Shown: positions 1 to 64,000 of the stretch, in pieces
Numbering within the stretch: the first letter of the stretch is position 1
Layout of the letters: each line of letters begins with the position of its first letter
Source: Zymomonas mobilis
GTDB lineage: Bacteria > Pseudomonadota > Alphaproteobacteria > Sphingomonadales > Sphingomonadaceae
Assembly (NCBI RefSeq): GCF_006715975.1
Contig: NZ_VFOF01000001.1
Span: 1,560,001 to 1,624,000, forward strand
Length of the DNA: 64,000 nucleotides
Direction: 5' to 3'
Position numbers and translations under genes: made by a program
The notes under the pieces: generated by a model
The model's database searches: none
What the model was told of the DNA's origin: nothing
Seen by the model: the letters and a program-made list of their open reading frames with translations, nothing else

Positions 1-781
1 CGGTAAGTTTTCTGACGGCATCAGCTTCTTCATCCGTGACGGTTGGGGCAATCCGGTCAACCATACTGTTTGGAAAGCTTACATTTTTTTCGATCCATTC
101 GGCTAATTCTGGATCGCGTAATTTGGCAAAGCTGATAACTGCCTGTTTAGCAACGTCACCATTCCCCCGCTGGTTATCACAAGAAAACACTGTAAAGGGC
201 TTGGTGCCAGCCTGACGGCGTTGTGCCAAAGCTTCGACAATATAGCCGAATGTATCCTTCGGATGCTGTGGGTCTTTCAAATCCGTCTGAACATCTTCGG
301 CATCAGACTGAAAATTACCTTCGCTATCGAGATGATAGCCCCCTTCGGTAATGGTCAAAGAAACGATACGAATAGCAGGATCGACCAGCATTTTCATCGT
401 TACTTCGGGATTTTCAGGAGCGTGAAGATATTGGATGATCGAACCGATAACGCGCGCAGAAGGCTTTCCTTTGGCATCGTATTCAGTCAGCGTATAAAGG
501 CAATCCTGATCCTTCATTGCTTTGGCTTTTGCCTTTGAAGAAGGACGATCGCCCAAGCTGATACCGACGATGCCCCAGCTTTCATTGCCTGGAATAGCCA
601 GACAATCATCAATATAGCGCGCCTGATGAGCGCGATGGAAGTTACCAACGCCGATATGGGCAATACCCGGTGTCACTTTTGATCGGTCGTATTGGAAAAT
701 TTTTACTCGTTTGGGATCGAGATTTGCCAGTGCTTTTTTGTTAAGCTTTGTCGCTTCTTTTGATTGAGCGGTTGCTGTCAT
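1..781 (-). CDS. Mannitol dehydrogenase family protein (polyol/uronate oxidoreductase), 3' end outside window
   Basis: Reading the minus strand from the ATG at 781 gives 260 residues with no stop before the window edge, so the C-terminal part is missing. The N-terminal half carries the Rossmann motif GVGNFHRAHQA (about residues 44-54), typical of long-chain mannitol/fructuronate dehydrogenases. Further on is SCDNQRGNG (about 199-207), the conserved SCDN segment of that family. A Shine-Dalgarno AAGGAGA lies a few bases upstream of the ATG. Members oxidise mannitol, arabinitol or hexuronates with NAD(P). The substrate cannot be told from sequence alone. No partner gene is adjacent. Confidence 0.9.
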   Translation of the reverse strand, partial: MTATAQSKEATKLNKKALANLDPKRVKIFQYDRSKVTPGIAHIGVGNFHRAHQARYIDDCLAIPGNESWGIVGISLGDRPSSKAKAKAMKDQDCLYTLTEYDAKGKPSARVIGSIIQYLHAPENPEVTMKMLVDPAIRIVSLTITEGGYHLDSEGNFQSDAEDVQTDLKDPQHPKDTFGYIVEALAQRRQAGTKPFTVFSCDNQRGNGDVAKQAVISFAKLRDPELAEWIEKNVSFPNSMVDRIAPTVTDEEADAVRKLT

Positions 782-1307
782 AATCTGTCTCCTTGAAAAT
801 TTGTTCAGGCGCACAAAAGCGCGTACATTTATCCTTCTATTAAGAACCTGAAATTATGGCCGGACATATTGTTCTGGATAGAAATAAACTAGAACCTATA
901 TAATATAAAAAATCTTAAAAATCCATAATGGCTTCATAAAAATTTTATGGAGAAAAATTTTAATTAAAATTTTGAAAAATTAGGCATATATTTAAGTAAT
1001 ATAATAGCTATATATTCAAATATACTTTATTATTATTTATATATATTTATTTTTTTAAATTATCAAAAATTTAGCTTTAAATGTAAAATTATAAATAATA
1101 AAAACTTTAAAAATTTGAGTTAAAATTTGTTTTTTATTTATTGTTAAGAAAAAATATTGGCAATTTTTTAGAAAAACTGACCAAAGAAAATAGTAGGATT
1201 CCCAAAAAACACCAAAAAGCTTGGGCTATCAGCCTTAGCAGCGACTGCATTATTCTTCAAATTCAAAGTGATTGCGTCTTTTCCCTGTGAACCGAGTTTA
1301 CGTCTAT
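782..1307. other. AT-rich intergenic region
   Basis: This stretch of about 525 bp is strongly AT-rich, especially 890-1180. It separates the divergent dehydrogenase and photolyase genes and must hold both promoters. No convincing gene, RNA or long repeat is visible. Confidence 0.6.
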
Positions 1308-2720
1308 ATGATAAATGATGCCCGCCCTGCTTTAATATGGTTTCGCCATGATCTCCGTTTGCATGATAATGCGGCTTTGACCGCGGCCGTCCAAAGCGGA
1401 TGCCCTTTGATCTGTTTTTACATAGATGAAAGGCCTTCGGGAAAGCTGGTAACGGCAGCCGATTGGTGGGTTAATGAAAGCCTTCAAGCTTTACATCGGC
1501 AGTTGAAGGATCAAGGGGGTGCGCTGCATCTTTTTCGGGGTGACGCTAAAGAAATTTTACCTGAAATTGTGAAGCAAGTTGATGCGAGCAAGCTTTTTTG
1601 GAATAGGCGCTATGACCACGCAGGAAAAGAAACCGATCAAGCTTTGAAACAAGCTATTAAGGCTACCGGGATTGATGTCCATAGCTTTCCTAATAACCTT
1701 TTACATGAGCCTTGGGTTATCAAAAATAAAAGTGGCCAAAGTTTTAAGCTTTTTTCGGCTTATTGGCGCGCGGTTCAACGGGATACGGTTATTCCTAAAC
1801 CATTGCCCTGCCCTGAAAAATGGGTCTTTTCAGAAAAGGATATCAGCCATTGTTTCGGCTATAGCGAGATAGCTTTATTAGAAAAAGAAGCGAAAAAAAC
1901 GACTTGGGCGAATAAATTGAAAGCAGAGCATAGCTTTGGCGAAGGCGGAGCCCATCATCGGCTAAAAGAATTCATCGAAAACGACATCGCGCATTATACC
2001 AAGGAAAGAGATTTTCCGGCTAAAAATAGGACATCTTTGCTATCGGCTTTTTTGAGAACAGGGCAAGTTTCTTCCAGACAAATATGGCATGAAGTGACTG
2101 AAAATTGTTCAGGCGAAGGGGCTAGTAAATTTTTGGCGGAACTCTGCTGGAGAGATTTTGCTTGGTCGTTATTATGGGATTATCCTGATTTAGGGCAGCA
2201 GAATTTACGCCCAGAATTTAATAAGATGCCGTGGCGTCATGATCCAGACGATCTTCAACGCTGGAAGGAAGGTAAAACTGGATATCCCTTTATTGATGCG
2301 GGTATGCGCGCCTTATGGCAAACAGGCCTGATGCCTAATCGTTTACGAATGGTGGTTGCCTCTTTTCTGGTGAAGCATCTTTTGATCGATTGGCGCGAAG
2401 GTGAAAAATGGTTTGCCCAGACTTTGATAGATTACGATCTCGCTTCCAACGCCATGAATTGGCAGTGGGTGGCTGGAAGTGGCGTAGAATCTGCGCCTTA
2501 TTTTCGGATTATGAACCCTATTCTGCAATCGCAGAAATTTGACCAAAAAGGCCTTTATATTCGACAATGGGTAGAAGAATTGGCGCAGGTTTCAGAAGAT
2601 TTCATTCACACGCCTTGGCAAGCCAACAAGCAGCCGATGGGTTATCCTTTGCCTATTATCGCCCATGCAAAAGGTCGAGATAGAGCCTTGGCTGCATGGA
2701 AAGATATTCGGAACGCGTAA
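1308..2720 (+). CDS. phrB: Deoxyribodipyrimidine photo-lyase (class I CPD photolyase)
   Basis: Light-dependent DNA repair enzyme that splits cyclobutane pyrimidine dimers using FADH and an antenna chromophore. The product is about 470 residues. It starts with the alpha/beta antenna domain (LIWFRHDLRLHDN near the N-terminus). The FAD-binding helical domain follows, with family blocks RTSLLSAFLRTGQ, FLAELCWRDFAW, GYPFIDAGMRALWQTG, NRLRMVVASFLVKHL and NAMNWQWVAGSG. I chose the ATG at 1308 because the homologous region begins right after it. A TTG at 1272 in frame would add 12 residues. The gene is monocistronic and converges on the next gene. Confidence 0.97.
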   Translation: MINDARPALIWFRHDLRLHDNAALTAAVQSGCPLICFYIDERPSGKLVTAADWWVNESLQALHRQLKDQGGALHLFRGDAKEILPEIVKQVDASKLFWNRRYDHAGKETDQALKQAIKATGIDVHSFPNNLLHEPWVIKNKSGQSFKLFSAYWRAVQRDTVIPKPLPCPEKWVFSEKDISHCFGYSEIALLEKEAKKTTWANKLKAEHSFGEGGAHHRLKEFIENDIAHYTKERDFPAKNRTSLLSAFLRTGQVSSRQIWHEVTENCSGEGASKFLAELCWRDFAWSLLWDYPDLGQQNLRPEFNKMPWRHDPDDLQRWKEGKTGYPFIDAGMRALWQTGLMPNRLRMVVASFLVKHLLIDWREGEKWFAQTLIDYDLASNAMNWQWVAGSGVESAPYFRIMNPILQSQKFDQKGLYIRQWVEELAQVSEDFIHTPWQANKQPMGYPLPIIAHAKGRDRALAAWKDIRNA

Positions 2721-2750
2721 AGTACAAGTATAGGATCGCATTTTTGTCGA

Positions 2751-2785
2751 GAGATAGTCAGCAAAAAATGAATACTGACTATCTC
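2751..2785. terminator. Hairpin between convergent genes, probable terminator
   Basis: A perfect 11-bp inverted repeat (GAGATAGTCAG at 2751-2761, CTGACTATCTC at 2775-2785) lies between the convergent photolyase and purine nucleoside permease genes. No long T-run follows on the plus strand, so rho-independent function is only likely. Confidence 0.5.
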
Positions 2786-2831
2786 AAAAACCAGATAATA
2801 TTATTTTGAGACGAAAAGCCGGATATCCATT

Positions 2832-3926
2832 TTATTCAGAAAGTGAAGGGATATGTTCTCGATATTCCTTCCATTTTCTGACAAGCGCGTTGACGACAGG
2901 TTCTCCGGCTCTCTCGTTGTTATCAAAGGCGATGACCTGACCGGGTTCTTCGTCACCAATAGACTGTGTAATAGGGACTCCTTTGGGTGGCATGCTAAAA
3001 TTGCTGCCCGAACGGAGCACCAGAATACGGTTGAGATCAATATAGCCTAGTTCGGCGAGGACACGCATTTCGCGCTGATTAATCTGGCTTTCTTCGTTGG
3101 TCATAACGAAGCGCCCCTGCCCTTTTGTCCATAGTTTAACCCAGTTTTCAGCCCATTGGTTGCGCCGATCACCATGCCAGTAACGATGGGCGCCGAGCGT
3201 TTCGCCTTCGAGAAGCATGGGTGATTTTTGAGCCAAAGGATAGCCTGTCCATTGTTGTTGCCGTTGACGCGCAATAACCGGATCATCCTTTAAGGCAACA
3301 TCACGGCTAAGCATATAAGCCCAATGTTCTAATCCGCGATTAAGAGGATAGGCTTTGGTTAATTGAGCAACATCAGTTACCGAACCATAATGATTGGGGT
3401 CAACCGGAAGGCTGTTAGGTTTGTCTGCGCCAATGGCATAAAGACCATATGGCCAATCTTTCGGGGTATCACGATCATCAATTTCACGAAGCGCATCGCC
3501 ATCAACGACCCATCTTGACCATGCAACGCTACCGACTGAAGCGATATTAGGGTTAACGCCGGAAATACCAGTAAAAATCCAATAGGTATGGCGGAGATCA
3601 AAGCGTTTATCCAAGGCCAAAGCCGCCAGGTCAGTCACGCCGTCTTTTACAACTAGACCGTAAACACCATCACTGTTTCTGCGGAGAATTTGTGTTGAGA
3701 TGCCTGCAACCGGAACCTTCTGATCTAGATGCATCCGTTCAACCCAGAATTGATATTCACCTGGCTTATCACCTGTATCAGCACCATTTTCCCAGCCTGC
3801 AACCACGATGACTTTGGGTTCGATTTTTTTGATAGCAGTGGCAGCCTTTACCGGAGAGATTAGCCCTATAGCTGTCATGGCCAAAGACATCCCCAAGGCC
3901 GCCGCCTTTAATATTTTTTTTCTCAT
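2832..3926 (-). CDS. Purine nucleoside permease (NUP) family exported protein
   Basis: A 364-residue protein with a clear signal peptide (KKILKAAALGMSLAMTAIG, ending near VKA at about residue 28). The mature part starts with KVIVVAGWENGADTGD and contains WIFTGISGVNP and SVAWSRWVVDGD. These match the NUP family (fungal purine nucleoside permease, nucleoside phosphorylase-like fold). Fungal members take part in nucleoside uptake. In bacteria the role is unproven, and the signal peptide points to the periplasm, where it might bind or cleave nucleosides. No transport or salvage gene is directly beside it. Confidence 0.85.
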   Translation of the reverse strand: MRKKILKAAALGMSLAMTAIGLISPVKAATAIKKIEPKVIVVAGWENGADTGDKPGEYQFWVERMHLDQKVPVAGISTQILRRNSDGVYGLVVKDGVTDLAALALDKRFDLRHTYWIFTGISGVNPNIASVGSVAWSRWVVDGDALREIDDRDTPKDWPYGLYAIGADKPNSLPVDPNHYGSVTDVAQLTKAYPLNRGLEHWAYMLSRDVALKDDPVIARQRQQQWTGYPLAQKSPMLLEGETLGAHRYWHGDRRNQWAENWVKLWTKGQGRFVMTNEESQINQREMRVLAELGYIDLNRILVLRSGSNFSMPPKGVPITQSIGDEEPGQVIAFDNNERAGEPVVNALVRKWKEYREHIPSLSE

Positions 3927-4091
3927 CCCCAGCTTTCATCATGGTTTTGGCTATGCAAAAGGATAGCCGATTTCAGGAAGTTTTATTCTATTATGTATCT
4001 TGGTTGAAATATTTATACTGAATTTCGCGCATTAATACAAAAAAATGGGGGTTTTCTTAAGGCAATCTAAGATGGGACAATCCCCAGATGG

Positions 4092-5264
4092 CTATGGGTT
4101 ATTTAGCTTTTTCTTATTTTCGCGCGACTGCAAATATCCAGCCAGACACACTAGAATGACGCCGATCGCAACAAAATATGAAGATAAAAGCGGTAAATAG
4201 CTATAGGCGGCTGAAGCACCGATTATCAAGCTGCCCGCCCAAGAGCCTATTGCATTACCTAGGTTGAAAGCACTTTGATTGACAGCAGCGGCAATATTCG
4301 GGGCAGCTTCGGCACAAGTCACCACATAAGATTGCAAAGGCGCCATAGGGGCATAGATAAAGATCCCCCATAAGAAAAAGAGTAGCGCGGCGCTCCATAC
4401 ATGAAGGCTGGCAGGCACTAATAACAGCTGAATAATGATAGCGATGCCTAGCAGGCCACCACAAGATGGTAGCATCTTCCAATCAGCAAGCCGACCACCC
4501 AGAAGATTTCCAAGGCATAATCCGGCACCAATTAATAAAAGAACCAGATCTGTTGCATGAGCAGAGAGAGCTGTTCTGATTTCAAGAAAAGGCGTGATAT
4601 AAGTGAAAATTCCGAACATACCTGCCGCCGTGCACATCGAAACCAGCATCATGATAATTACCATCGGATGGGTCAAAGAGCGAAATTGATCATAAAGGCG
4701 TGGCGCATTTGCCGTCTGCACATCTTGGGGGATAAGGCACCATATGCTTATCCATGCCAAACTACCGACAGCGCTAATCAGCCAGAAAGAAACTCGCCAA
4801 GAGGTGAATTGAGCAACCAAGGTTCCAAGAGGCACGCCAAGCACCATGGCCAAGGTCAGCCCGATATAAACGATAGATAAGGCTTCTGCTCTTTTTTGCG
4901 GTGGCACGATTTGACAGGCAACAATCGATGCGGCTCCGTAGAAAGTGCCGTGAGATAATGATGTCAAAACACGGCTGGCCATTAAGAGTTGGTAATCTGG
5001 CGCCAAGGCGCTGCAGATATTGCCGAGCACAAATATCGCCATCATGAAAAGCAAAGTTTGCCGCCGGGAATATCGATTCGTCATAATCGCCATAAGGGGC
5101 GATGCGATCGTAACACCAATGGCATATCCAGAGACAAGCAGCCCTGCTTTTGCAATAGAGACATGCAAATCATGAGACAGTTCGGGCAAAATACCCATGA
5201 CAATGGTTTCGGTCGTTCCCAAACCAAAAGCGCCAATGGCCAAGGCCAATAATGCAATAGGCAA
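4092..5264 (-). CDS. MFS exporter of the DHA1 (AraJ/sugar-efflux-like) type
   Basis: A 390-residue inner-membrane protein with about 12 hydrophobic helices. The N-terminus ALLALAIGAFGLGTTE is the hallmark of the AraJ/SotB/chloramphenicol-efflux DHA1 branch, and the loop 2-3 motif appears as NRYSRRQTLL. It probably exports a sugar or drug-like compound by proton antiport, with substrate unknown. The start is a TTG at 5264, because AAGGAG at 5275-5280 is then about 10 bases away. The ATG at 5271 is out of frame and too close to the Shine-Dalgarno. Divergent from the recombinase gene. Confidence 0.85.
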   Translation of the reverse strand: MPIALLALAIGAFGLGTTETIVMGILPELSHDLHVSIAKAGLLVSGYAIGVTIASPLMAIMTNRYSRRQTLLFMMAIFVLGNICSALAPDYQLLMASRVLTSLSHGTFYGAASIVACQIVPPQKRAEALSIVYIGLTLAMVLGVPLGTLVAQFTSWRVSFWLISAVGSLAWISIWCLIPQDVQTANAPRLYDQFRSLTHPMVIIMMLVSMCTAAGMFGIFTYITPFLEIRTALSAHATDLVLLLIGAGLCLGNLLGGRLADWKMLPSCGGLLGIAIIIQLLLVPASLHVWSAALLFFLWGIFIYAPMAPLQSYVVTCAEAAPNIAAAVNQSAFNLGNAIGSWAGSLIIGASAAYSYLPLLSSYFVAIGVILVCLAGYLQSRENKKKLNNP

Positions 5265-5509
5265 AGCGCATGTCTCCTTATGAAAACGGCACCCTTTTTG
5301 CCGTCTATCAATGCGCTCCCCTCAATCACTTTTTACCAAAAAGCGCAATAAGAAGATGTGCCTTCTATTGGCCTTGTGAGTGTGTGTGATTTCAAAGGCT
5401 TTTACGAGGCTTTTTTATCGCATCATCAAGCTTGGCATTATTTGGATGGTAAACCGTGTCGGATTGATTAAACATAGTCATAACACCAAATTCTATAGGA
5501 TTTTTGTCT

Positions 5510-6121
5510 ATGCTCATTGGCTATATGCGTGTGTCATCAGCTGATGATCGCCAATCTGTTGATTTGCAGCGAGATGCTTTGATTGCCGCAGGCGTTGATG
5601 AGCGCCATTTGTTTTTTGATAAAGCCTCTGGCGCACGGGATGATCGCCCAGGGCTGAAAGAATGCCTTGAATATCTGAAACCCGGCGATGAGTTGATTGT
5701 TTGGAAACTTGACCGATTGGGAAGATCGCTTCCGCATTTGCTTTCAATTATTACCGACCTGAAAGCGCGCGATATCGCCTTTCATTCGTTAACCGAGCAG
5801 ATGAATACCAATACGCCCCATGGCGAACTACTTTTCTCGCTATTTGGAGCCTTGGCTCAATATGAACGCGCCCTCACCCGCGAACGCATTATGGCTGGAT
5901 TGGAAGCGGCGAGAAAACGGGGCCGACGTGGTGGTAGGCCGCCAACGATAGACAAGGAACAGTTGGAACAGATCAAAATTGCATTGGAAAGCGGTGCCAG
6001 CAAAGCGTCTGTTTGTCGCAGCTTCAAAATACCCCGTTCGACCTTGATTGATACGCTTAAACGGAGCGGATGGTCGGCTTCATTTCAGAAAGTAAAAGAG
6101 CCGAAGAAGTCTAAGAAATAG
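5510..6121 (+). CDS. Serine recombinase (resolvase/invertase family)
   Basis: About 203 residues, normal for Tn3 resolvase/Hin-type small serine recombinases. The catalytic serine lies in YMRVSSADD near the N-terminus. KLDRLGRS, GELLFSLFGALAQYER and the E-helix with RGRRGGRPP precede a C-terminal helix-turn-helix (GASKASVCRSFKIPRSTL) that binds the crossover site. AGGA at 5497-5500 favours the ATG at 5510 over the TTG at 5504. It catalyses site-specific cutting and rejoining through a 5'-phosphoserine. No transposase is present, and the inverted repeats just downstream may be its target. Adjacent genes are decayed, consistent with an old mobile patch. Confidence 0.93.
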   Translation: MLIGYMRVSSADDRQSVDLQRDALIAAGVDERHLFFDKASGARDDRPGLKECLEYLKPGDELIVWKLDRLGRSLPHLLSIITDLKARDIAFHSLTEQMNTNTPHGELLFSLFGALAQYERALTRERIMAGLEAARKRGRRGGRPPTIDKEQLEQIKIALESGASKASVCRSFKIPRSTLIDTLKRSGWSASFQKVKEPKKSKK

Positions 6122-6132
6122 GACTTATTTTT

Positions 6133-6265
6133 GCTAAAATGCGTGGAATCGGCATTCTGGATTTTTAGAAATGAATGCCGTTTTTTTGTGAAGACAAAGG
6201 CATAGGCAAAGCTGATTTTTGCGGAGCGTATGCTCCGTGTTTGTATCGCGCCTACGCATTTTAGC
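6133..6265. repeat. Nested inverted-repeat element downstream of the recombinase
   Basis: A perfect 12-bp inverted repeat (GCTAAAATGCGT at 6133-6144, ACGCATTTTAGC at 6254-6265) encloses two further perfect hairpins: CGGCATTC/GAATGCCG (6150-6157/6173-6180) and CGGAGC-GTAT-GCTCCG (6222-6237). It could be the recombinase's site, a miniature element, or the folded 3' end of a transcript. Confidence 0.6.
6150..6187 (+). terminator. Rho-independent terminator of the serine recombinase gene
   Basis: An 8-bp GC-containing stem (CGGCATTC/GAATGCCG) is followed directly by seven T residues (6181-6187), 28 bp after the recombinase stop codon. Confidence 0.85.
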
Positions 6266-6410
6266 GCCACCGCGAGGTCGGTTACATCATCACAGCCATA
6301 GAAAAAGTAAAAAGCCATTCAAAAGATGTTTCTGTTCATCAGAGGCCAGAATGTTCTATCTCGTGATGCCTTTAAAATAGAATGATCTATGATCTACATA
6401 AGGGGGGGCA

Positions 6411-6997
6411 ATGATATCCACCACATTATCTTTTCTGGTTCCGATATTGGCTTTTGGTGCGGCATGGGGGCTGTCTTCGGGATCATCACGGGGTTAAGTG
6501 TATGGGGAATAGGCACCATTTTTGGTGTCAGTGCCATTATATCTGCTTCGAAAACAGCTTTTACCGTCATCGAATGGGCAGGTGCGCTTTATCTGGTCTA
6601 TTTAAGTATCAGGCTAATTTCGCAGTCTATTAGAGGTCTTTCAGTAAAAGAAGCAGCTGAAGCATCAGAGGCCGAGACAAAGACAGATCTAAAAACGCCA
6701 GATTCTTTCCGTGAAGGCTTTAAGCGCGGTTCATTGACGACGCTGTTAAACCCATTAGTCGGCGTTTTTGATATGACCGCTTTTCCTAATTTTATTCCGT
6801 CCGATCATAATGCGATCACGTATTCTTTTATTCTGGTTATCTCCCAGCTCGTGACAACCTTTTTGTGGTATTCGGCATTGGCAGGTATGGCGCTTTCTTT
6901 GGGGCGCTTTTTTTCAAATCCCAAAACGATCCGCATCTTAGATATGATTACTGGGATCTTCTTTTTCTTTTTTGCCGTTAAGCTCGTTCTAAACTAG
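6411..6997 (+). pseudogene. LysE/RhtB-family amino acid exporter, broken by internal deletion and frameshift
   Basis: The ATG at 6411 has a strong Shine-Dalgarno (G7 at 6402-6408) and reads MISTTLSFLVPILAFGAA, the normal LysE-family N-terminus. That frame then stops at 6495-6497. The rest of the protein (MGAVFGIITGLSVWGIG, FTVIEWAGALYLVYLSIRL and the C-terminal helices) continues in another frame to 6997. The family's PGP segment after the first helix is absent at the junction near 6463, so DNA was lost there and the frame changed. The C-terminal half also lacks the usual length. An ORF open from 6389 across the junction exists, but its N-terminus is not family-like. Confidence 0.8.
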
Positions 6998-7009
6998 AGA
7001 TTTTGATAT

Positions 7010-7037
7010 TGTCTGGTGTTCAATTTGGCACCAGACA
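7010..7037 (+). terminator. Hairpin after the LysE-family pseudogene
   Basis: A perfect 9-bp stem (TGTCTGGTG at 7010-7018, CACCAGACA at 7029-7037) lies 13 bp after the stop codon. Only a weak T-rich stretch follows, so it is a possible terminator. Confidence 0.5.
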
Positions 7038-7288
7038 GATGATTTTTAGCCGGATGCGTATAGAATAATCAGGCATTGAAAGACTGATTTTATTCCAGTC
7101 GTCTTGGCTTTTTATCTTTAAAATATCCTTAAATATGTGCATTAATATATCAATAGAACCTTTTTATTTTAGTATTTTAACTTTTTTCTGTTCGCGAAAT
7201 GCTGAAAATTGACTTGGGCTATCAATATATTTTTTACTTTTTTTCTATTGCAACTTAACATTTCAAAAAGGCAAGAAGGCATTCACTA

Positions 7289-8562
7289 GTGTCAAGCAAC
7301 ACAGATCCAACGAATACAGAAAAAGGCGAACAGGCGCTTAACCCAGTTTATCTCCTTGCATGGTTACTCTGTGCGATTTTCTATTTTTATCAATATGCGA
7401 TCCGTGCCACGCCCGGCATTATGCAGGGTATTTTGACCGAAACATGGGGGCATAATCCTTTAGGCATCATGGTGCCTATTTATTATGTTGCCTATGCCGG
7501 AATGGCACTTATTGCTGGTTTTCTTCTTGATCGTTACGGTGCGCATAAAACAATTCCGGCCGGTATTGCACTTGTAACCTTAGGCAGTCTGTTTTTTGCA
7601 CGCGGTTATGAATGGCTGGCTGTGACCGGTTTTACCTTGCAGGCAGTGGGCTCTATTTTTGCGTTTTTGGGAGCCTCTTATATCGCTGCTCGATATCTGC
7701 CTCAAAGAATGTTAGCCATTTTTGTGGGCTTTACGGAATGTCTTGGAATGGCCGGAGCAGCTTTTGGTTCTAAGCTGGTATCGATATTTCTTGATCCAGC
7801 AGGCTCTTTTCATTTCCAATGGCAAAAAATCTGGATTGGCTTTGCCATTATTGGCGCAATACTGACAATATCGACCTTTGTGGTGATGCCACAAGGCAAA
7901 AAGAGGAAGAACAACAACGTGAAAAGCTTGATCTGACAAGCCTTTTTCAGCCTTTTAAGCTTATTTTTGCCAATCCTCAAAGCTGGTTATCCGGTGTTAT
8001 TGGGGGCTTGCTTTTTGCCCCGACAACGATCGGTATTTTGGCATGGGGCGCATCATTCTTTTCAAAAGGGCTGCATATCAGCACAGCAAATGCTGCGACT
8101 TTAGTATCGATGGTACCTTTGGGATGGGTCATTGGTTGCCCGCTTATCGGCTATATTTCCGATAAAACCGGCTTGCGTCGTCCAGTTTTAATCGGGGGCA
8201 GTGGGTTGTTGTTTTTAAGCTATTTTGCCCTACTCTATTTACCCTCTGGTATAGCACCGGCCTATCTTCCGCCTCTTTTGATGGGGGTTGCATCAGGGGC
8301 TGCGATGTTACCCTTTTCGGTGATGAAAGAGGTAAATCCACCAGAAGTTAAAGGCACTGCAGCCGGTATTATGAATTTTCTAGTCTTTCTAACCAGCAGT
8401 TTGATATCACCAATTATTTCTGGCTTGATTGGAGCGCATAGCCAAAATCCAACATTGGCAGATTTCCATCATGGTTTCATGCCACTGATTGCGGGTGTCG
8501 CACTTGCTATTTTCTTAAGCTTTTTTCTACGGGAAACCGGCTGGAAGCAGAGCAAGCAATAA
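7289..8562 (+). pseudogene. MFS transporter split by a one-base frameshift
   Basis: Two overlapping reading frames (7289-7936 and the one ending at 8562) encode the N- and C-terminal halves of one 12-helix MFS protein. The first holds helices 1-6 with FYFYQYAIRATPGIM and the loop motif DRYGAHKTI. The second holds helices 7-12 with GYISDKTGLRRPVLIGG. The homologous reading crosses from frame one to the other at the A5 run 7898-7902. One extra A would give a continuous protein of about 424 residues. The GTG at 7289 has AGAAGG about 9 bases upstream. The cause may be a real mutation, a sequencing error, or translational slippage at AAAAAG. Substrate unknown. Confidence 0.85.
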
Positions 8563-8611
8563 ACTTTGCCAAATTATCTAGATTTAGGTCATCATGCTTC
8601 TTTTAATATAT

Positions 8612-8645
8612 GCTTTTCATCCGCTAGCCTTGGCCGGTGAAAAGC
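8612..8645. terminator. Hairpin downstream of the split MFS gene
   Basis: GCTTTTCA-T-CCG pairs with CGG-TGAAAAGC around a short loop, between the MFS gene and the convergent small gene. There is no clear T-run on either strand. Confidence 0.45.
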
Positions 8646-8679
8646 ACGATCAAGATTCGCACAAATACCGTTGTTAGAT

Positions 8680-8898
8680 TTACTCCCCGTCCAGACCATC
8701 TTGGCGGCCTTCGGATATCGCGCTAATAATTTTTCGGGCTTTTATATCGCCCAAATTGGCCTGTTTTTGGAGGTCCTGAATATATTTGTTGGTGGGTTTG
8801 GGGAGCGTAGCTTTCATGTTGCCGTGACCAAAGAAAGGGATCACAGCAAAGACGGTAATCACAGATATTCTAATAAAAAAATTACGCCGAGAAATCAT
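8680..8898 (-). CDS. Small exported or membrane-anchored protein, unknown function
   Basis: From the ATG at 8898 this encodes 72 residues. The N-terminus MISRRNFFIRISVITVFAV has a twin-arginine and a hydrophobic stretch like a signal peptide or anchor. A short helical, charged C-terminus (NKYIQDLQKQANLGDIKARK) follows. GAG lies about 9 bases upstream. A longer version from 8958 is possible but adds an unlikely leader. I do not recognise the family. It converges with the split MFS gene and has no evident partner. Confidence 0.45.
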   Translation of the reverse strand: MISRRNFFIRISVITVFAVIPFFGHGNMKATLPKPTNKYIQDLQKQANLGDIKARKIISAISEGRQDGLDGE

Positions 8899-9054
8899 AT
8901 AAAAATTCTCATAATATGTAATTTTCTGTAAAATATAGTTAAAATAGGCAGTAATCAAGGAACAACTATATAACTTTATATGAAAATAAAGGCACTAAAA
9001 TCAATATATTATATTGAATAGCAATCATATGTTTTAAAATAACCTGCTCTTATC

Positions 9055-9087
9055 AAAAAAGGAGAGGTCGCGCGACGCGCCCTCCCC
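9055..9087 (-). terminator. Rho-independent terminator of the amino acid transporter gene
   Basis: Read on the minus strand, a GC-rich imperfect stem (GGGAGGGCGCG paired with CGCGACCTCTCC) is followed by six T residues (plus-strand A-run 9055-9060). It lies about 65 bp after the transporter stop codon. Confidence 0.75.
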
Positions 9088-9149
9088 CATATTGTTGCAA
9101 AGTCGTTACTTAGATTGTCTGATTGATATTGATGACAGTATTGTTGTTT

Positions 9150-10478
9150 TTATAGCCATGTAACAAAGGGCGACAGGCATAAAAGAACACCGATTATAGC
9201 AATAAAGACCAGCCCTGCCCCACGATATTTCGTCAATGCCGGTCGTTTCATCACAAGCCATACCGGAATGAGACAACCGATAACCCCGAAAATAGGGCTA
9301 CAGAAAGTCGTAAAAGACAATACTGGTAGATTAACGATGACAGCGCCCCAAGCCAGAAGAACAGCGAATGCCATGACGCCATATGGCAACCAATTACCTT
9401 GCAGTTTTTCAGAAGAAATCCAGCGTGACCAGATGGTCGTAAAAATGCCCACACAGGCTTCCCGAAAACCGAGATAAACCCCAAAAAAGGCCGTCATAAC
9501 AGCGAAGATATTTAAGATGACGCCGATGATACCAACGGAGCTGGCAGGAAAAATCTGCGCCATAATGGCCAAGGCAGAGATATTCTGCTGATAGGCTGAA
9601 ACGGCATTTTCATGGCTCATCGCGAGGGTAAAGGATATCGCGTAAAAGAAGACGGTTATAAACAGGATCGCAAAAGCGATATTCATTGCTCGCAAGGCTT
9701 TATGACGGGCAATTTCAGGCGATTTTTCACGCGCACGATAAGAAATAACCATCGGGCTTAATGTCTGAAGGAATAAAATAGACGTAAGCGTAAAGGGTAA
9801 AGTGATAATCGTTTTTTTGATCAGGCTACTAAAAGACGGAACAGAGCCAAGATTGGCAAAATTCCATTGCGGGATCATAAATAATCCCAAAGCCGCGACG
9901 ATCAGCAATTTGGTCAGCACCATCACGCCTGATAATTTGAATAGCATTTTTTCGCCGCGAGAAGCCAATGCAACAAGAATGACCATCAAAGCCAGCGGAT
10001 ACCATAAAGTTTGGGATAGCGGTTTATGTGTGACCCCGAAGCTTTGTAAATAAGAGGCACTATCTCGCGTAATTGCCGTGGCATAGATAAACATCCAGAT
10101 CGTCAGCATCACAAAATAAAGAACGCCAAGGATAAGCCCCCAGCGACGTCCCAAATAGCTGGAAATCATATCAGGATAGGTTTGGCTGACAGTTGCAGAA
10201 GCCAGCGTATTAATAAAAAGCCGCTGGAACATATACATACCGGGATAGCCGATAACAGCAGAAAGCAGGAATACCCAGATTCCCATCAAGCCGACCTGAA
10301 CAGGAAGAAAAACAATCCCTGCTCCAATAGCCATACCGATGCTCATGACGATCCACCCTATATCAGTGCTATCGAAACGTGTAGCGGCGCGCCATTGTTC
10401 TTTTGTAAGGGGAGAGGCACCATTATCGGACATATCATGGGTATTATTTGGCTCTGTCCGGTTTAGTTTATGCGACAT
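9150..10478 (-). CDS. HAAAP-family amino acid transporter (SdaC/serine-type)
   Basis: About 443 residues and 11 predicted membrane helices. IGWIVMSIGMAIGAGIVFLPVQ is the first-helix signature of the hydroxy/aromatic amino acid permease family. The later GVYLGFREACVGIF is typical of SdaC/YhaO-like serine or threonine proton symporters. I chose the ATG at 10478 because GAGAGG lies 5-6 bases upstream. The frame stays open to 10664, but that leader has no family resemblance. Substrate is inferred only at family level. Single-gene unit with its own terminator. Confidence 0.87.
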   Translation of the reverse strand: MSHKLNRTEPNNTHDMSDNGASPLTKEQWRAATRFDSTDIGWIVMSIGMAIGAGIVFLPVQVGLMGIWVFLLSAVIGYPGMYMFQRLFINTLASATVSQTYPDMISSYLGRRWGLILGVLYFVMLTIWMFIYATAITRDSASYLQSFGVTHKPLSQTLWYPLALMVILVALASRGEKMLFKLSGVMVLTKLLIVAALGLFMIPQWNFANLGSVPSFSSLIKKTIITLPFTLTSILFLQTLSPMVISYRAREKSPEIARHKALRAMNIAFAILFITVFFYAISFTLAMSHENAVSAYQQNISALAIMAQIFPASSVGIIGVILNIFAVMTAFFGVYLGFREACVGIFTTIWSRWISSEKLQGNWLPYGVMAFAVLLAWGAVIVNLPVLSFTTFCSPIFGVIGCLIPVWLVMKRPALTKYRGAGLVFIAIIGVLLCLSPFVTWL

Positions 10479-10880
10479 AACCCTCTCTAAAATATTATGC
10501 ATTAAATGTGTAATTTTATAATAAATTTTACACACAAGGATATTTTGTAAATATTTGGCCGTATTAAAGTTTATCTTTTGATGATCAACCGGAATATTTT
10601 CCTGATCATGGTCATATTTTAAGACAAAAAAGGCGGATGCTTTTGATAAAGCCCCCCCCTTCATCAGAAATCGAGTAGAATATTATCGGATTTTTTACCG
10701 AATTATCGACATAAAATCCTTGATAGCGGCATTGAATCGATCTGGAGCCTGAATAAAGACGGCATGGATTGCATCCGGTTATAGCATAAAAGAACAGTCA
10801 CGGATGTAGTGGAACCAATATTAGAGATGCGGGCTGTTAATTATCTCATCACAATCGTCAGGCGAGAAATGCGCTGGAGA
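10479..10880. other. Intergenic region with promoter, C8 tract and hydrolase remnant
   Basis: This holds the promoter of the amino acid transporter (AT-rich 10480-10640), a run of eight C residues at 10652-10659, and the alpha/beta-hydrolase remnant listed separately. The part next to the nickel permease (10776-10880) shows no recognisable gene. Confidence 0.55.
10695..10775 (-). pseudogene. Remnant of an alpha/beta-hydrolase C-terminus
   Basis: The minus strand encodes HAVFIQAPDRFNAAIKDFM followed closely by a stop at 10695-10697. This resembles the last 25 or so residues of alpha/beta-hydrolases (catalytic His followed by a PDRFN helix). An in-frame stop lies immediately upstream and no further hydrolase sequence is visible before the nickel permease gene, so only the tail of a lost gene remains. 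Confidence 0.5.
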
Positions 10881-11882
10881 TTATTGGGTCGAGAAAGGAC
10901 GGCCACGTAAGATAAAATATGCCCAGACGAAAATCATGATTGCCGTAAAGCACAAGCCGATATTCAAATGGCTGTAAAAATTTTCGAAGATTTCGGGCAT
11001 GGCAATTATTTGGGGGAAATATTCATGCGCCATTTCATGGATTTGGATAAAGGCGATCACAAAGGCCATCGATACGGAAAGTAGCGAAATAATCCGGCTA
11101 TAATCTCTTTTTTGGCAGTTATCGGTTAATCTCTGCTTATAAAGACCCAAGACCAAAATACCATCTGCGGTATCCACAAAAGCCATAGCGATGGTGAAAA
11201 GCAGCGGCAGGATCAAAATTTGCCATGCGGCGATTCCTCTGACCGCTTCGGCGGCGGATAGGCTGAGAATGCCGACTTCGGTTGCGGTATCGAAACCCAG
11301 ACCGAACAGGAAGCCAACGGGATACATATGCCAGCTTTGCCGCACCAAAAGGATAAGAGGCGTCACTAACCTCGTTAGAGGCGGGCTGCTATGATGGTGG
11401 TGGGTTGGGATACCTTTTTTTTGTTTCAGCCAATTAAGGCCATTCACTATCGCCATAAAAAGTAGGAAAGAGATAGAAACAAAGCTGCCAATCAGAGATA
11501 GAATAGGGCTGTAATGCTGGAACAAATGCCAGACGGTTTTATTCGCGATAACAATCAGGCAGCAGGCGATAATCACCACAGTTGAATGACCAAGAGAGAA
11601 AAATAGCCCAAGGCTGGGTAGGCTTTTATTCTGGGAGAAAGCCGCCCTTGTGGCGTTGTCAATCGCCGCTAAATGGTCGGCATCGAGCGCATGACGCAAG
11701 CCCAAGCTATAGGCGAGCGCTGCCATGCCTAATAAAGCAGGTTTATGGCAAAAGACAAAATAAGCTAGCCCCCAGATCAGGATGTTTCCGATAGCGAGGG
11801 CGGGTAATAGTAGTCGGGCTTTTTGATTGGGGGATGATTTAGATCGAAATATAGGAACGGATCTTGTCTTCTTCAAATTCAT
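10881..11882 (-). CDS. Nickel/cobalt permease, NiCoT (HoxN/NixA) family
   Basis: A 333-residue membrane protein with the NiCoT signature HALDADH (HX4DH, residues 64-70) in helix 2, plus GLFFSLGHSTV and FGLGFDTATE. The family imports Ni2+ (sometimes Co2+) with high affinity. It is the last gene of the urt cluster and lies near urease, a nickel enzyme, so nickel supply for urease is the likely job. Its ATG at 11882 sits inside urtE (44-bp overlap), and a strong AGGGGGGAT precedes it within urtE. Expression is therefore probably coupled to the urea transporter. Confidence 0.92.
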   Translation of the reverse strand: MNLKKTRSVPIFRSKSSPNQKARLLLPALAIGNILIWGLAYFVFCHKPALLGMAALAYSLGLRHALDADHLAAIDNATRAAFSQNKSLPSLGLFFSLGHSTVVIIACCLIVIANKTVWHLFQHYSPILSLIGSFVSISFLLFMAIVNGLNWLKQKKGIPTHHHHSSPPLTRLVTPLILLVRQSWHMYPVGFLFGLGFDTATEVGILSLSAAEAVRGIAAWQILILPLLFTIAMAFVDTADGILVLGLYKQRLTDNCQKRDYSRIISLLSVSMAFVIAFIQIHEMAHEYFPQIIAMPEIFENFYSHLNIGLCFTAIMIFVWAYFILRGRPFSTQ

Positions 11883-12534
11883 TGATCCCCCCTGCCATAG
11901 CGATATGCCCGCGATCCATTACCACGATGGATTGCGCCAGAGCATAAGCAAAATCAAAATATTGTTCTACCAACAGAATGGCCATGTCTCCGCGATTACG
12001 CAATAAGGCGATGACGGAACCGATATCTTTAATAATGCTGGGCTGGATACCTTCTGTCGGTTCATCCAAGACCAAAAGACGCGGGCGAATAACCAAAGCG
12101 CGGGCAATAGCGAGTTGTTGTTGTTGTCCGCCGGAAAGATCGCCTCCACGGCGGTGCATCATTTGAGCAAGGACAGGAAAAAGGTCGAAAATCTCGTCCG
12201 AAATTTTCCGTTCATGGCGAGGTAAAAGACCAAGGCCGGTTTCCAGATTTTCTTTGACAGTCAGAAGCGGGAAGATATCCCTGCCCTGTGGCACCGTGGC
12301 GATGCCTCTTCTGGCTCTTTCATAGGCGGGTAAGCGGGTGATATCCTCCCCTTCCCAGAGTATCCGACCGGAAGTGACCGCATGCATCCCCGTGATAGCG
12401 CGAAGCAGGCTGGTTTTTCCGACCCCGTTTCGCCCCAATATACAGGTAGCTTCCCCAATAGATGCCTGACAAGAAACCCCGCGCAAGGCGACGGCCGCAC
12501 CGTAATGAAGACGGACATCTTCTACTTTTAGCAT
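11839..12534 (-). CDS. urtE: Urea ABC transporter ATP-binding subunit UrtE
   Basis: A 231-residue ATPase of the LivF/UrtE type. Walker A is GRNGVGKTSLL (about 34-44), the signature is LSGGQQQQLAIARAL, and Walker B is LLVLDEPTEGIQPSII. The phrase DEPTEGIQPSI and the length favour UrtE over LivF, and the urtABCD context agrees. With UrtD it powers urea import through UrtB/UrtC. AAAGGAT precedes the ATG, and the gene starts about 60 bp after urtD ends. Confidence 0.95.
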   Translation of the reverse strand: MLKVEDVRLHYGAAVALRGVSCQASIGEATCILGRNGVGKTSLLRAITGMHAVTSGRILWEGEDITRLPAYERARRGIATVPQGRDIFPLLTVKENLETGLGLLPRHERKISDEIFDLFPVLAQMMHRRGGDLSGGQQQQLAIARALVIRPRLLVLDEPTEGIQPSIIKDIGSVIALLRNRGDMAILLVEQYFDFAYALAQSIVVMDRGHIAMAGGINEFEEDKIRSYISI

Positions 12535-12593
12535 ATCATATCCTTTGCATCGGAAAATCAGGCATAGTCTGGAAAACAGGTTTGAAGCGCGGT

Positions 12594-13334
12594 TTAACGC
12601 CCCAGATAAACTTCGATTACACGAGGATCGGCACTGACGGTGTCGAGATCACCTTCAGCCAGAACGGAGCCCTCATGTAAGACGGTGACGGTTACCCCCA
12701 AGGCACGCACGAAATCCATGTCATGTTCGACAACGACAACACTGCGGGTTTTGTTGATTTCTCGTAATAAATCCGCGGTTGCCATGGTTTCGGCATCGGT
12801 CATGCCAGCGACAGGTTCATCCACCAGTAGCAATTCAGGATCCTGTCCCAGTAACATTCCGATTTCGAGCCATTGTTTTTGACCATGGCTCATCCCGCCC
12901 GCGGGTTTATCGGAGAGAGATTCTAGCCGGATTAATTGGAGAAGATCAGCAACCCGTTTTTCTTCTTCTTTTGTGATATGAGAGAATAGGACAGAGAAAG
13001 GCGAACGCAGTCCTTTCAAAGAAAGCAACAGATTATCCCATACCGACAAAGCTTCAAAAACGGTTGGCTTTTGAAATTTTCGACCAATGCCCAAACGGGC
13101 AATCGCAGGATCATCCATCCGCGTAAGGTCATGTCCCCGAAAAGTGACGGTGCCTTTATCGGGGCGGGTTTTTCCGGTGATGATGTCCATCATTGTGGTT
13201 TTACCCGCGCCATTGGGCCCAACAATCGCCCGCATTTCACCCGTTTTAAGATGAAGCGAAAGGTTGTTGATGGCACGAAAACCATCAAAAGTGACACTAA
13301 CATCCTGCATTGCCAAAAGCCATTTATCGGTCAT
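12594..13334 (-). CDS. urtD: Urea ABC transporter ATP-binding subunit UrtD
   Basis: A 246-residue ATPase of the LivG/UrtD type. Walker A is GPNGAGKTTMMD (about 38-49), the signature-region helix is SHGQKQWLEIGMLL, and Walker B is LLLVDEPVAGMTDAE. DEPVAGMTDAET is typical of UrtD. The family motif GRKFQKPTVFEALSVWDNL is also present. Its start overlaps the end of urtC by 11 bp, indicating translational coupling. It forms the ATPase pair with UrtE. Confidence 0.96.
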   Translation of the reverse strand: MTDKWLLAMQDVSVTFDGFRAINNLSLHLKTGEMRAIVGPNGAGKTTMMDIITGKTRPDKGTVTFRGHDLTRMDDPAIARLGIGRKFQKPTVFEALSVWDNLLLSLKGLRSPFSVLFSHITKEEEKRVADLLQLIRLESLSDKPAGGMSHGQKQWLEIGMLLGQDPELLLVDEPVAGMTDAETMATADLLREINKTRSVVVVEHDMDFVRALGVTVTVLHEGSVLAEGDLDTVSADPRVIEVYLGR

Positions 13335-14469
13335 GTTCGGATTCCTCTGGCTCGATAATTTCGGGGGTCACTTCTTCCGATTTCTTACGCAGATGATGCC
13401 CTAATCCCATGATGCCATTGGGGAGAAACAGCGTCGTTAGGATGAACATTGCACCCAGACTATAAAGCCAGAAATCGGGTAACCATGTCGTAAAGACGGT
13501 TTTTCCGAAATTGACCAGAATTGCCCCAATGACAGAGCCGACCAAGGTGCCACGTCCACCAACCGACACCCAGATAACAGATTCAATGGAATTGGACGGT
13601 GAAAATTCGCTGGGGTTAATAATGCCGACCTGTGTGACGTAAAGCGCGCCGCCGATACCGGCAATCATGGCCGAGAAAACCCAGATAACCAGTTTAATTT
13701 GTTCCGGTCTGTATCCCAAAAAGCGAGTGCGGCTTTCTGCATCCCTGACAGCCAGCAGCAGATTACCAAAGCGGCCACTGACAATCCAACGAGAGATCAG
13801 GAGCGCTGCTGCGAGAAAGATACCTGTGACGATCAAAAGCACGGCACGGGTTGAAGAAGCGTGTAAATCCGCCCCGAGAATATCTTTAAAGTCGGTCAGG
13901 CCGTTATTACCGCCAAAGCCAAGGCCATTTTGGAAAAAAGCCAGCATCAAGGCGTAGGTAAGCGCTTGTGTGATAATCGAAAGATAAACACCGGATACCC
14001 GAGAACGGAAAGCCAGCCAGCCGAAGATACCGGCAAGAATAGCAGGCACAGCCAAAACGAGCAGAGCAACCCATACGAGATGTTGGCTGCCCCACCAATA
14101 GAAAGGCAGATGATCCCAAGAGAGGAAAATCATAAAATCAGGAAGATTGGGATTACCATAAGCGCTGCGTGTGCCGATTTCGCGCATCAGATACATGCCC
14201 ATGGCATAGCCACCCAAAGCGAAGAAGGCCGCATGTCCCAAGGTCAGAATACCAGCAAAGCCCCAGACGAGATCAACCGAAAGTGCCAACATCGCATAGG
14301 CAAGATATTTACCCGCCAATGTCATCACAAAAGGAGAAACATGAAACAGGCTGTTTTCCGGTAGCAGGCTGGCACCGGCTAGTGTGACCGAGAGCAGAAA
14401 GACGGCCACGGCCATGACGACAGCACTGGAAAACGGGCGTTTGGCCGGAGTGGAAAGACGTGAACTCAT
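13324..14469 (-). CDS. urtC: Urea ABC transporter permease UrtC
   Basis: A 381-residue inner-membrane permease of the LivM/UrtC type. Family blocks are DLVWGFAGILTLGHAAFFALGG, RVSGVYLSIITQAL, FGGNNGLTDF and GRGTLVGSVIGA. The charged C-terminal tail (about residues 350-381) is cytoplasmic. It forms the urea channel together with UrtB. The start overlaps the urtB stop as ATGA at 14466-14469. Length and sequence fit UrtC better than a branched-chain amino acid permease. Confidence 0.96.
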   Translation of the reverse strand: MSSRLSTPAKRPFSSAVVMAVAVFLLSVTLAGASLLPENSLFHVSPFVMTLAGKYLAYAMLALSVDLVWGFAGILTLGHAAFFALGGYAMGMYLMREIGTRSAYGNPNLPDFMIFLSWDHLPFYWWGSQHLVWVALLVLAVPAILAGIFGWLAFRSRVSGVYLSIITQALTYALMLAFFQNGLGFGGNNGLTDFKDILGADLHASSTRAVLLIVTGIFLAAALLISRWIVSGRFGNLLLAVRDAESRTRFLGYRPEQIKLVIWVFSAMIAGIGGALYVTQVGIINPSEFSPSNSIESVIWVSVGGRGTLVGSVIGAILVNFGKTVFTTWLPDFWLYSLGAMFILTTLFLPNGIMGLGHHLRKKSEEVTPEIIEPEESEHDR

Positions 14470-16127
14470 GATTCAACTCCTCTTCCCCGTAACGGGAACA
14501 TGCCGCGAGGATGGCGTTGGATATAGACAATAACCAAAACCAGAATGGCAATTTTGGCAGAGACGGCACCGATGGAAGGTTCCAGAACTTTGTCCCCCAT
14601 CCCCAAGGTCATGGCACCAGCAAAGGTACCCCACAGATTGCCAACCCCACCGAAGACCACCGCCATAAAGCTGTCGATGATATAGTTTTGGCCAAGATTG
14701 GGGCTGATATTGTCAATCTGGGTTGCGGCGACCCCCGCTAAACCAGCGATGCCGGAACCCAACCCGAAGGCGAGTGCGTCAACGCGCGGGGTTCTGACAC
14801 CCATCAAGGCGGACATCCGTCTATTTTGGGTGACTGCCCGCATTTCAAGACCGATAGAAGTACGCCGCAAAGTCATCATCAATGCCCCAAGAACGGCAAA
14901 GGCGAAAAGGAAAATAACCAGACGGTTAAGCGTAATTTCAATCCCACCCAGCATAAACGACCCCGCCAACCAGTAAGGCGTTGTGATTTCGATATTCGTT
15001 GCCCCGAAGAGCGAACGGATCGCTTGTTGCAAGATGAGAGATAGCCCCCAAGTCGCCAATAAGGTTTCCAAAGGCCGACCGTAAAGGAAGCGAATAAGGC
15101 CACGTTCGATCAGGACACCCAAGGCACCGCAGGCCAAAAAGGCCACCGGCACGGCCACAACCAAGGCGAAAGGATCAAGCGCAGGAAAGACCGTATGGAT
15201 GCTTTGTTGCACCAGATAGGTCACATAAGCGCCAATCATAATCAGTTCGCCATGCGCCATATTAATGACGCCCATAATGCCAAAGGTAATCGCAAGACCC
15301 GTTGCCGCCAGCAGCAGCACCGAACCATAGCTGAGACCGTAAAAGGCATTTTGCAGCAAGTCCCAAAAGCCAAGGCGAAATTCGATACTGGAGACTGCTT
15401 TTTTAGCGGATTGTTTGACCGATTGACTTTCAAGGGATGAAGCCGCGATACGACAGAGAATATTATGGGCATCAAGGCCGCCCGATTTTTTCAAGATCGC
15501 AATCGCTTTCAAGCGCGCGTTATCACCCGTTGCCAAAGGCGTTTCGGAGAGAAAGGCCGCTGCTTGAGCTTTTTCGAACGCTAGCTTTACTTTCTGGTCT
15601 TTTTCCTGTGCTAAAGCCGCGCTGATTTTCGGTGTAAAGGCCGGTATCGCATGGCTGTATAAGGTGTCAGCAGATTGAAGCCGCGTCGCAGCATTGGGCG
15701 AAGAAAGGCCGAAAAGCGCTGTTGATGTCACCAAAGCTAGTCGGACTTTGTTATTGATACGGACAGGCTTTAATCCGTCATCCGTAAGGCTGATTTTTTG
15801 TCCGCTGCGGATATCGGCATAGCCATTTTCTTTTTCGAGATAAAGCCCGTGGCGGCTATCTTGATAAAGGGCGTTTGTCTGCAAAGCTGAGACAATGCTT
15901 TTTGCCCGATCAGGATCAGAAAGAGCCAGCGCCGAGACGGTTTCTGCGATCTGGTTAAATTGCCCCGATGCCAAGCCCGATAAGGGATCACCCGAAGAAT
16001 CCGGTGATGAAGTGGTTATCGCGTTTTCGGCTATGGCCTTTTGTATTTTTGCATAGCCGGTTGCCCCATAGGCCAGCGAAAAGACAAGGAACATAGCCAG
16101 AAACAATGATTTTGCTGATTGATTCAT
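14466..16127 (-). CDS. urtB: Urea ABC transporter permease UrtB
   Basis: About 553 residues. A signal-like hydrophobic N-terminus and a roughly 240-residue extracytoplasmic extension precede a LivH-type permease domain. That long extension is the distinctive mark of UrtB. The permease part shows LAITFGIMGVINMAHGELIMIGAY, ERGLIRFLYGRPLETLLATWGLSLI and FMAVVFGGVGNLWGTFAGA. I chose the ATG at 16127, which overlaps the urtA stop as ATGA, over the upstream start at 16175 inside urtA. Confidence 0.95.
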   Translation of the reverse strand: MNQSAKSLFLAMFLVFSLAYGATGYAKIQKAIAENAITTSSPDSSGDPLSGLASGQFNQIAETVSALALSDPDRAKSIVSALQTNALYQDSRHGLYLEKENGYADIRSGQKISLTDDGLKPVRINNKVRLALVTSTALFGLSSPNAATRLQSADTLYSHAIPAFTPKISAALAQEKDQKVKLAFEKAQAAAFLSETPLATGDNARLKAIAILKKSGGLDAHNILCRIAASSLESQSVKQSAKKAVSSIEFRLGFWDLLQNAFYGLSYGSVLLLAATGLAITFGIMGVINMAHGELIMIGAYVTYLVQQSIHTVFPALDPFALVVAVPVAFLACGALGVLIERGLIRFLYGRPLETLLATWGLSLILQQAIRSLFGATNIEITTPYWLAGSFMLGGIEITLNRLVIFLFAFAVLGALMMTLRRTSIGLEMRAVTQNRRMSALMGVRTPRVDALAFGLGSGIAGLAGVAATQIDNISPNLGQNYIIDSFMAVVFGGVGNLWGTFAGAMTLGMGDKVLEPSIGAVSAKIAILVLVIVYIQRHPRGMFPLRGRGVES

Positions 16128-17464
16128 GATTTGTGGCCAATACATGTGTGGGTCAGGGTATTGTAATTGCCGCAATGGACGGCTGCGCTCCAGTCACCGA
16201 TCAGCCCCTTGCTTTCAGGAACCCAAGGCGACCACGCCTGCCCTGCAATTGGTTCGGGGGTCTGCCAGACCGTGTTGAATTGACCATCTTTCTGGATTTC
16301 ACCGATATAGACCGGTTTGGTGATATGGTGGTTTGGCAGCATGGTGGCGACACCGCCCGTCAGATTGGCTTGGCGAATGCCGATCATGGCATCAATGACC
16401 TTGTCATGGTCAGTTGTGCCAACTTTGTTAACAGCCTGTACCCACATATTGAAACCGATATAATGGGCTTCCATCGGGTCATTGGTGGTGCGTTTAGGAT
16501 TGTGACTGAAGCGATGCCAGTCTTGGATGAAAGCTTTGTTTTTAGGGGTATCGATGCTTTCGAAATAATTCCATGCGGCAAGCTGACCTACCAAAGCGTG
16601 GGTATCCATGCCTGCCAATTCTTCTTCACCGACACTGAAAGCCATGACCGGAATATCAATCGAAGAAATGCCGTGATTGGACAGTTCTTTATAAAAAGAA
16701 ACATTGGCATCGCCGTTAATGGTCGAAACAACGGCGGTTTTCTTGCCCGCATAGCCGAATTTTTTGATACGAGAGACAATCGTCTGCCAATCGGATTGAC
16801 CGAAAGGCGTATAATTGATCATGATATCTTCGGCTGGGATGCCTTTCGATTGAAGATAATTCTGCAATATCCGGTTGGTCGTGCGCGGATAGACATAATC
16901 TGTCCCCATCAGGACAAAACGCCTTGCAGAGCCGCCTTCCTCGCTTAAGAGATAATCAACCGCAGGTATTGCCTGTTGGTTGGGAGCAGCACCGGTATAG
17001 AAAATATTCCGGCTGCATTCCTGTCCTTCATATTGGACAGGGTAAAAGAGAATACCGTTTAATTCTTCAAAAACAGGCAAGACCGATTTTCGGGAAACAC
17101 TTGTCCAGCAACCGAAAACGGCAGAAACTTTGTCCATGGACAGTAATTGCCGTGCTTTTTCAGCAAACATTGGCCAGTTGGATGCGGGATCAACAACGAC
17201 CGGCTGTAAAGGTCGACCGAGAAGACCACCTTTTTTATTTTGCTGATCTATCAGCATCAGCATCAGATTTTTTAAAGTCGTTTCGCTGATGGCCATTGTG
17301 CCGGATAAGGAATGAAGAATACCGATTTTGATCGGTTCCCCTTTCGGCTCGGCAAAAGCTTTACCGCTGCCTATTATGCCGCCCATTGCTGCCATTGATG
17401 AAAAAAGAGCAATCCGTGCAAAGTCACGGCGGGTAAGAGAAGGCATAGAAACAGGCATAGGCAT
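16124..17464 (-). CDS. urtA: Urea ABC transporter substrate-binding protein UrtA
   Basis: A 446-residue periplasmic binding protein. It starts with a twin-arginine-type signal (LTRRDFARIALFSSMAAMG), so it may be exported folded through Tat. The mature part contains IKIGILHSLSGTMAISE, FGCWTSVSRKSVLPVFEE and GILFYPVQYEGQE, blocks typical of UrtA/FmdD urea and amide binding proteins. It is the first gene of urtABCDE and the nickel permease. A dyad at 17513-17530 lies about 50 bp upstream of its start and is a candidate operator shared with the divergent two-component genes. Confidence 0.96.
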   Translation of the reverse strand: MPMPVSMPSLTRRDFARIALFSSMAAMGGIIGSGKAFAEPKGEPIKIGILHSLSGTMAISETTLKNLMLMLIDQQNKKGGLLGRPLQPVVVDPASNWPMFAEKARQLLSMDKVSAVFGCWTSVSRKSVLPVFEELNGILFYPVQYEGQECSRNIFYTGAAPNQQAIPAVDYLLSEEGGSARRFVLMGTDYVYPRTTNRILQNYLQSKGIPAEDIMINYTPFGQSDWQTIVSRIKKFGYAGKKTAVVSTINGDANVSFYKELSNHGISSIDIPVMAFSVGEEELAGMDTHALVGQLAAWNYFESIDTPKNKAFIQDWHRFSHNPKRTTNDPMEAHYIGFNMWVQAVNKVGTTDHDKVIDAMIGIRQANLTGGVATMLPNHHITKPVYIGEIQKDGQFNTVWQTPEPIAGQAWSPWVPESKGLIGDWSAAVHCGNYNTLTHTCIGHKS

Positions 17465-17512
17465 TGATCCTTTTACTGTTTCTCTATTTTGGCTAAAACA
17501 AAGGAACTTCCT

Positions 17513-17530
17513 ATACGCAATCCTGCGTAT
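17513..17530. promoter_or_regulatory. Candidate response-regulator operator between urtA and the hybrid kinase
   Basis: A perfect dyad ATACGCA-N4-TGCGTAT. It can also be read as two TACGCAR heptamers in the 7-2-7 tail-to-tail layout used by NarL-type regulators. Very similar 7-4-7 dyads lie upstream of the porin (23341-23358) and ureD (28479-28496). All lie 45-70 bp from start codons. The regulator at 20926-21816 is the natural candidate ligand. This is inference. Confidence 0.6.
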
Positions 17531-17599
17531 GACAGGCGCGTCTTGATCCCGTAGAATATATCAAGAAAGCCCATAATCACGGATTATAAAGGACGCAGG

Positions 17600-20500
17600 G
17601 TGAGATCATCCTTTAACAAAAACTATCTGCGTATTGCCCGCGTAAGACGAGCATATAACCGTTGGGTCGCCGATCAGAGTTTTGAAGATTATGCGCTGCG
17701 TTTTACTGCCTTATCCGCGCGCCAGAAAAATCCGTTAAAAGTTGCCTTTACCGCACTGGGATCGGTGTCATTTATGGCGTTGGAAGCGATTGGCGGTAGT
17801 CTGACTCTGGCCTTTGGTTTTCAGAATACCGTTCTTGCTATTTTGCTGATTACGGCCATTATTTTTTGTATTAGCATTCCGCTTTGTTTTATGGCGGCTA
17901 AAAGCGGTCTTGATATTGATCTTTTAACCAGAGGCACCGGATTTGGTTATATCGGATCAACCATTACCTCGCTTCTTTATGCCAGTTTTACCTTTATCTT
18001 TTTTGGTATTGAGGCGGCTATTCTGGCGAATACGATTAACGCCTTTCTTTTTATACCATTACCCATTGCCTATTTGCTGTCTGCGATTGTGGTTATTCCT
18101 TTGGTGGCACGGGGTATTACCTTTATTTCCCGTTTTCAGATAAGCACGCAGCCGATTTGGTTTATACTGAATTTTTTACCCTTGGCGGTTATTCTCATAA
18201 GTCATCCTGAATGGGTAAAGGAATGGACGCATTTTACCGGTAATGCTCCGTTATCGGGGAAAGCAGACATTGTGGCGATTGGTTATGCCGCATCAATCAT
18301 GTTTGTTTTAATTTGCCAGAGTGCCGAACAGGTCGATTTTTTACGTTTTTTGCCCCCAAGGACGACTGAAAACTATTGGAAATGGTGGACGGCCTTGTTG
18401 ATGGGAGGCCCCGGATGGATTCTGTGCGACTGTTTTAAGTTACTGGCAGGTTCTTTTTTGACCTCGGTTATTATCAATAGAGGGTTTTCGCTAGCGATGG
18501 CGATTCAGCCTTGCTGGATGTACCGCTTTGCCTATGGCACATTCGCCTCGCCTGCCCTCGCAACCGGCCTGACTTTAGGCCTTATCACGATTGCCCAAAT
18601 CAAAATTAATGCGACCAATGCTTATGCCGGATCGCTGGCATGGTCGAATTTTTTTTCCCGCTTAACCCATAGTCATCCCGGACGGGTGTTTTACGTCTTT
18701 TTCAATATCGCGATTGCCCTATTGCTGATGGAAGCTGGATTAGTCGATACGATTCAGACCGGCATTATCCTTTATGCGGTATTTGCCGCCGCGTGGATTG
18801 GGGCGATATTAGGCGATATCGTTTTATGTAAACCGATGGGTTTTAGTCCCGAAGTCGATTTTAAACGGGCGGTTTTACCTGATTTGAATTTAGTCGGATT
18901 GGGTGCGACGGCTTTAGGGTGTTTATTGGGCATCCTATCCTTAAGCAGTGTTTTGGGCAGTCTTTCTGCGGCCTTTGCGCCTTTTGTGGCTTTGCTTGTA
19001 GCATGTTTTACCGCTCCTATTTTGGGATATGTGACAAAAGGGCGGAGTTACATTGCCCGTAACCTGCCTAAAAATTGGCAAGAAGGTAGCCTGAAAAAAA
19101 CCTGCGTTATCTGTGGGCATCAATTTGAAGTCGCCGACATGGCACCTTGTCCAGCCTATGGGGGCGCGATCTGTTCCCTTTGCTGTTCATTGGATAGCCG
19201 TTGTCATGATCGCTGCAAACCAGCGGTTTATCATTTTGCCTACCAATTATTATATCCGCTTCGTTATTTTTCAGCGCCTATCAAAAGAGGAATTTTGTCC
19301 CCTTTCGGGCGGTTTATTTCTATTATGTTGACCGTCTCTTGTGTTTTGGGCGGGTTAGCTTTTTATGCCGGTGAGAAATGGCATAACGCCTTCATCATTG
19401 TGTTTTTGGTGGCATCTGTTGTGGCTTGGCTGATCGTATTGGGACAAGATGGTCAGCGAAAAGCCAATCGGGAAACCTTATACCAGACCCGTTTATTGAT
19501 GAATGAAATCCGCGCCCATCGCCGAACAGATGAAGCATTAAAACAGGCAAGAGAAAAAGCCGAGGCAGCAAGTTTAGCGAAAACCCGCTATATCAGCGGG
19601 ATTAGCCATGAGATACGATCCCCGTTAAATGCGATCATGGGGTATACCCAAATTTTGCAGCAAGATGGCCGTGTCCCAGAGGATCGGCAGCAAGCTTTGC
19701 ATATCATGCGGGAAAGCGGTGAACATGTGACGGCTATTCTTTCCGGTTTATTGGATATCTCACGTATTGAAGCCGGACGGATCAAAATTTATCGGGACAA
19801 GATTGAACTGTCGTCGTTTCTGGAAGCAGTTGTTCAGATGATGCGCCTACAGGCGCAAGAAAAAGGTTTGGATTTTTTCTATCATCACGGGGATTTGCCG
19901 TCTCTTGTCCATGGTGATGAATATCGATTGCGGCAAATTTTGATTAATCTGCTCTCCAATGCGATCAAATATACGAAGCAAGGTTCGGTTACTTTTCAAG
20001 TGCATTGGCGCAGCCAAATCGGCGAATTTCTGATTACCGATACCGGAGCTGGGATACGCCCAGAAGATAAAGAGCGCATTTTTGAACCCTTTGGGCGAGG
20101 TTCGTCCGCCACCGGCATTCAAGGCACCGGTTTGGGTCTGACGATTACAAAATTGCTGACTGAAGTGTTGGGGGGCGAGCTGACTTTTAAAAGTGAAGTT
20201 GGCAGCGGCACAGAGTTTCGGGTGCGTTTGATGCTGTCTGATATTCCACAGGATAGTTTACCGTTACCCAAGCGTATTCCAACAAATTACCAAGGTGAAC
20301 GCTGTCGAATTTTGGTGGTGGATGACAATGATGCCCACCGACATATTATGCGTGAATTTTTAGAACCACGCGGTTTTATTATCGAGGATGTAAATAGCGG
20401 GGAAGCCTGTCTTGAGAAGATCAAAGACTGGACACCAAATCTGATTTTGCTGGATCTTTCCATGCCGGGGATGGATGGTCAGGAAGTAGCCTTAAGAATA

Positions 20501-20929
20501 AGGAAAAGCCAGTTTTCTGCTATTCCGATTATATTTCTAACCGGTAATCTGGTTGAAAGCACCGATCGGCATGTGCCTTCATTAGAAGGATGTCCGGTTA
20601 TCGGAAAGCCCGTCAATTTAACGACCTTGATCAATGAAATCGGTCAGCAGCTACATTTGTCATGGATGTTTCCCAAACGGCAGATGGCAGAAAATCTTTC
20701 TGATGAAAAAGTCGAAGAAAAGATAGCGTCACGTTCCTTTTCAGAAGAAGAGCGAGCTATGCTGTTGGGGCTTTTGAATAGAGGGGATTTGAAAAAATTG
20801 CGGGAAGCTTTGACAACCCTACAGGCATCTATACCTGCTTTGTATGACGTGACCACTTCGCTGATAGCGATGGCGGCATCATACCAACTGGAAGCGCTGC
20901 GTCATGCGTTACAAAAGGAAACAGAATGA
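17600..20929 (+). CDS. Hybrid sensor histidine kinase with N-terminal NCS1-type permease domain
   Basis: An 1109-residue membrane protein. Residues about 45-490 form a roughly 12-helix permease-like domain resembling NCS1 purine/cytosine/allantoin transporters (ALEAIGGSLTLAFGF, LLTRGTGFGYIGSTI). A cysteine cluster (CVICGHQF...CSLCCSLDSRCHDRC, about 501-540) looks like a metal site. Two more helices and a coiled coil follow. HisKA has H670 in SHEIRSPLNAIMGY. The ATPase domain has NLLSNAIKYT, DTGAGI and GTGLGLTI. A receiver domain has D952 in LLDLSMPGMDG, then a helical tail. The start is GTG at 17600 with AAAGGA 6 bases upstream. It overlaps the downstream regulator as ATGA. Location between urt and ure genes suggests it senses or transports urea or a related nitrogen compound. 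Confidence 0.92.
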   Translation: MRSSFNKNYLRIARVRRAYNRWVADQSFEDYALRFTALSARQKNPLKVAFTALGSVSFMALEAIGGSLTLAFGFQNTVLAILLITAIIFCISIPLCFMAAKSGLDIDLLTRGTGFGYIGSTITSLLYASFTFIFFGIEAAILANTINAFLFIPLPIAYLLSAIVVIPLVARGITFISRFQISTQPIWFILNFLPLAVILISHPEWVKEWTHFTGNAPLSGKADIVAIGYAASIMFVLICQSAEQVDFLRFLPPRTTENYWKWWTALLMGGPGWILCDCFKLLAGSFLTSVIINRGFSLAMAIQPCWMYRFAYGTFASPALATGLTLGLITIAQIKINATNAYAGSLAWSNFFSRLTHSHPGRVFYVFFNIAIALLLMEAGLVDTIQTGIILYAVFAAAWIGAILGDIVLCKPMGFSPEVDFKRAVLPDLNLVGLGATALGCLLGILSLSSVLGSLSAAFAPFVALLVACFTAPILGYVTKGRSYIARNLPKNWQEGSLKKTCVICGHQFEVADMAPCPAYGGAICSLCCSLDSRCHDRCKPAVYHFAYQLLYPLRYFSAPIKRGILSPFGRFISIMLTVSCVLGGLAFYAGEKWHNAFIIVFLVASVVAWLIVLGQDGQRKANRETLYQTRLLMNEIRAHRRTDEALKQAREKAEAASLAKTRYISGISHEIRSPLNAIMGYTQILQQDGRVPEDRQQALHIMRESGEHVTAILSGLLDISRIEAGRIKIYRDKIELSSFLEAVVQMMRLQAQEKGLDFFYHHGDLPSLVHGDEYRLRQILINLLSNAIKYTKQGSVTFQVHWRSQIGEFLITDTGAGIRPEDKERIFEPFGRGSSATGIQGTGLGLTITKLLTEVLGGELTFKSEVGSGTEFRVRLMLSDIPQDSLPLPKRIPTNYQGERCRILVVDDNDAHRHIMREFLEPRGFIIEDVNSGEACLEKIKDWTPNLILLDLSMPGMDGQEVALRIRKSQFSAIPIIFLTGNLVESTDRHVPSLEGCPVIGKPVNLTTLINEIGQQLHLSWMFPKRQMAENLSDEKVEEKIASRSFSEEERAMLLGLLNRGDLKKLREALTTLQASIPALYDVTTSLIAMAASYQLEALRHALQKETE

Positions 20930-21816
20930 CCTTTTCATATGCCCATAGTCGCTATTCGGTTCTGGTGGTGGATGATGATCCCAAAGTTTTGGGCGTAATG
21001 GACGAAAAATTATCGCAGGCCGGTTATATCGTCCTTTTGGCGCAATCCGGTACAATGGCGTTGGAGGTCATGAAAAATACAGCCCCCGATATTGTGTTGG
21101 TGGATGCGATTATGCCGGAGATGACCGGCTGGGAAGTTTGCGCCCAGATTAAGCAGGATCTCCATTTTCATACGACCCCTGTCATTTTTATGACAGGGAT
21201 GACCGAGACTGAATATGTTTTGAAAGCTTTTGAAGCGGGGGCAGCCGATTACATTACAAAACCTTTTAAATTTGAAGAGGTATTGGCACGGGTCGCAGTC
21301 AGGTTAGAGGCGGCTTCTCGTATTAATGCGGCGCATTCCACTTTGGATAAATTTGGGCGTTTCCTGTTTGGGACGACGCAAGAAGGCGTTTTGTTATGGG
21401 CGACGCCTCAAGCCAGTGAAGCTTTGGATAAGTTGCCAAAGGGGACTATTCAGGATTTATCTTCTGCGGTGAAAACGGCAGAAAACGGAACAAAGCTTTT
21501 CAGCTATCAAACGCCCAAAGAGGAATATCGGATTACTTTTGTGGGTCGTCCCGCTGCGGATGAAATGATTTTCAGCATTTCTACCCATAACAGCCATCCT
21601 GAAAAAATTATTCAGGAGAAGCTGTCTCTTAGTAGTCGGGAAGCAGAAGTAATCCTGTGGATATCCCGTGGTAAATCCAGTCGTGATATTGCCGATATTT
21701 TGGATATCAGTCCGAGGACGGTCGATAAGCATATCGAGCAAATTTACAATAAAACCGGATTGAGTTCCCGTGCAGCAGCGGCCTCTACGGTTTCGCGGCT
21801 GTTACAGGAACTATAA
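20926..21816 (+). CDS. LuxR/NarL-family response regulator
   Basis: A 296-residue regulator. An N-terminal receiver domain has phosphoacceptor D60 in VLVDAIMPEMTGW and the conserved K in YITKPFKFEE. A linker of about 90 residues follows. The C-terminal LuxR-type helix-turn-helix is LSSREAEVILWISRGKSSRDIADIL and ISPRTVDKHIEQIYNKTGL. Its ATG overlaps the kinase stop (ATGA), so the two form a cognate pair. It probably controls the urea genes through the 7-2-7 dyads nearby (inference). It ends 3 bp from the convergent porin stop codon. Confidence 0.95.
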   Translation: MTFSYAHSRYSVLVVDDDPKVLGVMDEKLSQAGYIVLLAQSGTMALEVMKNTAPDIVLVDAIMPEMTGWEVCAQIKQDLHFHTTPVIFMTGMTETEYVLKAFEAGAADYITKPFKFEEVLARVAVRLEAASRINAAHSTLDKFGRFLFGTTQEGVLLWATPQASEALDKLPKGTIQDLSSAVKTAENGTKLFSYQTPKEEYRITFVGRPAADEMIFSISTHNSHPEKIIQEKLSLSSREAEVILWISRGKSSRDIADILDISPRTVDKHIEQIYNKTGLSSRAAAASTVSRLLQEL

Positions 21817-21827
21817 ATTTTATAGTT
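21809..21827. repeat. AT-rich palindrome across convergent stop codons
   Basis: Two 9-bp arms AACTATAAA and TTTATAGTT, separated by one base, contain the stop codons of both the response regulator and the porin gene. The AT content and near-absent loop make a classical terminator unlikely. It may limit read-through of convergent transcripts. Confidence 0.5.
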
Positions 21828-23274
21828 GTATCTGGGTTCGGATACCCAAGACAACAGCATTCCGATAGCGAGATTGAGCATTCGGACGGATCACGTATTG
21901 AATATCAGGCGTTAAATCAACGCCGTTATAGATATGTGCCGAATATTGAGCTTCGATGATGGATGTATAGGTCTGGGGATAGGCATCGCCGATACCATAG
22001 GCCTGTTCGAGGCGCTCGCTTCTTCTGGTGGCGGCACTTTGATGTGAATAGACAAATTGCACGCCGAAGCTATCTAATGGGCGGCTTTTGATGAGACCGT
22101 GGTCTTCGAGGCCAATGAAGGCGAGATCCTGAAAGACGGAGATATTGCCATCCGTATGGGAATAATTGGCAAATAAGGTTAAGCCTTGGTTAGCGCCTTT
22201 GCCATGCCGGATAAGCATTGCATCCATCCCGACCCATTCCGCCATATAACCACGCCGTTTTAGAGGATCGCCTCCATATAAGGCCATCGGTTGGCGGGCG
22301 GTATTGTAATAAACATCTTTGGCTGATCCGGTGGTGTAATAAAAACCAGCCTTGAAATGCATGGGATTTTCACCCGGATTTTGCCCCGGTGTCCAACCGA
22401 ATTCAAAGGGAACGGTGACGCCAGTCACGTCTTTGGTTGTCCATGAAAAACCAGAGCTGCCACCGAGATGGCTGTCAGCGCCAAAGACACCCGTTTGAAC
22501 ATAGAGATCATAACCCGGACTGTAGCGGGTATAGCCCCCGAAGGTATTCCCCGGAGCCATGGAGAATGCACCCTGACTACCGCCGCGGATGGCTTGCGGA
22601 GTGGGACAGATACCAAAAGAGAAGAAGGAGCAATAGATTGGTGAGCTGTTGAAAAACAGACCTGGGGATAAACGTCCGGCAGCAATAATCAATTTATCAT
22701 TCAGGAGGTTTTCTTGCCCATAAATATAGGCAAGATGGAGCGAATGCCCTGCCCCGCCCCAGATTTCACTTTCGTTATAAAGATTGTCACCGACATAATC
22801 GGGCCCGACCCCGTTACCGACACGATTGACCAGTAACAGATGGGTTGAAAAGCCTTTGATACCAGCGAGCTTTTGCCAATCAACATCTATTCCTAATGCC
22901 CGTTGATCGGCGTAATCAACCCCTGGTTTAATACCGCCGGAGACATTCCCAACAGATTCCCCCAGATAGTTAACGGTAAGATCAACGCCATGTGATTTGA
23001 GGGTTGTTAACGCCCCGCCCCAATCACCCAATAAATGTTGATCATGCGGAATAAGTTCAGCGGCGCTGGCATCAGGGGGTGTTGGTTCCGAGATGTTTTT
23101 ATCGGTTAAAGATAAAGTGGAGTCAGAATGACCCGAAGATTTTTCAGTCGCAAGATAACGAATTTTGGATAAGGTTGTGGCTTCTGTTGCGCCGGCATAA
23201 AGCGCCGACGCATTGAAAAACAAGGTCCCCCCTGCGATAATCTGCCTGATATTCTGTCTGCACCACAGAAGCAT
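21820..23274 (-). CDS. OprB-family carbohydrate-selective type porin
   Basis: A 484-residue outer-membrane protein with an N-terminal signal region (IIAGGTLFFNASALYAG). The OprB entry motif is HDQHLLGDWGGALTTLKSHG (about 77-96), followed by strands such as LLLVNRVGNGVGPDYVGDN, and the protein ends in an aromatic/hydrophobic beta-strand. OprB members let sugars through, but here the gene follows ureG on the same strand and has a dyad at 23341-23358 like those before urtA and ureD. Passage of urea or a related solute is therefore a reasonable inference. It is separated from ureG by 104 bp. Confidence 0.87.
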   Translation of the reverse strand: MLLWCRQNIRQIIAGGTLFFNASALYAGATEATTLSKIRYLATEKSSGHSDSTLSLTDKNISEPTPPDASAAELIPHDQHLLGDWGGALTTLKSHGVDLTVNYLGESVGNVSGGIKPGVDYADQRALGIDVDWQKLAGIKGFSTHLLLVNRVGNGVGPDYVGDNLYNESEIWGGAGHSLHLAYIYGQENLLNDKLIIAAGRLSPGLFFNSSPIYCSFFSFGICPTPQAIRGGSQGAFSMAPGNTFGGYTRYSPGYDLYVQTGVFGADSHLGGSSGFSWTTKDVTGVTVPFEFGWTPGQNPGENPMHFKAGFYYTTGSAKDVYYNTARQPMALYGGDPLKRRGYMAEWVGMDAMLIRHGKGANQGLTLFANYSHTDGNISVFQDLAFIGLEDHGLIKSRPLDSFGVQFVYSHQSAATRRSERLEQAYGIGDAYPQTYTSIIEAQYSAHIYNGVDLTPDIQYVIRPNAQSRYRNAVVLGIRTQIQL

Positions 23275-23340
23275 GATATTACCCCGATCCAGCCTTGTTG
23301 AAATCGGAGGTAATTTGGACAGAAAAAGCGAAAGACCGCT

Positions 23341-23358
23341 ATTCGCAATATTGCGTAA
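23341..23358. promoter_or_regulatory. Candidate response-regulator operator upstream of the porin gene
   Basis: The dyad ATTCGCA-N4-TGCGTAA has the same 7-4-7 geometry and TnCGCA/TGCGnA core as the sites at 17513 and 28479. It lies 67 bp upstream of the porin ATG, between ureG and the porin. This supports a separate regulated promoter for the porin. Confidence 0.55.
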
Positions 23359-23378
23359 AAACGCGAAAAAGAATTAAA

Positions 23379-23993
23379 TTATAACCCGCCTTGTTCCACA
23401 ATAAAGCGCGATATCGTTTCAACCCCGTCGCCTTTCCGAATATTGGAAAAGACAAAGGGCTTTTTACCGCGCATAATCCGGCTATCGCGTTCCATGACAT
23501 TAAGATCGGCACCGACATGGGATGCGAGATCAATTTTATTGATAACCAGCAAATCGCTGCGAGTAATACCGGGTCCCCCCTTGCGCGGGATTTTATCGCC
23601 TGCCGAGACATCAATAACGTAGATCGTCAGATCCGCCAATTCGGGGCTGAAAGTCGCTGCAAGATTATCGCCGCCGCTTTCAAGTAGGATAAGGTCAAGA
23701 TTGGGAAAACGATCATTTAAAGTCTGTATACCAAGCAGATTGATGCTGGCATCTTCACGAATGGCCGTATGAGGGCATCCCCCCGTTTCAATGCCGAGAA
23801 TTCGTTCTGGCGGTAGAGAACCAGCGCGGGTCAGGATTTGAGCATCTTCCAGTGTATAGATATCATTGGTAATAGCCGCGATATCGAATTGATCGCGAAA
23901 ACGCCGACATAAAGCGTCCATTAATGCCGTTTTTCCCGTTCCAACGGGCCCGCCAATACCTACCCGTAAAGGCCCATGTTTATGTAATGTCAT
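23379..23993 (-). CDS. ureG: Urease accessory GTPase UreG
   Basis: A 204-residue GTPase that drives nickel delivery into urease with UreD, UreF and UreE. The P-loop is [13 protein letters not shown] (about 14-26). Family motifs are [29 protein letters not shown] (with the metal-binding Cys-Pro-His), [19 protein letters not shown] and VINKIDLA. Its start overlaps ureF as ATGA. Last gene of ureDABCEFG. Confidence 0.98.
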
Positions 23994-24664
23994 GTTCGGA
24001 ATAGCCTTGTCTGTTGAATTTCATGCTGCATAGAAGCGAGATCGGAACGAAAACAGCCGCTGCCCGTGTCTTCCAGCTTTTTACCGCGCGTTTTTGCTGC
24101 CGATCTAATAATATGATGTTCCAGTTGTTTCATGGCCTTTAAGCTGTCGCTTTGCCCTAACGGAATAAGCCGTAAGGCCGCCGAAATGATGCCCGATACC
24201 GCAACATAGGCACCGGAAATCGTCGAGAGATCCTGTTCCATATGGTTACGGCGAAAAAGGATACCTTGGGCGACAGGTAATGGCCAACGGATATCAGCCA
24301 TATCGGGGTCTTTTTTGAATAACGCCCAGATATCGGTTGCTTTCAAAAAAGCTTCCCCTTGATTCACGGTTTCTTCATAGCGTTCGCGAGAAGCGGCGCT
24401 GGCACAGGCGAATTCGGCAACCTGTCTTATTTCTTGGGAAGAGGATGCCGCCCAAGCTTGCCGAAGAAAGATCATATCCGACCGCAAGCTGCCATAATAA
24501 AGCAATGCCTTCACCCATATGACCAAAGAAGCCACATCGGTAATATCGCCATTATCAACCGACCATTCCAAGCCATGGCTATATGCATAGCTGCCCGTTG
24601 GGAAAGCGGGAGATATCCAAGAAAACATCCGAAGAAGATGAAGCGATTCCGAAGAAGAAGGCAT
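23990..24664 (-). CDS. ureF: Urease accessory protein UreF
   Basis: A 224-residue helical protein with the UreF blocks [19 protein letters not shown] and [10 protein letters not shown]. It bridges UreD and UreG in the nickel-loading complex. The C-terminal region ([11 protein letters not shown]-like, [12 protein letters not shown]) is conserved among UreF proteins. It starts 16 bp after ureE and overlaps ureG by 4 bp, consistent with a single operon. Confidence 0.95.
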
Positions 24665-24680
24665 ACCCGATCAAATGGCT

Positions 24681-25211
24681 TTAATGATGATGGCTGTGGT
24701 GATGGCCGCCATCAGCATGGCTATGATCGCTATGATCGCTATGATCGTGATGACTGTGACTATGTCCGTGGTCATCATCGCCACTATAAGCACCCGTTTC
24801 AGGCGAGAAGGCTTCGTCAACTTCGGCAACATAACCGCTGAGCTTTGTAACCATATTGGCAATCACATGATCGTTACGGATCAGGATATAATCATCATGG
24901 ATAGCGGCGGGTAAATGACGATTACCCAAATGCCATGCCAGCTTTAAAAGATGAAGAGGTGAGGTTGCCGTTACCCGCAGCAATTTTTCTTTTTGCGATT
25001 CAACCCGCACGATCCGATCATCCTCTAATTTTAACCCGTCACCTGTCATAAGGAGGCGCGGTTTTTCCAAGTCAAGCAGGGCATGCGCCCCTGATTGCAA
25101 CTCAAGCCGTTTTCGCCTTCTGTGCCGGCCTTCATAATCTGCGTGATAGACATCGGCGGCTTGATTTTCGTCCCAGCTACCCGCTGGCAGGATTTCGATA
25201 ATGCGCATCAT
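24681..25211 (-). CDS. ureE: Urease accessory nickel metallochaperone UreE
   Basis: A 176-residue metallochaperone. The N-terminal domain has the RKRLELQSGAHALLDLEKPRLL block, and the C-terminal domain has HLGNRHLPAAIHDDYILI with its conserved nickel-binding His. The protein ends in a long His/Asp-rich tail (about residues 148-176, some 15 histidines) that can bind several nickel ions, as in Klebsiella UreE. The start codon follows the ureC stop directly. Confidence 0.97.
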   Translation of the reverse strand: MMRIIEILPAGSWDENQAADVYHADYEGRHRRRKRLELQSGAHALLDLEKPRLLMTGDGLKLEDDRIVRVESQKEKLLRVTATSPLHLLKLAWHLGNRHLPAAIHDDYILIRNDHVIANMVTKLSGYVAEVDEAFSPETGAYSGDDDHGHSHSHHDHSDHSDHSHADGGHHHSHHH

Positions 25212-26918
25212 TCAGAACAAAAAATACCTTTGAGCCATAGGGAGAATTCCCGCTGGTTCACATGTTAACAAAACGCCGTCTGCCCGAACTTCATAGGTTT
25301 CGGGATCGACTTCGATAATCGGCATAGCATCATTGTGAATCATGCTATGTTTTCCGATATTACGAGTATTCGATACCGCCGAAAGTGGGCGTTGTAGGCC
25401 CAATTCCACCCCGATATCAGCTTCAAGTGCAGATTGAGAGACAAAGGTCAGGCAGCTTTCAGTCAATGCCCGTCCATAGCCCCCAAACATCATACGGCCA
25501 TGCACCGGTTGCGGTGTAGGTATAGATGCGTTGGGGTCCCCCATCATTGCATAGACAATCGAGCCGCCTTTGATAACTAGATCCGGTTTAATGCCGAAAA
25601 AGGCAGGATCCCATAAGACAAGATCGGCCAGCTTACCGTCTTCAATCGAGCCGATTTCTTGGGATAGGCCATGCGATATCGCCGGATTGATGGTGTATTT
25701 CGCAATATAGCGTTTGACGCGGTTATTATCGGCGGCACTATCTCCAGCAAGCGAACCGCGTTGGCATTTCATTTTATGGGCGGTTTGCCATGTCCGGATA
25801 GCGACTTCACCCACGCGTCCCATGGCCTGACTATCCGAGGACATCATCGAAAGTGCGCCCATATCCTGAAAAATATCTTCGGCGGCGATCGTTTCTTTGC
25901 GAATACGGCTTTCTGCAAAAGCGATATCTTCTGGCACATGGGGATCAAGATGATGGCAGACCATCAACATGTCCAAATGCTCGTCTAATGTATTGACGGT
26001 ATAAGGACGGGTTGGATTGGTTGAAGAAGGCAAAACATTAGGTAAACCGGCAACCCGAATGATATCAGGTGCATGACCGCCCCCAGCCCCTTCGGTATGG
26101 AAGGCGTGGATTGTTCGGCCTTGGAAAGCGGCAATGGTATCATCGACAAAGCCACCTTCATTCAAGGTGTCGCTATGGATCATTACCTGAACATCCATGC
26201 GATCAGCGACCGACAAACAGCAATCAATCGCGGCAGGTGTTGATCCCCAATCTTCATGTAGTTTGAGGCAGCAAGCCCCTGCCCTAACCATTTCTTCCAA
26301 AGCAGCGGGAGAAGAAGCGTTACCTTTCCCTGCAAAAGCGAGATTAACAGGTAGCCCTTCGGCGGCTTGTAGCATCCGTCCAAGATGCCAAGGCCCCGGT
26401 GTGCAAGTTGTTGCCGCCGTTCCGGTCGCAGGCCCTGTGCCGCCGCCCAGAAGAGTCGTAAATCCAGCAGAGAGTGCTTCTTCCACCTGTTGCGGGCAGA
26501 TAAAATGGATATGGCTATCGATTCCGCCTGCAGTCAGGATACGCCCTTCACCAGCGATGATCTCTGTTCCTGCGCCAATGATAATATCAACTTTGGGTTG
26601 AATATCGGGATTACCAGCCTTGCCAATTTTATAAATACGGCCATTTTTAAGGCCGACATCGGCTTTGATAATGCCCCAATGATCGATAATGACAGCATTG
26701 GTGATAACCGTATCGACGGCACCTTCTTGATTGGAATAGGAAGATTGTCCCATTCCGTCACGAATGGTTTTGCCGCCGCCGAATTTAACCTCTTCACCAT
26801 AGACGGTGCGGTCTTGTTCGATTTCTATCAGCAAAGCGGTATCGGCCAGCCGGATTCTGTCGCCTGTCGTCGCGCCAAAGATGCCTGCATATTCAAAACG
26901 GGAAAGGCGTGTCATCAA
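25212..26918 (-). CDS. ureC: Urease subunit alpha UreC
   Basis: The 568-residue catalytic subunit, hydrolysing urea to ammonia and carbamate. All active-site residues are visible: H136 and H138 (DSHIHFICP), carbamylated K219 (CLKLHEDWG), H248 ([11 protein letters not shown]), H274 ([15 protein letters not shown]), flap C321-H322-H323 (MVCHHLDPH) and D362 (SSDSQAMGR). Length is normal for the family. It overlaps ureB by 4 bp. The enzyme appears intact and should be active if nickel is supplied. Confidence 0.99.
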
Positions 26919-27256
26919 TCAAGATTCCCCATAACATCTCCACGGAAACCAATTACTTTTCGTAACCCCCTAAAGGGAACAAGCCGAACTTCGCGTTCTT
27001 GCCCCGGTTCAAAACGTAAAGCGCCGCCGGACGGAATATCTAATCGCCAACCTAAGGCCTGCGCCCTGTCAAAATCCAAGGCTGGATTGACCTCTGCAAA
27101 ATGATAGTGGCTGCCCACCTGTATCGGACGATCACCTTTATTGGTTACCAACAGGCAACGGCGCGGTTGCCCTTGGTTGATCTCGATATTCCCTTCGGCG
27201 GGTAATATTTCGCCGGGGATGGCATCTTGTTCGAGGGGGTCATCGTATTGGGTCAT
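26915..27256 (-). CDS. ureB: Urease subunit beta UreB
   Basis: A 113-residue structural subunit with [17 protein letters not shown] near the N-terminus, and [21 protein letters not shown] and [19 protein letters not shown] further on. These are the standard UreB blocks. The start lies inside ureA (17-bp overlap), and the stop overlaps the ureC start as ATGA, so translation of ureABC is tightly coupled. Confidence 0.98.
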
Positions 27257-27542
27257 GCACCGTCACCAATTTCGTGCCATCGGGGAATGTTGCCTCGACC
27301 TGCACATCGTGAATCATTTCGGCTACGCCAGCCATTACTTGTGAACGGGTCAGAACCTTGCCACCGCTTTCCATCAGATCGGCAACACGGCGACCATCTC
27401 TAGCGCCTTCGACCACATGTTCGGTAATCAAAGCGATCGCTTCGGGATAATTTAATTTAACCCCGCGTTCCAAGCGGTTGCGCGCGACAAAAGCCGCCAT
27501 AGCAACCAATAGCTTGTCTTTTTCCCTGGGCGTTAATTTCAT
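27240..27542 (-). CDS. ureA: Urease subunit gamma UreA
   Basis: A 100-residue subunit of normal length. It begins [20 protein letters not shown] and contains [24 protein letters not shown] and [24 protein letters not shown] lies just upstream of the ATG. It forms the urease trimer with UreB and UreC. Confidence 0.98.
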
Positions 27543-27600
27543 AATCCTGATGCCTTTTTGTTTTTCGCAGAGGGATTTTTAAACACGGCCTTCCAATCCA

Positions 27601-28434
27601 TTAGAAACGCCATGTTGATGGTTCCGAACGGTTATGGCGAATAAAATGTAATAGGCGTCGCCATTGTTTTTCATTTTCTCGCCCATTGGAAGACAGAGAA
27701 CGAATAACCAGCATGTGGTTCCATGCAGAGGCCGCAAATTCAGAGTTGTGATCGTTAGGTAATAATGGCCGTAACTCTGCCAGCTTTTCTTCAGCCAAAG
27801 GAGAAACCCAGACAAGGGTCGATAAGACGGGTCGGCCTTGGCTGACCGCTTTTAAGGAAAGTAATCGGCGGTTGATCGTATCCAGCTGGATAATGTCTTC
27901 CATGATAAGCTTGTTACCCCGTCTTATAGAAAGGCGGTCATAAAAGCTGATATGGGAAGCGGATTCATTGAAAGCCTGCCGTCCGAATATCCGGCTTTCG
28001 AGAAATAGAAATTCGGAAGAATCCGCCATGTCGACGGCAAATTTTCTTTGAATTTTGCTGCCGTCAAAGAAAATGCTGCTATGTGGCAGCCATTCTAGAA
28101 TAGCGTTTTCAGCAATTTTGCATTCAGTGTTGACGGTGGCCGCCTTGTCAGTGGAGCGGGCTTTATAAATGCGTTCAGCAGCTTGAGATGTCACCAAAAG
28201 ATGAGCATTAGGATGGCATTGCAGAAAACCTTCTATTTGGTCACCTGCTGCAATTCCGCCAGATATATTAACCGTAACGGCTTCTAAGATGTGATCTTTG
28301 GGATAGGGAAAAAGTAAACGGCAGCAGCCTTCTTGCCGAAGAGAGGCGAGACGGCTGGCTTTGGTCGAGGCCTGAACCTCTAATGCGAATTTTCCTAATG
28401 CCCGCTGGAGGGTATTTGTGCCATTATTCACCAT
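27601..28434 (-). CDS. ureD: Urease accessory protein UreD (UreH)
   Basis: A 277-residue scaffold of the nickel-insertion complex. Family blocks are LGKFALEVQASTKASRL, CCRLLFPYPKD, TVNISGGIAAGDQIEG, LVTSQAAERIYKA and AILEWLPHSSIFFDGSKI. It is the first gene of the urease operon and is 58 bp from ureA. A dyad at 28479-28496 lies 45 bp upstream of its start. Confidence 0.97.
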   Translation of the reverse strand: MVNNGTNTLQRALGKFALEVQASTKASRLASLRQEGCCRLLFPYPKDHILEAVTVNISGGIAAGDQIEGFLQCHPNAHLLVTSQAAERIYKARSTDKAATVNTECKIAENAILEWLPHSSIFFDGSKIQRKFAVDMADSSEFLFLESRIFGRQAFNESASHISFYDRLSIRRGNKLIMEDIIQLDTINRRLLSLKAVSQGRPVLSTLVWVSPLAEEKLAELRPLLPNDHNSEFAASAWNHMLVIRSLSSNGRENEKQWRRLLHFIRHNRSEPSTWRF

Positions 28435-28478
28435 GCCACGTCCATAAGCATATAATAAGCTTATGAGGTATAAAGAAG

Positions 28479-28496
28479 ATACGTAAAATTACGCAT
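28479..28496. promoter_or_regulatory. Candidate response-regulator operator upstream of ureD
   Basis: ATACGTA-N4-TACGCAT, flanked by GAT and ATC bases that extend the dyad (28478-28497, one mismatch). It has the same 7-4-7 geometry as the sites upstream of urtA and the porin, 45 bp before the ureD ATG. Confidence 0.5.
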
Positions 28497-28546
28497 CTAA
28501 AATCTATGGCCAGCCATCACATTTTTAATTTTTTATCAAATTCGGC

Positions 28547-29398
28547 TTAGATATTGCTGAGTGAAGAAGAGATGAGGGCATAAGCAAGCCTTGCATCATT
28601 GGCATGCTTACGGCCATCCATATTGCCTGCCCCATGTGTATTGGGACGATGGCTGAGCATCGCAGCCGCTGTCATTCCGTCAACACCCTGCATCGCCATG
28701 GAGATAAGGCGCGTGTTTTTTTGCGCGGATTCAAAGTGATTTGGGATCACATTATAATAGGACGCGTAGTGTAAATTGCCCTTTTTGAGCCATTCGCTAT
28801 CCGCATCAGTCGCATTCCGATCAAGGCGCGAAGCCAGCATATGATAAACTTCATCAAAGCTGCGGCCTTTACCGTCATGATGATAGAATATCGCCGGATT
28901 GGCTTTGGCTTCTTTTGGGAAATGGATCGCGGCACAAGCGCCACCATCTGCCGCCCTTTTAGTCAGGAAACGGCCAGCGCCATGGGCACCCAGAAAATGC
29001 GCGAAATAAAGCTCGCCCCGACTAGCCGGACGACCCAGACAATGCGCCAGTTTTTCAGCATTATCAGCAGCGAAAGCCCCCGCCATCGCTGCTGCTGCTG
29101 CCGGTTCTTCTCGAAGAGAGAAGATACGGGCTTTTAATTCCTGATCGTGAACGACCCAGCGGCCACCTTCTTTACTGATTGCATCCGATGCCCAGCCATA
29201 GCCGTAAGCGTCGCCATGCTGTTTCAGCACGCCGAGCCAGCTTTGGTTGAGAAATTGGAAAAGGCCAGCAGCGGTTGAGCCCTGTGCCTTTGCATGAGGA
29301 TTAAGGCCACTTTCGCAGCGTGCCTGAGCCATGAGATAGGAAAAGTCGACACCAGAATCCTGCGCAGCATGGTCAATCGCCATGCGGATAGATTCCAT
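28547..29398 (-). CDS. Lytic transglycosylase (SLT domain) protein
   Basis: About 283 residues. The N-terminal SLT domain carries the catalytic glutamate E29 in ARCESGLNPHAKA, followed by GLFQFLNQSWL, the fold's conserved second block. ELYFAHFLGAHGAGRFL is the third. These enzymes cut peptidoglycan glycan strands to leave anhydromuropeptides. I chose the ATG at 29398 because GAAGGA sits 4-9 bases upstream. The frame extends to 29503 without support. No clear signal peptide is seen, which suggests a specialised, possibly secretion- or flagellum-associated, enzyme. Confidence 0.85.
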   Translation of the reverse strand: MESIRMAIDHAAQDSGVDFSYLMAQARCESGLNPHAKAQGSTAAGLFQFLNQSWLGVLKQHGDAYGYGWASDAISKEGGRWVVHDQELKARIFSLREEPAAAAAMAGAFAADNAEKLAHCLGRPASRGELYFAHFLGAHGAGRFLTKRAADGGACAAIHFPKEAKANPAIFYHHDGKGRSFDEVYHMLASRLDRNATDADSEWLKKGNLHYASYYNVIPNHFESAQKNTRLISMAMQGVDGMTAAAMLSHRPNTHGAGNMDGRKHANDARLAYALISSSLSNI

Positions 29399-29560
29399 GC
29401 GTCCTTCTATCTTTTTGAAAGTGAAACAAAATTGGCCGTCACGCCTGATGGTCCCCCTGTTATGCTGCCTAGATTTTTTGGATAAGGGCAGTCTACAGGA
29501 CAAAGCAAAAATTATGCCATGAGTCTAATATGGCTTGAATATAATAAGATCTTAAAAGAA

Positions 29561-29594
29561 AAAAGCGTCTTCCCATAGAGAAGACGCTTTTTTA
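29561..29594 (-). terminator. Rho-independent terminator downstream of typA
   Basis: A 12-bp stem AAAAGCGTCTTC (29561-29572) pairs with GAAGACGCTTTT (29580-29591), followed by a T-rich tract on the minus strand. T residues also follow on the plus strand, so it can act in both directions. A second weaker hairpin (29611-29642) lies between it and typA. Confidence 0.85.
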
Positions 29595-29653
29595 TTATTT
29601 TTTGACCCGTGGCGTCAAAAAGCCTGTTAGTTTTTTGACACCCTAAAGATCAA

Positions 29654-31471
29654 CTAGAGGTTTTTGGAAGCGCGAGCATGACGCTTGCGTTCGTTCGGAT
29701 CGAGCCAGCGTTTGCGGAGGCGAACGGACTTCGGCGTAACTTCGACCAATTCATCATCGGCGATGTAAGCAATAGCCTGTTCCAACGTCATTGCACGAGG
29801 CGGCGTCAAACGGATGGCATCATCCTTACCGGAAGAACGCATGTTGGTCAGCTGTTTTGCACGCAACGGGTTGACTTCCATGTCACCGTCGCGAGCATTT
29901 TCGCCAATAATCATGCCTTCGTAAACCGTTTCACCGGCACCGATAAACAGAACGCCGCGTTCTTCAAGCGAACCGAGCGCGAAGGCAACCGAAGAACCGG
30001 TACCAAGCGAAATCAGCACACCATTCTGGCGACCAGAGATCGGGCCTTTGTAAGGGCCATATTTTTCAAAGAGGCGGTTCATGATGCCGGTACCACGGGT
30101 ATCCGACAGGAATTCACCATGATAACCGATCAAACCGCGTGACGGTGCCGAGAAAGTGATACGGGTTTTACCGCCGCCTGAAGGCCGCATATCAACCAGT
30201 TCTGCTTTACGCAGTGACATTTTTTCGACGACCGTGCCGGAGAATTCATCATCAACGTCGATCATGACCGTTTCATACGGTTCTTCGCGGCCATTTTCGC
30301 CTTCGACGAACAGCACGCGCGGACGGCTGATTGAAAGTTCAAAGCCTTCACGACGCATGGTTTCGATCAAAACGCCAAGCTGCAATTCACCACGACCGGC
30401 GACTTCGAAGCTGTCTTTTTCGTCGGATTCAGTGACGCGGATAGCGACATTGGATTCGGCTTCGACCATCAGGCGATCACGGATCATACGACTGGTGACC
30501 TTGGTGCCTTCTTTTCCGGCCAAAGGTGAATCATTCACCGAGAAGCGCATGGACAACGTTGGCGGATCAATCGGCTGAGCGGCGATTGGCTCTTTTACAG
30601 CAGGATCAGCGATCGTATTGGCCACGGTTGCAACCGTAAGACCAGCCAAGCTGATGATGTCACCAGCAGAGGCTTCTTCAACCGGAACGCGATCCAAACC
30701 ACGGAAGGCCATGATTTTTGAGGCGCGGCCAGTTTCCAGAATGTTACCGTCCATATCAATAGCATGGATCGGCTGGTTCAAGGAAAGCTTACCGGCGTCG
30801 ATACGACCCGTCAAAATACGACCGACGAAGTTATCACGATCAAGCAGCGTTACCAGAAAACGGAACGGTGCATCAGCATCGACCTTTGGTGCGTTGACGT
30901 GACCGACGATCTTTTCGAATAACGGTTCCAAGGTGCCTTCGCGAACTTCTTCGCTATCACCGGCATAACCGTTACGTCCAGAAGCGTAAAGAACAGGGAA
31001 ATCCAACTGTTCATCACTGGCGCCTAAAGTCACGAAGAGGTCGAAAACCTCGTCCAGAACTTCGGCTGCACGCGCATCGGGACGGTCAATTTTATTGACA
31101 ACCACGATCGGCTTCAGGCCAAGAGCCAAAGCCTTGCTGGTGACGAATTTGGTCTGTGGCATTGGGCCTTCTGCGGCATCAACCAACAGAATAACACCAT
31201 CCACCATAGAAAGAATGCGTTCTACTTCACCGCCAAAGTCAGCATGGCCGGGCGTATCGACGATGTTGATACGTTTGCCGTTCCATTCAATCGAGGTGCA
31301 TTTGGCGAGAATGGTAATACCACGTTCTTTTTCGAGATCGCCGGAATCCATTGCTCTTTCATCAATCCGCTGATTTTCGCGAAAAGTACCTGACTGACGA
31401 AATAACTGGTCGACAAGCGTCGTTTTGCCGTGATCGACATGCGCGATGATGGCCACGTTGCGCAGGCTCAT
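29654..31471 (-). CDS. typA: Ribosome-associated translational GTPase TypA/BipA
   Basis: About 605 residues. G1 is [14 protein letters not shown] (residues 10-23), G2 is ERGITI, G3 is [14 protein letters not shown], and G4 is [15 protein letters not shown]-like domains and the BipA-specific C-terminal part ([18 protein letters not shown]) follow. It binds the 70S ribosome and helps 50S assembly and stress adaptation. AGGAAA upstream of 31471 favours that ATG over the one at 31486. Single gene with its own terminator. Confidence 0.98.
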
Positions 31472-31932
31472 GTGTTTCCTGTCCATTTAGAAAGATTAGT
31501 ATCTATGCTTTTATCTTTTTTCCGACCTGTTATCCTGAGATCAGGCATAAGGTGGACTATAAAAGGATTCGATACCACAACCAGAATTAACACGTGAACC
31601 GCATTAATTCTCTGACGAATGAAGGCTTCCATAGCCGAAAAAGCCTCATTCAACAAGTATGCTGTCTGAGAATGACAACAAAAGAATAATGAAAATAAAA
31701 TGAAATATTGGCGACTTAGTCCATGATAATTCTATTTTTGTGGATTTATAGTTTGCAATTTCACAAACGAAATACATGTATAAATATATTTTAAAAAGAA
31801 AATAATTTATATTTTAATTTTATTAAAAAGTAAAAATTTTTCATAACGAATAAAAAGTAATATATAACCCCTAAAATATATTGAAATTTCATCGAGAAAT
31901 AATGTTTATATTAAAAATAAGAAGAGATACAT
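31472..31932. other. AT-rich intergenic region between typA and the DUF6624-like gene
   Basis: A divergent promoter region, very AT-rich from 31680 to 31920. No gene, RNA or repeat could be supported. Short open frames here lack coding character. Confidence 0.55.
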
Positions 31933-32700
31933 ATGACAATGATTAAAAAAGCTTTCAAAGCTTTTACTTATTTATCAGGTCATAGGGATCCGGCACCTGA
32001 TATAACTTCTATCCGGCCATCGGGTTTTCAGAAAAAAATCATTTTCTTTTTTATAATGGCCTCAGCCATTCCGGCGATAGGACGAGCAGAAAGCCTTCCT
32101 GCATCGGCAGGCGAAATCGCGACAGAAATGTCTTCGGATAGTTGTATATCAGATCATGCTTTCCCTGGTTACGCATTGAACCATCAGAATTTTAAAGAGA
32201 TGCAAGCAGCCTCCCATTTCAAAAAACAAGCAAAAATGCTGATTGCTATGAGCGAGCATGAACAGGCAGTCAGAAGCCACTTCGCTAAGGGGCAGCCGAT
32301 TGACTGGAAAGAAGTTGAGGAAACAGATCGTAAGAATACGCGCGATTTTAAGAAAATGATCGATAAAGAAGGCTTATTTGCACTATCTCAAGTCGGAGGC
32401 GATGCCGTGGCGGCTGAATTTCATTTAATTCAGCGGTCTCATGATATCCCTTTTCAAAGAAGCGCATTAGACATGATGCGACATATGCTTGCGCGTCAGG
32501 ATTTCCCCGGTGACTATGTAGCTATTTTAGAAGACCAGCTTTTGGCAAGAGATGGCAAACCGCAGATATATGGCACACAGGTGAAAAAGGATGGCTCTTT
32601 ATATCCTGTTATCGACAAAGATCAGTTGGATGCCAGACGGGCTAGCCATGGATTGGCACCGTTGCGGGAAGCTATCTGTCCTTTATCGAAGACCGAATAA
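31933..32700 (+). CDS. Exported DUF6624-like protein, unknown function
   Basis: A 255-residue protein with a hydrophobic segment at about residues 37-53 (KKIIFFFIMASAIPAIG) that looks like a late signal peptide or anchor. The C-terminal two thirds resemble DUF6624 proteins: a D-rich helix with DWKEVEETDRKNTRDFKKMI, then AEFHLIQRSHDIPFQ, and the end block LLARDGKPQIYGTQV...DQLDARRASHGLAPL. The YGTQ element with the RR-x-GLxPL ending is the hallmark. Biochemical role is unknown. AAGAGA precedes the ATG. No linked genes. Confidence 0.75.
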   Translation: MTMIKKAFKAFTYLSGHRDPAPDITSIRPSGFQKKIIFFFIMASAIPAIGRAESLPASAGEIATEMSSDSCISDHAFPGYALNHQNFKEMQAASHFKKQAKMLIAMSEHEQAVRSHFAKGQPIDWKEVEETDRKNTRDFKKMIDKEGLFALSQVGGDAVAAEFHLIQRSHDIPFQRSALDMMRHMLARQDFPGDYVAILEDQLLARDGKPQIYGTQVKKDGSLYPVIDKDQLDARRASHGLAPLREAICPLSKTE

Positions 32701-33262
32701 TGCGTTGTGACACCCTGCCCTGTTTGAAATTCGATGGTTTTGGTGGGATGATCAAAAGAGATCCGCTAGTCAGAATTTTGAATGGGGCACGGTAATTAAA
32801 ATAAAATATCTTTTCCTAGTAACAGATATTAACGATAAAAATATTTTAAAGAAATCATTTAAAATCTATCTCTTTACCATGACTGGGTAACAGGAAAAGA
32901 GCACTAATCACCACCCATTTTTTAGAGTTCGTTTTCAAAAAAAATCCTTTTAATTCAAAGGGTAATGAGTGTTATCTTGAGTTAAAAGCGATGGTTTTTT
33001 TTTAGATCGTTAGACGCCGGTTTTTGAAGTCCAGCCTATAAAATAAGATATATGCGTTATATTTGAGCAATTTAGTATATTGCATCATAAAAGACACGAT
33101 AATAGTAAAATTACATCATACTACTAGACATTCGGCTGATAAATTTATAAAATGATACTTTATAACGTAATGATATTACTGACAAATGTTTCCTTTAGAC
33201 GCAACAACAAATATTTCCTTTAAAATCAGCACACAAACAGATCAGATACAGTCGTAAAATTT
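32701..33262. other. Intergenic region upstream of the TonB receptor
   Basis: About 560 bp, increasingly AT-rich toward 33060-33240, with a T-run at about 32995-33003. It should hold the receptor promoter. No gene, riboswitch or clear operator was recognised. Confidence 0.5.
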
Positions 33263-33264
33263 AT

Positions 33265-33277
33265 GGGGGGGGTTATG
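33265..33277 (+). promoter_or_regulatory. G8 tract as Shine-Dalgarno of the TonB receptor gene
   Basis: Eight G residues (33265-33272) followed by TT and the ATG at 33275. The tract forms the ribosome binding site and also lies downstream of an in-frame ATG at 33263. Slippage here would alter ribosome binding without breaking the main frame. Confidence 0.6.
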
Positions 33278-35722
33278 AAGCAAGTATTCCTCAAGGGCGG
33301 TTTTTTTGTCTGCCTTTCATCTACACTTTTGCAATATCCAGTGGGCGCTTTAGCCAGTAACGCATCCGATACCGTATCGAACGATGCTGCAGCGAATAAC
33401 AATGCCGCCGGTAATAACGGGGATGCTATTATTGTTACCGGAACGCGTGAAACCGGTAAAAAGGCGAGAGAGAGTATCTCCCCTATTGATATTATTTCAG
33501 CAAAACAGCTGAGCCAGACGGGTATGCCCAATCTGCGTGATGCTTTGACGCAGTTGTTACCTTCTTTGACGGTGCCGAATGGTGGCTATGACAGTGGAGC
33601 TTTGACGGATTCCTTAAGCTTGAGGGGCTTGAGCCCGAATGAGACCTTGGTTTTGGTGGATGGTAAGCGTCGTCATACCACGGCCAACATTTATGCCAAT
33701 CCGGGCCCGCAACAGGGATCAACGCCAGTTGATATCGACATGATCCCGATGGCGGCGATCGACCATATCGAAGTTTTGCGTGATGGGGCTTCGGCGCAAT
33801 ATGGTTCTGATGCTGTGGCGGGTGTTGTGAACATCATTCTGAAAAAACAGGATCATGGCTTCCATGCCCAAACCTTGACAGGAATTACGGCGGCTAAAGA
33901 TGGTTTCCAGCAAGGCGTCTATTTGGATGGTGGTACCAAGCTGGGTTCGCGCGGATATCTCCATGTCAGTGGGGATTTCCTCCGTCAGAACCATACCTAT
34001 CGCAGTGCTGCCGATTTGAGAACGGGAACCAAAGACAACAAATTATTAGGACAGCCGGAGCAAACGCGAGAAAGCTTTGCAATCAAAGGCGGCTATGAGA
34101 TTACCAATAATATTGAAGCTTATGGTTTAGCTACCTATGCCCATCGCTATGCGGGTTCTTACCAGAATTATCGTCTTCCTAGCTCATTAGCCAATTACCC
34201 CGGCTATGCTGCAATTTACCCGAATGGTTATTCCCCAGTTGAAACCATGAATGAAAATGATTGGGAGATCATGGCGGGTTTGAAAGGCGTCGTTAAAGGC
34301 TGGAATTGGGATGTTTCCAGTGTCTATGGCCGCGATTATGACAATATCGGCTTGAAAGATTCTGCCAATCTCCAATTGTATCGAGATACGGGTAGAACCC
34401 CAACGACCTTTAATGGTGTTCAGCGCTTTAATAACCAGCAATGGAGTAACTCCATTGATTTCAGCAAAGAATTCCATGTTGATGGTTGGCCTCATGCCAT
34501 CAATGTCGCCGGTGGTGCGACCCATCGTTATGAAAGCTATACCATCGGTGCAGGATCGGCAGACTCTACTTATGGTAGTGGATCAGATGCTCTTCCGGGA
34601 ACGGCTGCAGCCAATGCAGGGAAATTTAGCCGCAATGTCTTTGGCGGTTATTTTGATGTTGCGACCCATCTGGTAAAAGACTTGCAGATTGATGTTGCTG
34701 GTCGTTACGAACATTATTCCGATGTCGGAGACACCAAAACAGGAAAAGTAGCTTTACGCTATGATCCGTTTAAGTGGTTGGGCTTTAGAGCGACCCTGTC
34801 CAACGCTTTCCATGCGCCGACTTTGGCACAGGAATATTATAGTGCGGTAACGCTGTCGCCGACGGCTGCCCATGGTATTATTAGTGCGAGCTCCCCCGGG
34901 GCATTGGCGAATGGCGCGGAAAAGTTAAAACCGGAACGTTCGACCAATATTACCGCTGGTATTACTTTTGAGCCGATCAAAAGACTGCATATCACAGCTG
35001 ACTTTTATCAGATCAAACTGCGTGACCAGATTTTGCCAGGCGGTAACGTCTATGGCAATCAGGCCTTAAGCGCGCTTGCGATGAATGGCTTTACCTTGCC
35101 ATCAGAAGCGGCAAGCTGGGCATCGGCTTCGCTGTCGACCCATTGGTTTGCGAATGTCGCCAGCACGCGCACCCGTGGTATTGATATCACCGCCACTTAT
35201 CCGACCTATCTTGGTGATATCGGGCATATCGACTGGAGTGTATCAGCCAACGTCAATCGCACGATTTTGACCCATCAAAGCACGGATGCGCAAGGTAATG
35301 ACCTGCTGACGACGCAGAGCATCGCCTATATCACGACAGCCTATCCACGCAGTAAAATTATCTGGGGTGGTCAGTTTACCAGTGGCGATAAGAAATGGAT
35401 TGTCGGGCTGCATGAAATCCGTTGGGGGCATACCACGTCCCAATTGGCGTATTATAAAGGTGTCGCCAATACATCGGTTGCATCAGCCTATGACTTCTTC
35501 AAATTCCTTAATCAGCCCAAATTTGTGACCAATCTTGATATTACCTATCGGGTGAATCCAAAGCTGGCTTTGACGATAGGCGCTAATAACCTGTTCAATG
35601 TCCACCCGACCCGTGTGCCTGTGGATCATCGTTATCTGGGTGTGCCGCAATATAATATGAGCACGTCTCAATTGGGCATGAATGGTGGATTTTATTATTT
35701 CAAAGTGGATGTCTCTTTATAA
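33275..35722 (+). CDS. TonB-dependent outer-membrane receptor
   Basis: About 815 residues. A signal peptide (KQVFLKGGFFVCLSSTLLQ) is followed by a short Asn/Ala-rich linker and the TonB box region DAIIVTGTRE. The plug domain has LRDALTQLLPSLTVPNGG, LSLRGLSPNETLVLVDGKRRH and IDHIEVLRDGASAQYGSDAVAGVVNI. A 22-strand type barrel ends in a hydrophobic strand (YYFKVDVSL). It imports a large or scarce solute such as a siderophore, cobalamin or sugar, with the ligand not deducible. The ATG at 33275 is preferred because of the G8 Shine-Dalgarno. Confidence 0.95.
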   Translation: MKQVFLKGGFFVCLSSTLLQYPVGALASNASDTVSNDAAANNNAAGNNGDAIIVTGTRETGKKARESISPIDIISAKQLSQTGMPNLRDALTQLLPSLTVPNGGYDSGALTDSLSLRGLSPNETLVLVDGKRRHTTANIYANPGPQQGSTPVDIDMIPMAAIDHIEVLRDGASAQYGSDAVAGVVNIILKKQDHGFHAQTLTGITAAKDGFQQGVYLDGGTKLGSRGYLHVSGDFLRQNHTYRSAADLRTGTKDNKLLGQPEQTRESFAIKGGYEITNNIEAYGLATYAHRYAGSYQNYRLPSSLANYPGYAAIYPNGYSPVETMNENDWEIMAGLKGVVKGWNWDVSSVYGRDYDNIGLKDSANLQLYRDTGRTPTTFNGVQRFNNQQWSNSIDFSKEFHVDGWPHAINVAGGATHRYESYTIGAGSADSTYGSGSDALPGTAAANAGKFSRNVFGGYFDVATHLVKDLQIDVAGRYEHYSDVGDTKTGKVALRYDPFKWLGFRATLSNAFHAPTLAQEYYSAVTLSPTAAHGIISASSPGALANGAEKLKPERSTNITAGITFEPIKRLHITADFYQIKLRDQILPGGNVYGNQALSALAMNGFTLPSEAASWASASLSTHWFANVASTRTRGIDITATYPTYLGDIGHIDWSVSANVNRTILTHQSTDAQGNDLLTTQSIAYITTAYPRSKIIWGGQFTSGDKKWIVGLHEIRWGHTTSQLAYYKGVANTSVASAYDFFKFLNQPKFVTNLDITYRVNPKLALTIGANNLFNVHPTRVPVDHRYLGVPQYNMSTSQLGMNGGFYYFKVDVSL

Positions 35723-35740
35723 AAAGCGCTTTGGCTTTTT
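35721..35740 (+). terminator. Short hairpin after the TonB receptor gene
   Basis: AAAAAGC (35721-35727) pairs with GCTTTTT (35734-35740), the right arm also supplying a T-run. The stem is short, so function is likely but not certain. Confidence 0.5.
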
Positions 35741-35891
35741 GTAGCATCCAGAAGGAAGGCTGTTGGCGCTGTTTTTTCGTAAAATAGCGCCGATGGCTGG
35801 ATTTCGAGAATAGAGAAACGGAGAAGTAGCTTTTAACTTATCCTCTTTTTGAAACAGTCATTTTTTTGAGGAAGGCGTTTAGAGAAAGCAA

Positions 35892-35934
35892 AAAACGGCT
35901 TTAGGTTTATAGTGATAGGATCACAAAAGCCGTT
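35892..35934 (-). terminator. Terminator-like hairpin pointing to the minus strand
   Basis: AACGGCTTT (35894-35902) pairs with AAAGCCGTT (35926-35934), and an inner GTGA/TCAC pair extends the fold. On the minus strand it is followed by six T residues. It would stop transcripts coming from the AT-rich gene pair at 36355-37340 (inference). Confidence 0.5.
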
Positions 35935-36016
35935 ATTCCGTATTGTTTTTATCTATTTTTACGAACTCATATAATATGATATGCTCTCGCAATAGCTTTT
36001 TTGAAATGGAATACCC

Positions 36017-36334
36017 TTGTTTCGTTTATCTGCTAATATAGCGATCTGCCTCGCTGCCGTGTTACTTTCATCTCTAACGGCGGTCGCCCTTTGTTTGCTT
36101 CTGGTTATATCGACATCAGGAAAAGCGACCGTTCGGAAAAAACCGCCCATATTAGCGACGGTAATAACGACCTCCTTACCGACAGAAGGTACAGCCCAAA
36201 GAGAACAAAAATTTCTGGAATGCCGCTATCTAGCCCCAAAATCGTCCAAAGATGAAAAGATGAAGCTAATCTATCGGGAATGTTTACGCCGGATTGCCTT
36301 TGACGGCGATTTACCGCCGGAACATCGGCGGTAA
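36017..36334 (+). CDS. Small membrane or exported protein, unknown function
   Basis: A 105-residue frame starting at a TTG (36017), with TGGA about 6 bases upstream. A single strong hydrophobic segment (IAICLAAVLLSSLTAVALCLLLVI, about 7-30, given here only as a region) is followed by a charged, cysteine-containing C-terminus (FLECRYLAPKS, RECLRRIAFDGDLPPEH). This layout of anchor plus small soluble tail looks coding. I do not recognise the family. The weak start keeps confidence moderate. Confidence 0.45.
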   Translation: MFRLSANIAICLAAVLLSSLTAVALCLLLVISTSGKATVRKKPPILATVITTSLPTEGTAQREQKFLECRYLAPKSSKDEKMKLIYRECLRRIAFDGDLPPEHRR

Positions 36335-36354
36335 AGATTCCGATAGTGAAAACG

Positions 36355-36987
36355 TTATTTTTTATTACAGGTTAAATTCAAACTTTTAGGTGATAATTCT
36401 TTGATAAAATCAGAATTAATGAAAACAGGAGGTAAATATAGATCTTCATTCTTTTTAATACTGCCATCAAAACCAACAACAACCTTATCTGAAGCATCAT
36501 TCCATATAATGACCAAAGGTAGGTCACGACCTTCAATGGAAAGGCTGACATAATCTTTATTATTTGTTAAATAACAATCTTTTTTAGATTTCTCGCCATA
36601 TAATTCTAATAAATTATCTACTTCCAAAATTTTATTTTTTAAAATAAAAACTTTTTTATTATTAGGGGTATGGAAATTAAAAATGCTATTTACAGTTCTT
36701 GTCATAGTAAAAACAGAATCCTTAAAAACTACCAATAACATCACCCCCATCAATAGAATAAAAATAAGAAAAATCTTTTTTTCTTGAAGATTTTTCTTTT
36801 CTTCATTTAAGCTCAAAAAATAAAATATTAAAGAAGTTAAAAACCCAAATGCATTAAAATACAGCAATAAATACAAAATATTTTTATCTAATGTTAATCT
36901 ATAATAAGTACATGTTAAAAAATCATATACAAAAAATATATAAAAAATATTATATGACAGATAATCAAAAAAGAACGATTTAAACAT
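36355..36987 (-). CDS. AT-rich membrane protein, probable downstream half of a frameshifted gene
   Basis: 210 residues: three or four hydrophobic helices in the first 100 residues, then a soluble domain (about 105-210) rich in Lys and Asp (VFILKNKILEVDNLLELYG, SLSIEGRDLPLVIIWND). The family is not recognised. Base composition is far more AT-rich than the flanking genes, suggesting foreign origin. Its first 73 bp overlap the end of the preceding gene in another frame, and both frames there encode a hydrophobic stretch. The two may be one gene split near the T6 run (plus-strand A6 at 36967-36972). Confidence 0.55.
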   Translation of the reverse strand: MFKSFFFDYLSYNIFYIFFVYDFLTCTYYRLTLDKNILYLLLYFNAFGFLTSLIFYFLSLNEEKKNLQEKKIFLIFILLMGVMLLVVFKDSVFTMTRTVNSIFNFHTPNNKKVFILKNKILEVDNLLELYGEKSKKDCYLTNNKDYVSLSIEGRDLPLVIIWNDASDKVVVGFDGSIKKNEDLYLPPVFINSDFIKELSPKSLNLTCNKK

Positions 36988-37340
36988 TTTTTAATTATTT
37001 TTTCTGTTTTCCAAACATCCCATTTTGTTCTTATATTTTGTATCGGTATTCTAAAAAAATAGAAATGCAGAATGATTTGCTTGCCTGAAAAAATCGGATG
37101 AAGAAAAACAAAAAAGCACATAGAACTAAAAAAACTAAATAAAAATAAAATTGCATAAATTGCTATAATTGAAATACTAATGAATACAATAGAAGGTATA
37201 TTAATATTTTTTAAAAAATAAGGAAAAATTCCAATTTTATTCAGATATACAAATAAGAAAAACCAGCCCGGCAAGGAAAGAAGCATTGTAAAAGGCACAA
37301 TATTAAATACACTCAAATAGCTTTTTTCCCTATCGAACAT
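36915..37340 (-). CDS. AT-rich membrane protein, probable upstream half of a frameshifted gene
   Basis: 141 residues with two or three clear membrane helices (VPFTMLLSLPGWFFLFVYL, IVFISISIIAIYAILFLF) and a basic segment (KWDVWKTEKIIKKCLNRS) just before the overlap with the next frame. The family is not recognised. Joined with the downstream frame by a one-base shift, it would give a single protein of about 330 residues. Very low GC compared with pgl next door. Confidence 0.5.
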   Translation of the reverse strand: MFDREKSYLSVFNIVPFTMLLSLPGWFFLFVYLNKIGIFPYFLKNINIPSIVFISISIIAIYAILFLFSFFSSMCFFVFLHPIFSGKQIILHFYFFRIPIQNIRTKWDVWKTEKIIKKCLNRSFLIICHIIFFIYFLYMIF

Positions 37341-37350
37341 AATTTATCCT

Positions 37351-37392
37351 AAAAAATAGAGCAGCTACTCTTGAAAAGTAGCCGCTCTATTT
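37351..37392 (-). terminator. Rho-independent terminator of pgl
   Basis: A long stem AAATAGAGC-AGCTACT pairs with AGTAGC-C-GCTCTATTT (37354-37392), with a T-run on the minus strand. It lies 36 bp beyond the pgl stop codon. Confidence 0.85.
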
Positions 37393-37427
37393 AAATGCAG
37401 TTATTCAAACAAAAAAGCAGGTTTTGC

Positions 37428-38147
37428 TTATTTGCTCCAGTAAACGTCGATGGATGCTTCGGTTTCACCGAGAACACGACCGACGGGAAGACGGCTGGAC
37501 GCGCCTTCTTTCAGAGCATCGGTAAGAACCGTGCGTTTGTGATCGCCGGTAATGACAACCATAACGGTATGAGCAGAAGCCAGAGCAGACAAGCTGAGCG
37601 TTACGCGAGCAACGGGAGCTTCTGGTGGTAATGGCACAGGCAAAAGACCAAGTGCACGGCGTTCACGAGGCCCATTAACGGCTTCATCAAAATTGGGTCC
37701 CGGGAAGATGGAAGCGGTATGACCATCGTTACCCATACCCAACCAAACGAGATCAGCTGGCCATTTATAGGAAGCCAGTTTTTCGTCGGCTGCACGACCG
37801 GCGGCAGCGCGATCATCCAGATAGGATTCATCAATCAGGGAAACCAGCTCAGCGCCGGTTTTTTCGAAATATTTGGTCAGAAGGCCAAAGTTGCTCAATT
37901 CATTATCGCGAGCGACCAGACGGTCATCGGTCAGCATCAGCGTGACTTTTGGCCAGTCGAGATCACGGGCAGCCAGAGTCGGGAAAACCAGTTTAGGCGT
38001 CGAACCACCGGGAACGATGATTAAGGCACGGCCTTTTTTTTCGATAGCTTGCTTGATAATAAATTCGATGTCGTCGGCAATCTGTTTGGCCATTGCTTCG
38101 ACATTTTCAAATTCCCACCATTCGGCTTCGGTCATCTTCTTCTCCAT
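37428..38147 (-). CDS. pgl: 6-Phosphogluconolactonase
   Basis: About 239 residues of the DevB/Pgl type, which hydrolyses 6-phosphogluconolactone to 6-phosphogluconate, the step before the Entner-Doudoroff dehydratase. Family motifs are LIIVPGGSTPKLVFPTL, VTLMLTDDRLVARDNELSNF and WLGMGNDGHTASIFPG. The ATG at 38135 has GGAGAAG close upstream and may be the real start. The ATG at 38147 is also possible. In a glucose fermenter of the Zymomonas kind this gene is central to catabolism. Single gene. Confidence 0.96.
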   Translation of the reverse strand: MEKKMTEAEWWEFENVEAMAKQIADDIEFIIKQAIEKKGRALIIVPGGSTPKLVFPTLAARDLDWPKVTLMLTDDRLVARDNELSNFGLLTKYFEKTGAELVSLIDESYLDDRAAAGRAADEKLASYKWPADLVWLGMGNDGHTASIFPGPNFDEAVNGPRERRALGLLPVPLPPEAPVARVTLSLSALASAHTVMVVITGDHKRTVLTDALKEGASSRLPVGRVLGETEASIDVYWSK

Positions 38148-38467
38148 TCATACCTGCCATAATGTAAACAGATTGGCATTGCTGCCTTTCAAGCAGGTTT
38201 ATCTATCTCAATTACAGAACGGCGTCGTCATAGAACAGTTTCAAACTATTTTGACGACTCATTGCCAGACTATTGAGAATATCCGACTTTATTAGAACCG
38301 TAAGCGCGATGATTGGAAGCAAAGATAACAAATTGATCCAGATTATATCTATGCAAAAGAGGCGGGATTGCCGTCATTAGATACAAAAATACGGACAACA
38401 AGCCTGTGTCTTGTCATCCGTATTTTTTGCGTTAGGCCTTCTTCATCTTACGATAGAAGAAGTCTGT
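38148..38467. other. Intergenic region between pgl and etfA
   Basis: Holds the pgl promoter and the etf terminator (listed separately). No gene supported. Confidence 0.55.
38385..38428 (-). terminator. Rho-independent terminator of the etfBA unit
   Basis: AAAAATACGGA (38385-38395) pairs with TCCGTATTTTT (38417-38427), and an inner ACAAG/CTTGT pair extends the stem. T residues follow on both strands. Confidence 0.8.
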
Positions 38468-39400
38468 TTAGAATTTTTCGATCAATTCCGGCATGACTTC
38501 AAAAAGATCACCAACCAGACCGATATCGGCAATCTGGAAAATCGGGGCTTCTGGATCAATATTGATCGCCGCAATTTTACGGGAATCTTTCATACCCGCG
38601 AGATGCTGGATGGCACCGGAGATACCGACCGCGATATAGACTTCTGGTGCAACGATTTTACCCGTCTGGCCGACCTGACAATCATTAGGTGCGTATTCGG
38701 CGTCGACCGCTGCGCGAGAGGCACCGACCGCCGCATGAACACGATCAGCGAAGCCTTCGATCAAGGCGTGGAATTTTTCAGGTGAACCCAAAGCACGGCC
38801 GCCGGAGACCACAATCGGTGCCGTGCTGAGATCAGCGCGACCCGATTGCTGTAAATCGACGGAGACAAAACGGGAAAGACCAGCGTCTTCGGTTGCGTCC
38901 ACGGCTTCGATGGGGGCATCGCCCCCTTCTGCTGCTGCTTTTTCAAAAGCCGTTGCCCGAACCGTGATGACCTTTTTTTCATCAGCGGATTGGACGGTGG
39001 CGATGGCATTACCGGCATAGATTGGACGACGGAAAGTATCAGGCGAAACGACCGTGATAATTTCTGAGATCTGTTGGCTATCCAGTAAAGCGGCAACCCG
39101 TGGGGCAATGTTTTTGCCGTTGGAATTGGCCGAAGCGACCACAGCCTGATAGGAACCAGCCAATTTGACTACCAGAGGAGCAATATTTTCAGCCAAAGCA
39201 TGGGCATAAACAGGCGAATCCGCCAATAAAACTTTATGCACGCCTTTTATTTTGGCAGTGGCCTCGGCCAAGCCACGGATATTTTCACCCGCAATTAACA
39301 GATCGACTTCGCTGTCAATCTGCAAGGCGGCGGTAATCGCAGACAAGCTGCCTTCATCGAGTGAATCACCGTTATAATCGACAAGGACAAGAACACTCAT
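38468..39400 (-). CDS. etfA: Electron transfer flavoprotein subunit alpha
   Basis: 310 residues. The N-terminal domain begins [14 protein letters not shown]. The C-terminal FAD domain has [41 protein letters not shown] and [16 protein letters not shown], then [23 protein letters not shown] carries electrons from acyl-CoA or similar dehydrogenases to ETF-quinone oxidoreductase. The ATG at 39400 overlaps the etfB stop as ATGA and has GGGGAG upstream. It follows etfB. Confidence 0.97.
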
Positions 39401-40146
39401 GCTACGACTCCCCATTCTTTGAGCTTGGCCGCAAATTCTTCAACCGATTCCACTTTTTCACCGGCCTGACGCACAGGAGGTTCTTCTACCTTCAAGGTTT
39501 TTAAACGCGGCGTGATATCGACACCAAAATCTTCTGGCTTTTTGGTTTCGATCGGTTTTTTGCGGGCTTTAATAATATTGGGAAGCGAGACGAAACGGGG
39601 CTCGTTCAAACGTAAATCAGAAGTGACCACCGCAGGTAAATTCAGGCTGATGGTTTCAAGACCACCATCAATTTCACGGGTGACTTCGATTTTATTATCG
39701 GCAACCGTCAATTTTGAAGCAAAGCAGCCCTGTGACCAGCCGAGAAGCGCGGCCAACATCTGGCCGGTCTGATTGGAATCGTCATCAATGGCCTGTTTAC
39801 CGGCAATGACCAGATCTGGCTTTTCCTGATCGACAACAGCCTTCAGTAATTTCGCGACATGCAAAGGTTCAACATTTTCATCGGTTTCGATCAGGATGCT
39901 GCGATCAGCACCGATAGCCATACCGGTTCTTAATTGATCCTGAGCTTTGGCTACCCCCACAGAAACCAGAATGATTTCTTTGACGATGCCCTTTTCTTTC
40001 ATCCTGACAGCCTCTTCGACCGCGATTTCATCAAAGGGGTTGAGAGACATTTTAAGATTGGAAAGATCAATTCCCGAGCCATCGGTTTTCACCCTTGGTC
40101 TCAGGTTATAATCAATCACGCGTTTAACGGGCACTATTACTTTCAT
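39397..40146 (-). CDS. etfB: Electron transfer flavoprotein subunit beta
   Basis: 249 residues starting [20 protein letters not shown]. It contains [31 protein letters not shown]-like [37 protein letters not shown] and the AMP-binding region. GGGAGA about 6 bases before 40146 supports this start over 40176. It pairs with EtfA. No acyl-CoA dehydrogenase is adjacent, so the electron donor is not shown here. Confidence 0.97.
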
Positions 40147-40207
40147 CAGAATCTCCCTTTGCCGGTTATGAAGCATGCTGGAGTTAGTGTTACCGCAAGC
40201 TGAAATA

Positions 40208-41404
40208 TCAAGCAGTCTGCCGGATAGCGGCTACGATTTTTTGAGCAGCATCACCGAGATCATTGGCTGTAATAATGGGCAATCCCGAAGAGACAAGAGC
40301 GGCCTTACCTTCGTTGACATTGTTGCCTTCTAATCGAACAACCAAAGGAACGGTCATTTCAAGTTCGCGGGCGGCGGCGATAATGCCTTCTGCGAGGATA
40401 TCACAACGCATAATTCCGCCGAAAATATTGACCAAAATACCTTTGACCGAAGGATCGGAGAGAATAATGCGGAATGCGGCGGCTACTTTTTCTTTGCTGG
40501 CACCGCCGCCGACATCCAAAAAGTTAGCTGGCATTTCACCATGAAGCTGGATGATGTCCATCGTGCCCATAGCCAGACCGGCACCATTGACCATGCAGCC
40601 GATGCTACCATCCAGTTTGATATAAGACAGACCAGCCTGACGGGCTTCTTGTTCTAATGGATCGGAAGCACCGGCCTCGCCCATGGCAGCAATGCTGGAA
40701 TGACGGAACAGGGCGTTGTCGTCGAAGCTGACCTTGGCATCAACTGGCAAAAGCTTACCATCGGTGGTTTCAACCAGTGGATTGATTTCAAGCAGGCTTA
40801 TGTCGGATTCAATGAAGGCTTTATAAAGGCTGGCAGCCAGTTTGATACCTTGTTTGAAAACATCACCGGACAGGCCGAGCGCAAAACCAATCATCCGGCC
40901 ATGATGAGGCTGGAATCCGGTTGCCGGATCGATAGCGATGCGATGAATGGCTTCCGGTTTATCTTTAGCAACAGCTTCGATATCCATGCCACCTTCAGGC
41001 GAAGCGACAAAAGTAACCCGACCCGTTTTACGATCGACCAGAAGAGACAGGTAAAATTCACGACCAATTGAAATGGCTTCCGTAATCAGCAGCTTTTCAA
41101 CGGGAATACCCTGAGCGTCAGTCTGCGCCGTCACCAGTCGCCGACCCAACATTGAAGCCGCTTGTTCTTTGACCGCCGCGAGGTCGGAGACCAAACGAAC
41201 GCCGCCGCCTTCTGTTGGCGCTTCGAGGAAATGCCCTTTACCGCGACCACCCGCCAAAATCTGGGATTTGATGACATAGGGGGCTGAAGAAAGTTTTTCT
41301 GCGGCCTGAACGGCTTCTTCCACGCTAGCTGCCATATAACCGGGGACAACCGATACACCCCGTTCGTTTAAGAGAGCCATCGCCTGATATTCGTATATAT
41401 TCAC
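40208..41404 (-). CDS. sucC: Succinate-CoA ligase beta subunit (ADP-forming)
   Basis: 398 residues, full length. The ATP-grasp domain begins [16 protein letters not shown] and has [14 protein letters not shown], the interface blocks [32 protein letters not shown], and the C-terminal [30 protein letters not shown] and [13 protein letters not shown]. Start is a GTG at 41404 with a weak Shine-Dalgarno. The alpha subunit gene sucD, normally directly downstream, is not here. etfB comes next instead. Confidence 0.97.
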
Positions 41405-41686
41405 CTGATTCTGGCCTTTTTACTGGATAAAATAACAGAATGTTTAGGACAAAATCAGTCGGAGGAAGCCCGACTGATGGTCTGATGAGAACCATGATAG
41501 TCGATAGAAAGCCGAACTTCTATAAAAACAAAATGAAGAAATAAAGCGCTCGCCATTTAAGGGATGATAGCTAATCGGTCTTTATATTTAATTTTTCATG
41601 ATGACTTGAAAAAAATTTACGTAAGAAATATTACATCCATAATTGAACTATCTTTTATTTTTGTTACAGGAGTTAAATAGATTCGG
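41405..41686. other. Intergenic region upstream of sucC
   Basis: About 280 bp containing the sucC promoter and, on the other strand, the region before the small ORF at 41687. No other feature recognised. Confidence 0.5.
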
Positions 41687-41767
41687 ATGCTTTCAACGGC
41701 TATGGATCTATTTTATGCGGCAATTAGCTCCATATTGCTGTATATTTATAGTCAGGTGATTGAGTAA
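41687..41767 (+). CDS. Possible 26-residue single-helix membrane peptide
   Basis: The frame MLSTAMDLFYAAISSILLYI... ends at TAA 41765-41767. Nearly the whole peptide is hydrophobic and would span the membrane once, like small subunits that stabilise larger membrane complexes. AGGAG lies at 41668-41672, a somewhat long 14 bases before the ATG. A strong terminator begins 27 bp after the stop. Together these look like a short independent transcription unit. It could also be a small RNA rather than a gene. Confidence 0.4.
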   Translation: MLSTAMDLFYAAISSILLYIYSQVIE

Positions 41768-41793
41768 GCCCCCTTGCTCACTGACAAAATAAT

Positions 41794-41825
41794 GGCCGCT
41801 CCTTTTCTAGGGGGCGGCCTTCTTT
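41794..41825 (+). terminator. GC-rich terminator after the small ORF
   Basis: GGCCGCTCC (41794-41802) pairs with GGGGCGGCC (41811-41819), with one G-T pair, followed by TTCTTTT. It closes whatever transcript covers 41687-41767. Confidence 0.8.
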
Positions 41826-41853
41826 TACAGAAAAATAGATTTTATTGGTAATA

Positions 41854-41886
41854 ATACGACCTTTTTTCCTTGAAAAAAGGCCGTAT
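41854..41886 (-). terminator. Terminator of the autotransporter gene
   Basis: ATACG-A-CCTTTTTT pairs with AAAAAAGG-C-CGTAT around a short loop, 53 bp beyond the autotransporter stop codon on the minus strand. Confidence 0.65.
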
Positions 41887-41939
41887 CCGAGGTGGGTAAT
41901 TCTGTCTGTTATTTTTATTTCAGACTGAATCTTGTGTTA

Positions 41940-44900
41940 TCAGAAGCGATAGGTCACCGAACCGCGATAGGCAGTATAGGAGAGATCTTGGCGACCAAAG
42001 ACCGTACCAGCCGATAAATCGAAATCGACACGCCGTCCCTTGATTTTCAAGCCGCCATCAACTTCACCCCAGTTATGATCGCTGTTAGGCAGCATGAAGG
42101 CCGCATCAGGGCCTATGCCATTGACGAAATTCGCCGTTATAGAATGGGGCTGATGCAATAATTCATGCACATAATGGGCGCTGGCATGAGGTGCCAAGAC
42201 AATGCCACCAACCTTGACGTTACCGGAGAAATCAAAACCGGCTCTTGTCTGGACGGAATTATAAGCTTTGCGATTAAGCTGTAAAGCCGCTTCGCTATCG
42301 CCGCCGTCTATGGCACGATCGGTCAAGTTGTTGCCGTTGGTCTTTTGCCCCCGAACCGCGACATTCGGTGTAATAACCAACTGGGACAGTTTGATATCGC
42401 GCCCTAAGCCGATTTCGGCGGAACCACTGAAAGAGGAACCTTTCTGCCGGAAATTGTAACTCAGGCTGTCGATTGCGCCCTGTCTTTTGTTGGTTGTGCT
42501 GAAGATACCACCGCTGACCTGTCCTGATAAAATCAGTTTGGCCGGTAATTTATAGGAGGCATAAACTGTGGCCTGTGCCAAACTACCTTTGCTTTGTTGG
42601 CCGTTTGAAGTGTCGCCGTTCAAATTCGTATAGGACAGACCGACACCGGCTTTCACCTTGGAATTGGCTTCAATTTCGGCACCGCCTGCCAAGAACCATC
42701 CATTAAAGCTATCATGTCCAGACAGGCTGGTTGAAGGCATGGATTGATTATGACCATTCAGATAACCGCTTGCCACAAAGGCGCTGATATTATCAGCAAA
42801 TTTGATATTGGGTGAAAGCGAGACAGTGTCTGAAATATCAGAGGCTTGTCTCTGTCCAACATTACGAGACGAAGAGGCTGATGCAAAAGCGAGAGGCTGG
42901 CCATAAAAAGCCAAACTGCCGCCCATATCTTCATGGCTGATACGGCTTAGACGTTGGCGGAAAAAGCGGGTCATGTTTTCACTGCCTGCCCGATCCAACG
43001 CGCGGATGGTAGCTTCATTACGCGGTGCCATCGATTCCAGCGTTGCTTGCAAATGCGCGGCATCCATCAAATCAAGGCGAGAGTAGATATTATCTAATCC
43101 CGAGACATTGGCCTGAAGATTTTGATCCAGCAATTGTGCATAGGCCGTTTGTGCCGAAGAATGACTGTTGATGATTTCCTGATAGCCTCTCATCCGGATA
43201 GTGGCAGTGACGCTGTTGTCGTCATAGCTTAAAACCGGATTGATAATGCCATCTAGACCAGTCGAGCTGCCGAATGTGCCGGACAGACCATCACTGGCCG
43301 TCAGGAAGGTAAATTGGTCACCGTTATGGACTTTATAGCCGGACATGGCCGAGAAGCGGACAGCGCCGCCGATATTGGCTAAGCCATTGACAGTCACCTT
43401 ATCGGAGGTCTGGTTAGAACCCAATCGGATAGCCAGCGTACTGCCGGATGAAAGAATAAGATTACCATTAACGGTCATATTGCCTGTTGGGGCAATCACA
43501 CCGGCGACATTGGTAAGATAGGGAGTGGTGATGCTGCCGCTACCACTCAACAGACCGGTAATGATAGCATAATCACCCGCTGTTGACAGATCACCATCAA
43601 CATTCATCCAGCCATTATACTGGGTGACATCGATCAAACTGTTAAGCCCGTATCCCTTTTGAATATCGAGTTTAGCCCCTGCCCCATCGATAGCGAAACG
43701 GTCAACGGTCGCATTCATATCAAGCGTGGTCGTACCATCGGCAGAAAGCGTGATATCAAAATAGCGTGCCTTGGCACCACTTTCCCGGTCGGCTTCTTGG
43801 TTATTAGGCACAAAGCCGCTGGCATTAGGCAGGCCATTTTCCAAGGTCGCATCTGGTAATGCGCTTTGGCCGTTATCGCTTGCGCTTCCGGTCAGGGTTT
43901 TACAGAAATTGCTTGTCCCACTGTCATAACAGAGGCTGCCGAATTTAGGATTATCGCCGTTTACACCCGCTTCTGTGGTGGTAGGAACGCCGTTTACTAA
44001 CTGACCATTGCTATCGATGATCTGATAGCTGGGATCAATTTGGCTTAACCAATGATCGGGATTGCTCCATTTACTATCTCCGGCCTTGGCAGTGGCGTAG
44101 TGGTAAGGATTATTTTCAGCGATCCACTGCCAATAGAGATAGAGAGGTTGATAAAAAGCGGTCGTGCCGTAGCTGCCTTCGACTTGACCCGGAAAATAGC
44201 GGTTATTGCCGGACAAAACGCCGATCATAACTTCTTTTGAAAAAGTCTGATCCAGAATAAGAGGCCCGCCGGAATCACCGGAAGCGGTCATGCCCTCTTT
44301 TGGGAGCGCAGTATCACTGAACAGATTAATATCGTTCGGATTGGCCCCTTCTTGCCCCTTTTTCGGATCATCAAAATCAAACTGATAGAGGTTCTGTGCT
44401 GAGCCATTAGCTGTATTCGATAAGAATCCTGTCACATCGTTCATAGAAGCCAGAGCACCCAACATGTTTTCCGCAGAGCGGCGTCGGTAATCTATGGCCT
44501 CAGTGGCGCCTGTTGAACCCGTACCTGACAGACCGTAACCGCTCATCGTCACATGATAGCCCGTGCCATTTTTGTCCGTGCTATCGGTAGTGCCGGTCAG
44601 CGGAGAAAAAAGCAGTGCCCATGTAGGGATATTGGAGGCCGGTGTGTCAAGCGTTGCGGTCGCGATATCGCTGTGCAGGTAATTTTTGCCAGACGGGTCA
44701 ATAGACGCCGCGTTATATTTTACCTGTTCAACCGTATATATCGCCTGTTCAACATTGGTTTGGTAACGTTGTCCCGAAGATAGCCAATTGGTTACTGCAT
44801 CTTTGTTGTCTGCCGAGAAACCGAAGCTGACTGGCGTGCCCCCTTGCCCCGAACCATAGCTGGTCGCGGCAGCATCATTGACGCAATGAGCAGCAAAAAG

Positions 44901-45140
44901 CACAGTTCTTGGATTGATCAAAGTACCGGTGCAGGTCGTAAGATTACCGTTTTGAGTGTCGGTAACCATCTGGCCAATACCTGTGAGATTAGTCTGATCC
45001 AAAGTACTATCCGGTGTATTGTTATCGTTGATAACAATAGCCTCGGCAGATGAAGGAAAGGCTAACGTGGCACCGGCTTGAATAATAAAGGTGACACTCG
45101 CTAGCCAAAGGCTGCGCTTCGAAATCTTCCGCTTGGACAT
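41940..45140 (-). CDS. Autotransporter with trypsin-like (S1) serine protease passenger
   Basis: 1066 residues. The signal peptide runs to about residue 34. A chymotrypsin-fold protease domain has the full triad: H85 in LFAAHCVND, D158 in LHSDIATATLD and S290 in SGDSGGPLIL. A repeat-rich beta stalk (about 440-650) with GLLSGSGSITTPYLTN, typical of autotransporter passengers, follows. The C-terminal beta-barrel (about 790-1066) ends in VTYRF, the usual terminal aromatic. The protease would be displayed at or released from the surface. Target unknown. It resembles the SSP/IgA-like layout but with an S1-type rather than subtilisin domain. Monocistronic. Confidence 0.92.
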   Translation of the reverse strand: MSKRKISKRSLWLASVTFIIQAGATLAFPSSAEAIVINDNNTPDSTLDQTNLTGIGQMVTDTQNGNLTTCTGTLINPRTVLFAAHCVNDAAATSYGSGQGGTPVSFGFSADNKDAVTNWLSSGQRYQTNVEQAIYTVEQVKYNAASIDPSGKNYLHSDIATATLDTPASNIPTWALLFSPLTGTTDSTDKNGTGYHVTMSGYGLSGTGSTGATEAIDYRRRSAENMLGALASMNDVTGFLSNTANGSAQNLYQFDFDDPKKGQEGANPNDINLFSDTALPKEGMTASGDSGGPLILDQTFSKEVMIGVLSGNNRYFPGQVEGSYGTTAFYQPLYLYWQWIAENNPYHYATAKAGDSKWSNPDHWLSQIDPSYQIIDSNGQLVNGVPTTTEAGVNGDNPKFGSLCYDSGTSNFCKTLTGSASDNGQSALPDATLENGLPNASGFVPNNQEADRESGAKARYFDITLSADGTTTLDMNATVDRFAIDGAGAKLDIQKGYGLNSLIDVTQYNGWMNVDGDLSTAGDYAIITGLLSGSGSITTPYLTNVAGVIAPTGNMTVNGNLILSSGSTLAIRLGSNQTSDKVTVNGLANIGGAVRFSAMSGYKVHNGDQFTFLTASDGLSGTFGSSTGLDGIINPVLSYDDNSVTATIRMRGYQEIINSHSSAQTAYAQLLDQNLQANVSGLDNIYSRLDLMDAAHLQATLESMAPRNEATIRALDRAGSENMTRFFRQRLSRISHEDMGGSLAFYGQPLAFASASSSRNVGQRQASDISDTVSLSPNIKFADNISAFVASGYLNGHNQSMPSTSLSGHDSFNGWFLAGGAEIEANSKVKAGVGLSYTNLNGDTSNGQQSKGSLAQATVYASYKLPAKLILSGQVSGGIFSTTNKRQGAIDSLSYNFRQKGSSFSGSAEIGLGRDIKLSQLVITPNVAVRGQKTNGNNLTDRAIDGGDSEAALQLNRKAYNSVQTRAGFDFSGNVKVGGIVLAPHASAHYVHELLHQPHSITANFVNGIGPDAAFMLPNSDHNWGEVDGGLKIKGRRVDFDLSAGTVFGRQDLSYTAYRGSVTYRF

Positions 45141-45454
45141 GGGCCCCCATAACTTTAAATAAATTTACGACCAAAGTTTTGATAATAAAAAAATAAGTCG
45201 TTATTTATAAACAGCATGAAGGCATGTTTTATTTAGAGTAAATATTTCATATTTTGCATGATTTCATAATTTTCATTTAATTTAATATTCTAAAAAGCGA
45301 ATTTTTCATTTTTTAAAACTATATATAATACTATTTTACATTATATTCAGTTTTACATTTATTAGTGAATTCAGTTTTTATAGGATTTTCATAAAAAATA
45401 AGCCAACCCCTGAGACAGGCATCGGCTTGGGCATTTTAAAAAAAAGTCGGTCTT
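45141..45454. other. AT-rich intergenic region between autotransporter and helicase genes
   Basis: About 310 bp holding the autotransporter promoter (AT-rich 45170-45380) and, at its far end, the terminator of the nuclease-helicase gene. No gene supported. Confidence 0.55.
45391..45430 (-). terminator. Probable terminator of the nuclease-helicase gene
   Basis: On the minus strand AAGCC...GGCTT forms an imperfect stem with inner GC pairs, followed by ATTTTTTATG. It lies about 25 bp after the stop codon. Confidence 0.5.
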
Positions 45455-48400
45455 TTAGAAAAAAGAATATTGCGCTTTTTTCGCGTCGAAAGAATGTTTT
45501 TTGGGTGTTTCGGTGATGAGGATATCTTTGATATTGTCGAGGAAAATCGAAGGCGTTTGCTTTTGGGCTTCACCGTAGATGAAGCGTTTTTTACTGTGTG
45601 TTAAGAATAGATAGTCACGAGCACGGGTTAAGGCGACATAGAATAATCGTTTTTCTTCGGCCTGTTCGATCGGTTTATCAGCCTGTTGATGTAGGTTGAA
45701 ATTTTCTTTTTCTAAGCCGGTGACAAAGACAGCCGGAAATTCCAGACCTTTTGAGGCGTGCATTGTCATCAAGGAAACCCTGTCCCCGCGTTGATCATGG
45801 AAATCGACTTCATTGGCCAAGACAACCTGTTCTAAAAAGTAAGTATTGCTTTGACTGCCTGCTTTTTCCGCCAGAATTTTGAGCCATGAATAGGCTTGTT
45901 CTCTTTCCGCAGGCGAGAGAAGCGCCTCTTCACCCTGATTTTCTTGGGCAAGATGTGCCGAGATCGTTTCAAGCGAGGATAATCGACTGTCCAAAGAAAA
46001 GTCTTCGGGCATGTTTTCGATCATCTCCATAAAAGCTTTAACGGCTGGATGGTTGGTAATCGGTATTGGGGCTGTTTTACGGAATGGAATACCTGCTTGC
46101 GTGAAAGCTTTTTCAAAAGCTTTGGCTTGAAAGTTATTGCGGTACAGCACCGCGAAATCATGGAATCCAAGCGAGCTTTTAGGGCTGTGCCCTCTGTTTT
46201 TGCCAGCTTGTGCGGTCAACATATCGTGGCCGCCCATCAAGTCTTCTATTTTGGTGGCAACAAAACGTGCTTCATCTATTTCATCACGCGCGGGATAAAG
46301 GAGGGTTTTTTCGCCAAAATCGCGCATCGGCTGACCATTGTTGTCCGGCATAATAATATTGGCAGCGGCGACAATGTCAGTTGAAGAACGATAATTTCGA
46401 CTGAGGCGACGGCTGATAATATCAGGGAAATCTTGCTGCAAACGGGTGAAGCATTCGGAATCGGCACCCCTGAAATGATAGATAGCCTGATCAGGGTCAC
46501 CAATGACAGTTAATTGGGTATCATCCGCGATCAAGAGTCGGATAAGTTGATATTGGCCGACATCAATATCCTGAAACTCATCGACAGATATAAAAGAAAA
46601 AGCCTTTTGCCATTTTGCATGCAAGGCTGCATTTTCTTGCAACCCGTTGATAGCTTTTATTAGAAGGTCATCGAAATCGAGCCAATTATGCGATTGGTTC
46701 AAATTTTCTAGGCATTGCCGAAATTGTTCTTCCTCAACACCGCTGATTTGACCAGATCTTTTCAGAACAGAAAGACGTTCTAGCCATTCATCCGCTTTCT
46801 TTGAGGAGAGGCCAGCCGTTTTCATGAAAGCTTTTTTCTGCGTTGAGCGGTCAATAATCTGGAAGTCGGCGGCAAGGCCGAAGGCCTCACTGTCTTGTTT
46901 CAGCACATGGAGCGCAAAAGAGTGAAAGCTATGTATGACGGGTTGGTGATCTTTGTCTGTGATGAGCTGTTTTACTCTGGCTTTTAATTCATCAGTTGCT
47001 CTTCGGGTAAAAGTCAGGAGTAAGCATTTTTCAGCAGGAATAGCTTTTTCTTTTATCAGATGGGCAATCCGATGGGTCAGCATTTTGGTTTTTCCGGAGC
47101 CTGGGCCAGCCAAAATCATTAAATTCTTATCAGTAACCAATGCTGCCGCTTTTTGATCGTTATCGAGCGTAGCAAGCATCGGGTAATCAGGCATTTCGGT
47201 TGCCTGTTCTTCTGATTGGATGGGTTGTGGCTGAGGATTTTTAGATGGAACGGAGGCTTCATCCAAAGGGGCTGATGTTTTCTGTATTTTGGGATGGGTG
47301 GCGGGTTTTGTCATTTCCGTAACGGGAAATAACAAGCCGCCTTTGGTAAGCTTTTCCATCTCCTGTTTTTCAAATAGGCGAATAACGCCATATTCTCCGT
47401 CATATCCAGCCTGACGGATGACTGTGCCTTCTCTTAATCGGCGAATGGCTTCTTCTAATAAAGGATGGATGGCCTGCATTTCTTCTAAGGGGACATGGTG
47501 CAGAATCGCCATTTCAGAACCTAATTGCCGCAAGCATTCAGCATAGCGCTCACCTACCTTGCGGCTAGCAACGCCGACCCCAAGTAACTCGCTTAGAATT
47601 TCAGGTAGAGGAATTAAGCTGCTGACTTCACCTGCTGTCAGCGGTGGGACGGCTTCATCGCGATCAGCCAACATTTCAACCCGATGGGCAACCCCTATCG
47701 TCAAGGGCTTACCACAAACAGGGCAAAGGCCATCCAAGGCCAATGTTTCCTTGGGATCAAGTCGAATATCGCAGTTGCGATGCCCGTCGGCATGGTATTT
47801 CCCTTCTTCGGGGAAAAATTCGACGGTACCAACATAGCCTTCACCCGTTTCCAAAGCATGGCGAAGCGGTAAGAAACCCATTTCGCAGGAAAAAAGCGTG
47901 GCTTCTCGTCCTAATTTTGCCGGAGAATGGGCGTCCGAACTGGAAATAAGGCGGTAGCGATCAAGAGAAGAAACGCGCCAATTCATTTCAGGATCAGAAG
48001 ACAGGCCCGTTTCGGCTGCAAAGATATGTCCAGCCAAATCGCCATAACATTCTTCGATAGAGTCAAATCCGGATTTTGACCCCAGAGCGGAAAACCATGG
48101 CGTCCATATATGCGCAGGAGCAAGCCATGAATCTTTGTCAGCTTCTAGGGTTATTTCTAGTAAATCACGTGAGTCTAGCCCCAGAATAGGGCGACCATCG
48201 GAAACGATATTGCCAATTTTTGCTAGCTTTTCAGCAAAACGGTCGGCGGCATCAAAGGAAGAATGATAAACCAGATGATGCACTTTTCGGGTTTTGTCGC
48301 CTTTTTTATAGATCGTTGAAATCTCACCCGAGATAATAAAGCGGACTTCTTTTTGACAACCGGAAGGCAGGGTTGCCATTAAAGGCTGTTCAATTTCTGG

Positions 48401-48604
48401 CTTGAGACGGAATAGGCCATTGCCTTCCGCGTAAAGCCGTTCCTTCATTTCTTGGCGCCATGTCGGATGGGTGCAATCCCCTGTGGCAACAAGTTGGATG
48501 CCTTTTTCGGCTGAACCTAACGCGAGATGTTCCAGATCGAGATTGCGGCTGGTGGCACGGGCAAAACGGGAGTGAACATGGAGGTCAGCCCAAAAACGCG
48601 TCAT
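45455..48604 (-). CDS. EndoQ-like PHP nuclease fused to UvrD-type helicase
   Basis: 1049 residues. The N-terminal ~400 residues match the endonuclease Q/TIGR00375 layout: DLHVHSRFARATSRNLDLEHL (D7, H9, H11), ATGDCTHPTW (D43, H46), IISGEISTIYK, SSSDAHSPAKLG (D224, H226) and a zinc-type region with C278 and CPVCGK (C294, C297). A proline-rich linker (about 430-475) follows. The helicase has Walker A AGPGSGKT (499-506), VDEFQDID, GDPDQAIYHFRGAD, SRNYRSS, LMTMHASKGLEFPAVF and LFYVALTRARDYLFL. Archaeal EndoQ cuts DNA next to deaminated bases and abasic sites. Here the cut strand could then be unwound. GAGG lies 7 bases before the ATG. Divergent from the dNTPase gene. Confidence 0.9.
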   Translation of the reverse strand: MTRFWADLHVHSRFARATSRNLDLEHLALGSAEKGIQLVATGDCTHPTWRQEMKERLYAEGNGLFRLKPEIEQPLMATLPSGCQKEVRFIISGEISTIYKKGDKTRKVHHLVYHSSFDAADRFAEKLAKIGNIVSDGRPILGLDSRDLLEITLEADKDSWLAPAHIWTPWFSALGSKSGFDSIEECYGDLAGHIFAAETGLSSDPEMNWRVSSLDRYRLISSSDAHSPAKLGREATLFSCEMGFLPLRHALETGEGYVGTVEFFPEEGKYHADGHRNCDIRLDPKETLALDGLCPVCGKPLTIGVAHRVEMLADRDEAVPPLTAGEVSSLIPLPEILSELLGVGVASRKVGERYAECLRQLGSEMAILHHVPLEEMQAIHPLLEEAIRRLREGTVIRQAGYDGEYGVIRLFEKQEMEKLTKGGLLFPVTEMTKPATHPKIQKTSAPLDEASVPSKNPQPQPIQSEEQATEMPDYPMLATLDNDQKAAALVTDKNLMILAGPGSGKTKMLTHRIAHLIKEKAIPAEKCLLLTFTRRATDELKARVKQLITDKDHQPVIHSFHSFALHVLKQDSEAFGLAADFQIIDRSTQKKAFMKTAGLSSKKADEWLERLSVLKRSGQISGVEEEQFRQCLENLNQSHNWLDFDDLLIKAINGLQENAALHAKWQKAFSFISVDEFQDIDVGQYQLIRLLIADDTQLTVIGDPDQAIYHFRGADSECFTRLQQDFPDIISRRLSRNYRSSTDIVAAANIIMPDNNGQPMRDFGEKTLLYPARDEIDEARFVATKIEDLMGGHDMLTAQAGKNRGHSPKSSLGFHDFAVLYRNNFQAKAFEKAFTQAGIPFRKTAPIPITNHPAVKAFMEMIENMPEDFSLDSRLSSLETISAHLAQENQGEEALLSPAEREQAYSWLKILAEKAGSQSNTYFLEQVVLANEVDFHDQRGDRVSLMTMHASKGLEFPAVFVTGLEKENFNLHQQADKPIEQAEEKRLFYVALTRARDYLFLTHSKKRFIYGEAQKQTPSIFLDNIKDILITETPKKHSFDAKKAQYSFF

Positions 48605-48716
48605 TAGAACACCTCATATAAATAAAATTAAATATTTTTAACAAATTATATTTAATAAATTCAAAACATTACTATTTAATCTCAAATATTTTTAGAATTT
48701 ATTTGGGATATTTAAA

Positions 48717-50126
48717 ATGGAATGGGAAAAATTACTTAATCACGATCGATTAGGATATAGCCGATATGCTGAAGCCCCTGATAGACCTGCATTTGTTCAA
48801 GATGCCGATCGCATTACTTTTTCATCAGCGTTCCGACGTTTAGCCAATAAAACACAAGTGCATCCCCTTTACGAAAATGATCATATCCATCATCGCCTGA
48901 TACATAGCGTCGAAACGGCCAGTGTAGGAAGATCTTTAGGAATGAGAATCGGTCACTGGCTAGAAAATGAAAATAAAATTAAAAAAGGTGAGTGCCATAC
49001 CCTTGCAGGCATTGTTCAAGCCGCTTGCCTTGCCCATGATATTGGTAATCCACCTTTTGGTCATGCTGGAGAATCCGCTATTGGTAAATGGTTTTCCAAA
49101 AAATTTGAAGATTCCAATGCCTCATCCTTATTCAAGGATATCTTGCCAGAAGAAATGGAGGAGTTAAAAAATTTTGATGGTAATGCTCAAGGATTTCGTC
49201 TGCTGACTAGACTTGAGATGGATCGCAATATGGGCGGTATGCGTCTTTCTTATGGCGTATTAGGCGCTTTCGTCAAATACCCAGTAACAGCGTCTATACG
49301 ACAAAAAATTAAAACAGATGAAAATTATTGTGTCTTGAAAAAAATTGACATGCTTAAGAGCGAGCAAGATTTATTGTCTTTAGCCAAAAATCCTTATTGC
49401 GGCCTCAAAAAAATCGGTATTTTCAAAAGTGAGTTAGGTTTATTTAAAGAAGTAGCCGAGGCGTTAAATTTAAAATCAGAAAACACTGAAAATATTACTT
49501 GGTGGCGACGTGACCCTCTCGTTTTCATGGTCGAAGCCGCTGATGATATTTGTTACAATATTCTTGATTTAGAAGATGCTTATGCTTCTGGTGACCTAAG
49601 TAAAAACGAAATAATGGATCACTTTCAAGGGATATGTAAATCTATTCATATCCCGCAACAATATAATGCAGCGGAAGAAATCGCTAATGCTCGTTCTGAC
49701 TGTATTGGTAAAGCGATTAAGGCCTGTGTCGAAGTTTTTAAAGAACGTTACGACGAATTGATGTCTGGTCAATTTTCAACATCCCTGATTGAAGAATCCA
49801 GCATCAAAGACGGCTTTGAAAAAATCAAAAAGACCGCCAAAGATCGTCTATTTACGTCGCGTAGAAAAACCGAACTGGAAGTCTATGGTAGGAATGTTGT
49901 CCATCGGATTTTGGACGGCACGCTGCCTGTTTTTGAAGATTTGAAGCAGAAAAATTGGGATGGAGAAAAGCTGGAAGCCTATCATCGGCAATTATGCCAG
50001 ACGGTAGGACTGGACATAAGGGATGTAAAAACTCCTTATCAAGCACTGCATGCTTTAACTGATTGTGTTTCAGGCATGACCGACCGGTTTGCCGTTAAAA
50101 TCGCTAAAAATCTCTCGGGGAATTAA
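48717..50126 (+). CDS. dgt: dNTP triphosphohydrolase (dGTPase family)
   Basis: 469 residues of the HD-domain dGTPase family, which splits dNTPs into nucleoside and triphosphate. Metal and active-site motifs are RLIHSVETASVGRSLG (H63), CLAHDIGNPPFGHAGE (H107, D108) and MVEAADDICYNILDLEDAY (D276 or D277). FSSAFRRLANKTQVHPL binds substrate or DNA. Residues about 204-219 and 227-242 are a diverged tandem duplication. GGGA lies about 8 bases before the ATG. Codon use is more AT-rich than in neighbouring housekeeping genes. It is divergent from the EndoQ-helicase fusion by 112 bp and followed by tRNA-Ser, which suggests an acquired pair. Confidence 0.93.
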   Translation: MEWEKLLNHDRLGYSRYAEAPDRPAFVQDADRITFSSAFRRLANKTQVHPLYENDHIHHRLIHSVETASVGRSLGMRIGHWLENENKIKKGECHTLAGIVQAACLAHDIGNPPFGHAGESAIGKWFSKKFEDSNASSLFKDILPEEMEELKNFDGNAQGFRLLTRLEMDRNMGGMRLSYGVLGAFVKYPVTASIRQKIKTDENYCVLKKIDMLKSEQDLLSLAKNPYCGLKKIGIFKSELGLFKEVAEALNLKSENTENITWWRRDPLVFMVEAADDICYNILDLEDAYASGDLSKNEIMDHFQGICKSIHIPQQYNAAEEIANARSDCIGKAIKACVEVFKERYDELMSGQFSTSLIEESSIKDGFEKIKKTAKDRLFTSRRKTELEVYGRNVVHRILDGTLPVFEDLKQKNWDGEKLEAYHRQLCQTVGLDIRDVKTPYQALHALTDCVSGMTDRFAVKIAKNLSGN

Positions 50127-50135
50127 GCTATTATA

Positions 50136-50225
<90 letters not shown>

Positions 50226-50474
50226 GCAAATGGTAGCAACCATATTCTAGTCGATAGAAGCGCGCTAGTAACGCAATTATTCATTTTTGCCAAGAGTAAA
50301 TGGCGACAATAGCCCTTCTTTTTATAAAGTTAGAGCTATTACTTTTTGCGAGAAACATAGCTTGATTGGGTTTAGATGTTAAAAAATGGCATCAATGCGG
50401 TCTATTTTGAAAACAGCGGTGAATTGAGGTTGTTATCTTTTGCTTCTGTGAAAAAGGAAACCTTCTAACCTCCT

Positions 50475-51248
50475 CTAATAGGGCATCGTTGCATGCGGCA
50501 TTTGCATTAAGGCCGGACGCGCCAATAAAAATCCCTGCATTAGATCAACGCCCAAATCTTTTAACACATTATATTCTTCGAGCGTCTCGACGCCTTCCAC
50601 GATAAAATCGATATTCAGCTCACGACAGAGATTCACCATCGCTTTCACCACAGCGCGGCGTCTTCTGTCTTTCTCGATGCCAATGACATAGTGACGATCA
50701 AGCTTGATAATATCAGGGTGATAGGCCGTTAACAGATTGAGGTTAGAATAAAGGCCTCCGAAATCATCAAAGGCGACTTTGAAATTTAGATGTTTATAAG
50801 TCGAAATGATATTTCTGATATGGGCGTAGTCAGTCAGATATTCTTTTTCTGACCATTCAAAAATAATTCGGTTAGGATTGATATTGAGCTTTTTACAAGC
50901 ATCTAACGTCCGGCTGAGGCAATGTTCCGGATGATAGAGCGCATTAGGCATAAAGTTGAGACTAATGGCACCTTGCCATTCACAGAATAAGGCAGATTGA
51001 AGGGCTTTTTCACGGGCTTTTTGGTCAAAATAATAGCGATTACTGTCGTTGATTTGGGAAAGAATGAAACCTGCCCCCTCACCTTTCATGCCACGAACCA
51101 GCGCTTCTTGCGCATAAATATGACCGGTATTGGTATTAACGATCGGTTGAAAAGCGAATAAAAAATTAAAGCCTAGTGGTTGATCGTCTATTGGCTCAAC
51201 ACAAGAAGAAGCATCGTCTCCTCTTAAGAGTGGTTGAATCTGCCCCAT
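50475..51248 (-). CDS. EAL-domain cyclic-di-GMP phosphodiesterase
   Basis: 257 residues, essentially one EAL domain without sensor or GGDEF part. Catalytic motifs are intact: QEALVRG (E of EAL), SLNFMPN, IIFEWSEKE, KVAFDDFGG (the DDFG metal ligands), IIKLDRHYV and IVEGVETLEE, then LMQGFLLARP. It should hydrolyse c-di-GMP to pGpG in the cytoplasm. AAGGGA lies about 9 bases upstream. Monocistronic. Confidence 0.94.
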   Translation of the reverse strand: MGQIQPLLRGDDASSCVEPIDDQPLGFNFLFAFQPIVNTNTGHIYAQEALVRGMKGEGAGFILSQINDSNRYYFDQKAREKALQSALFCEWQGAISLNFMPNALYHPEHCLSRTLDACKKLNINPNRIIFEWSEKEYLTDYAHIRNIISTYKHLNFKVAFDDFGGLYSNLNLLTAYHPDIIKLDRHYVIGIEKDRRRRAVVKAMVNLCRELNIDFIVEGVETLEEYNVLKDLGVDLMQGFLLARPALMQMPHATMPY

Positions 51249-51379
51249 CCGTGAAGTCCCTTTTTTACACCAAAACCAGAAACGGTTTAGTGTATAAAAG
51301 TTACTTACGTATTGACGGGGCAGATTCTTTAGTAAAATACTTATAAATAATGAAAGATAAAACGGTTACTCTGACCGTA

Positions 51380-52258
51380 TCATTGATCGATCAGTTTACG
51401 TTCTTTAACAAAGCTGTCGAGATCTACCAGATTGGTAAGTAACGGTTCCAGATGATCAAGCGGTACTGTATTAGGACCATCAGACAACGCATTGGCCGGA
51501 TCAGGATGCGTTTCCAAGAATAATCCGGCAATACCAACGGAAACTGCGGCACGCGCCAGAACAGAAACAAATTGCCGTTCACCGCTACTTTTATTGCCAA
51601 GACCACCCGGCAATTGCACGGAATGGGTCGCATCAAAGACCAACGGGCAATTGGTTTCCCGCATAATCACGAGTCCCCGCATATCGGAAACCAGATTATT
51701 ATAGCCAAAGCAGGCACCACGTTCCGCAACCATAATAGAAGGCGCCGCGATACCAACCTCGGCCGCAGCGACACGCGCCTTGGCAACGACATTAGCCATG
51801 TCACCCGGAGCGAGGAACTGACCTTTTTTAATGTTAACCGGACGGCCAGAAGCGGCGGCGGCTTCGATAAGATCGGTCTGACGGACAAGGAATGCAGGCG
51901 TTTGCAAGACATCAACGACTTCGGCAACGGTCTGAACCTGTGCGGCATTATGCACATCGGTCAGGACCGGTAAGCCGACATCCTGCTGCACTTTTTCAAG
52001 AATGCGGAGGCCTTCATCAATACCGGGGCCACGGAAAGACTGGCTGGAAGAGCGATTCGCTTTGTCAAAAGAGCTTTTGTAGATCAAAAGGATGCCCAGC
52101 TTATCCGCGATTTTTTTTAGTCGCTCGGCTGTCCTTAAGGTCAAATCTTCTGTTTCGATCACACAAGGGCCAGCGATCAAAAATAATTTATGACCCAGCC
52201 CGACTTCCTGACCGCAAAGATTGAGGCTCGGATATTGGTTGTTCAGTTTGTTAGACAT
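51380..52258 (-). CDS. kdsA: 3-Deoxy-D-manno-octulosonate 8-phosphate synthase
   Basis: 292 residues, normal length. It condenses PEP with arabinose 5-phosphate to make KDO-8-phosphate for lipopolysaccharide. Family motifs are [104 protein letters not shown] and [17 protein letters not shown]. It follows kdsB by 16 bp. Confidence 0.98.
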
Positions 52259-52274
52259 AGCATGTTGCTTTCGC

Positions 52275-53075
52275 TTATTTTATACCACGCGCCATTAAGG
52301 TGGCTTCAATCAGGTCACGGTCGACCGGATTATTCAATTCCCATAATTCAAGATCAGGTTTGTCGATGAGCGGAACCTTAACCGCTATCCCGTCATCCAA
52401 AAAGCGTAATTGTTCCAACCCTTCAATCATTTCCAGTTTTGACGGTGAACGGGACGCATAATGCCGTAAAGTGTTAGGGCGATAGGCGTACAGTCCGATA
52501 TGTAAGAAGACAGGCAAATCAGGATCAGAGCGGTCAGCTTTCGAAAGATGAGGGATGACTGATTTCGAAAAATACAGCGCCTCACCTTTTGCATTGCACA
52601 CCACGGTTGTTCCCCCGACCAAACCTTGCTTCTGATCATCGAATAGTTGGAATCGGACAGTGGGAGATGTCGTTACCGCCGGAGTCGCGATACCATATTC
52701 AGGTGAGCTTTTCATGATCTCGATCAGCTTTTCAACAATAAAAGCCGGAGTCAGCGGGGCATCCCCCTGAAAATTGATAATCAGATCATAATTATCGCCG
52801 AGCTGATCCAGAACGGCGGCGCAGCGTTCAGTCCCATTTCGGCAAGAAGACGGAGTCATGAGAGCTTCTCCACCGGCTTTTTCTACTACATCTGCAATAC
52901 GTTGATCATCTGTTGCAACAACGACACGATCGACGCCTTGAACCGAACAGGCTGCCATCCAGCTCCGTATAATCAAGGGCTTTTTATCCCCATCTACACC
53001 GGATAAAGGCACAAGAGGTTTTCCCGGATAGCGGGTTGAAGCAAAACGCGCAGGTATTACAATTGCCACTGCCAT
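52275..53075 (-). CDS. kdsB: CMP-KDO synthetase (3-deoxy-manno-octulosonate cytidylyltransferase)
   Basis: 266 residues. It activates KDO with CTP before transfer to lipid A. Motifs are [85 protein letters not shown] and [15 protein letters not shown]. First gene of a kdsB-kdsA operon; the pair supply KDO for the outer membrane. Confidence 0.97.
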
Positions 53076-53467
53076 GAAATTATTCCTTAAAATTACAACT
53101 TTGAATATTGATAATTATTATGCCTTTGGTATAGAGACGAAATATTCATAATATTATTGTATAAAATATATATAATTTTTAGAAATTTAGTTTTAAAAAC
53201 GGGGTATTAGCAAAGAAAATAGTAGGGAGATTTTCTTCATTACCATCTGTTGCATGATGGCAACATAATCATTGTTTTATAGTATATTTTACTAATCCAG
53301 TCTAAAAATAAACAATACAACCCCGATATTATGCAATAATATTTTAAACATGCTATTTACGGAACTATAGCTTAATAGATATCTCGTGAATGGGTGCATT
53401 AGCTTATCGTTTTGCTTATGTGTAAAATGATATAGAGACCATGCCGAGTTCGGAAGTGGAGTAATTT
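53076..53467. other. AT-rich region upstream of kdsB and the first OMP gene
   Basis: About 390 bp, divergent promoter region. It contains TTATGTGTAAAAT at 53416-53428, a 13-mer that recurs upstream of the second OMP gene. No gene recognised. Confidence 0.55.
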
Positions 53468-54076
53468 ATGCGTAAGATAATTTTTGCTGCCGCCGTTGCA
53501 ACGGCTGCCATTGCAGCACAGGCACCAGCTCAGGTTATAAATACCCCGACAACCTTTCGTGGTTTCCGTATTGAAGGTGACATCGGATGGGATCGTGCGC
53601 GGGCAAATGGCGTCGGCCAGAATAACATGGGTTATGGTGGCACCGCCGGCATCGACGGTCAGATCGGTAAGTATTTCGTAGTCGGTGCAGAAGGTACCTA
53701 TTGGAACCCCAGCAAAATGTGGGGCGACAACAACGGTAACAACATGGCGAACACAGCCGGTGGTGGTAGCGTTTCTACCAAAGCTTTCCAGGAATGGGAT
53801 GCTTCCATCCGTATGGGTTTCTTGGCACAGCCTGACATCCTGCTTTATGCAGTTGGTGGTTATGCCACGACCAGAGAACGTACCCTTTATACTGGTGCTT
53901 CTGGCGTTGGCGGTTACCGCAATGTCGGTTGGAGCGATGGCTACTCAGTTGGTGGTGGTATCGAATATTCCATGAGCAAAATGTTCTTCATGAACGCTCA
54001 GTATCGTTACTCTCAGTTCTCTAATCACACCTCCCGCCAGCGTGCTACGCTCGGCTTCGGTGTGCGCTTCAGATAA
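53468..54076 (+). CDS. Outer-membrane beta-barrel protein (small porin-like), copy 1
   Basis: 202 residues. A signal peptide (RKIIFAAAVATAAIAAQAPAQ) is followed by an eight-stranded type barrel: FRGFRIEGDIGWDRA, NNMGYGGTAGIDGQIG, GAEGTYWNPSKMWG, EWDASIRMGFLAQPDILLY, GGGIEYSMSKMFFMNAQYRY and the final RATLGFGVRFR with a near-terminal aromatic. Similar to opacity/Omp25-type proteins. GGAG lies about 7 bases upstream. It is clearly paralogous to the next gene. Confidence 0.88.
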   Translation: MRKIIFAAAVATAAIAAQAPAQVINTPTTFRGFRIEGDIGWDRARANGVGQNNMGYGGTAGIDGQIGKYFVVGAEGTYWNPSKMWGDNNGNNMANTAGGGSVSTKAFQEWDASIRMGFLAQPDILLYAVGGYATTRERTLYTGASGVGGYRNVGWSDGYSVGGGIEYSMSKMFFMNAQYRYSQFSNHTSRQRATLGFGVRFR

Positions 54077-54089
54077 TTTTTCATAAATA

Positions 54090-54116
54090 AAGCTCCGGTT
54101 ATTTTAACCGGAGCTT
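54090..54116 (+). terminator. Hairpin after OMP copy 1
   Basis: A perfect 12-bp inverted repeat AAGCTCCGGTTA/TAACCGGAGCTT (54090-54101/54105-54116), 14 bp after the stop codon. There is no T-run, so it may be an mRNA 3' stabiliser as much as a terminator. Confidence 0.65.
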
Positions 54117-54367
54117 GAATGTTGCTTTATCTTCAAATAATTGTTGCGTCATTACCACATAGGAATGGGCAATATAAGATAGAGCGGTGCATAACATTGG
54201 ATTTATGTGTAAAATCGTCCATGTCAGCAGAACCGGAGAGTATAAACACAGTAAGTTGGGTCAATAACTAACTTTGTTTAGAACTTTTTTCTTTGTATAA
54301 AACTTTTCCGACAGCGACGACGGACGATATTTATTCCCGAAGTCGCATGTGAAATGGAGTATATTGC

Positions 54368-55174
54368 ATGCGTAAGCTTTATCTTGCAGCAACAGCCTTG
54401 ACCACAGCGGTTGCATCACAGGCATGGGCACAGGATACTGTACCTCAGCCTGCGACCCCTTCCTATGGCGCCCCAGTATCAGACACATCCGCTTCGGATG
54501 GCAGCGCACCGGTTCAGGATGCGCCGGTTGTCGCTCAGGATACTGTCGCACAGCCTTCTGTTCAGCCGGTTCCGCTGACCCCTGATCCAAACGAAGTTGC
54601 TAACCATAGCGGTATCAAATTCCGCGGTCTTCGCGTTGAAGGTGATATCGGTTGGACGCGAGCTCAGGCAAACCATACCTCTGGCCGTAACAACATGGGC
54701 TATGGTGGTACCTTGGGTGTTGATGCCGTCGTCGATAACTTCTTTGTTTTCGGCGTTGAAGGCAGCTACTGGAACCCCAGTAAAATGTGGGAAAACAATT
54801 CCGGCAGCAATGTCGCGATTGGTAGCCAGGGTAACAACATCGGTCAGACTGGTGCTGATAGCTATTCTGCCCGTAAAATGTTCCAGGAATGGGATGCTAC
54901 CCTGCGTATGGGTTTCCTCCCCACCAAAGACTTGTTGATCTACATGGCCGGTGGTTATGCTTCTGGTAAGCAGCGCAACGTATCTGTGAACGGCGCAGGT
55001 ACCGCGCTCAACAACAAGTATGTTGGTTGGAGCAATGGTTATTCCGTTGGTGGTGGTATCGAATATTCGATCACCCACAACTTCTTCATGAATGCCCAGT
55101 ATCGCTGGACGGAATTCGGCAACCATACCTCCCGTTCACGCGCAACGCTTGGTTTTGGTTTCCGTTTCCCCTAG
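54368..55174 (+). CDS. Outer-membrane beta-barrel protein (small porin-like), copy 2
   Basis: 268 residues. A signal peptide (MRKLYLAATALTTAVASQAWA) is followed by a Pro/Gln/Val-rich linker of about 50 residues (about 23-75) absent from copy 1, which might cross the periplasm or bind cell wall. The barrel parallels copy 1: GLRVEGDIGWTRAQ, NNMGYGGTLGVDAVV, GSYWNPSKMW, EWDATLRMGFLPTKDLLIY, GGGIEYSITHNFFMNAQYRW, RATLGFGFRFP. GGAG lies about 9 bases upstream. Confidence 0.88.
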   Translation: MRKLYLAATALTTAVASQAWAQDTVPQPATPSYGAPVSDTSASDGSAPVQDAPVVAQDTVAQPSVQPVPLTPDPNEVANHSGIKFRGLRVEGDIGWTRAQANHTSGRNNMGYGGTLGVDAVVDNFFVFGVEGSYWNPSKMWENNSGSNVAIGSQGNNIGQTGADSYSARKMFQEWDATLRMGFLPTKDLLIYMAGGYASGKQRNVSVNGAGTALNNKYVGWSNGYSVGGGIEYSITHNFFMNAQYRWTEFGNHTSRSRATLGFGFRFP

Positions 55175-55236
55175 GATTTCAGCCTTCAAATCTGATGATT
55201 TGAGGCAAAAAATATCTAGGTTATAGATTATATTTG

Positions 55237-55281
55237 AGGCAGCGCCGGTTTAACCACTGGAAGCTGCCTTAAATATTTTTA
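55237..55281 (+). terminator. Probable terminator of OMP copy 2
   Basis: AGGCAGC (55237-55243) pairs with GCTGCCT (55263-55269), with an inner CCGGT/ACTGG pair, then TAAATATTTTT. Confidence 0.7.
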
Positions 55282-55332
55282 GGGGTATACTGTTTTATTT
55301 TGAATTATATTTGATCTTACAATGAGGCAGAA

Positions 55333-55458
55333 ACAGCAAACAGCAAACAGCAAACAGCAAACAGCAAACAGCAAACAGCAAACAGCAAACAGCAAACAGC
55401 AAACAGCAAACAGCAAACAGCAAACAGCAAACAGCAAACAGCAAACAGCAAACAGCAA
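55333..55458 (+). repeat. Heptanucleotide tandem repeat, 18 copies of ACAGCAA
   Basis: Exactly 126 bp made of 18 perfect, contiguous ACAGCAA units in non-coding DNA, between the OMP genes and the Mrr-type nuclease. Perfect repetition implies recent slippage or a variable locus. No ORF runs through it with a start codon. One unit per seven bases would shift any frame across it. Confidence 0.95.
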
Positions 55459-55815
55459 AATCTAGCTTTTAGAGTAAGCTATAGAAGCAAAATTTTTAAA
55501 GTTTCTCCCAATCAGCAGTAAGAATTAATGTAAATAATAACAAAAAATTTCTGCTGAAAGTCCAATCCGATATTTCCCAAAATCACTACAGACAGAAAAT
55601 CTTAGTATTAGATTTTAGCAAGTGGATGGAATGTAGCACTTTGCGCTGCGATAAAATTCATTGCCCAAAACATGGCATAATTTACTAATCCTATGACACC
55701 AAGATATTCCAACTGTCATTGGTTGCAATTGCCCCTATGGCCTCCATCAGAACGAACAATTTCCCTAATTTTACAACCGGCTCGAATCTCTGCAATTTAA
55801 ACTATATTTTTTGAA
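55459..55815. other. Intergenic region between the tandem repeat and the Mrr-type gene
   Basis: About 350 bp. No gene, RNA or recognised repeat. Short open frames on the minus strand (near 55600-55700) lack a start and any recognisable family. Confidence 0.5.
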
Positions 55816-56556
55816 TTAGATAAGCTCTTCTAATATTTCATTCGCCGTATCAACTAGCTGCGCATGATGTATTAAATAGACTCCGGTTGTTGTCGCAGCC
55901 TGTCGGGCGGGCTTCGAAAAAGTTGAATTTGTCACGACAATAGCCGCTTGAGCACCTTGAAAGGTTTTAGCCGTATAGGCTTGCTGCACGGCACTGTTGC
56001 CAACAGTCTTAGTATAAAGCTTACATTGAACGACAAGCCTTATCCCGTTTTTTATAGCAATTACATCAGTGCCTTGATCGTCGCTTTTTTGCGTTGCTTG
56101 CGCATTCCATCCATGATTTCTCAGTAAAAGAGCACAATATTGCTTATAATCAGCTGGATCCATCCGTTCATCAAATATTGAAGGATCACTTATATATTTT
56201 TCTGGAGAAGCTGATATTTCAAGAGGAATAGATGCAACATTTTCTATCAATGCTCTAGCTTCTAATCTTAATGAATCTATGCTTTTTTCATTTTTAGTAT
56301 TATTAAATATAATTGGGTCTATTCGCGTTCTAATAAAATAATTAATTTCTTTTATCCATGCACCTATAAAAACAGAGCCATAGTGATCTTTTATTACTTT
56401 CTGATTTTTAGATATCTGAAGATTTCTTGCTTGTTTATTTATTTGTAATGTAATTTTATGAAGAGTGTTTCTGTATTTTGTTTTTCTATATTTTTCTAAA
56501 AAATAGCTTACCATACAAGATACAATTAAAGGCGTTAAATATACTATATATACCAT
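55816..56556 (-). CDS. Membrane-anchored Mrr-type restriction endonuclease
   Basis: 246 residues. An N-terminal membrane helix (about 3-19) and a basic coiled segment precede a C-terminal Mrr-cat domain (about 140-246): DYKQYCALLLRNHGWNAQAT, then D in DDQGTDVIAIKNG and the QCK of LVVQCKLY, which form the PD-(D/E)xK-type active site, and AIVVTNSTFSKPARQAA. Mrr-like enzymes cut modified or foreign DNA. The membrane anchor would place cutting at the site of DNA entry (inference). AT-rich N-terminal half. AGAGAG lies upstream of the ATG. Confidence 0.83.
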   Translation of the reverse strand: MVYIVYLTPLIVSCMVSYFLEKYRKTKYRNTLHKITLQINKQARNLQISKNQKVIKDHYGSVFIGAWIKEINYFIRTRIDPIIFNNTKNEKSIDSLRLEARALIENVASIPLEISASPEKYISDPSIFDERMDPADYKQYCALLLRNHGWNAQATQKSDDQGTDVIAIKNGIRLVVQCKLYTKTVGNSAVQQAYTAKTFQGAQAAIVVTNSTFSKPARQAATTTGVYLIHHAQLVDTANEILEELI

Positions 56557-56700
56557 AATAATGGCTCTCTTTTATATTGAGATATAATATATTAATTATA
56601 TTATTTTATAAAAATTTACATAAAAATATTTATACTTTAAGTTAATTTATTATTATATTCATGGAATTAACTTAATATCAGCTAATTAAATCTTTAATTT

Positions 56701-57279
56701 CTATAAAATTTTAACCAGAGCAAAGCCGCTGACTAATAAAAGTAAGCAGACAGAGGCAACTAAGGTAAGCCGTTTTTCGATGAATTGCTCGATAGGTTTT
56801 CCATAACGACGCAAAAGTCCAGCGACGCAAAAGAAGCGTAACCCGCGACTGACAAAGGCAGCCGCTAGAAAGCTGAAAATATTATAATGGGCAAAACCGC
56901 TCGCAATTGTCACCAGCTTGAACGGTATCGGCGTTAGTCCTTTGACCAGAATAACGATTGCCCCATATCGGGCATACCAATCCTGAAAGCTTTGGGCTTT
57001 GCCTTCCAATCCATAGAGATGGATAAGCCAGCCGCCGACGCTATTATAAAGATAATACCCGATTGCATAACCGAACATAGCACCGACGACAGAAGCGAGC
57101 GTGGCGAGCAATGCCATCAACCACGCCTTTTCTCGGCGAGCGATAATCATCGGCACCAGCATGGCTTCTGTCGGGATTGGAAAAAACGAAGCTTCTGAAA
57201 AAGACAGAATGACTAACCACAGCAAAGCATGCCGATCAGCAGCTCGTCTTAGCGTCCAATTGTAAGTCCGGCGTAGCAT
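56701..57279 (-). CDS. YqaA/DedA-family membrane protein
   Basis: 192 residues with four or five membrane helices. ESSFFPIP-like FSEASFFPIPTEAMLVPMI, the glycine-rich GAMFGYAIGYYLYNSVGGWLI and the arginine-containing LTPIPFKLVTIASG are typical of the SNARE-associated (DedA/VTT) family, YqaA branch. The family probably helps lipid-carrier or phospholipid scrambling at the inner membrane. It follows argB by 20 bp and may be co-transcribed. Confidence 0.85.
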   Translation of the reverse strand: MLRRTYNWTLRRAADRHALLWLVILSFSEASFFPIPTEAMLVPMIIARREKAWLMALLATLASVVGAMFGYAIGYYLYNSVGGWLIHLYGLEGKAQSFQDWYARYGAIVILVKGLTPIPFKLVTIASGFAHYNIFSFLAAAFVSRGLRFFCVAGLLRRYGKPIEQFIEKRLTLVASVCLLLLVSGFALVKIL

Positions 57280-57299
57280 AATAGGATTTATCGACTCTT

Positions 57300-58208
57300 T
57301 TATTGATCGAGCTTAACGAGCGTTCCAGCACCCTGCTCTGTGAAAAGTTCAATCAGAATCGAATGGGGCACACGACCATCAAGAATAACAGATGCGTCAA
57401 CGCCACTTTTGACTGATTCGATACAGGTTTCAAGTTTCGGGATCATACCGCCTGAAATGATATTTTCTTTTGTTAGAGTATCAATCTCGGAAGGCGTTAA
57501 TGTCCGAAGCAGCTTTTTATCGGCATCAAGAACACCAGCGACATCGGTTAACATGAATAACCGTGCAGCCTCTAAACCGGCAGCCAAAGCGCCCGCCATC
57601 GTATCCGCGTTGATATTGTAGGTTTCGCCATCGGCACCAACACCGATAGGAGCCACCACCGGAATGATGCCAGACTGGGTCAGCGTATCAATCAGACGAC
57701 GATCAATCGAGACAGGCCGACCGACAAAGCCAAGATCGATATTTTCGTCATGGCCGTCTTCTGTGTTTTTCCGTGTCTTTTTGACTTTTTCGACTTCGAC
57801 AAGATGCGCATCTTTGCCAGAAATACCGACAGCGCGTCCACCTGCCCGACCAATCCAAGAGACGATATCTTTGTTAATCGCCCCAGATAAAACCATTTCG
57901 GCAATCTTAGCCGTTTCAATATCGGTAACCCGCAATCCGTCGATAAACTGGCTTTCAACACCTAAAGCCTTCAACATCTTGCCAATTTGGGGCCCACCGC
58001 CATGCACAACGACAGGATGAATGCCGATCGCCTTCAATAAGACAATGTCTTCTGCGAAATCTTGTGCTGCATCCGGATTGCCCATGGCGTGACCGCCATA
58101 TTTAACGACAAAAATTTTACCGGCATATCGCTGAATATAAGGCAAAGCTTCAGATAAGGTTTCTGCCTTATCAAGCAGAATACTATCGGGGGCATAATTA
58201 GCGGACAT
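57300..58208 (-). CDS. argB: Acetylglutamate kinase
   Basis: 302 residues, catalysing the second step of arginine synthesis. Motifs are [63 protein letters not shown] and the C-terminal [25 protein letters not shown] (given in part: [13 protein letters not shown]). The upstream frame to 58316 lacks support, and GGAG 8 bases before 58208 marks the start. It lies between the cobalamin adenosyltransferase and YqaA genes on the same strand. Confidence 0.97.
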
Positions 58209-58369
58209 GCGCAGGCTCCGGAAACAAGAAAATTTTAAGTCAAAGTCGCTTTTGCGGAAAAATGCCCGATCGACAAGGGAAAAATAAAAATAATGGCTTT
58301 TATTTGCTAATCGCAAGAAGAGCAGAAAGGCTATTGCGTCTCTCTTTCAAAGGTGAGTACGCTCTTTTC

Positions 58370-58939
58370 TTATAGATTGCTTTTATGTGGTTCCCAAAGC
58401 GTTTCCTGATTAAGCTTTTTTCCCAGCCAGCGCGCCATGACAAAAAGATAATCTGACAACCTGTTCACATAACGCCGAACCCCAGCATTGATGACGATAT
58501 TACTATCATTGAGGCGGATAAGTGCCCTTTCTGCCCGTCGGGTAATTGCCCGCGCCAAATGTATTTCAGCAATACCGCAACCACCGGCAGGCAAAATGAA
58601 GCTGGTTAAAGGCGGTAATTCCGCATTCATTTCATCTATTTCTTGTTCCAGCCGTTCGACTTGAGAAGCTGTGATGCGGAGAGAACCAGAAATCTTGTTA
58701 TCAAAGGGCGTTGCTAAATCTGCACCAAGGTCAAAAAGGTCATTTTGAATAATGGCAAAACGGTTGCGACATACATCATCGGTTATTCTGGCAAGAGCCA
58801 CACCGATAGCGGCATTGGTTTCGTCAATTTCACCAATGGCATCTATCAATGCATGACTTTTGGAGAGGCGTGCGCCACCGATTATGCCGGTTTTACCATC
58901 ATCCCCGCTGCGGGTATAAATACGATTTAGAAAGACCAT
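58370..58939 (-). CDS. PduO-type ATP:cob(I)alamin adenosyltransferase
   Basis: 189 residues, a trimeric enzyme that makes adenosylcobalamin. It begins with the family's nucleotide-binding motif TRSGDDGKTGIIGGARLSK, then DAIGEIDETNAAIGVA, LFDLGADLATP and the C-terminal RRAERALIRL and YVNRLSDYLFVMARW, with the conserved R-x-x-E ligand. Weak Shine-Dalgarno before the ATG at 58939. It may be the first gene of a unit with argB and yqaA. Confidence 0.93.
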   Translation of the reverse strand: MVFLNRIYTRSGDDGKTGIIGGARLSKSHALIDAIGEIDETNAAIGVALARITDDVCRNRFAIIQNDLFDLGADLATPFDNKISGSLRITASQVERLEQEIDEMNAELPPLTSFILPAGGCGIAEIHLARAITRRAERALIRLNDSNIVINAGVRRYVNRLSDYLFVMARWLGKKLNQETLWEPHKSNL

Positions 58940-59456
58940 GATCTTTTATGAGTGAAAAACAGAAGGTCGTATAGAAAGAATTTTTAATAACCGTCATAAA
59001 TTATATTTAAATACCACAATAAATATTTTGATATTCATTCCAACATTCAAATAAATAATGATTTAATAGTAATCAATATCAAAATATTGGCTCATTTTTC
59101 ATGAGAGTAATTTCTGATTTTTTCTATATGTTTTTATTTCGATAGCAGACGAATTTTAACCTGCTTTTGTCAAAAAACAGAAGCGTCCTATGGGTAACTC
59201 GAATATCTAAAAGAGATAATTAGGCAGATTTTAGACTTGTGAAGTTGATTCGGTTATAGACAGATTCAAAGTGTTATTTTTGGGTTATTTTATAACTTTA
59301 AAATGAATAATTGCCTTTTAAAACAAGGATTCATGCGAACAAATTGTTTAAAAGATAATTTAATACAATTCTAATCGAAAAGACTGACCAATTTTTTGAC
59401 CAAAAGGTCAGAAGATGGGTTGTCTCTCATCAGTAAGCTAGGCAAAGGGATGTTTT
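58940..59456. other. AT-rich regulatory region upstream of ppc
   Basis: About 515 bp divergent promoter region. AT-rich, with no gene. Near its ppc end is the TGACC-AAAA-GGTCA dyad listed separately. Confidence 0.6.
59397..59410. promoter_or_regulatory. Dyad TGACC-N4-GGTCA upstream of ppc
   Basis: A perfect 5-bp dyad with a 4-bp spacer. A direct copy of TGACCA lies 12 bp before it (59385-59390). It lies about 47 bp before the ppc ATG, where an activator or repressor could act. No known regulator is assigned. Confidence 0.35.
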
Positions 59457-62114
59457 ATGACCAAGCCGCGCACAATTAATCAGAACCCAGACCTTCGCTA
59501 TTTTGGTAACCTGCTCGGTCAGGTTATTAAAGAACAAGGCGGAGAGTCTTTATTCAACCAGATCGAACAAATCCGTTCTGCCGCGATCAGACGCCATCGG
59601 GGTATTGTTGACAGCACCGAGTTAAGTTCTCGTTTAGCCGAGCTTGACCTGAATGACATGTTCTCTTTTGCACATGCCTTTTTGCTGTTTTCAATGCTAG
59701 CCAATCTGGCTGATGACCGTCAGGGAGATTCGCTTGATCCTGATGCCAATATGGCCAGTGCCTTAAAGGACATAAAAGCCAAGGGTGTCAGCCAGCAGGC
59801 GATTATTGATCTGATCGACAATGCCTGCATTGTGCCTGTACTGACAGCGCATCCGACCGAAGTGCGTCGGAAAAGCATGCTTGATCATTATAACCGTATT
59901 GCCAATTTGATGCGCTTAAAAGACGCAGGACAGACCGTTACTGAAGACGGGATGCCCATCGAAGATGCCTTAATTCAGCAAATCACGATATTATGGCAGA
60001 CGCGCCCGTTGATGCTGCAAAAGCTGACCGTTGCCGATGAAATTGAAACCGCCCTTTCCTTCTTAAGAGAAACTTTCTTGCCAGTTTTACCTCAGCTTTA
60101 TGCTGAATGGGAAAAACTGCTGGGCACCTCGATTCCAAGCTTTATCCGCCCCGGTAACTGGATCGGTGGCGATCGCGATGGTAATCCAAATGTAAATGCC
60201 GATACGATCATGCTGTCTTTACAGCGTAGTTCGGAAACCGTGCTGACCGATTATCTGAACCGCTTAGACAAGCTGATTTCTAATCTTTCGATATCGACTG
60301 ATATGGTTCAGGTGTCTGAAGATGTCTTGCGACTGGCGGACAAAAGCGGTGACGAAGCGTCTATCCGAGCCGATGAGCCTTATCGGCGCGCCTTGAATGG
60401 TATTTATGATCGCGTTGCCGCCACCTATCGCCTGATAGCCGGTCGCAACCCTTCACGTCCGGCCTTACGATCTGCCGATCCTTATAAGCGTCCGAATGAG
60501 CTGATTGCCGATTTAAAGGCTTTGGCTAAATGCTTGGGTAATCTGGCACAGGGCGGCTTTAATGCCTTGATCCGTTCGGTTGAGACTTTTGGTTTCCATC
60601 TGGCAACCCTTGATCTGCGTCAGAATTCACAGGTTCACCAAAATGTTGTGAATGAGTTGCTGCGGGTTGCAACCGTAGAAGCTGATTATTTGGCTTTATC
60701 CGAAGATGATCGGGTGGCCTTGTTAAGACGGGAATTGTCGCAGCCACGGACGTTATTTGTCCCACGTGCGGATTACTCCGAAGAAACCCGTTCCGAGCTT
60801 GAAATCATTCGGGCAGCGGCACGCGCCCATGAAATTTTTGGCCCTGAATCCATTACGACCTATCTGATTTCGAATGGCGAAAGCATTTCGGATATTTTGG
60901 AAGTCTATTTGCTTTTGAAAGAAGCAGGACTTTATCAGGGTGGTGCAGAACCGAAGACGGCGATTGAAGCCGCCCCACTGTTTGAAACGGTGGCGGATCT
61001 GGAACATGCCCCAGAAGTGATGGAAGCATGGTTCAAACTTCCCGAAGCACAAGCCATTGCCAAGGCACATGGTGTTCAGGAAGTGATGGTCGGTTATTCT
61101 GATTCCAATAAAGATGGTGGTTATCTGACATCTGTTTGGGGTCTTTATAAAGCCTGTCTTGCCTTGGTACCTGTTTTTGAAAAAGCAGGCGTGCCGATCC
61201 AATTTTTCCATGGTCGTGGTGGTTCAGTGGGTCGCGGTGGCGGTTCCAATTTCAATGCTATCCTGTCGCAACCGGCGGGCGCAGTGAAAGGCCGCATTCG
61301 TTACACTGAACAGGGCGAAGTTGTTGCCGCCAAATACGGAACTCATGAAAGTGCTATTGCTCATTTAGATGAAGCGGTCGCTGCAACCATGATTACGTCT
61401 TTGGAAGCGCCCACGATTGTTGAGCCTGTATTCAGCCATTACCGGAAAGCGTTGGATCATCTGTCAGATTCCGCATTCCAGACGTATCGTCAGCTGGTTT
61501 ATGGCACCAAGGGTTTCCGTAAATTCTTTAGCGAATTTACGCCCTTGCCTGAAATCGCCCTGTTGAAGATTGGTTCACGTCCACCGAGCCGTAAAAAATC
61601 TGATCGAATTGAAGATTTGCGTGCCATTCCGTGGGTCTTTAGCTGGTCTCAGGTTCGGGTCATGTTACCCGGATGGTTTGGTTTCGGTCAGGCTCTGTAT
61701 GATTTTGAAGATACCGAGCTATTGAAAGAAATGGCTGTTCGTTGGCCGTTCTTCCGCACGACCATCCGTAATATGGAACAGGTCATGGCGCGTTCAGATA
61801 TGACGATTGCCAAGCATTATCTGGCTTTGGTTGAAGACCAGACCACAGGGCAGTCTATATATGACTCGATCTGTGATGGTTGGAATCAAGGCTGTGAAGG
61901 TTTGTTGAAAGCTACCGACCAGAATTGGCTTTTGGAGCGTTCACCGGCTTTGGATAACTCTGTTCAGATGCGGCGGCCTTATCTAGAACCGCTTAACTAT
62001 CTGCAGGTTGAATTGCTGAAAAAATGGCGTGGTGGGGATACAAACCCCCATATTATTGAATCCATCCAACTCACTATTAATGCGATCGCAACAGCTCTTC
62101 GTAATAGTGGCTGA
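59457..62114 (+). CDS. ppc: Phosphoenolpyruvate carboxylase
   Basis: 885 residues, full length. It fixes bicarbonate to PEP to make oxaloacetate. Key motifs are VLTAHPTEVRRKSM (catalytic His), GNWIGGDRDGNPNV, FHLATLDLRQNS, MVGYSDSNKDGGYLTSVW, FFHGRGGSVGRGGG, LSQPAGAVKGRIRYTEQGEV and IPWVFSWSQVRVMLPGWFG. The ATG at 59457 has AAAGGGA 6 bases upstream. In an organism with a broken TCA cycle this is probably the main source of C4 acids. Own terminator. Confidence 0.99.
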   Translation: MTKPRTINQNPDLRYFGNLLGQVIKEQGGESLFNQIEQIRSAAIRRHRGIVDSTELSSRLAELDLNDMFSFAHAFLLFSMLANLADDRQGDSLDPDANMASALKDIKAKGVSQQAIIDLIDNACIVPVLTAHPTEVRRKSMLDHYNRIANLMRLKDAGQTVTEDGMPIEDALIQQITILWQTRPLMLQKLTVADEIETALSFLRETFLPVLPQLYAEWEKLLGTSIPSFIRPGNWIGGDRDGNPNVNADTIMLSLQRSSETVLTDYLNRLDKLISNLSISTDMVQVSEDVLRLADKSGDEASIRADEPYRRALNGIYDRVAATYRLIAGRNPSRPALRSADPYKRPNELIADLKALAKCLGNLAQGGFNALIRSVETFGFHLATLDLRQNSQVHQNVVNELLRVATVEADYLALSEDDRVALLRRELSQPRTLFVPRADYSEETRSELEIIRAAARAHEIFGPESITTYLISNGESISDILEVYLLLKEAGLYQGGAEPKTAIEAAPLFETVADLEHAPEVMEAWFKLPEAQAIAKAHGVQEVMVGYSDSNKDGGYLTSVWGLYKACLALVPVFEKAGVPIQFFHGRGGSVGRGGGSNFNAILSQPAGAVKGRIRYTEQGEVVAAKYGTHESAIAHLDEAVAATMITSLEAPTIVEPVFSHYRKALDHLSDSAFQTYRQLVYGTKGFRKFFSEFTPLPEIALLKIGSRPPSRKKSDRIEDLRAIPWVFSWSQVRVMLPGWFGFGQALYDFEDTELLKEMAVRWPFFRTTIRNMEQVMARSDMTIAKHYLALVEDQTTGQSIYDSICDGWNQGCEGLLKATDQNWLLERSPALDNSVQMRRPYLEPLNYLQVELLKKWRGGDTNPHIIESIQLTINAIATALRNSG

Positions 62115-62143
62115 TGGTTATTCGGCATTAAAGACAAAGAAAA

Positions 62144-62175
62144 AACGGCAGAGAAAATTCTCTGCCGTTTTTTTT
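62144..62175 (+). terminator. Rho-independent terminator of ppc
   Basis: A perfect 12-bp stem AACGGCAGAGAA/TTCTCTGCCGTT (62144-62155/62158-62169), then a T-run to 62175, 29 bp after the stop codon. Confidence 0.92.
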
Positions 62176-62251
62176 ATTCAGAAACCGGATTTTCGTTTTT
62201 CACCCTCATGCAAACAAAAAACCGGCCTGTCTTTTTTCTGTTTTTAATTCC

Positions 62252-62284
62252 CTGCCCCGTCCATCGAATGACAGGACGGAGCAG
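62252..62284. terminator. Hairpin downstream of the APC permease gene
   Basis: CTGCCCCGTCC (62252-62262) pairs with GGACGGAGCAG (62274-62284) with one mismatch, 20 bp beyond the permease stop codon. No T-run on the minus strand directly after it. Confidence 0.5.
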
Positions 62285-62304
62285 AGGTATAAAAAGGAGG
62301 AAAT

Positions 62305-63798
62305 CTATGCCTCTTCATCAGGAATATTGTTGGCAATATTACTGTGACGATATCCATAGATAAAATAGACAACCAGCCCCAAAAATGTCCAACCGAAGAA
62401 CATTTTCAGCGTCATAAGTGGCAGGCTGACGAAAAGATACAGGCAACCTAATGCCGCCAAAGGTGAAATCAGATAGATGCAAGGCGTTCTGAATGGACGA
62501 TGGCGTTTAGGATCGGTATGCCGCAAAACGAGAACGGCGATGGCGACCATGGCAAAAGCAAACAGCGTTCCGGCATTCGAAATATCAGCCAAAATACCAA
62601 CCGGGAAAAAGGCTGAGAACAGTGCAACAGCTAAGCCCGTCATAATGGTAACGATATAAGGCGTTTTGAAACGCGGATGCACTTTTGCAAAAAATTCTGG
62701 CAGCAGACCATCGCGGCTCATCACGAAGAAGATGCGGGTCTGACCAAAAATCATCATCAGAATAACCGAAGGCAAAGCAAAACCAGCCGCCAAAGCGATC
62801 AGGTTACCTACTTTATTCCATCCGATTTTACGTAAAGTCCATGCCAAGGCTTCGTTTGAGCAGACGACATGGCTGTCTTTCAGACTGGAACAAGCCGCCG
62901 CTAACTGCGGGCTTCCGGTCGGTAAAGCATGATGTTGTGTCGCATCAAAAACCGGCTGTGCCCCGACGCCCCCAATAACACCGGAAGAAACCAGTATATA
63001 AAACAGGGTACAAATCGCGAGCGAACCGACCAACCCGATCGGCATATTCCGTTGAGGATTTTTGGTTTCTTCGGCAGCCGTAGAAACTGCATCAAACCCG
63101 ACATAAGCAAAAAAGATCGAGGCCGCTGCACCGGAAATACCGGAGAATCCTAAAGGTGCAAAAGGATGAAAATTTTCCATTTTCATCGCCGGTATGGCTA
63201 AAAAGATGAAAAGAGTAAGAGCCGTTATTTTGATAACAACCAAAATAGCACTGGCTGTTGCGCTTTCTTTTGTCCCTCTTATCAGCAATGACATAATCAG
63301 TAGGGCAATAAAGGCAGCAGGAAGATTGACAATTCCGCCACTAAAAGGCCCTTTGGTAAAGGCCATAGCCGCAGCTGGAAGATGTGAGCCGGTCAGATGT
63401 TCGATTAATCCGACAACATAGCCAGACCAACCGACTGAGACCGCGCTGGCTGCGACCGCATATTCAAGAATTAGCGCCCAGCCAACCATCCATGCAACAA
63501 GCTCCCCCATTACTGCATAGCTGTATGTATAAGCTGATCCTGAGACTGGCACCATAGCAGCCATTTCAGCATAGCAAAAAGCCGCCACCCCACATACGCA
63601 GGCAGCGATAATAAAGCTCACCATCATACCGGGACCTGCTTTTTGTGCCGCCTCAGCGGTGAGCACAAAAATACCGGTGCCAATAATCGCGCCAATGCCC
63701 AACATAGTCAGCTGGAAGGCGCCTAAAGAACGATGAAGAGATTTCTTTTTAGCTGTTTCTAAAATGGCGTCGAGAGGTTTCACACGCCCGAATATCAT
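62305..63798 (-). CDS. APC-family amino acid permease (cationic amino acid transporter-like)
   Basis: 497 residues and about 12 helices. The family start LGAFQLTMLGIGAIIGTGIFVL, then YAEMAAMVPVSGSAYTYSY, FFAYVGFDAVSTAAEETKNPQRNMP and MIFGQTRIFFVMSRDGLLP, mark the YfnA/CAT branch. It imports amino acids by proton or sodium coupling, with the substrate unclear. GGGGGAT lies 5 bases before the ATG. Confidence 0.93.
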   Translation of the reverse strand: MIFGRVKPLDAILETAKKKSLHRSLGAFQLTMLGIGAIIGTGIFVLTAEAAQKAGPGMMVSFIIAACVCGVAAFCYAEMAAMVPVSGSAYTYSYAVMGELVAWMVGWALILEYAVAASAVSVGWSGYVVGLIEHLTGSHLPAAAMAFTKGPFSGGIVNLPAAFIALLIMSLLIRGTKESATASAILVVIKITALTLFIFLAIPAMKMENFHPFAPLGFSGISGAAASIFFAYVGFDAVSTAAEETKNPQRNMPIGLVGSLAICTLFYILVSSGVIGGVGAQPVFDATQHHALPTGSPQLAAACSSLKDSHVVCSNEALAWTLRKIGWNKVGNLIALAAGFALPSVILMMIFGQTRIFFVMSRDGLLPEFFAKVHPRFKTPYIVTIMTGLAVALFSAFFPVGILADISNAGTLFAFAMVAIAVLVLRHTDPKRHRPFRTPCIYLISPLAALGCLYLFVSLPLMTLKMFFGWTFLGLVVYFIYGYRHSNIANNIPDEEA

Positions 63799-64000
63799 TC
63801 ATTATCCCCCGATAAGAAGCGGTCTGTACCGCGCTTTAATTGTATCTATAGATTAACCGTTACAGGTCAGACTAAATTTATTGTTTCAATATTTAACCTG
63901 AACGACCCAACTCCGTAGACAATAGAAGGCGTTTCCTGACGGCTGGCAAGAGAAAAAGTGTCTCGTCTGACATATTATAATTTTTTCAGCCTCCCGAGAA
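63799..64000. other. Region upstream of the APC permease gene
   Basis: About 200 bp to the window edge. It must hold the permease promoter. No gene or RNA recognised. Confidence 0.4.

Follow-up and report, generated by a model that had tools for sequence, protein, structure and literature searches.

The urea gene cluster of Zymomonas mobilis raises the question of whether urea uptake, sensing, and hydrolysis are placed under common control by a single set of DNA sites. A sequence-only reading of the window (i.e., the whole 64,000-nucleotide stretch analyzed here) had claimed three matching dyads that join the urea transporter, sensor kinase, porin, and urease genes into one putative regulon of the response regulator encoded between them. 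We examined these sites, their conservation among relatives, and the proteins that would act on them (Table 1).

Table 1. Dyads, promoter elements, and genes of the urea cluster (window positions)
Feature	Coordinates	Strand	Remarks
Dyad 1, ATACGCA-N4-TGCGTAT	17513..17530		Between divergent urtA and kinase genes
Dyad 2, ATTCGCA-N4-TGCGTAA	23341..23358		Upstream of porin; weakest of the three
Dyad 3, ATACGTA-N4-TACGCAT	28479..28496		Upstream of ureD
-10-like TAGAAT, kinase promoter	17552..17557	+	22 nt beyond dyad 1
-10-like CAAAAT, urtA promoter	17486..17491	-	22 nt beyond dyad 1
-10-like TATTAT, ureD promoter	28452..28457	-	22 nt beyond dyad 3
Weak -10-like TCCAAAT, before porin	23313..23319	-	3/6 consensus letters; tied with seven other hexamers
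Nickel transporter, NicT/HoxN family	10881..11882	-	Family match below curated cutoff
urtB, urtC, urtD, urtE	11839..16175	-	ORFs; synteny with relatives
urtA, urea ABC transporter binding protein	16124..17464	-	TIGR03407, 553.7 bits (cutoff, 492.75)
Hybrid sensor kinase	17600..20929	+	Predicted NCS1-fold N-terminal domain, 8-Cys cluster, HisKA, HATPase, receiver
Response regulator	20926..21816	+	Receiver, middle domain, GerE/LuxR-type HTH; recognition-helix residue D267
OprB-family porin	21820..23274	-	Domain match
ureG, F, E, C, B, A, D	23379..28434	-	G, C, and D scanned; synteny
17.7-kb block	10857..28546		Missing from the equivalent position of congener G001

Three dyads in the urea cluster

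All three 18-bp sequences are present (starting at 17513, 23341, and 28479), at distances of 48 bp from the start codon of urtA, 69 bp from the GTG of the kinase gene, 66 bp from the porin gene, and 44 bp from ureD. Their symmetry is perfect only at dyad 1; the arms pair at 7/7, 5/7, and 6/7 positions in dyads 1, 2, and 3, respectively. The proposed TACGCAR heptamers likewise hold for both halves of dyad 1 and not for dyad 2 (TTCGCAA/TACGCAA) or dyad 3 (TACGTAA/TGCGTAA). The half-site is TACG(C/T)(A/C)A, not strictly TACGCAR. Intergenic inverted repeats can be transcription terminators, and yet it is hardly conceivable that these are terminators or other RNA hairpins, given that the arms are short, the loops have 4 bases, no clear T run is read downstream, the start codons on either side of dyad 1 are divergent, and the dyad letters are conserved across loci.

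With up to one mismatch, the pattern TACGYA-N4-TRCGTA (TACGYANNNNTRCGTA), which was composed after the dyads were known, occurs at 3 places in the 2,101,633-bp Zymomonas genome, all inside the urea cluster, and these are exactly the three dyads. Equally good sites elsewhere, which would have spoken against the proposed regulon, were thus absent from the genome at this stringency. A pattern fitted to all three dyads, again composed with the dyads in hand, matched the window 5 times, at 3 places, versus 0.72 expected. Loose matching carries no signal, because the pattern derived from dyad 1 with up to three mismatches was found at 21 places in the window when 21 were expected. For the TACGYA-N4-TRCGTA search, a reversed-pattern control gave 218 matches versus 43 for the pattern itself; the reversed pattern was taken to be a commoner word, and the control was left unused. 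Congeners without the regulator had 0 perfect matches and 0 to 2 one-mismatch matches.

A matrix of the relatives' sites, which excludes the window and the genera Acetobacter and Komagataeibacter (loci L020, L021, L023, and L024), placed the three dyads in the first three ranks of the 64-kb window. In 4 Mb simulated under a first-order Markov null, equal scores arose 0 times per Mb for the dyad at 28479, 0.25 times for that at 17513, and 32 times for that at 23341.

Conservation of the dyad among relatives

The dyad was found in 66 of 66 divergent urtA/hybrid-kinase intergenic regions, a count that lacks a separate control. De novo motif discovery in 48 non-redundant regions yielded ATACGTCAATTGACGTAT, with a score of 1144.6 in three of four runs (the other was stuck at a poorer solution, with a score of 591) and scores of 420 to 436 on three shuffled sets. 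Among loci fetched later, 53 of 71 carried the dyad upstream of the kinase gene, compared with 0/71 for coding and 1/71 for shuffled controls; in the other 18, no site reached 10 bits at a distance of up to 700 bp from the kinase gene. Four loci (L013 to L016) that match only the kinase half were dropped.

The dyad also precedes other genes of urea or amide use. It stands before ureD in Acetobacter/Komagataeibacter; the relatives' loci with it there are L020, L022, L023, and L025 and, in a one-sided form, L024. Gammaproteobacterial loci have it at the 10 second sites tested, 7 of which lie before a formamidase-type ORF (five of these seven ORFs were scanned, and all five matched PF03069). Conservation upstream of orthologous urea genes was therefore seen at ureD of relatives, in the de novo motif, and in the later-fetched loci.

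Upstream of urtA, the dyad was found in 4 of 11 kinase-bearing genomes (the remaining 7 urtA genes being without a site) versus none of the 18 kinase-less genomes tested (Fisher P = 0.014). In these genomes, the dyad accompanies the kinase-regulator pair and not the urt genes as such. Its specificity is lower in the five relatives' genomes searched than in the Zymomonas genome, because there one-mismatch matches turn up at other places too (20 with one pattern and 9 with the other). Since the box recurs across Proteobacteria at a similar promoter distance and beside the sensor-regulator pair, the three dyads are very probably docking sites of the regulator encoded between them, and the comparison with relatives' loci supports their assignment to one putative regulon.

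The porin site

The porin dyad is the weakest of the three, and its support is marginal and mainly positional. It scores 8.0 bits with the relatives' matrix, practically tying with position 4015, and it is weak on its own because of the 32 equal scores per Mb under the Markov null. The relatives L020 to L025 have a dyad in the gap that matches the porin gap, but before a different ORF. That this ORF, which precedes ureG, is itself a porin was not borne out by Pfam, solved-structure, or BLASTP searches. The two such ORFs scanned (L020 and L024) had no Pfam match at E values up to 10, and that of L020 had no solved relative and no BLASTP homology to the window's porin. Judged by its C-terminal end, the relatives' ORF may encode an outer-membrane protein. 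It is unlikely, without being far-fetched, that the porin dyad is a chance match and that only the urtA/kinase and ureD dyads are real: its score, the near tie with an unrelated position, the 5/7 arm pairing, the weak -10-like box, and the lack of homology between the relatives' ORF and the porin favor chance, whereas only about 0.003 matches this good are expected in the 104-bp porin gap and the matching gap of L020 to L025 also holds a dyad.

Promoter geometry

Across the family, -10-like sequences toward the kinase gene peak at two distances from the dyad, 21 and 23 nt (z = 7.1 and 9.3; 95% of shuffle maxima were below 3.3). Of 29 promoters in the window and in close relatives, 24 have a -10-like box 21 to 24 nt from the dyad, a count that includes ties and takes in L022, L026, and all L024 promoters; the exceptions are the urtA, kinase, and ureD promoters of L024, the urtA promoter of L026, and the porin-slot promoter of L021. 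Toward urtA, the family-wide -10 signal is shared by two offsets, 11 and 20. Lesser peaks over the limit lie at offset 40 toward the kinase gene (z = 3.7) and at offsets 45 and 8 toward urtA (z = 3.3 and 3.2). A search for TTGACA-like -35 elements toward the kinase gene gave nothing over the shuffle limit, and toward urtA it gave one weak peak (offset 7; z = 3.6; limit, 3.17).

This spacing is usually that expected of an activator near -43 relative to predicted transcription starts, and dyad 1 probably serves both divergent promoters. Geometry alone is no proof of activation, and a protein at dyad 1, which faces two promoters, could block both; a repressor relieved by urea or phosphorylation nevertheless seems quite unlikely, as the dyad edge mostly lies 21 to 24 nt before the -10-like box, where an activator can replace the -35 element. 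By the account in PMC5715377, CrbR of Pseudomonas and Vibrio, the LuxR-type partner of the transporter-fused kinase CrbS, activates from an imperfect inverted repeat, conserved and needed for activation, that spans -52 to -36.

The sensor kinase and the response regulator

The N-terminal half of the kinase is predicted to be folded as an NCS1 transporter. Foldseek matched it to CodB (E = 1.2e-9; TMt = 0.81), and structure comparison gave Z scores of 34.6 over 394 residues for CodB and 30.1 for Mhp1, with SLC5-type carriers at about 21 to 24 (i.e., an APC-superfamily fold with NCS1 structures best). The assignment rests on fold, because a search of solved structures by sequence with the N-terminal profile found nothing. 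No transporter family was among the Pfam matches of 33 kinase members at E values up to 0.1. The linker, which holds the 8-Cys segment, had no STAC match at E values up to 5 in a Pfam library whose inclusion of the STAC model is unconfirmed.

The regulator matches Response_reg (2.1e-29) and GerE (8.3e-16), and its D60, presumably the phospho-acceptor aspartate, is invariant (38/38). Fold searching placed RpaA ahead, with StyR at rank 2 and FixJ at rank 4, and the protein has an additional middle domain of about 100 residues. TACGTCA halves occur in 73 of 83 loci whose recognition helix carries N and in none of the 47 where it carries D, Q, or T; loci without a dyad above the cut (L047, L050, L076, and L097) or without a regulator match (L060, L061, L072, and L076) are outside the covariation counts. 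Up to five independent pairs support covariation of helix and half-site and none oppose it (median P = 0.0625), on quick trees that gave long-branch warnings. A strict two-way rule is broken by the 10 N-type loci without a TACGTCA half and by Sinorhizobium L183, which has T at the recognition helix, yet a TACGTCA site.

Urea genes of other bacteria are commonly under nitrogen control, and the dyads could be operators of another regulator, such as a general nitrogen regulator, acting on the same genes. This is very unlikely, as the dyad follows the kinase-regulator pair in being absent upstream of urtA in the 18 kinase-less genomes, stands at the pair's own promoter in all 66 divergent loci, and has a half-site that covaries, imperfectly, with the recognition helix of the cluster's regulator.

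Proposed regulon and known systems

From the sites, their conservation, the preferred -10 spacing, and the association with the presence of the kinase, we consider it highly likely that the LuxR/FixJ-type regulator uses the dyads as its operators, that the kinase senses urea or its supply, and that the regulator activates the cluster. The NCS1-like half of the kinase would sense urea or urea supply, and the kinase would phosphorylate the adjacent regulator. A regulator dimer would then bind the 16- to 18-bp inverted repeat centered at about -43, replace the -35 element, and activate urtABCDE-nicT, its own kinase-regulator operon (the first two sharing dyad 1), the porin gene, and ureDABCEFG.

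The regulator resembles NarL/FixJ-type proteins in its receiver and GerE helix-turn-helix, and the dyad can be read in the 7-2-7 tail-to-tail arrangement; it differs in the middle domain. The NarL heptamer consensus is TACYYMT, which the conserved core of the dyad, with G as its fourth base, does not match. The fmd (formamide/urea) clusters combine FmdA with an amide-urea ABC transporter. The formamidase genes of the gammaproteobacterial relatives are preceded by the same dyad, whereas the Zymomonas enzyme is urease; at the abstract level, the literature searched contained no such regulator-operator pair.

The closest known system is CrbS/CrbR (SLC5/STAC hybrid kinase; ACTU motif), which, as far as described in PMC5715377, shares the fusion of a transporter-like domain to a hybrid kinase, a LuxR-family regulator, and an inverted repeat. 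In contrast, the transporter part of the Zymomonas protein is nearest to NCS1 proteins (CodB and Mhp1), the 8-Cys segment joins this part to the kinase, and the motif is TACG based with another consensus and with urea and amide genes as targets. RpuS/RpuR of Sinorhizobium fredii, which responds to pyruvate, likewise combines a transporter-fused hybrid kinase and its LuxR-type regulator with a conserved promoter motif, but its sensor is of the SLC5/STAC type, its targets concern pyruvate, and the main text of PMC9100948 mentions neither NCS1 nor urea. From annotation, PMC13296017 describes a second urtABCDE set adjoined by a LuxR-family two-component pair. The literature searched, mostly outside subscription journals and including the available text of PMC5715377, PMC9100948, PMC13296017, and PMC13022988, yielded no description of the operator.

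Sequence alone provides a predicted operator, regulator, and target set by which many Proteobacteria would control their use of urea and formamide, and because helix and half-site are associated, what determines the specificity of a LuxR-type regulator can be tested directly in laboratory strains. Judging from the 17.7-kb island, gain or loss may affect the enzyme, transporter, sensor, and operators as a unit. We tentatively suggest, as a possibility somewhat short of even, that these proteins represent a widespread, apparently undescribed transceptor-kinase family, in which an NCS1 nucleobase-transporter fold would serve as a receptor for urea and short amides, linked by an invariant 8-cysteine segment to a kinase with a TACG-dyad regulator, and that the module may move between species with its operators as a self-regulating urea-use island. 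Such NCS1-fold transceptor kinases would form a second class beside the SLC5/STAC kinases.

Dyad sites in the window and its genome

The sequence-only reading had proposed that the regulator, of the LuxR/NarL type, binds three dyads as operators of one urea-use regulon. For the urtA/kinase site and the ureD site this proposal is very likely correct; for the porin site it is no more than probable. The three 18-mers lie precisely where that reading had placed them. The block contains urtA to urtE and genes for a nickel transporter, the hybrid kinase, the response regulator (receiver plus GerE domain), an OprB porin, and urease. When up to one mismatch was allowed, TACGYANNNNTRCGTA matched three places in the 2.10-Mb genome, which were precisely the three dyads, and no equally good site was found beyond them. 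Since this pattern was composed only once the dyads were known, independent evidence was required. A matrix of 43 relatives, with the window and the Acetobacter/Komagataeibacter rows left out, ranked the sites at 28479 (21.3 bits), 17513 (16.9 bits), and 23341 (8.0 bits) first, second, and third in the 64 kb, and equal scores occurred in a 4-Mb Markov sequence at 0, 0.25, and 32 per Mb, respectively. Because of this score and frequency, the porin site is marginal by itself and relies on its position.

Coordinates of dyads and related features in the window
Feature	Window coordinates	Symmetric arm pairs	Dyad-to-start gap
urtA/kinase dyad	17513-17530	7/7	urtA, 48 bp; kinase, 69 bp
Porin dyad	23341-23358	5/7	66 bp
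ureD dyad	28479-28496	6/7	44 bp
Hybrid sensor kinase	17600-20929 (+)		
8-Cys segment between NCS1-like domain and kinase (residues 502-539)	19103-19216		
Response regulator	20926-21816 (+)		
Block from nicT to ureD	10857-28546		

Conservation and further putative targets in relatives

The dyad is also conserved upstream of orthologous urea genes, as the proposed regulon implies. In 66 of the best 80 of 574 kinase-aligned loci, the kinase and urtA are divergent and no more than 900 bp apart; a scan without its own control found the dyad, at 10 or more of 14 scored positions, in all 66 of these intergenic regions. De novo motif discovery with no prior, run on the window region plus those of 47 relatives (48 in all, non-redundant), reached ATACGTCAATTGACGTAT in three of four runs, with a score of 1144.6; three shuffled sets gave 420 to 436. 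When the frozen matrix was applied to 71 later-fetched loci, possibly including close kin of the first set, a site scoring 10 bits or more lay no further than 700 bp upstream of the kinase in 53, versus 0/71 kinase coding stretches of equal size and 1/71 shuffled upstream stretches; at a 15-bit cut, the counts were 49, 0, and 0 of 71. The 18 misses include a truncated contig (L169) and three loci in which the regulator was not detected (L157, L170, and L171). In six Pseudomonas-type loci (L064, L067, L071, L078, L088, and L095), the region between urtA and the kinase carries tandem dyads 22 bp from each other. A one-sided dyad, in which a TGGGG-type half faces an intact half, recurs (L012:19281, L024:21499, L091:3652, L099:9572, and L205).

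The gene order urtABCDE / kinase-regulator / ORF / ureGFECBAD is common to the window and five Acetobacter/Komagataeibacter loci (L020 and L022 to L025); a sixth, L021, lies on a shorter contig. A dyad precedes ureD in four of these (L020, L022, L023, and L025), with the one-sided form in L024, and another lies ahead of the ureG-adjacent ORF in all six. The ORF in the porin slot, inspected in L020 (14696-15946) and L024 (14753-16102), has its own dyad upstream; BLASTP showed no homology of the L020 ORF to the window porin (E, 0.27), no Pfam family matched either ORF, and no solved-structure match was found for that of L020. Ten gammaproteobacterial loci have a further dyad to the left of urt that was inspected, and in seven (L032, L052, L063, L068, L071, L094, and L095) an ORF whose beginning resembles a formamidase lies within 400 bp left of that dyad; all five of these ORFs that were scanned contain formamidase PF03069. 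In the other three (L051, L064, and L078), a search of this distance for such an ORF, 200 residues long, found none.

Two forms of the pattern were run against the genomes of five relatives. Every match without a mismatch fell on a site of the fetched urea clusters, save a second set in Acetobacter estunensis (G059), and one-mismatch matches lay at 20 further places elsewhere with one form and at 9 with the other. Contig C82 of A. estunensis holds two inverted dyad sets with identical spacing (198110-209337 and 330390-341617). Regulator homologs (E up to 1e-40) were present in 486 plasmid records, 336 of them from Klebsiella, and the one Enterobacter plasmid inspected (L182) carries urtABCDE, formamidase, the kinase, and a dyad at L182:7532.

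Link between the dyad and the regulator

From 91 urtA matches outside the window's own genome, 29 loci were used, with 800 bp upstream, a 12-bit cut, and kinase presence called per genome at E up to 1e-150. The dyad was found upstream of urtA in 4 of 11 kinase-bearing genomes versus none of 18 kinase-less genomes (highest score, 6.5 bits; Fisher P = 0.014); in three of those four loci, the kinase lies outside the 1.5-kb flank. The regulator is absent from three other same-genus genomes, which contain no perfect sites and zero to two one-mismatch sites. The TACGTCA half-site occurred in 45 of 46 loci of the N type at the recognition-helix residue versus 0 of 31 others, and in an enlarged set in 73 of 83 versus 0 of 47. 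This residue (D267 here) is presumably aligned to a base-contacting residue of NarL. A quick kinase tree had five residue-class changes and yielded up to five independent pairs, none opposed, with a median sign-test P of 0.0625, so the apparent tracking of the half-site by the residue is suggestive only. Sinorhizobium meliloti L183, outside the covariation set, is a counterexample, with T in the recognition helix and a TACGTCA site.

Origin of the urea block

The segment from nicT to ureD, the three dyads included, forms a single 17.7-kb block that the same-genus genome G001 lacks, because the G001 counterparts of window positions 10856 and 28547 lie only ~1.2 kb apart; this absence was seen in that one genome, as the left flank differs in G002 and the contig ends in G003. 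The G+C content is 48.3% at 10881-28434, 43.4% at 1-9000, and 44.7% at 28547-64000, and the window kinase groups with those of Acetobacter/Komagataeibacter in the kinase tree. These data are consistent with horizontal gain of the block; its loss in congeners is a possible alternative for the G001 pattern. Pieces of two small contigs of the window's genome matched Zymomonas records alone in the plasmid collection (16 of 16 and 38 of 38), and the organism was accordingly taken to be Zymomonas. A small contig of the same genome (L180), related to Zymomonas plasmids, carries type I-C cas genes.

Promoter geometry and sensor kinase

At urtA (CAAAAT), the kinase (TAGAAT), and ureD (TATTAT) of the window, the distance from the dyad edge to the best -10-like hexamer is 22 nt, and the porin promoter has a weak hexamer only. 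With ties counted, the best hexamer was at 21 to 24 nt in 24 of 29 promoters (window, six Acetobacter/Komagataeibacter loci, and L026). In 44 non-redundant divergent loci, -10-like peaks on the kinase side occurred at offsets of 21 nt (z, 7.1) and 23 nt (z, 9.3), and those on the urtA side at 11 nt (z, 5.8) and 20 nt (z, 5.2); 95% of shuffle maxima were below 3.3. Judging from this spacing, the dyad centre would lie near -43, a position resembling that of the CrbR site, which spans -52 to -36 (PMC5715377).

The N-terminal 617 residues of the kinase were modeled with a pLDDT of 80.5 and a pTM of 0.82, and the model scored highest against CodB (Z of 34.6 and rmsd of 3.4 over 394 residues), followed by Mhp1 (Z, 30.1), with other APC-fold carriers at Z of at most 24.1. 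The eight cysteines of the 8-Cys segment (502, 505, 517, 525, 528, 529, 535, and 539) are invariant in 33/33 kinase sequences; this segment, which had no convincing Pfam match, is likely a metal-binding or redox linker. Kinase H670 is invariant in 4/4 sequences and regulator D60 in 38/38, and gene context suggests urea as the kinase ligand. No description of a module combining an NCS1-fold sensor with this dyad was found in the open literature searched. The module resembles CrbS/CrbR, the closest known system, in its logic but differs from it in the operator and in the fold of the sensor, which is of the NCS1 type.
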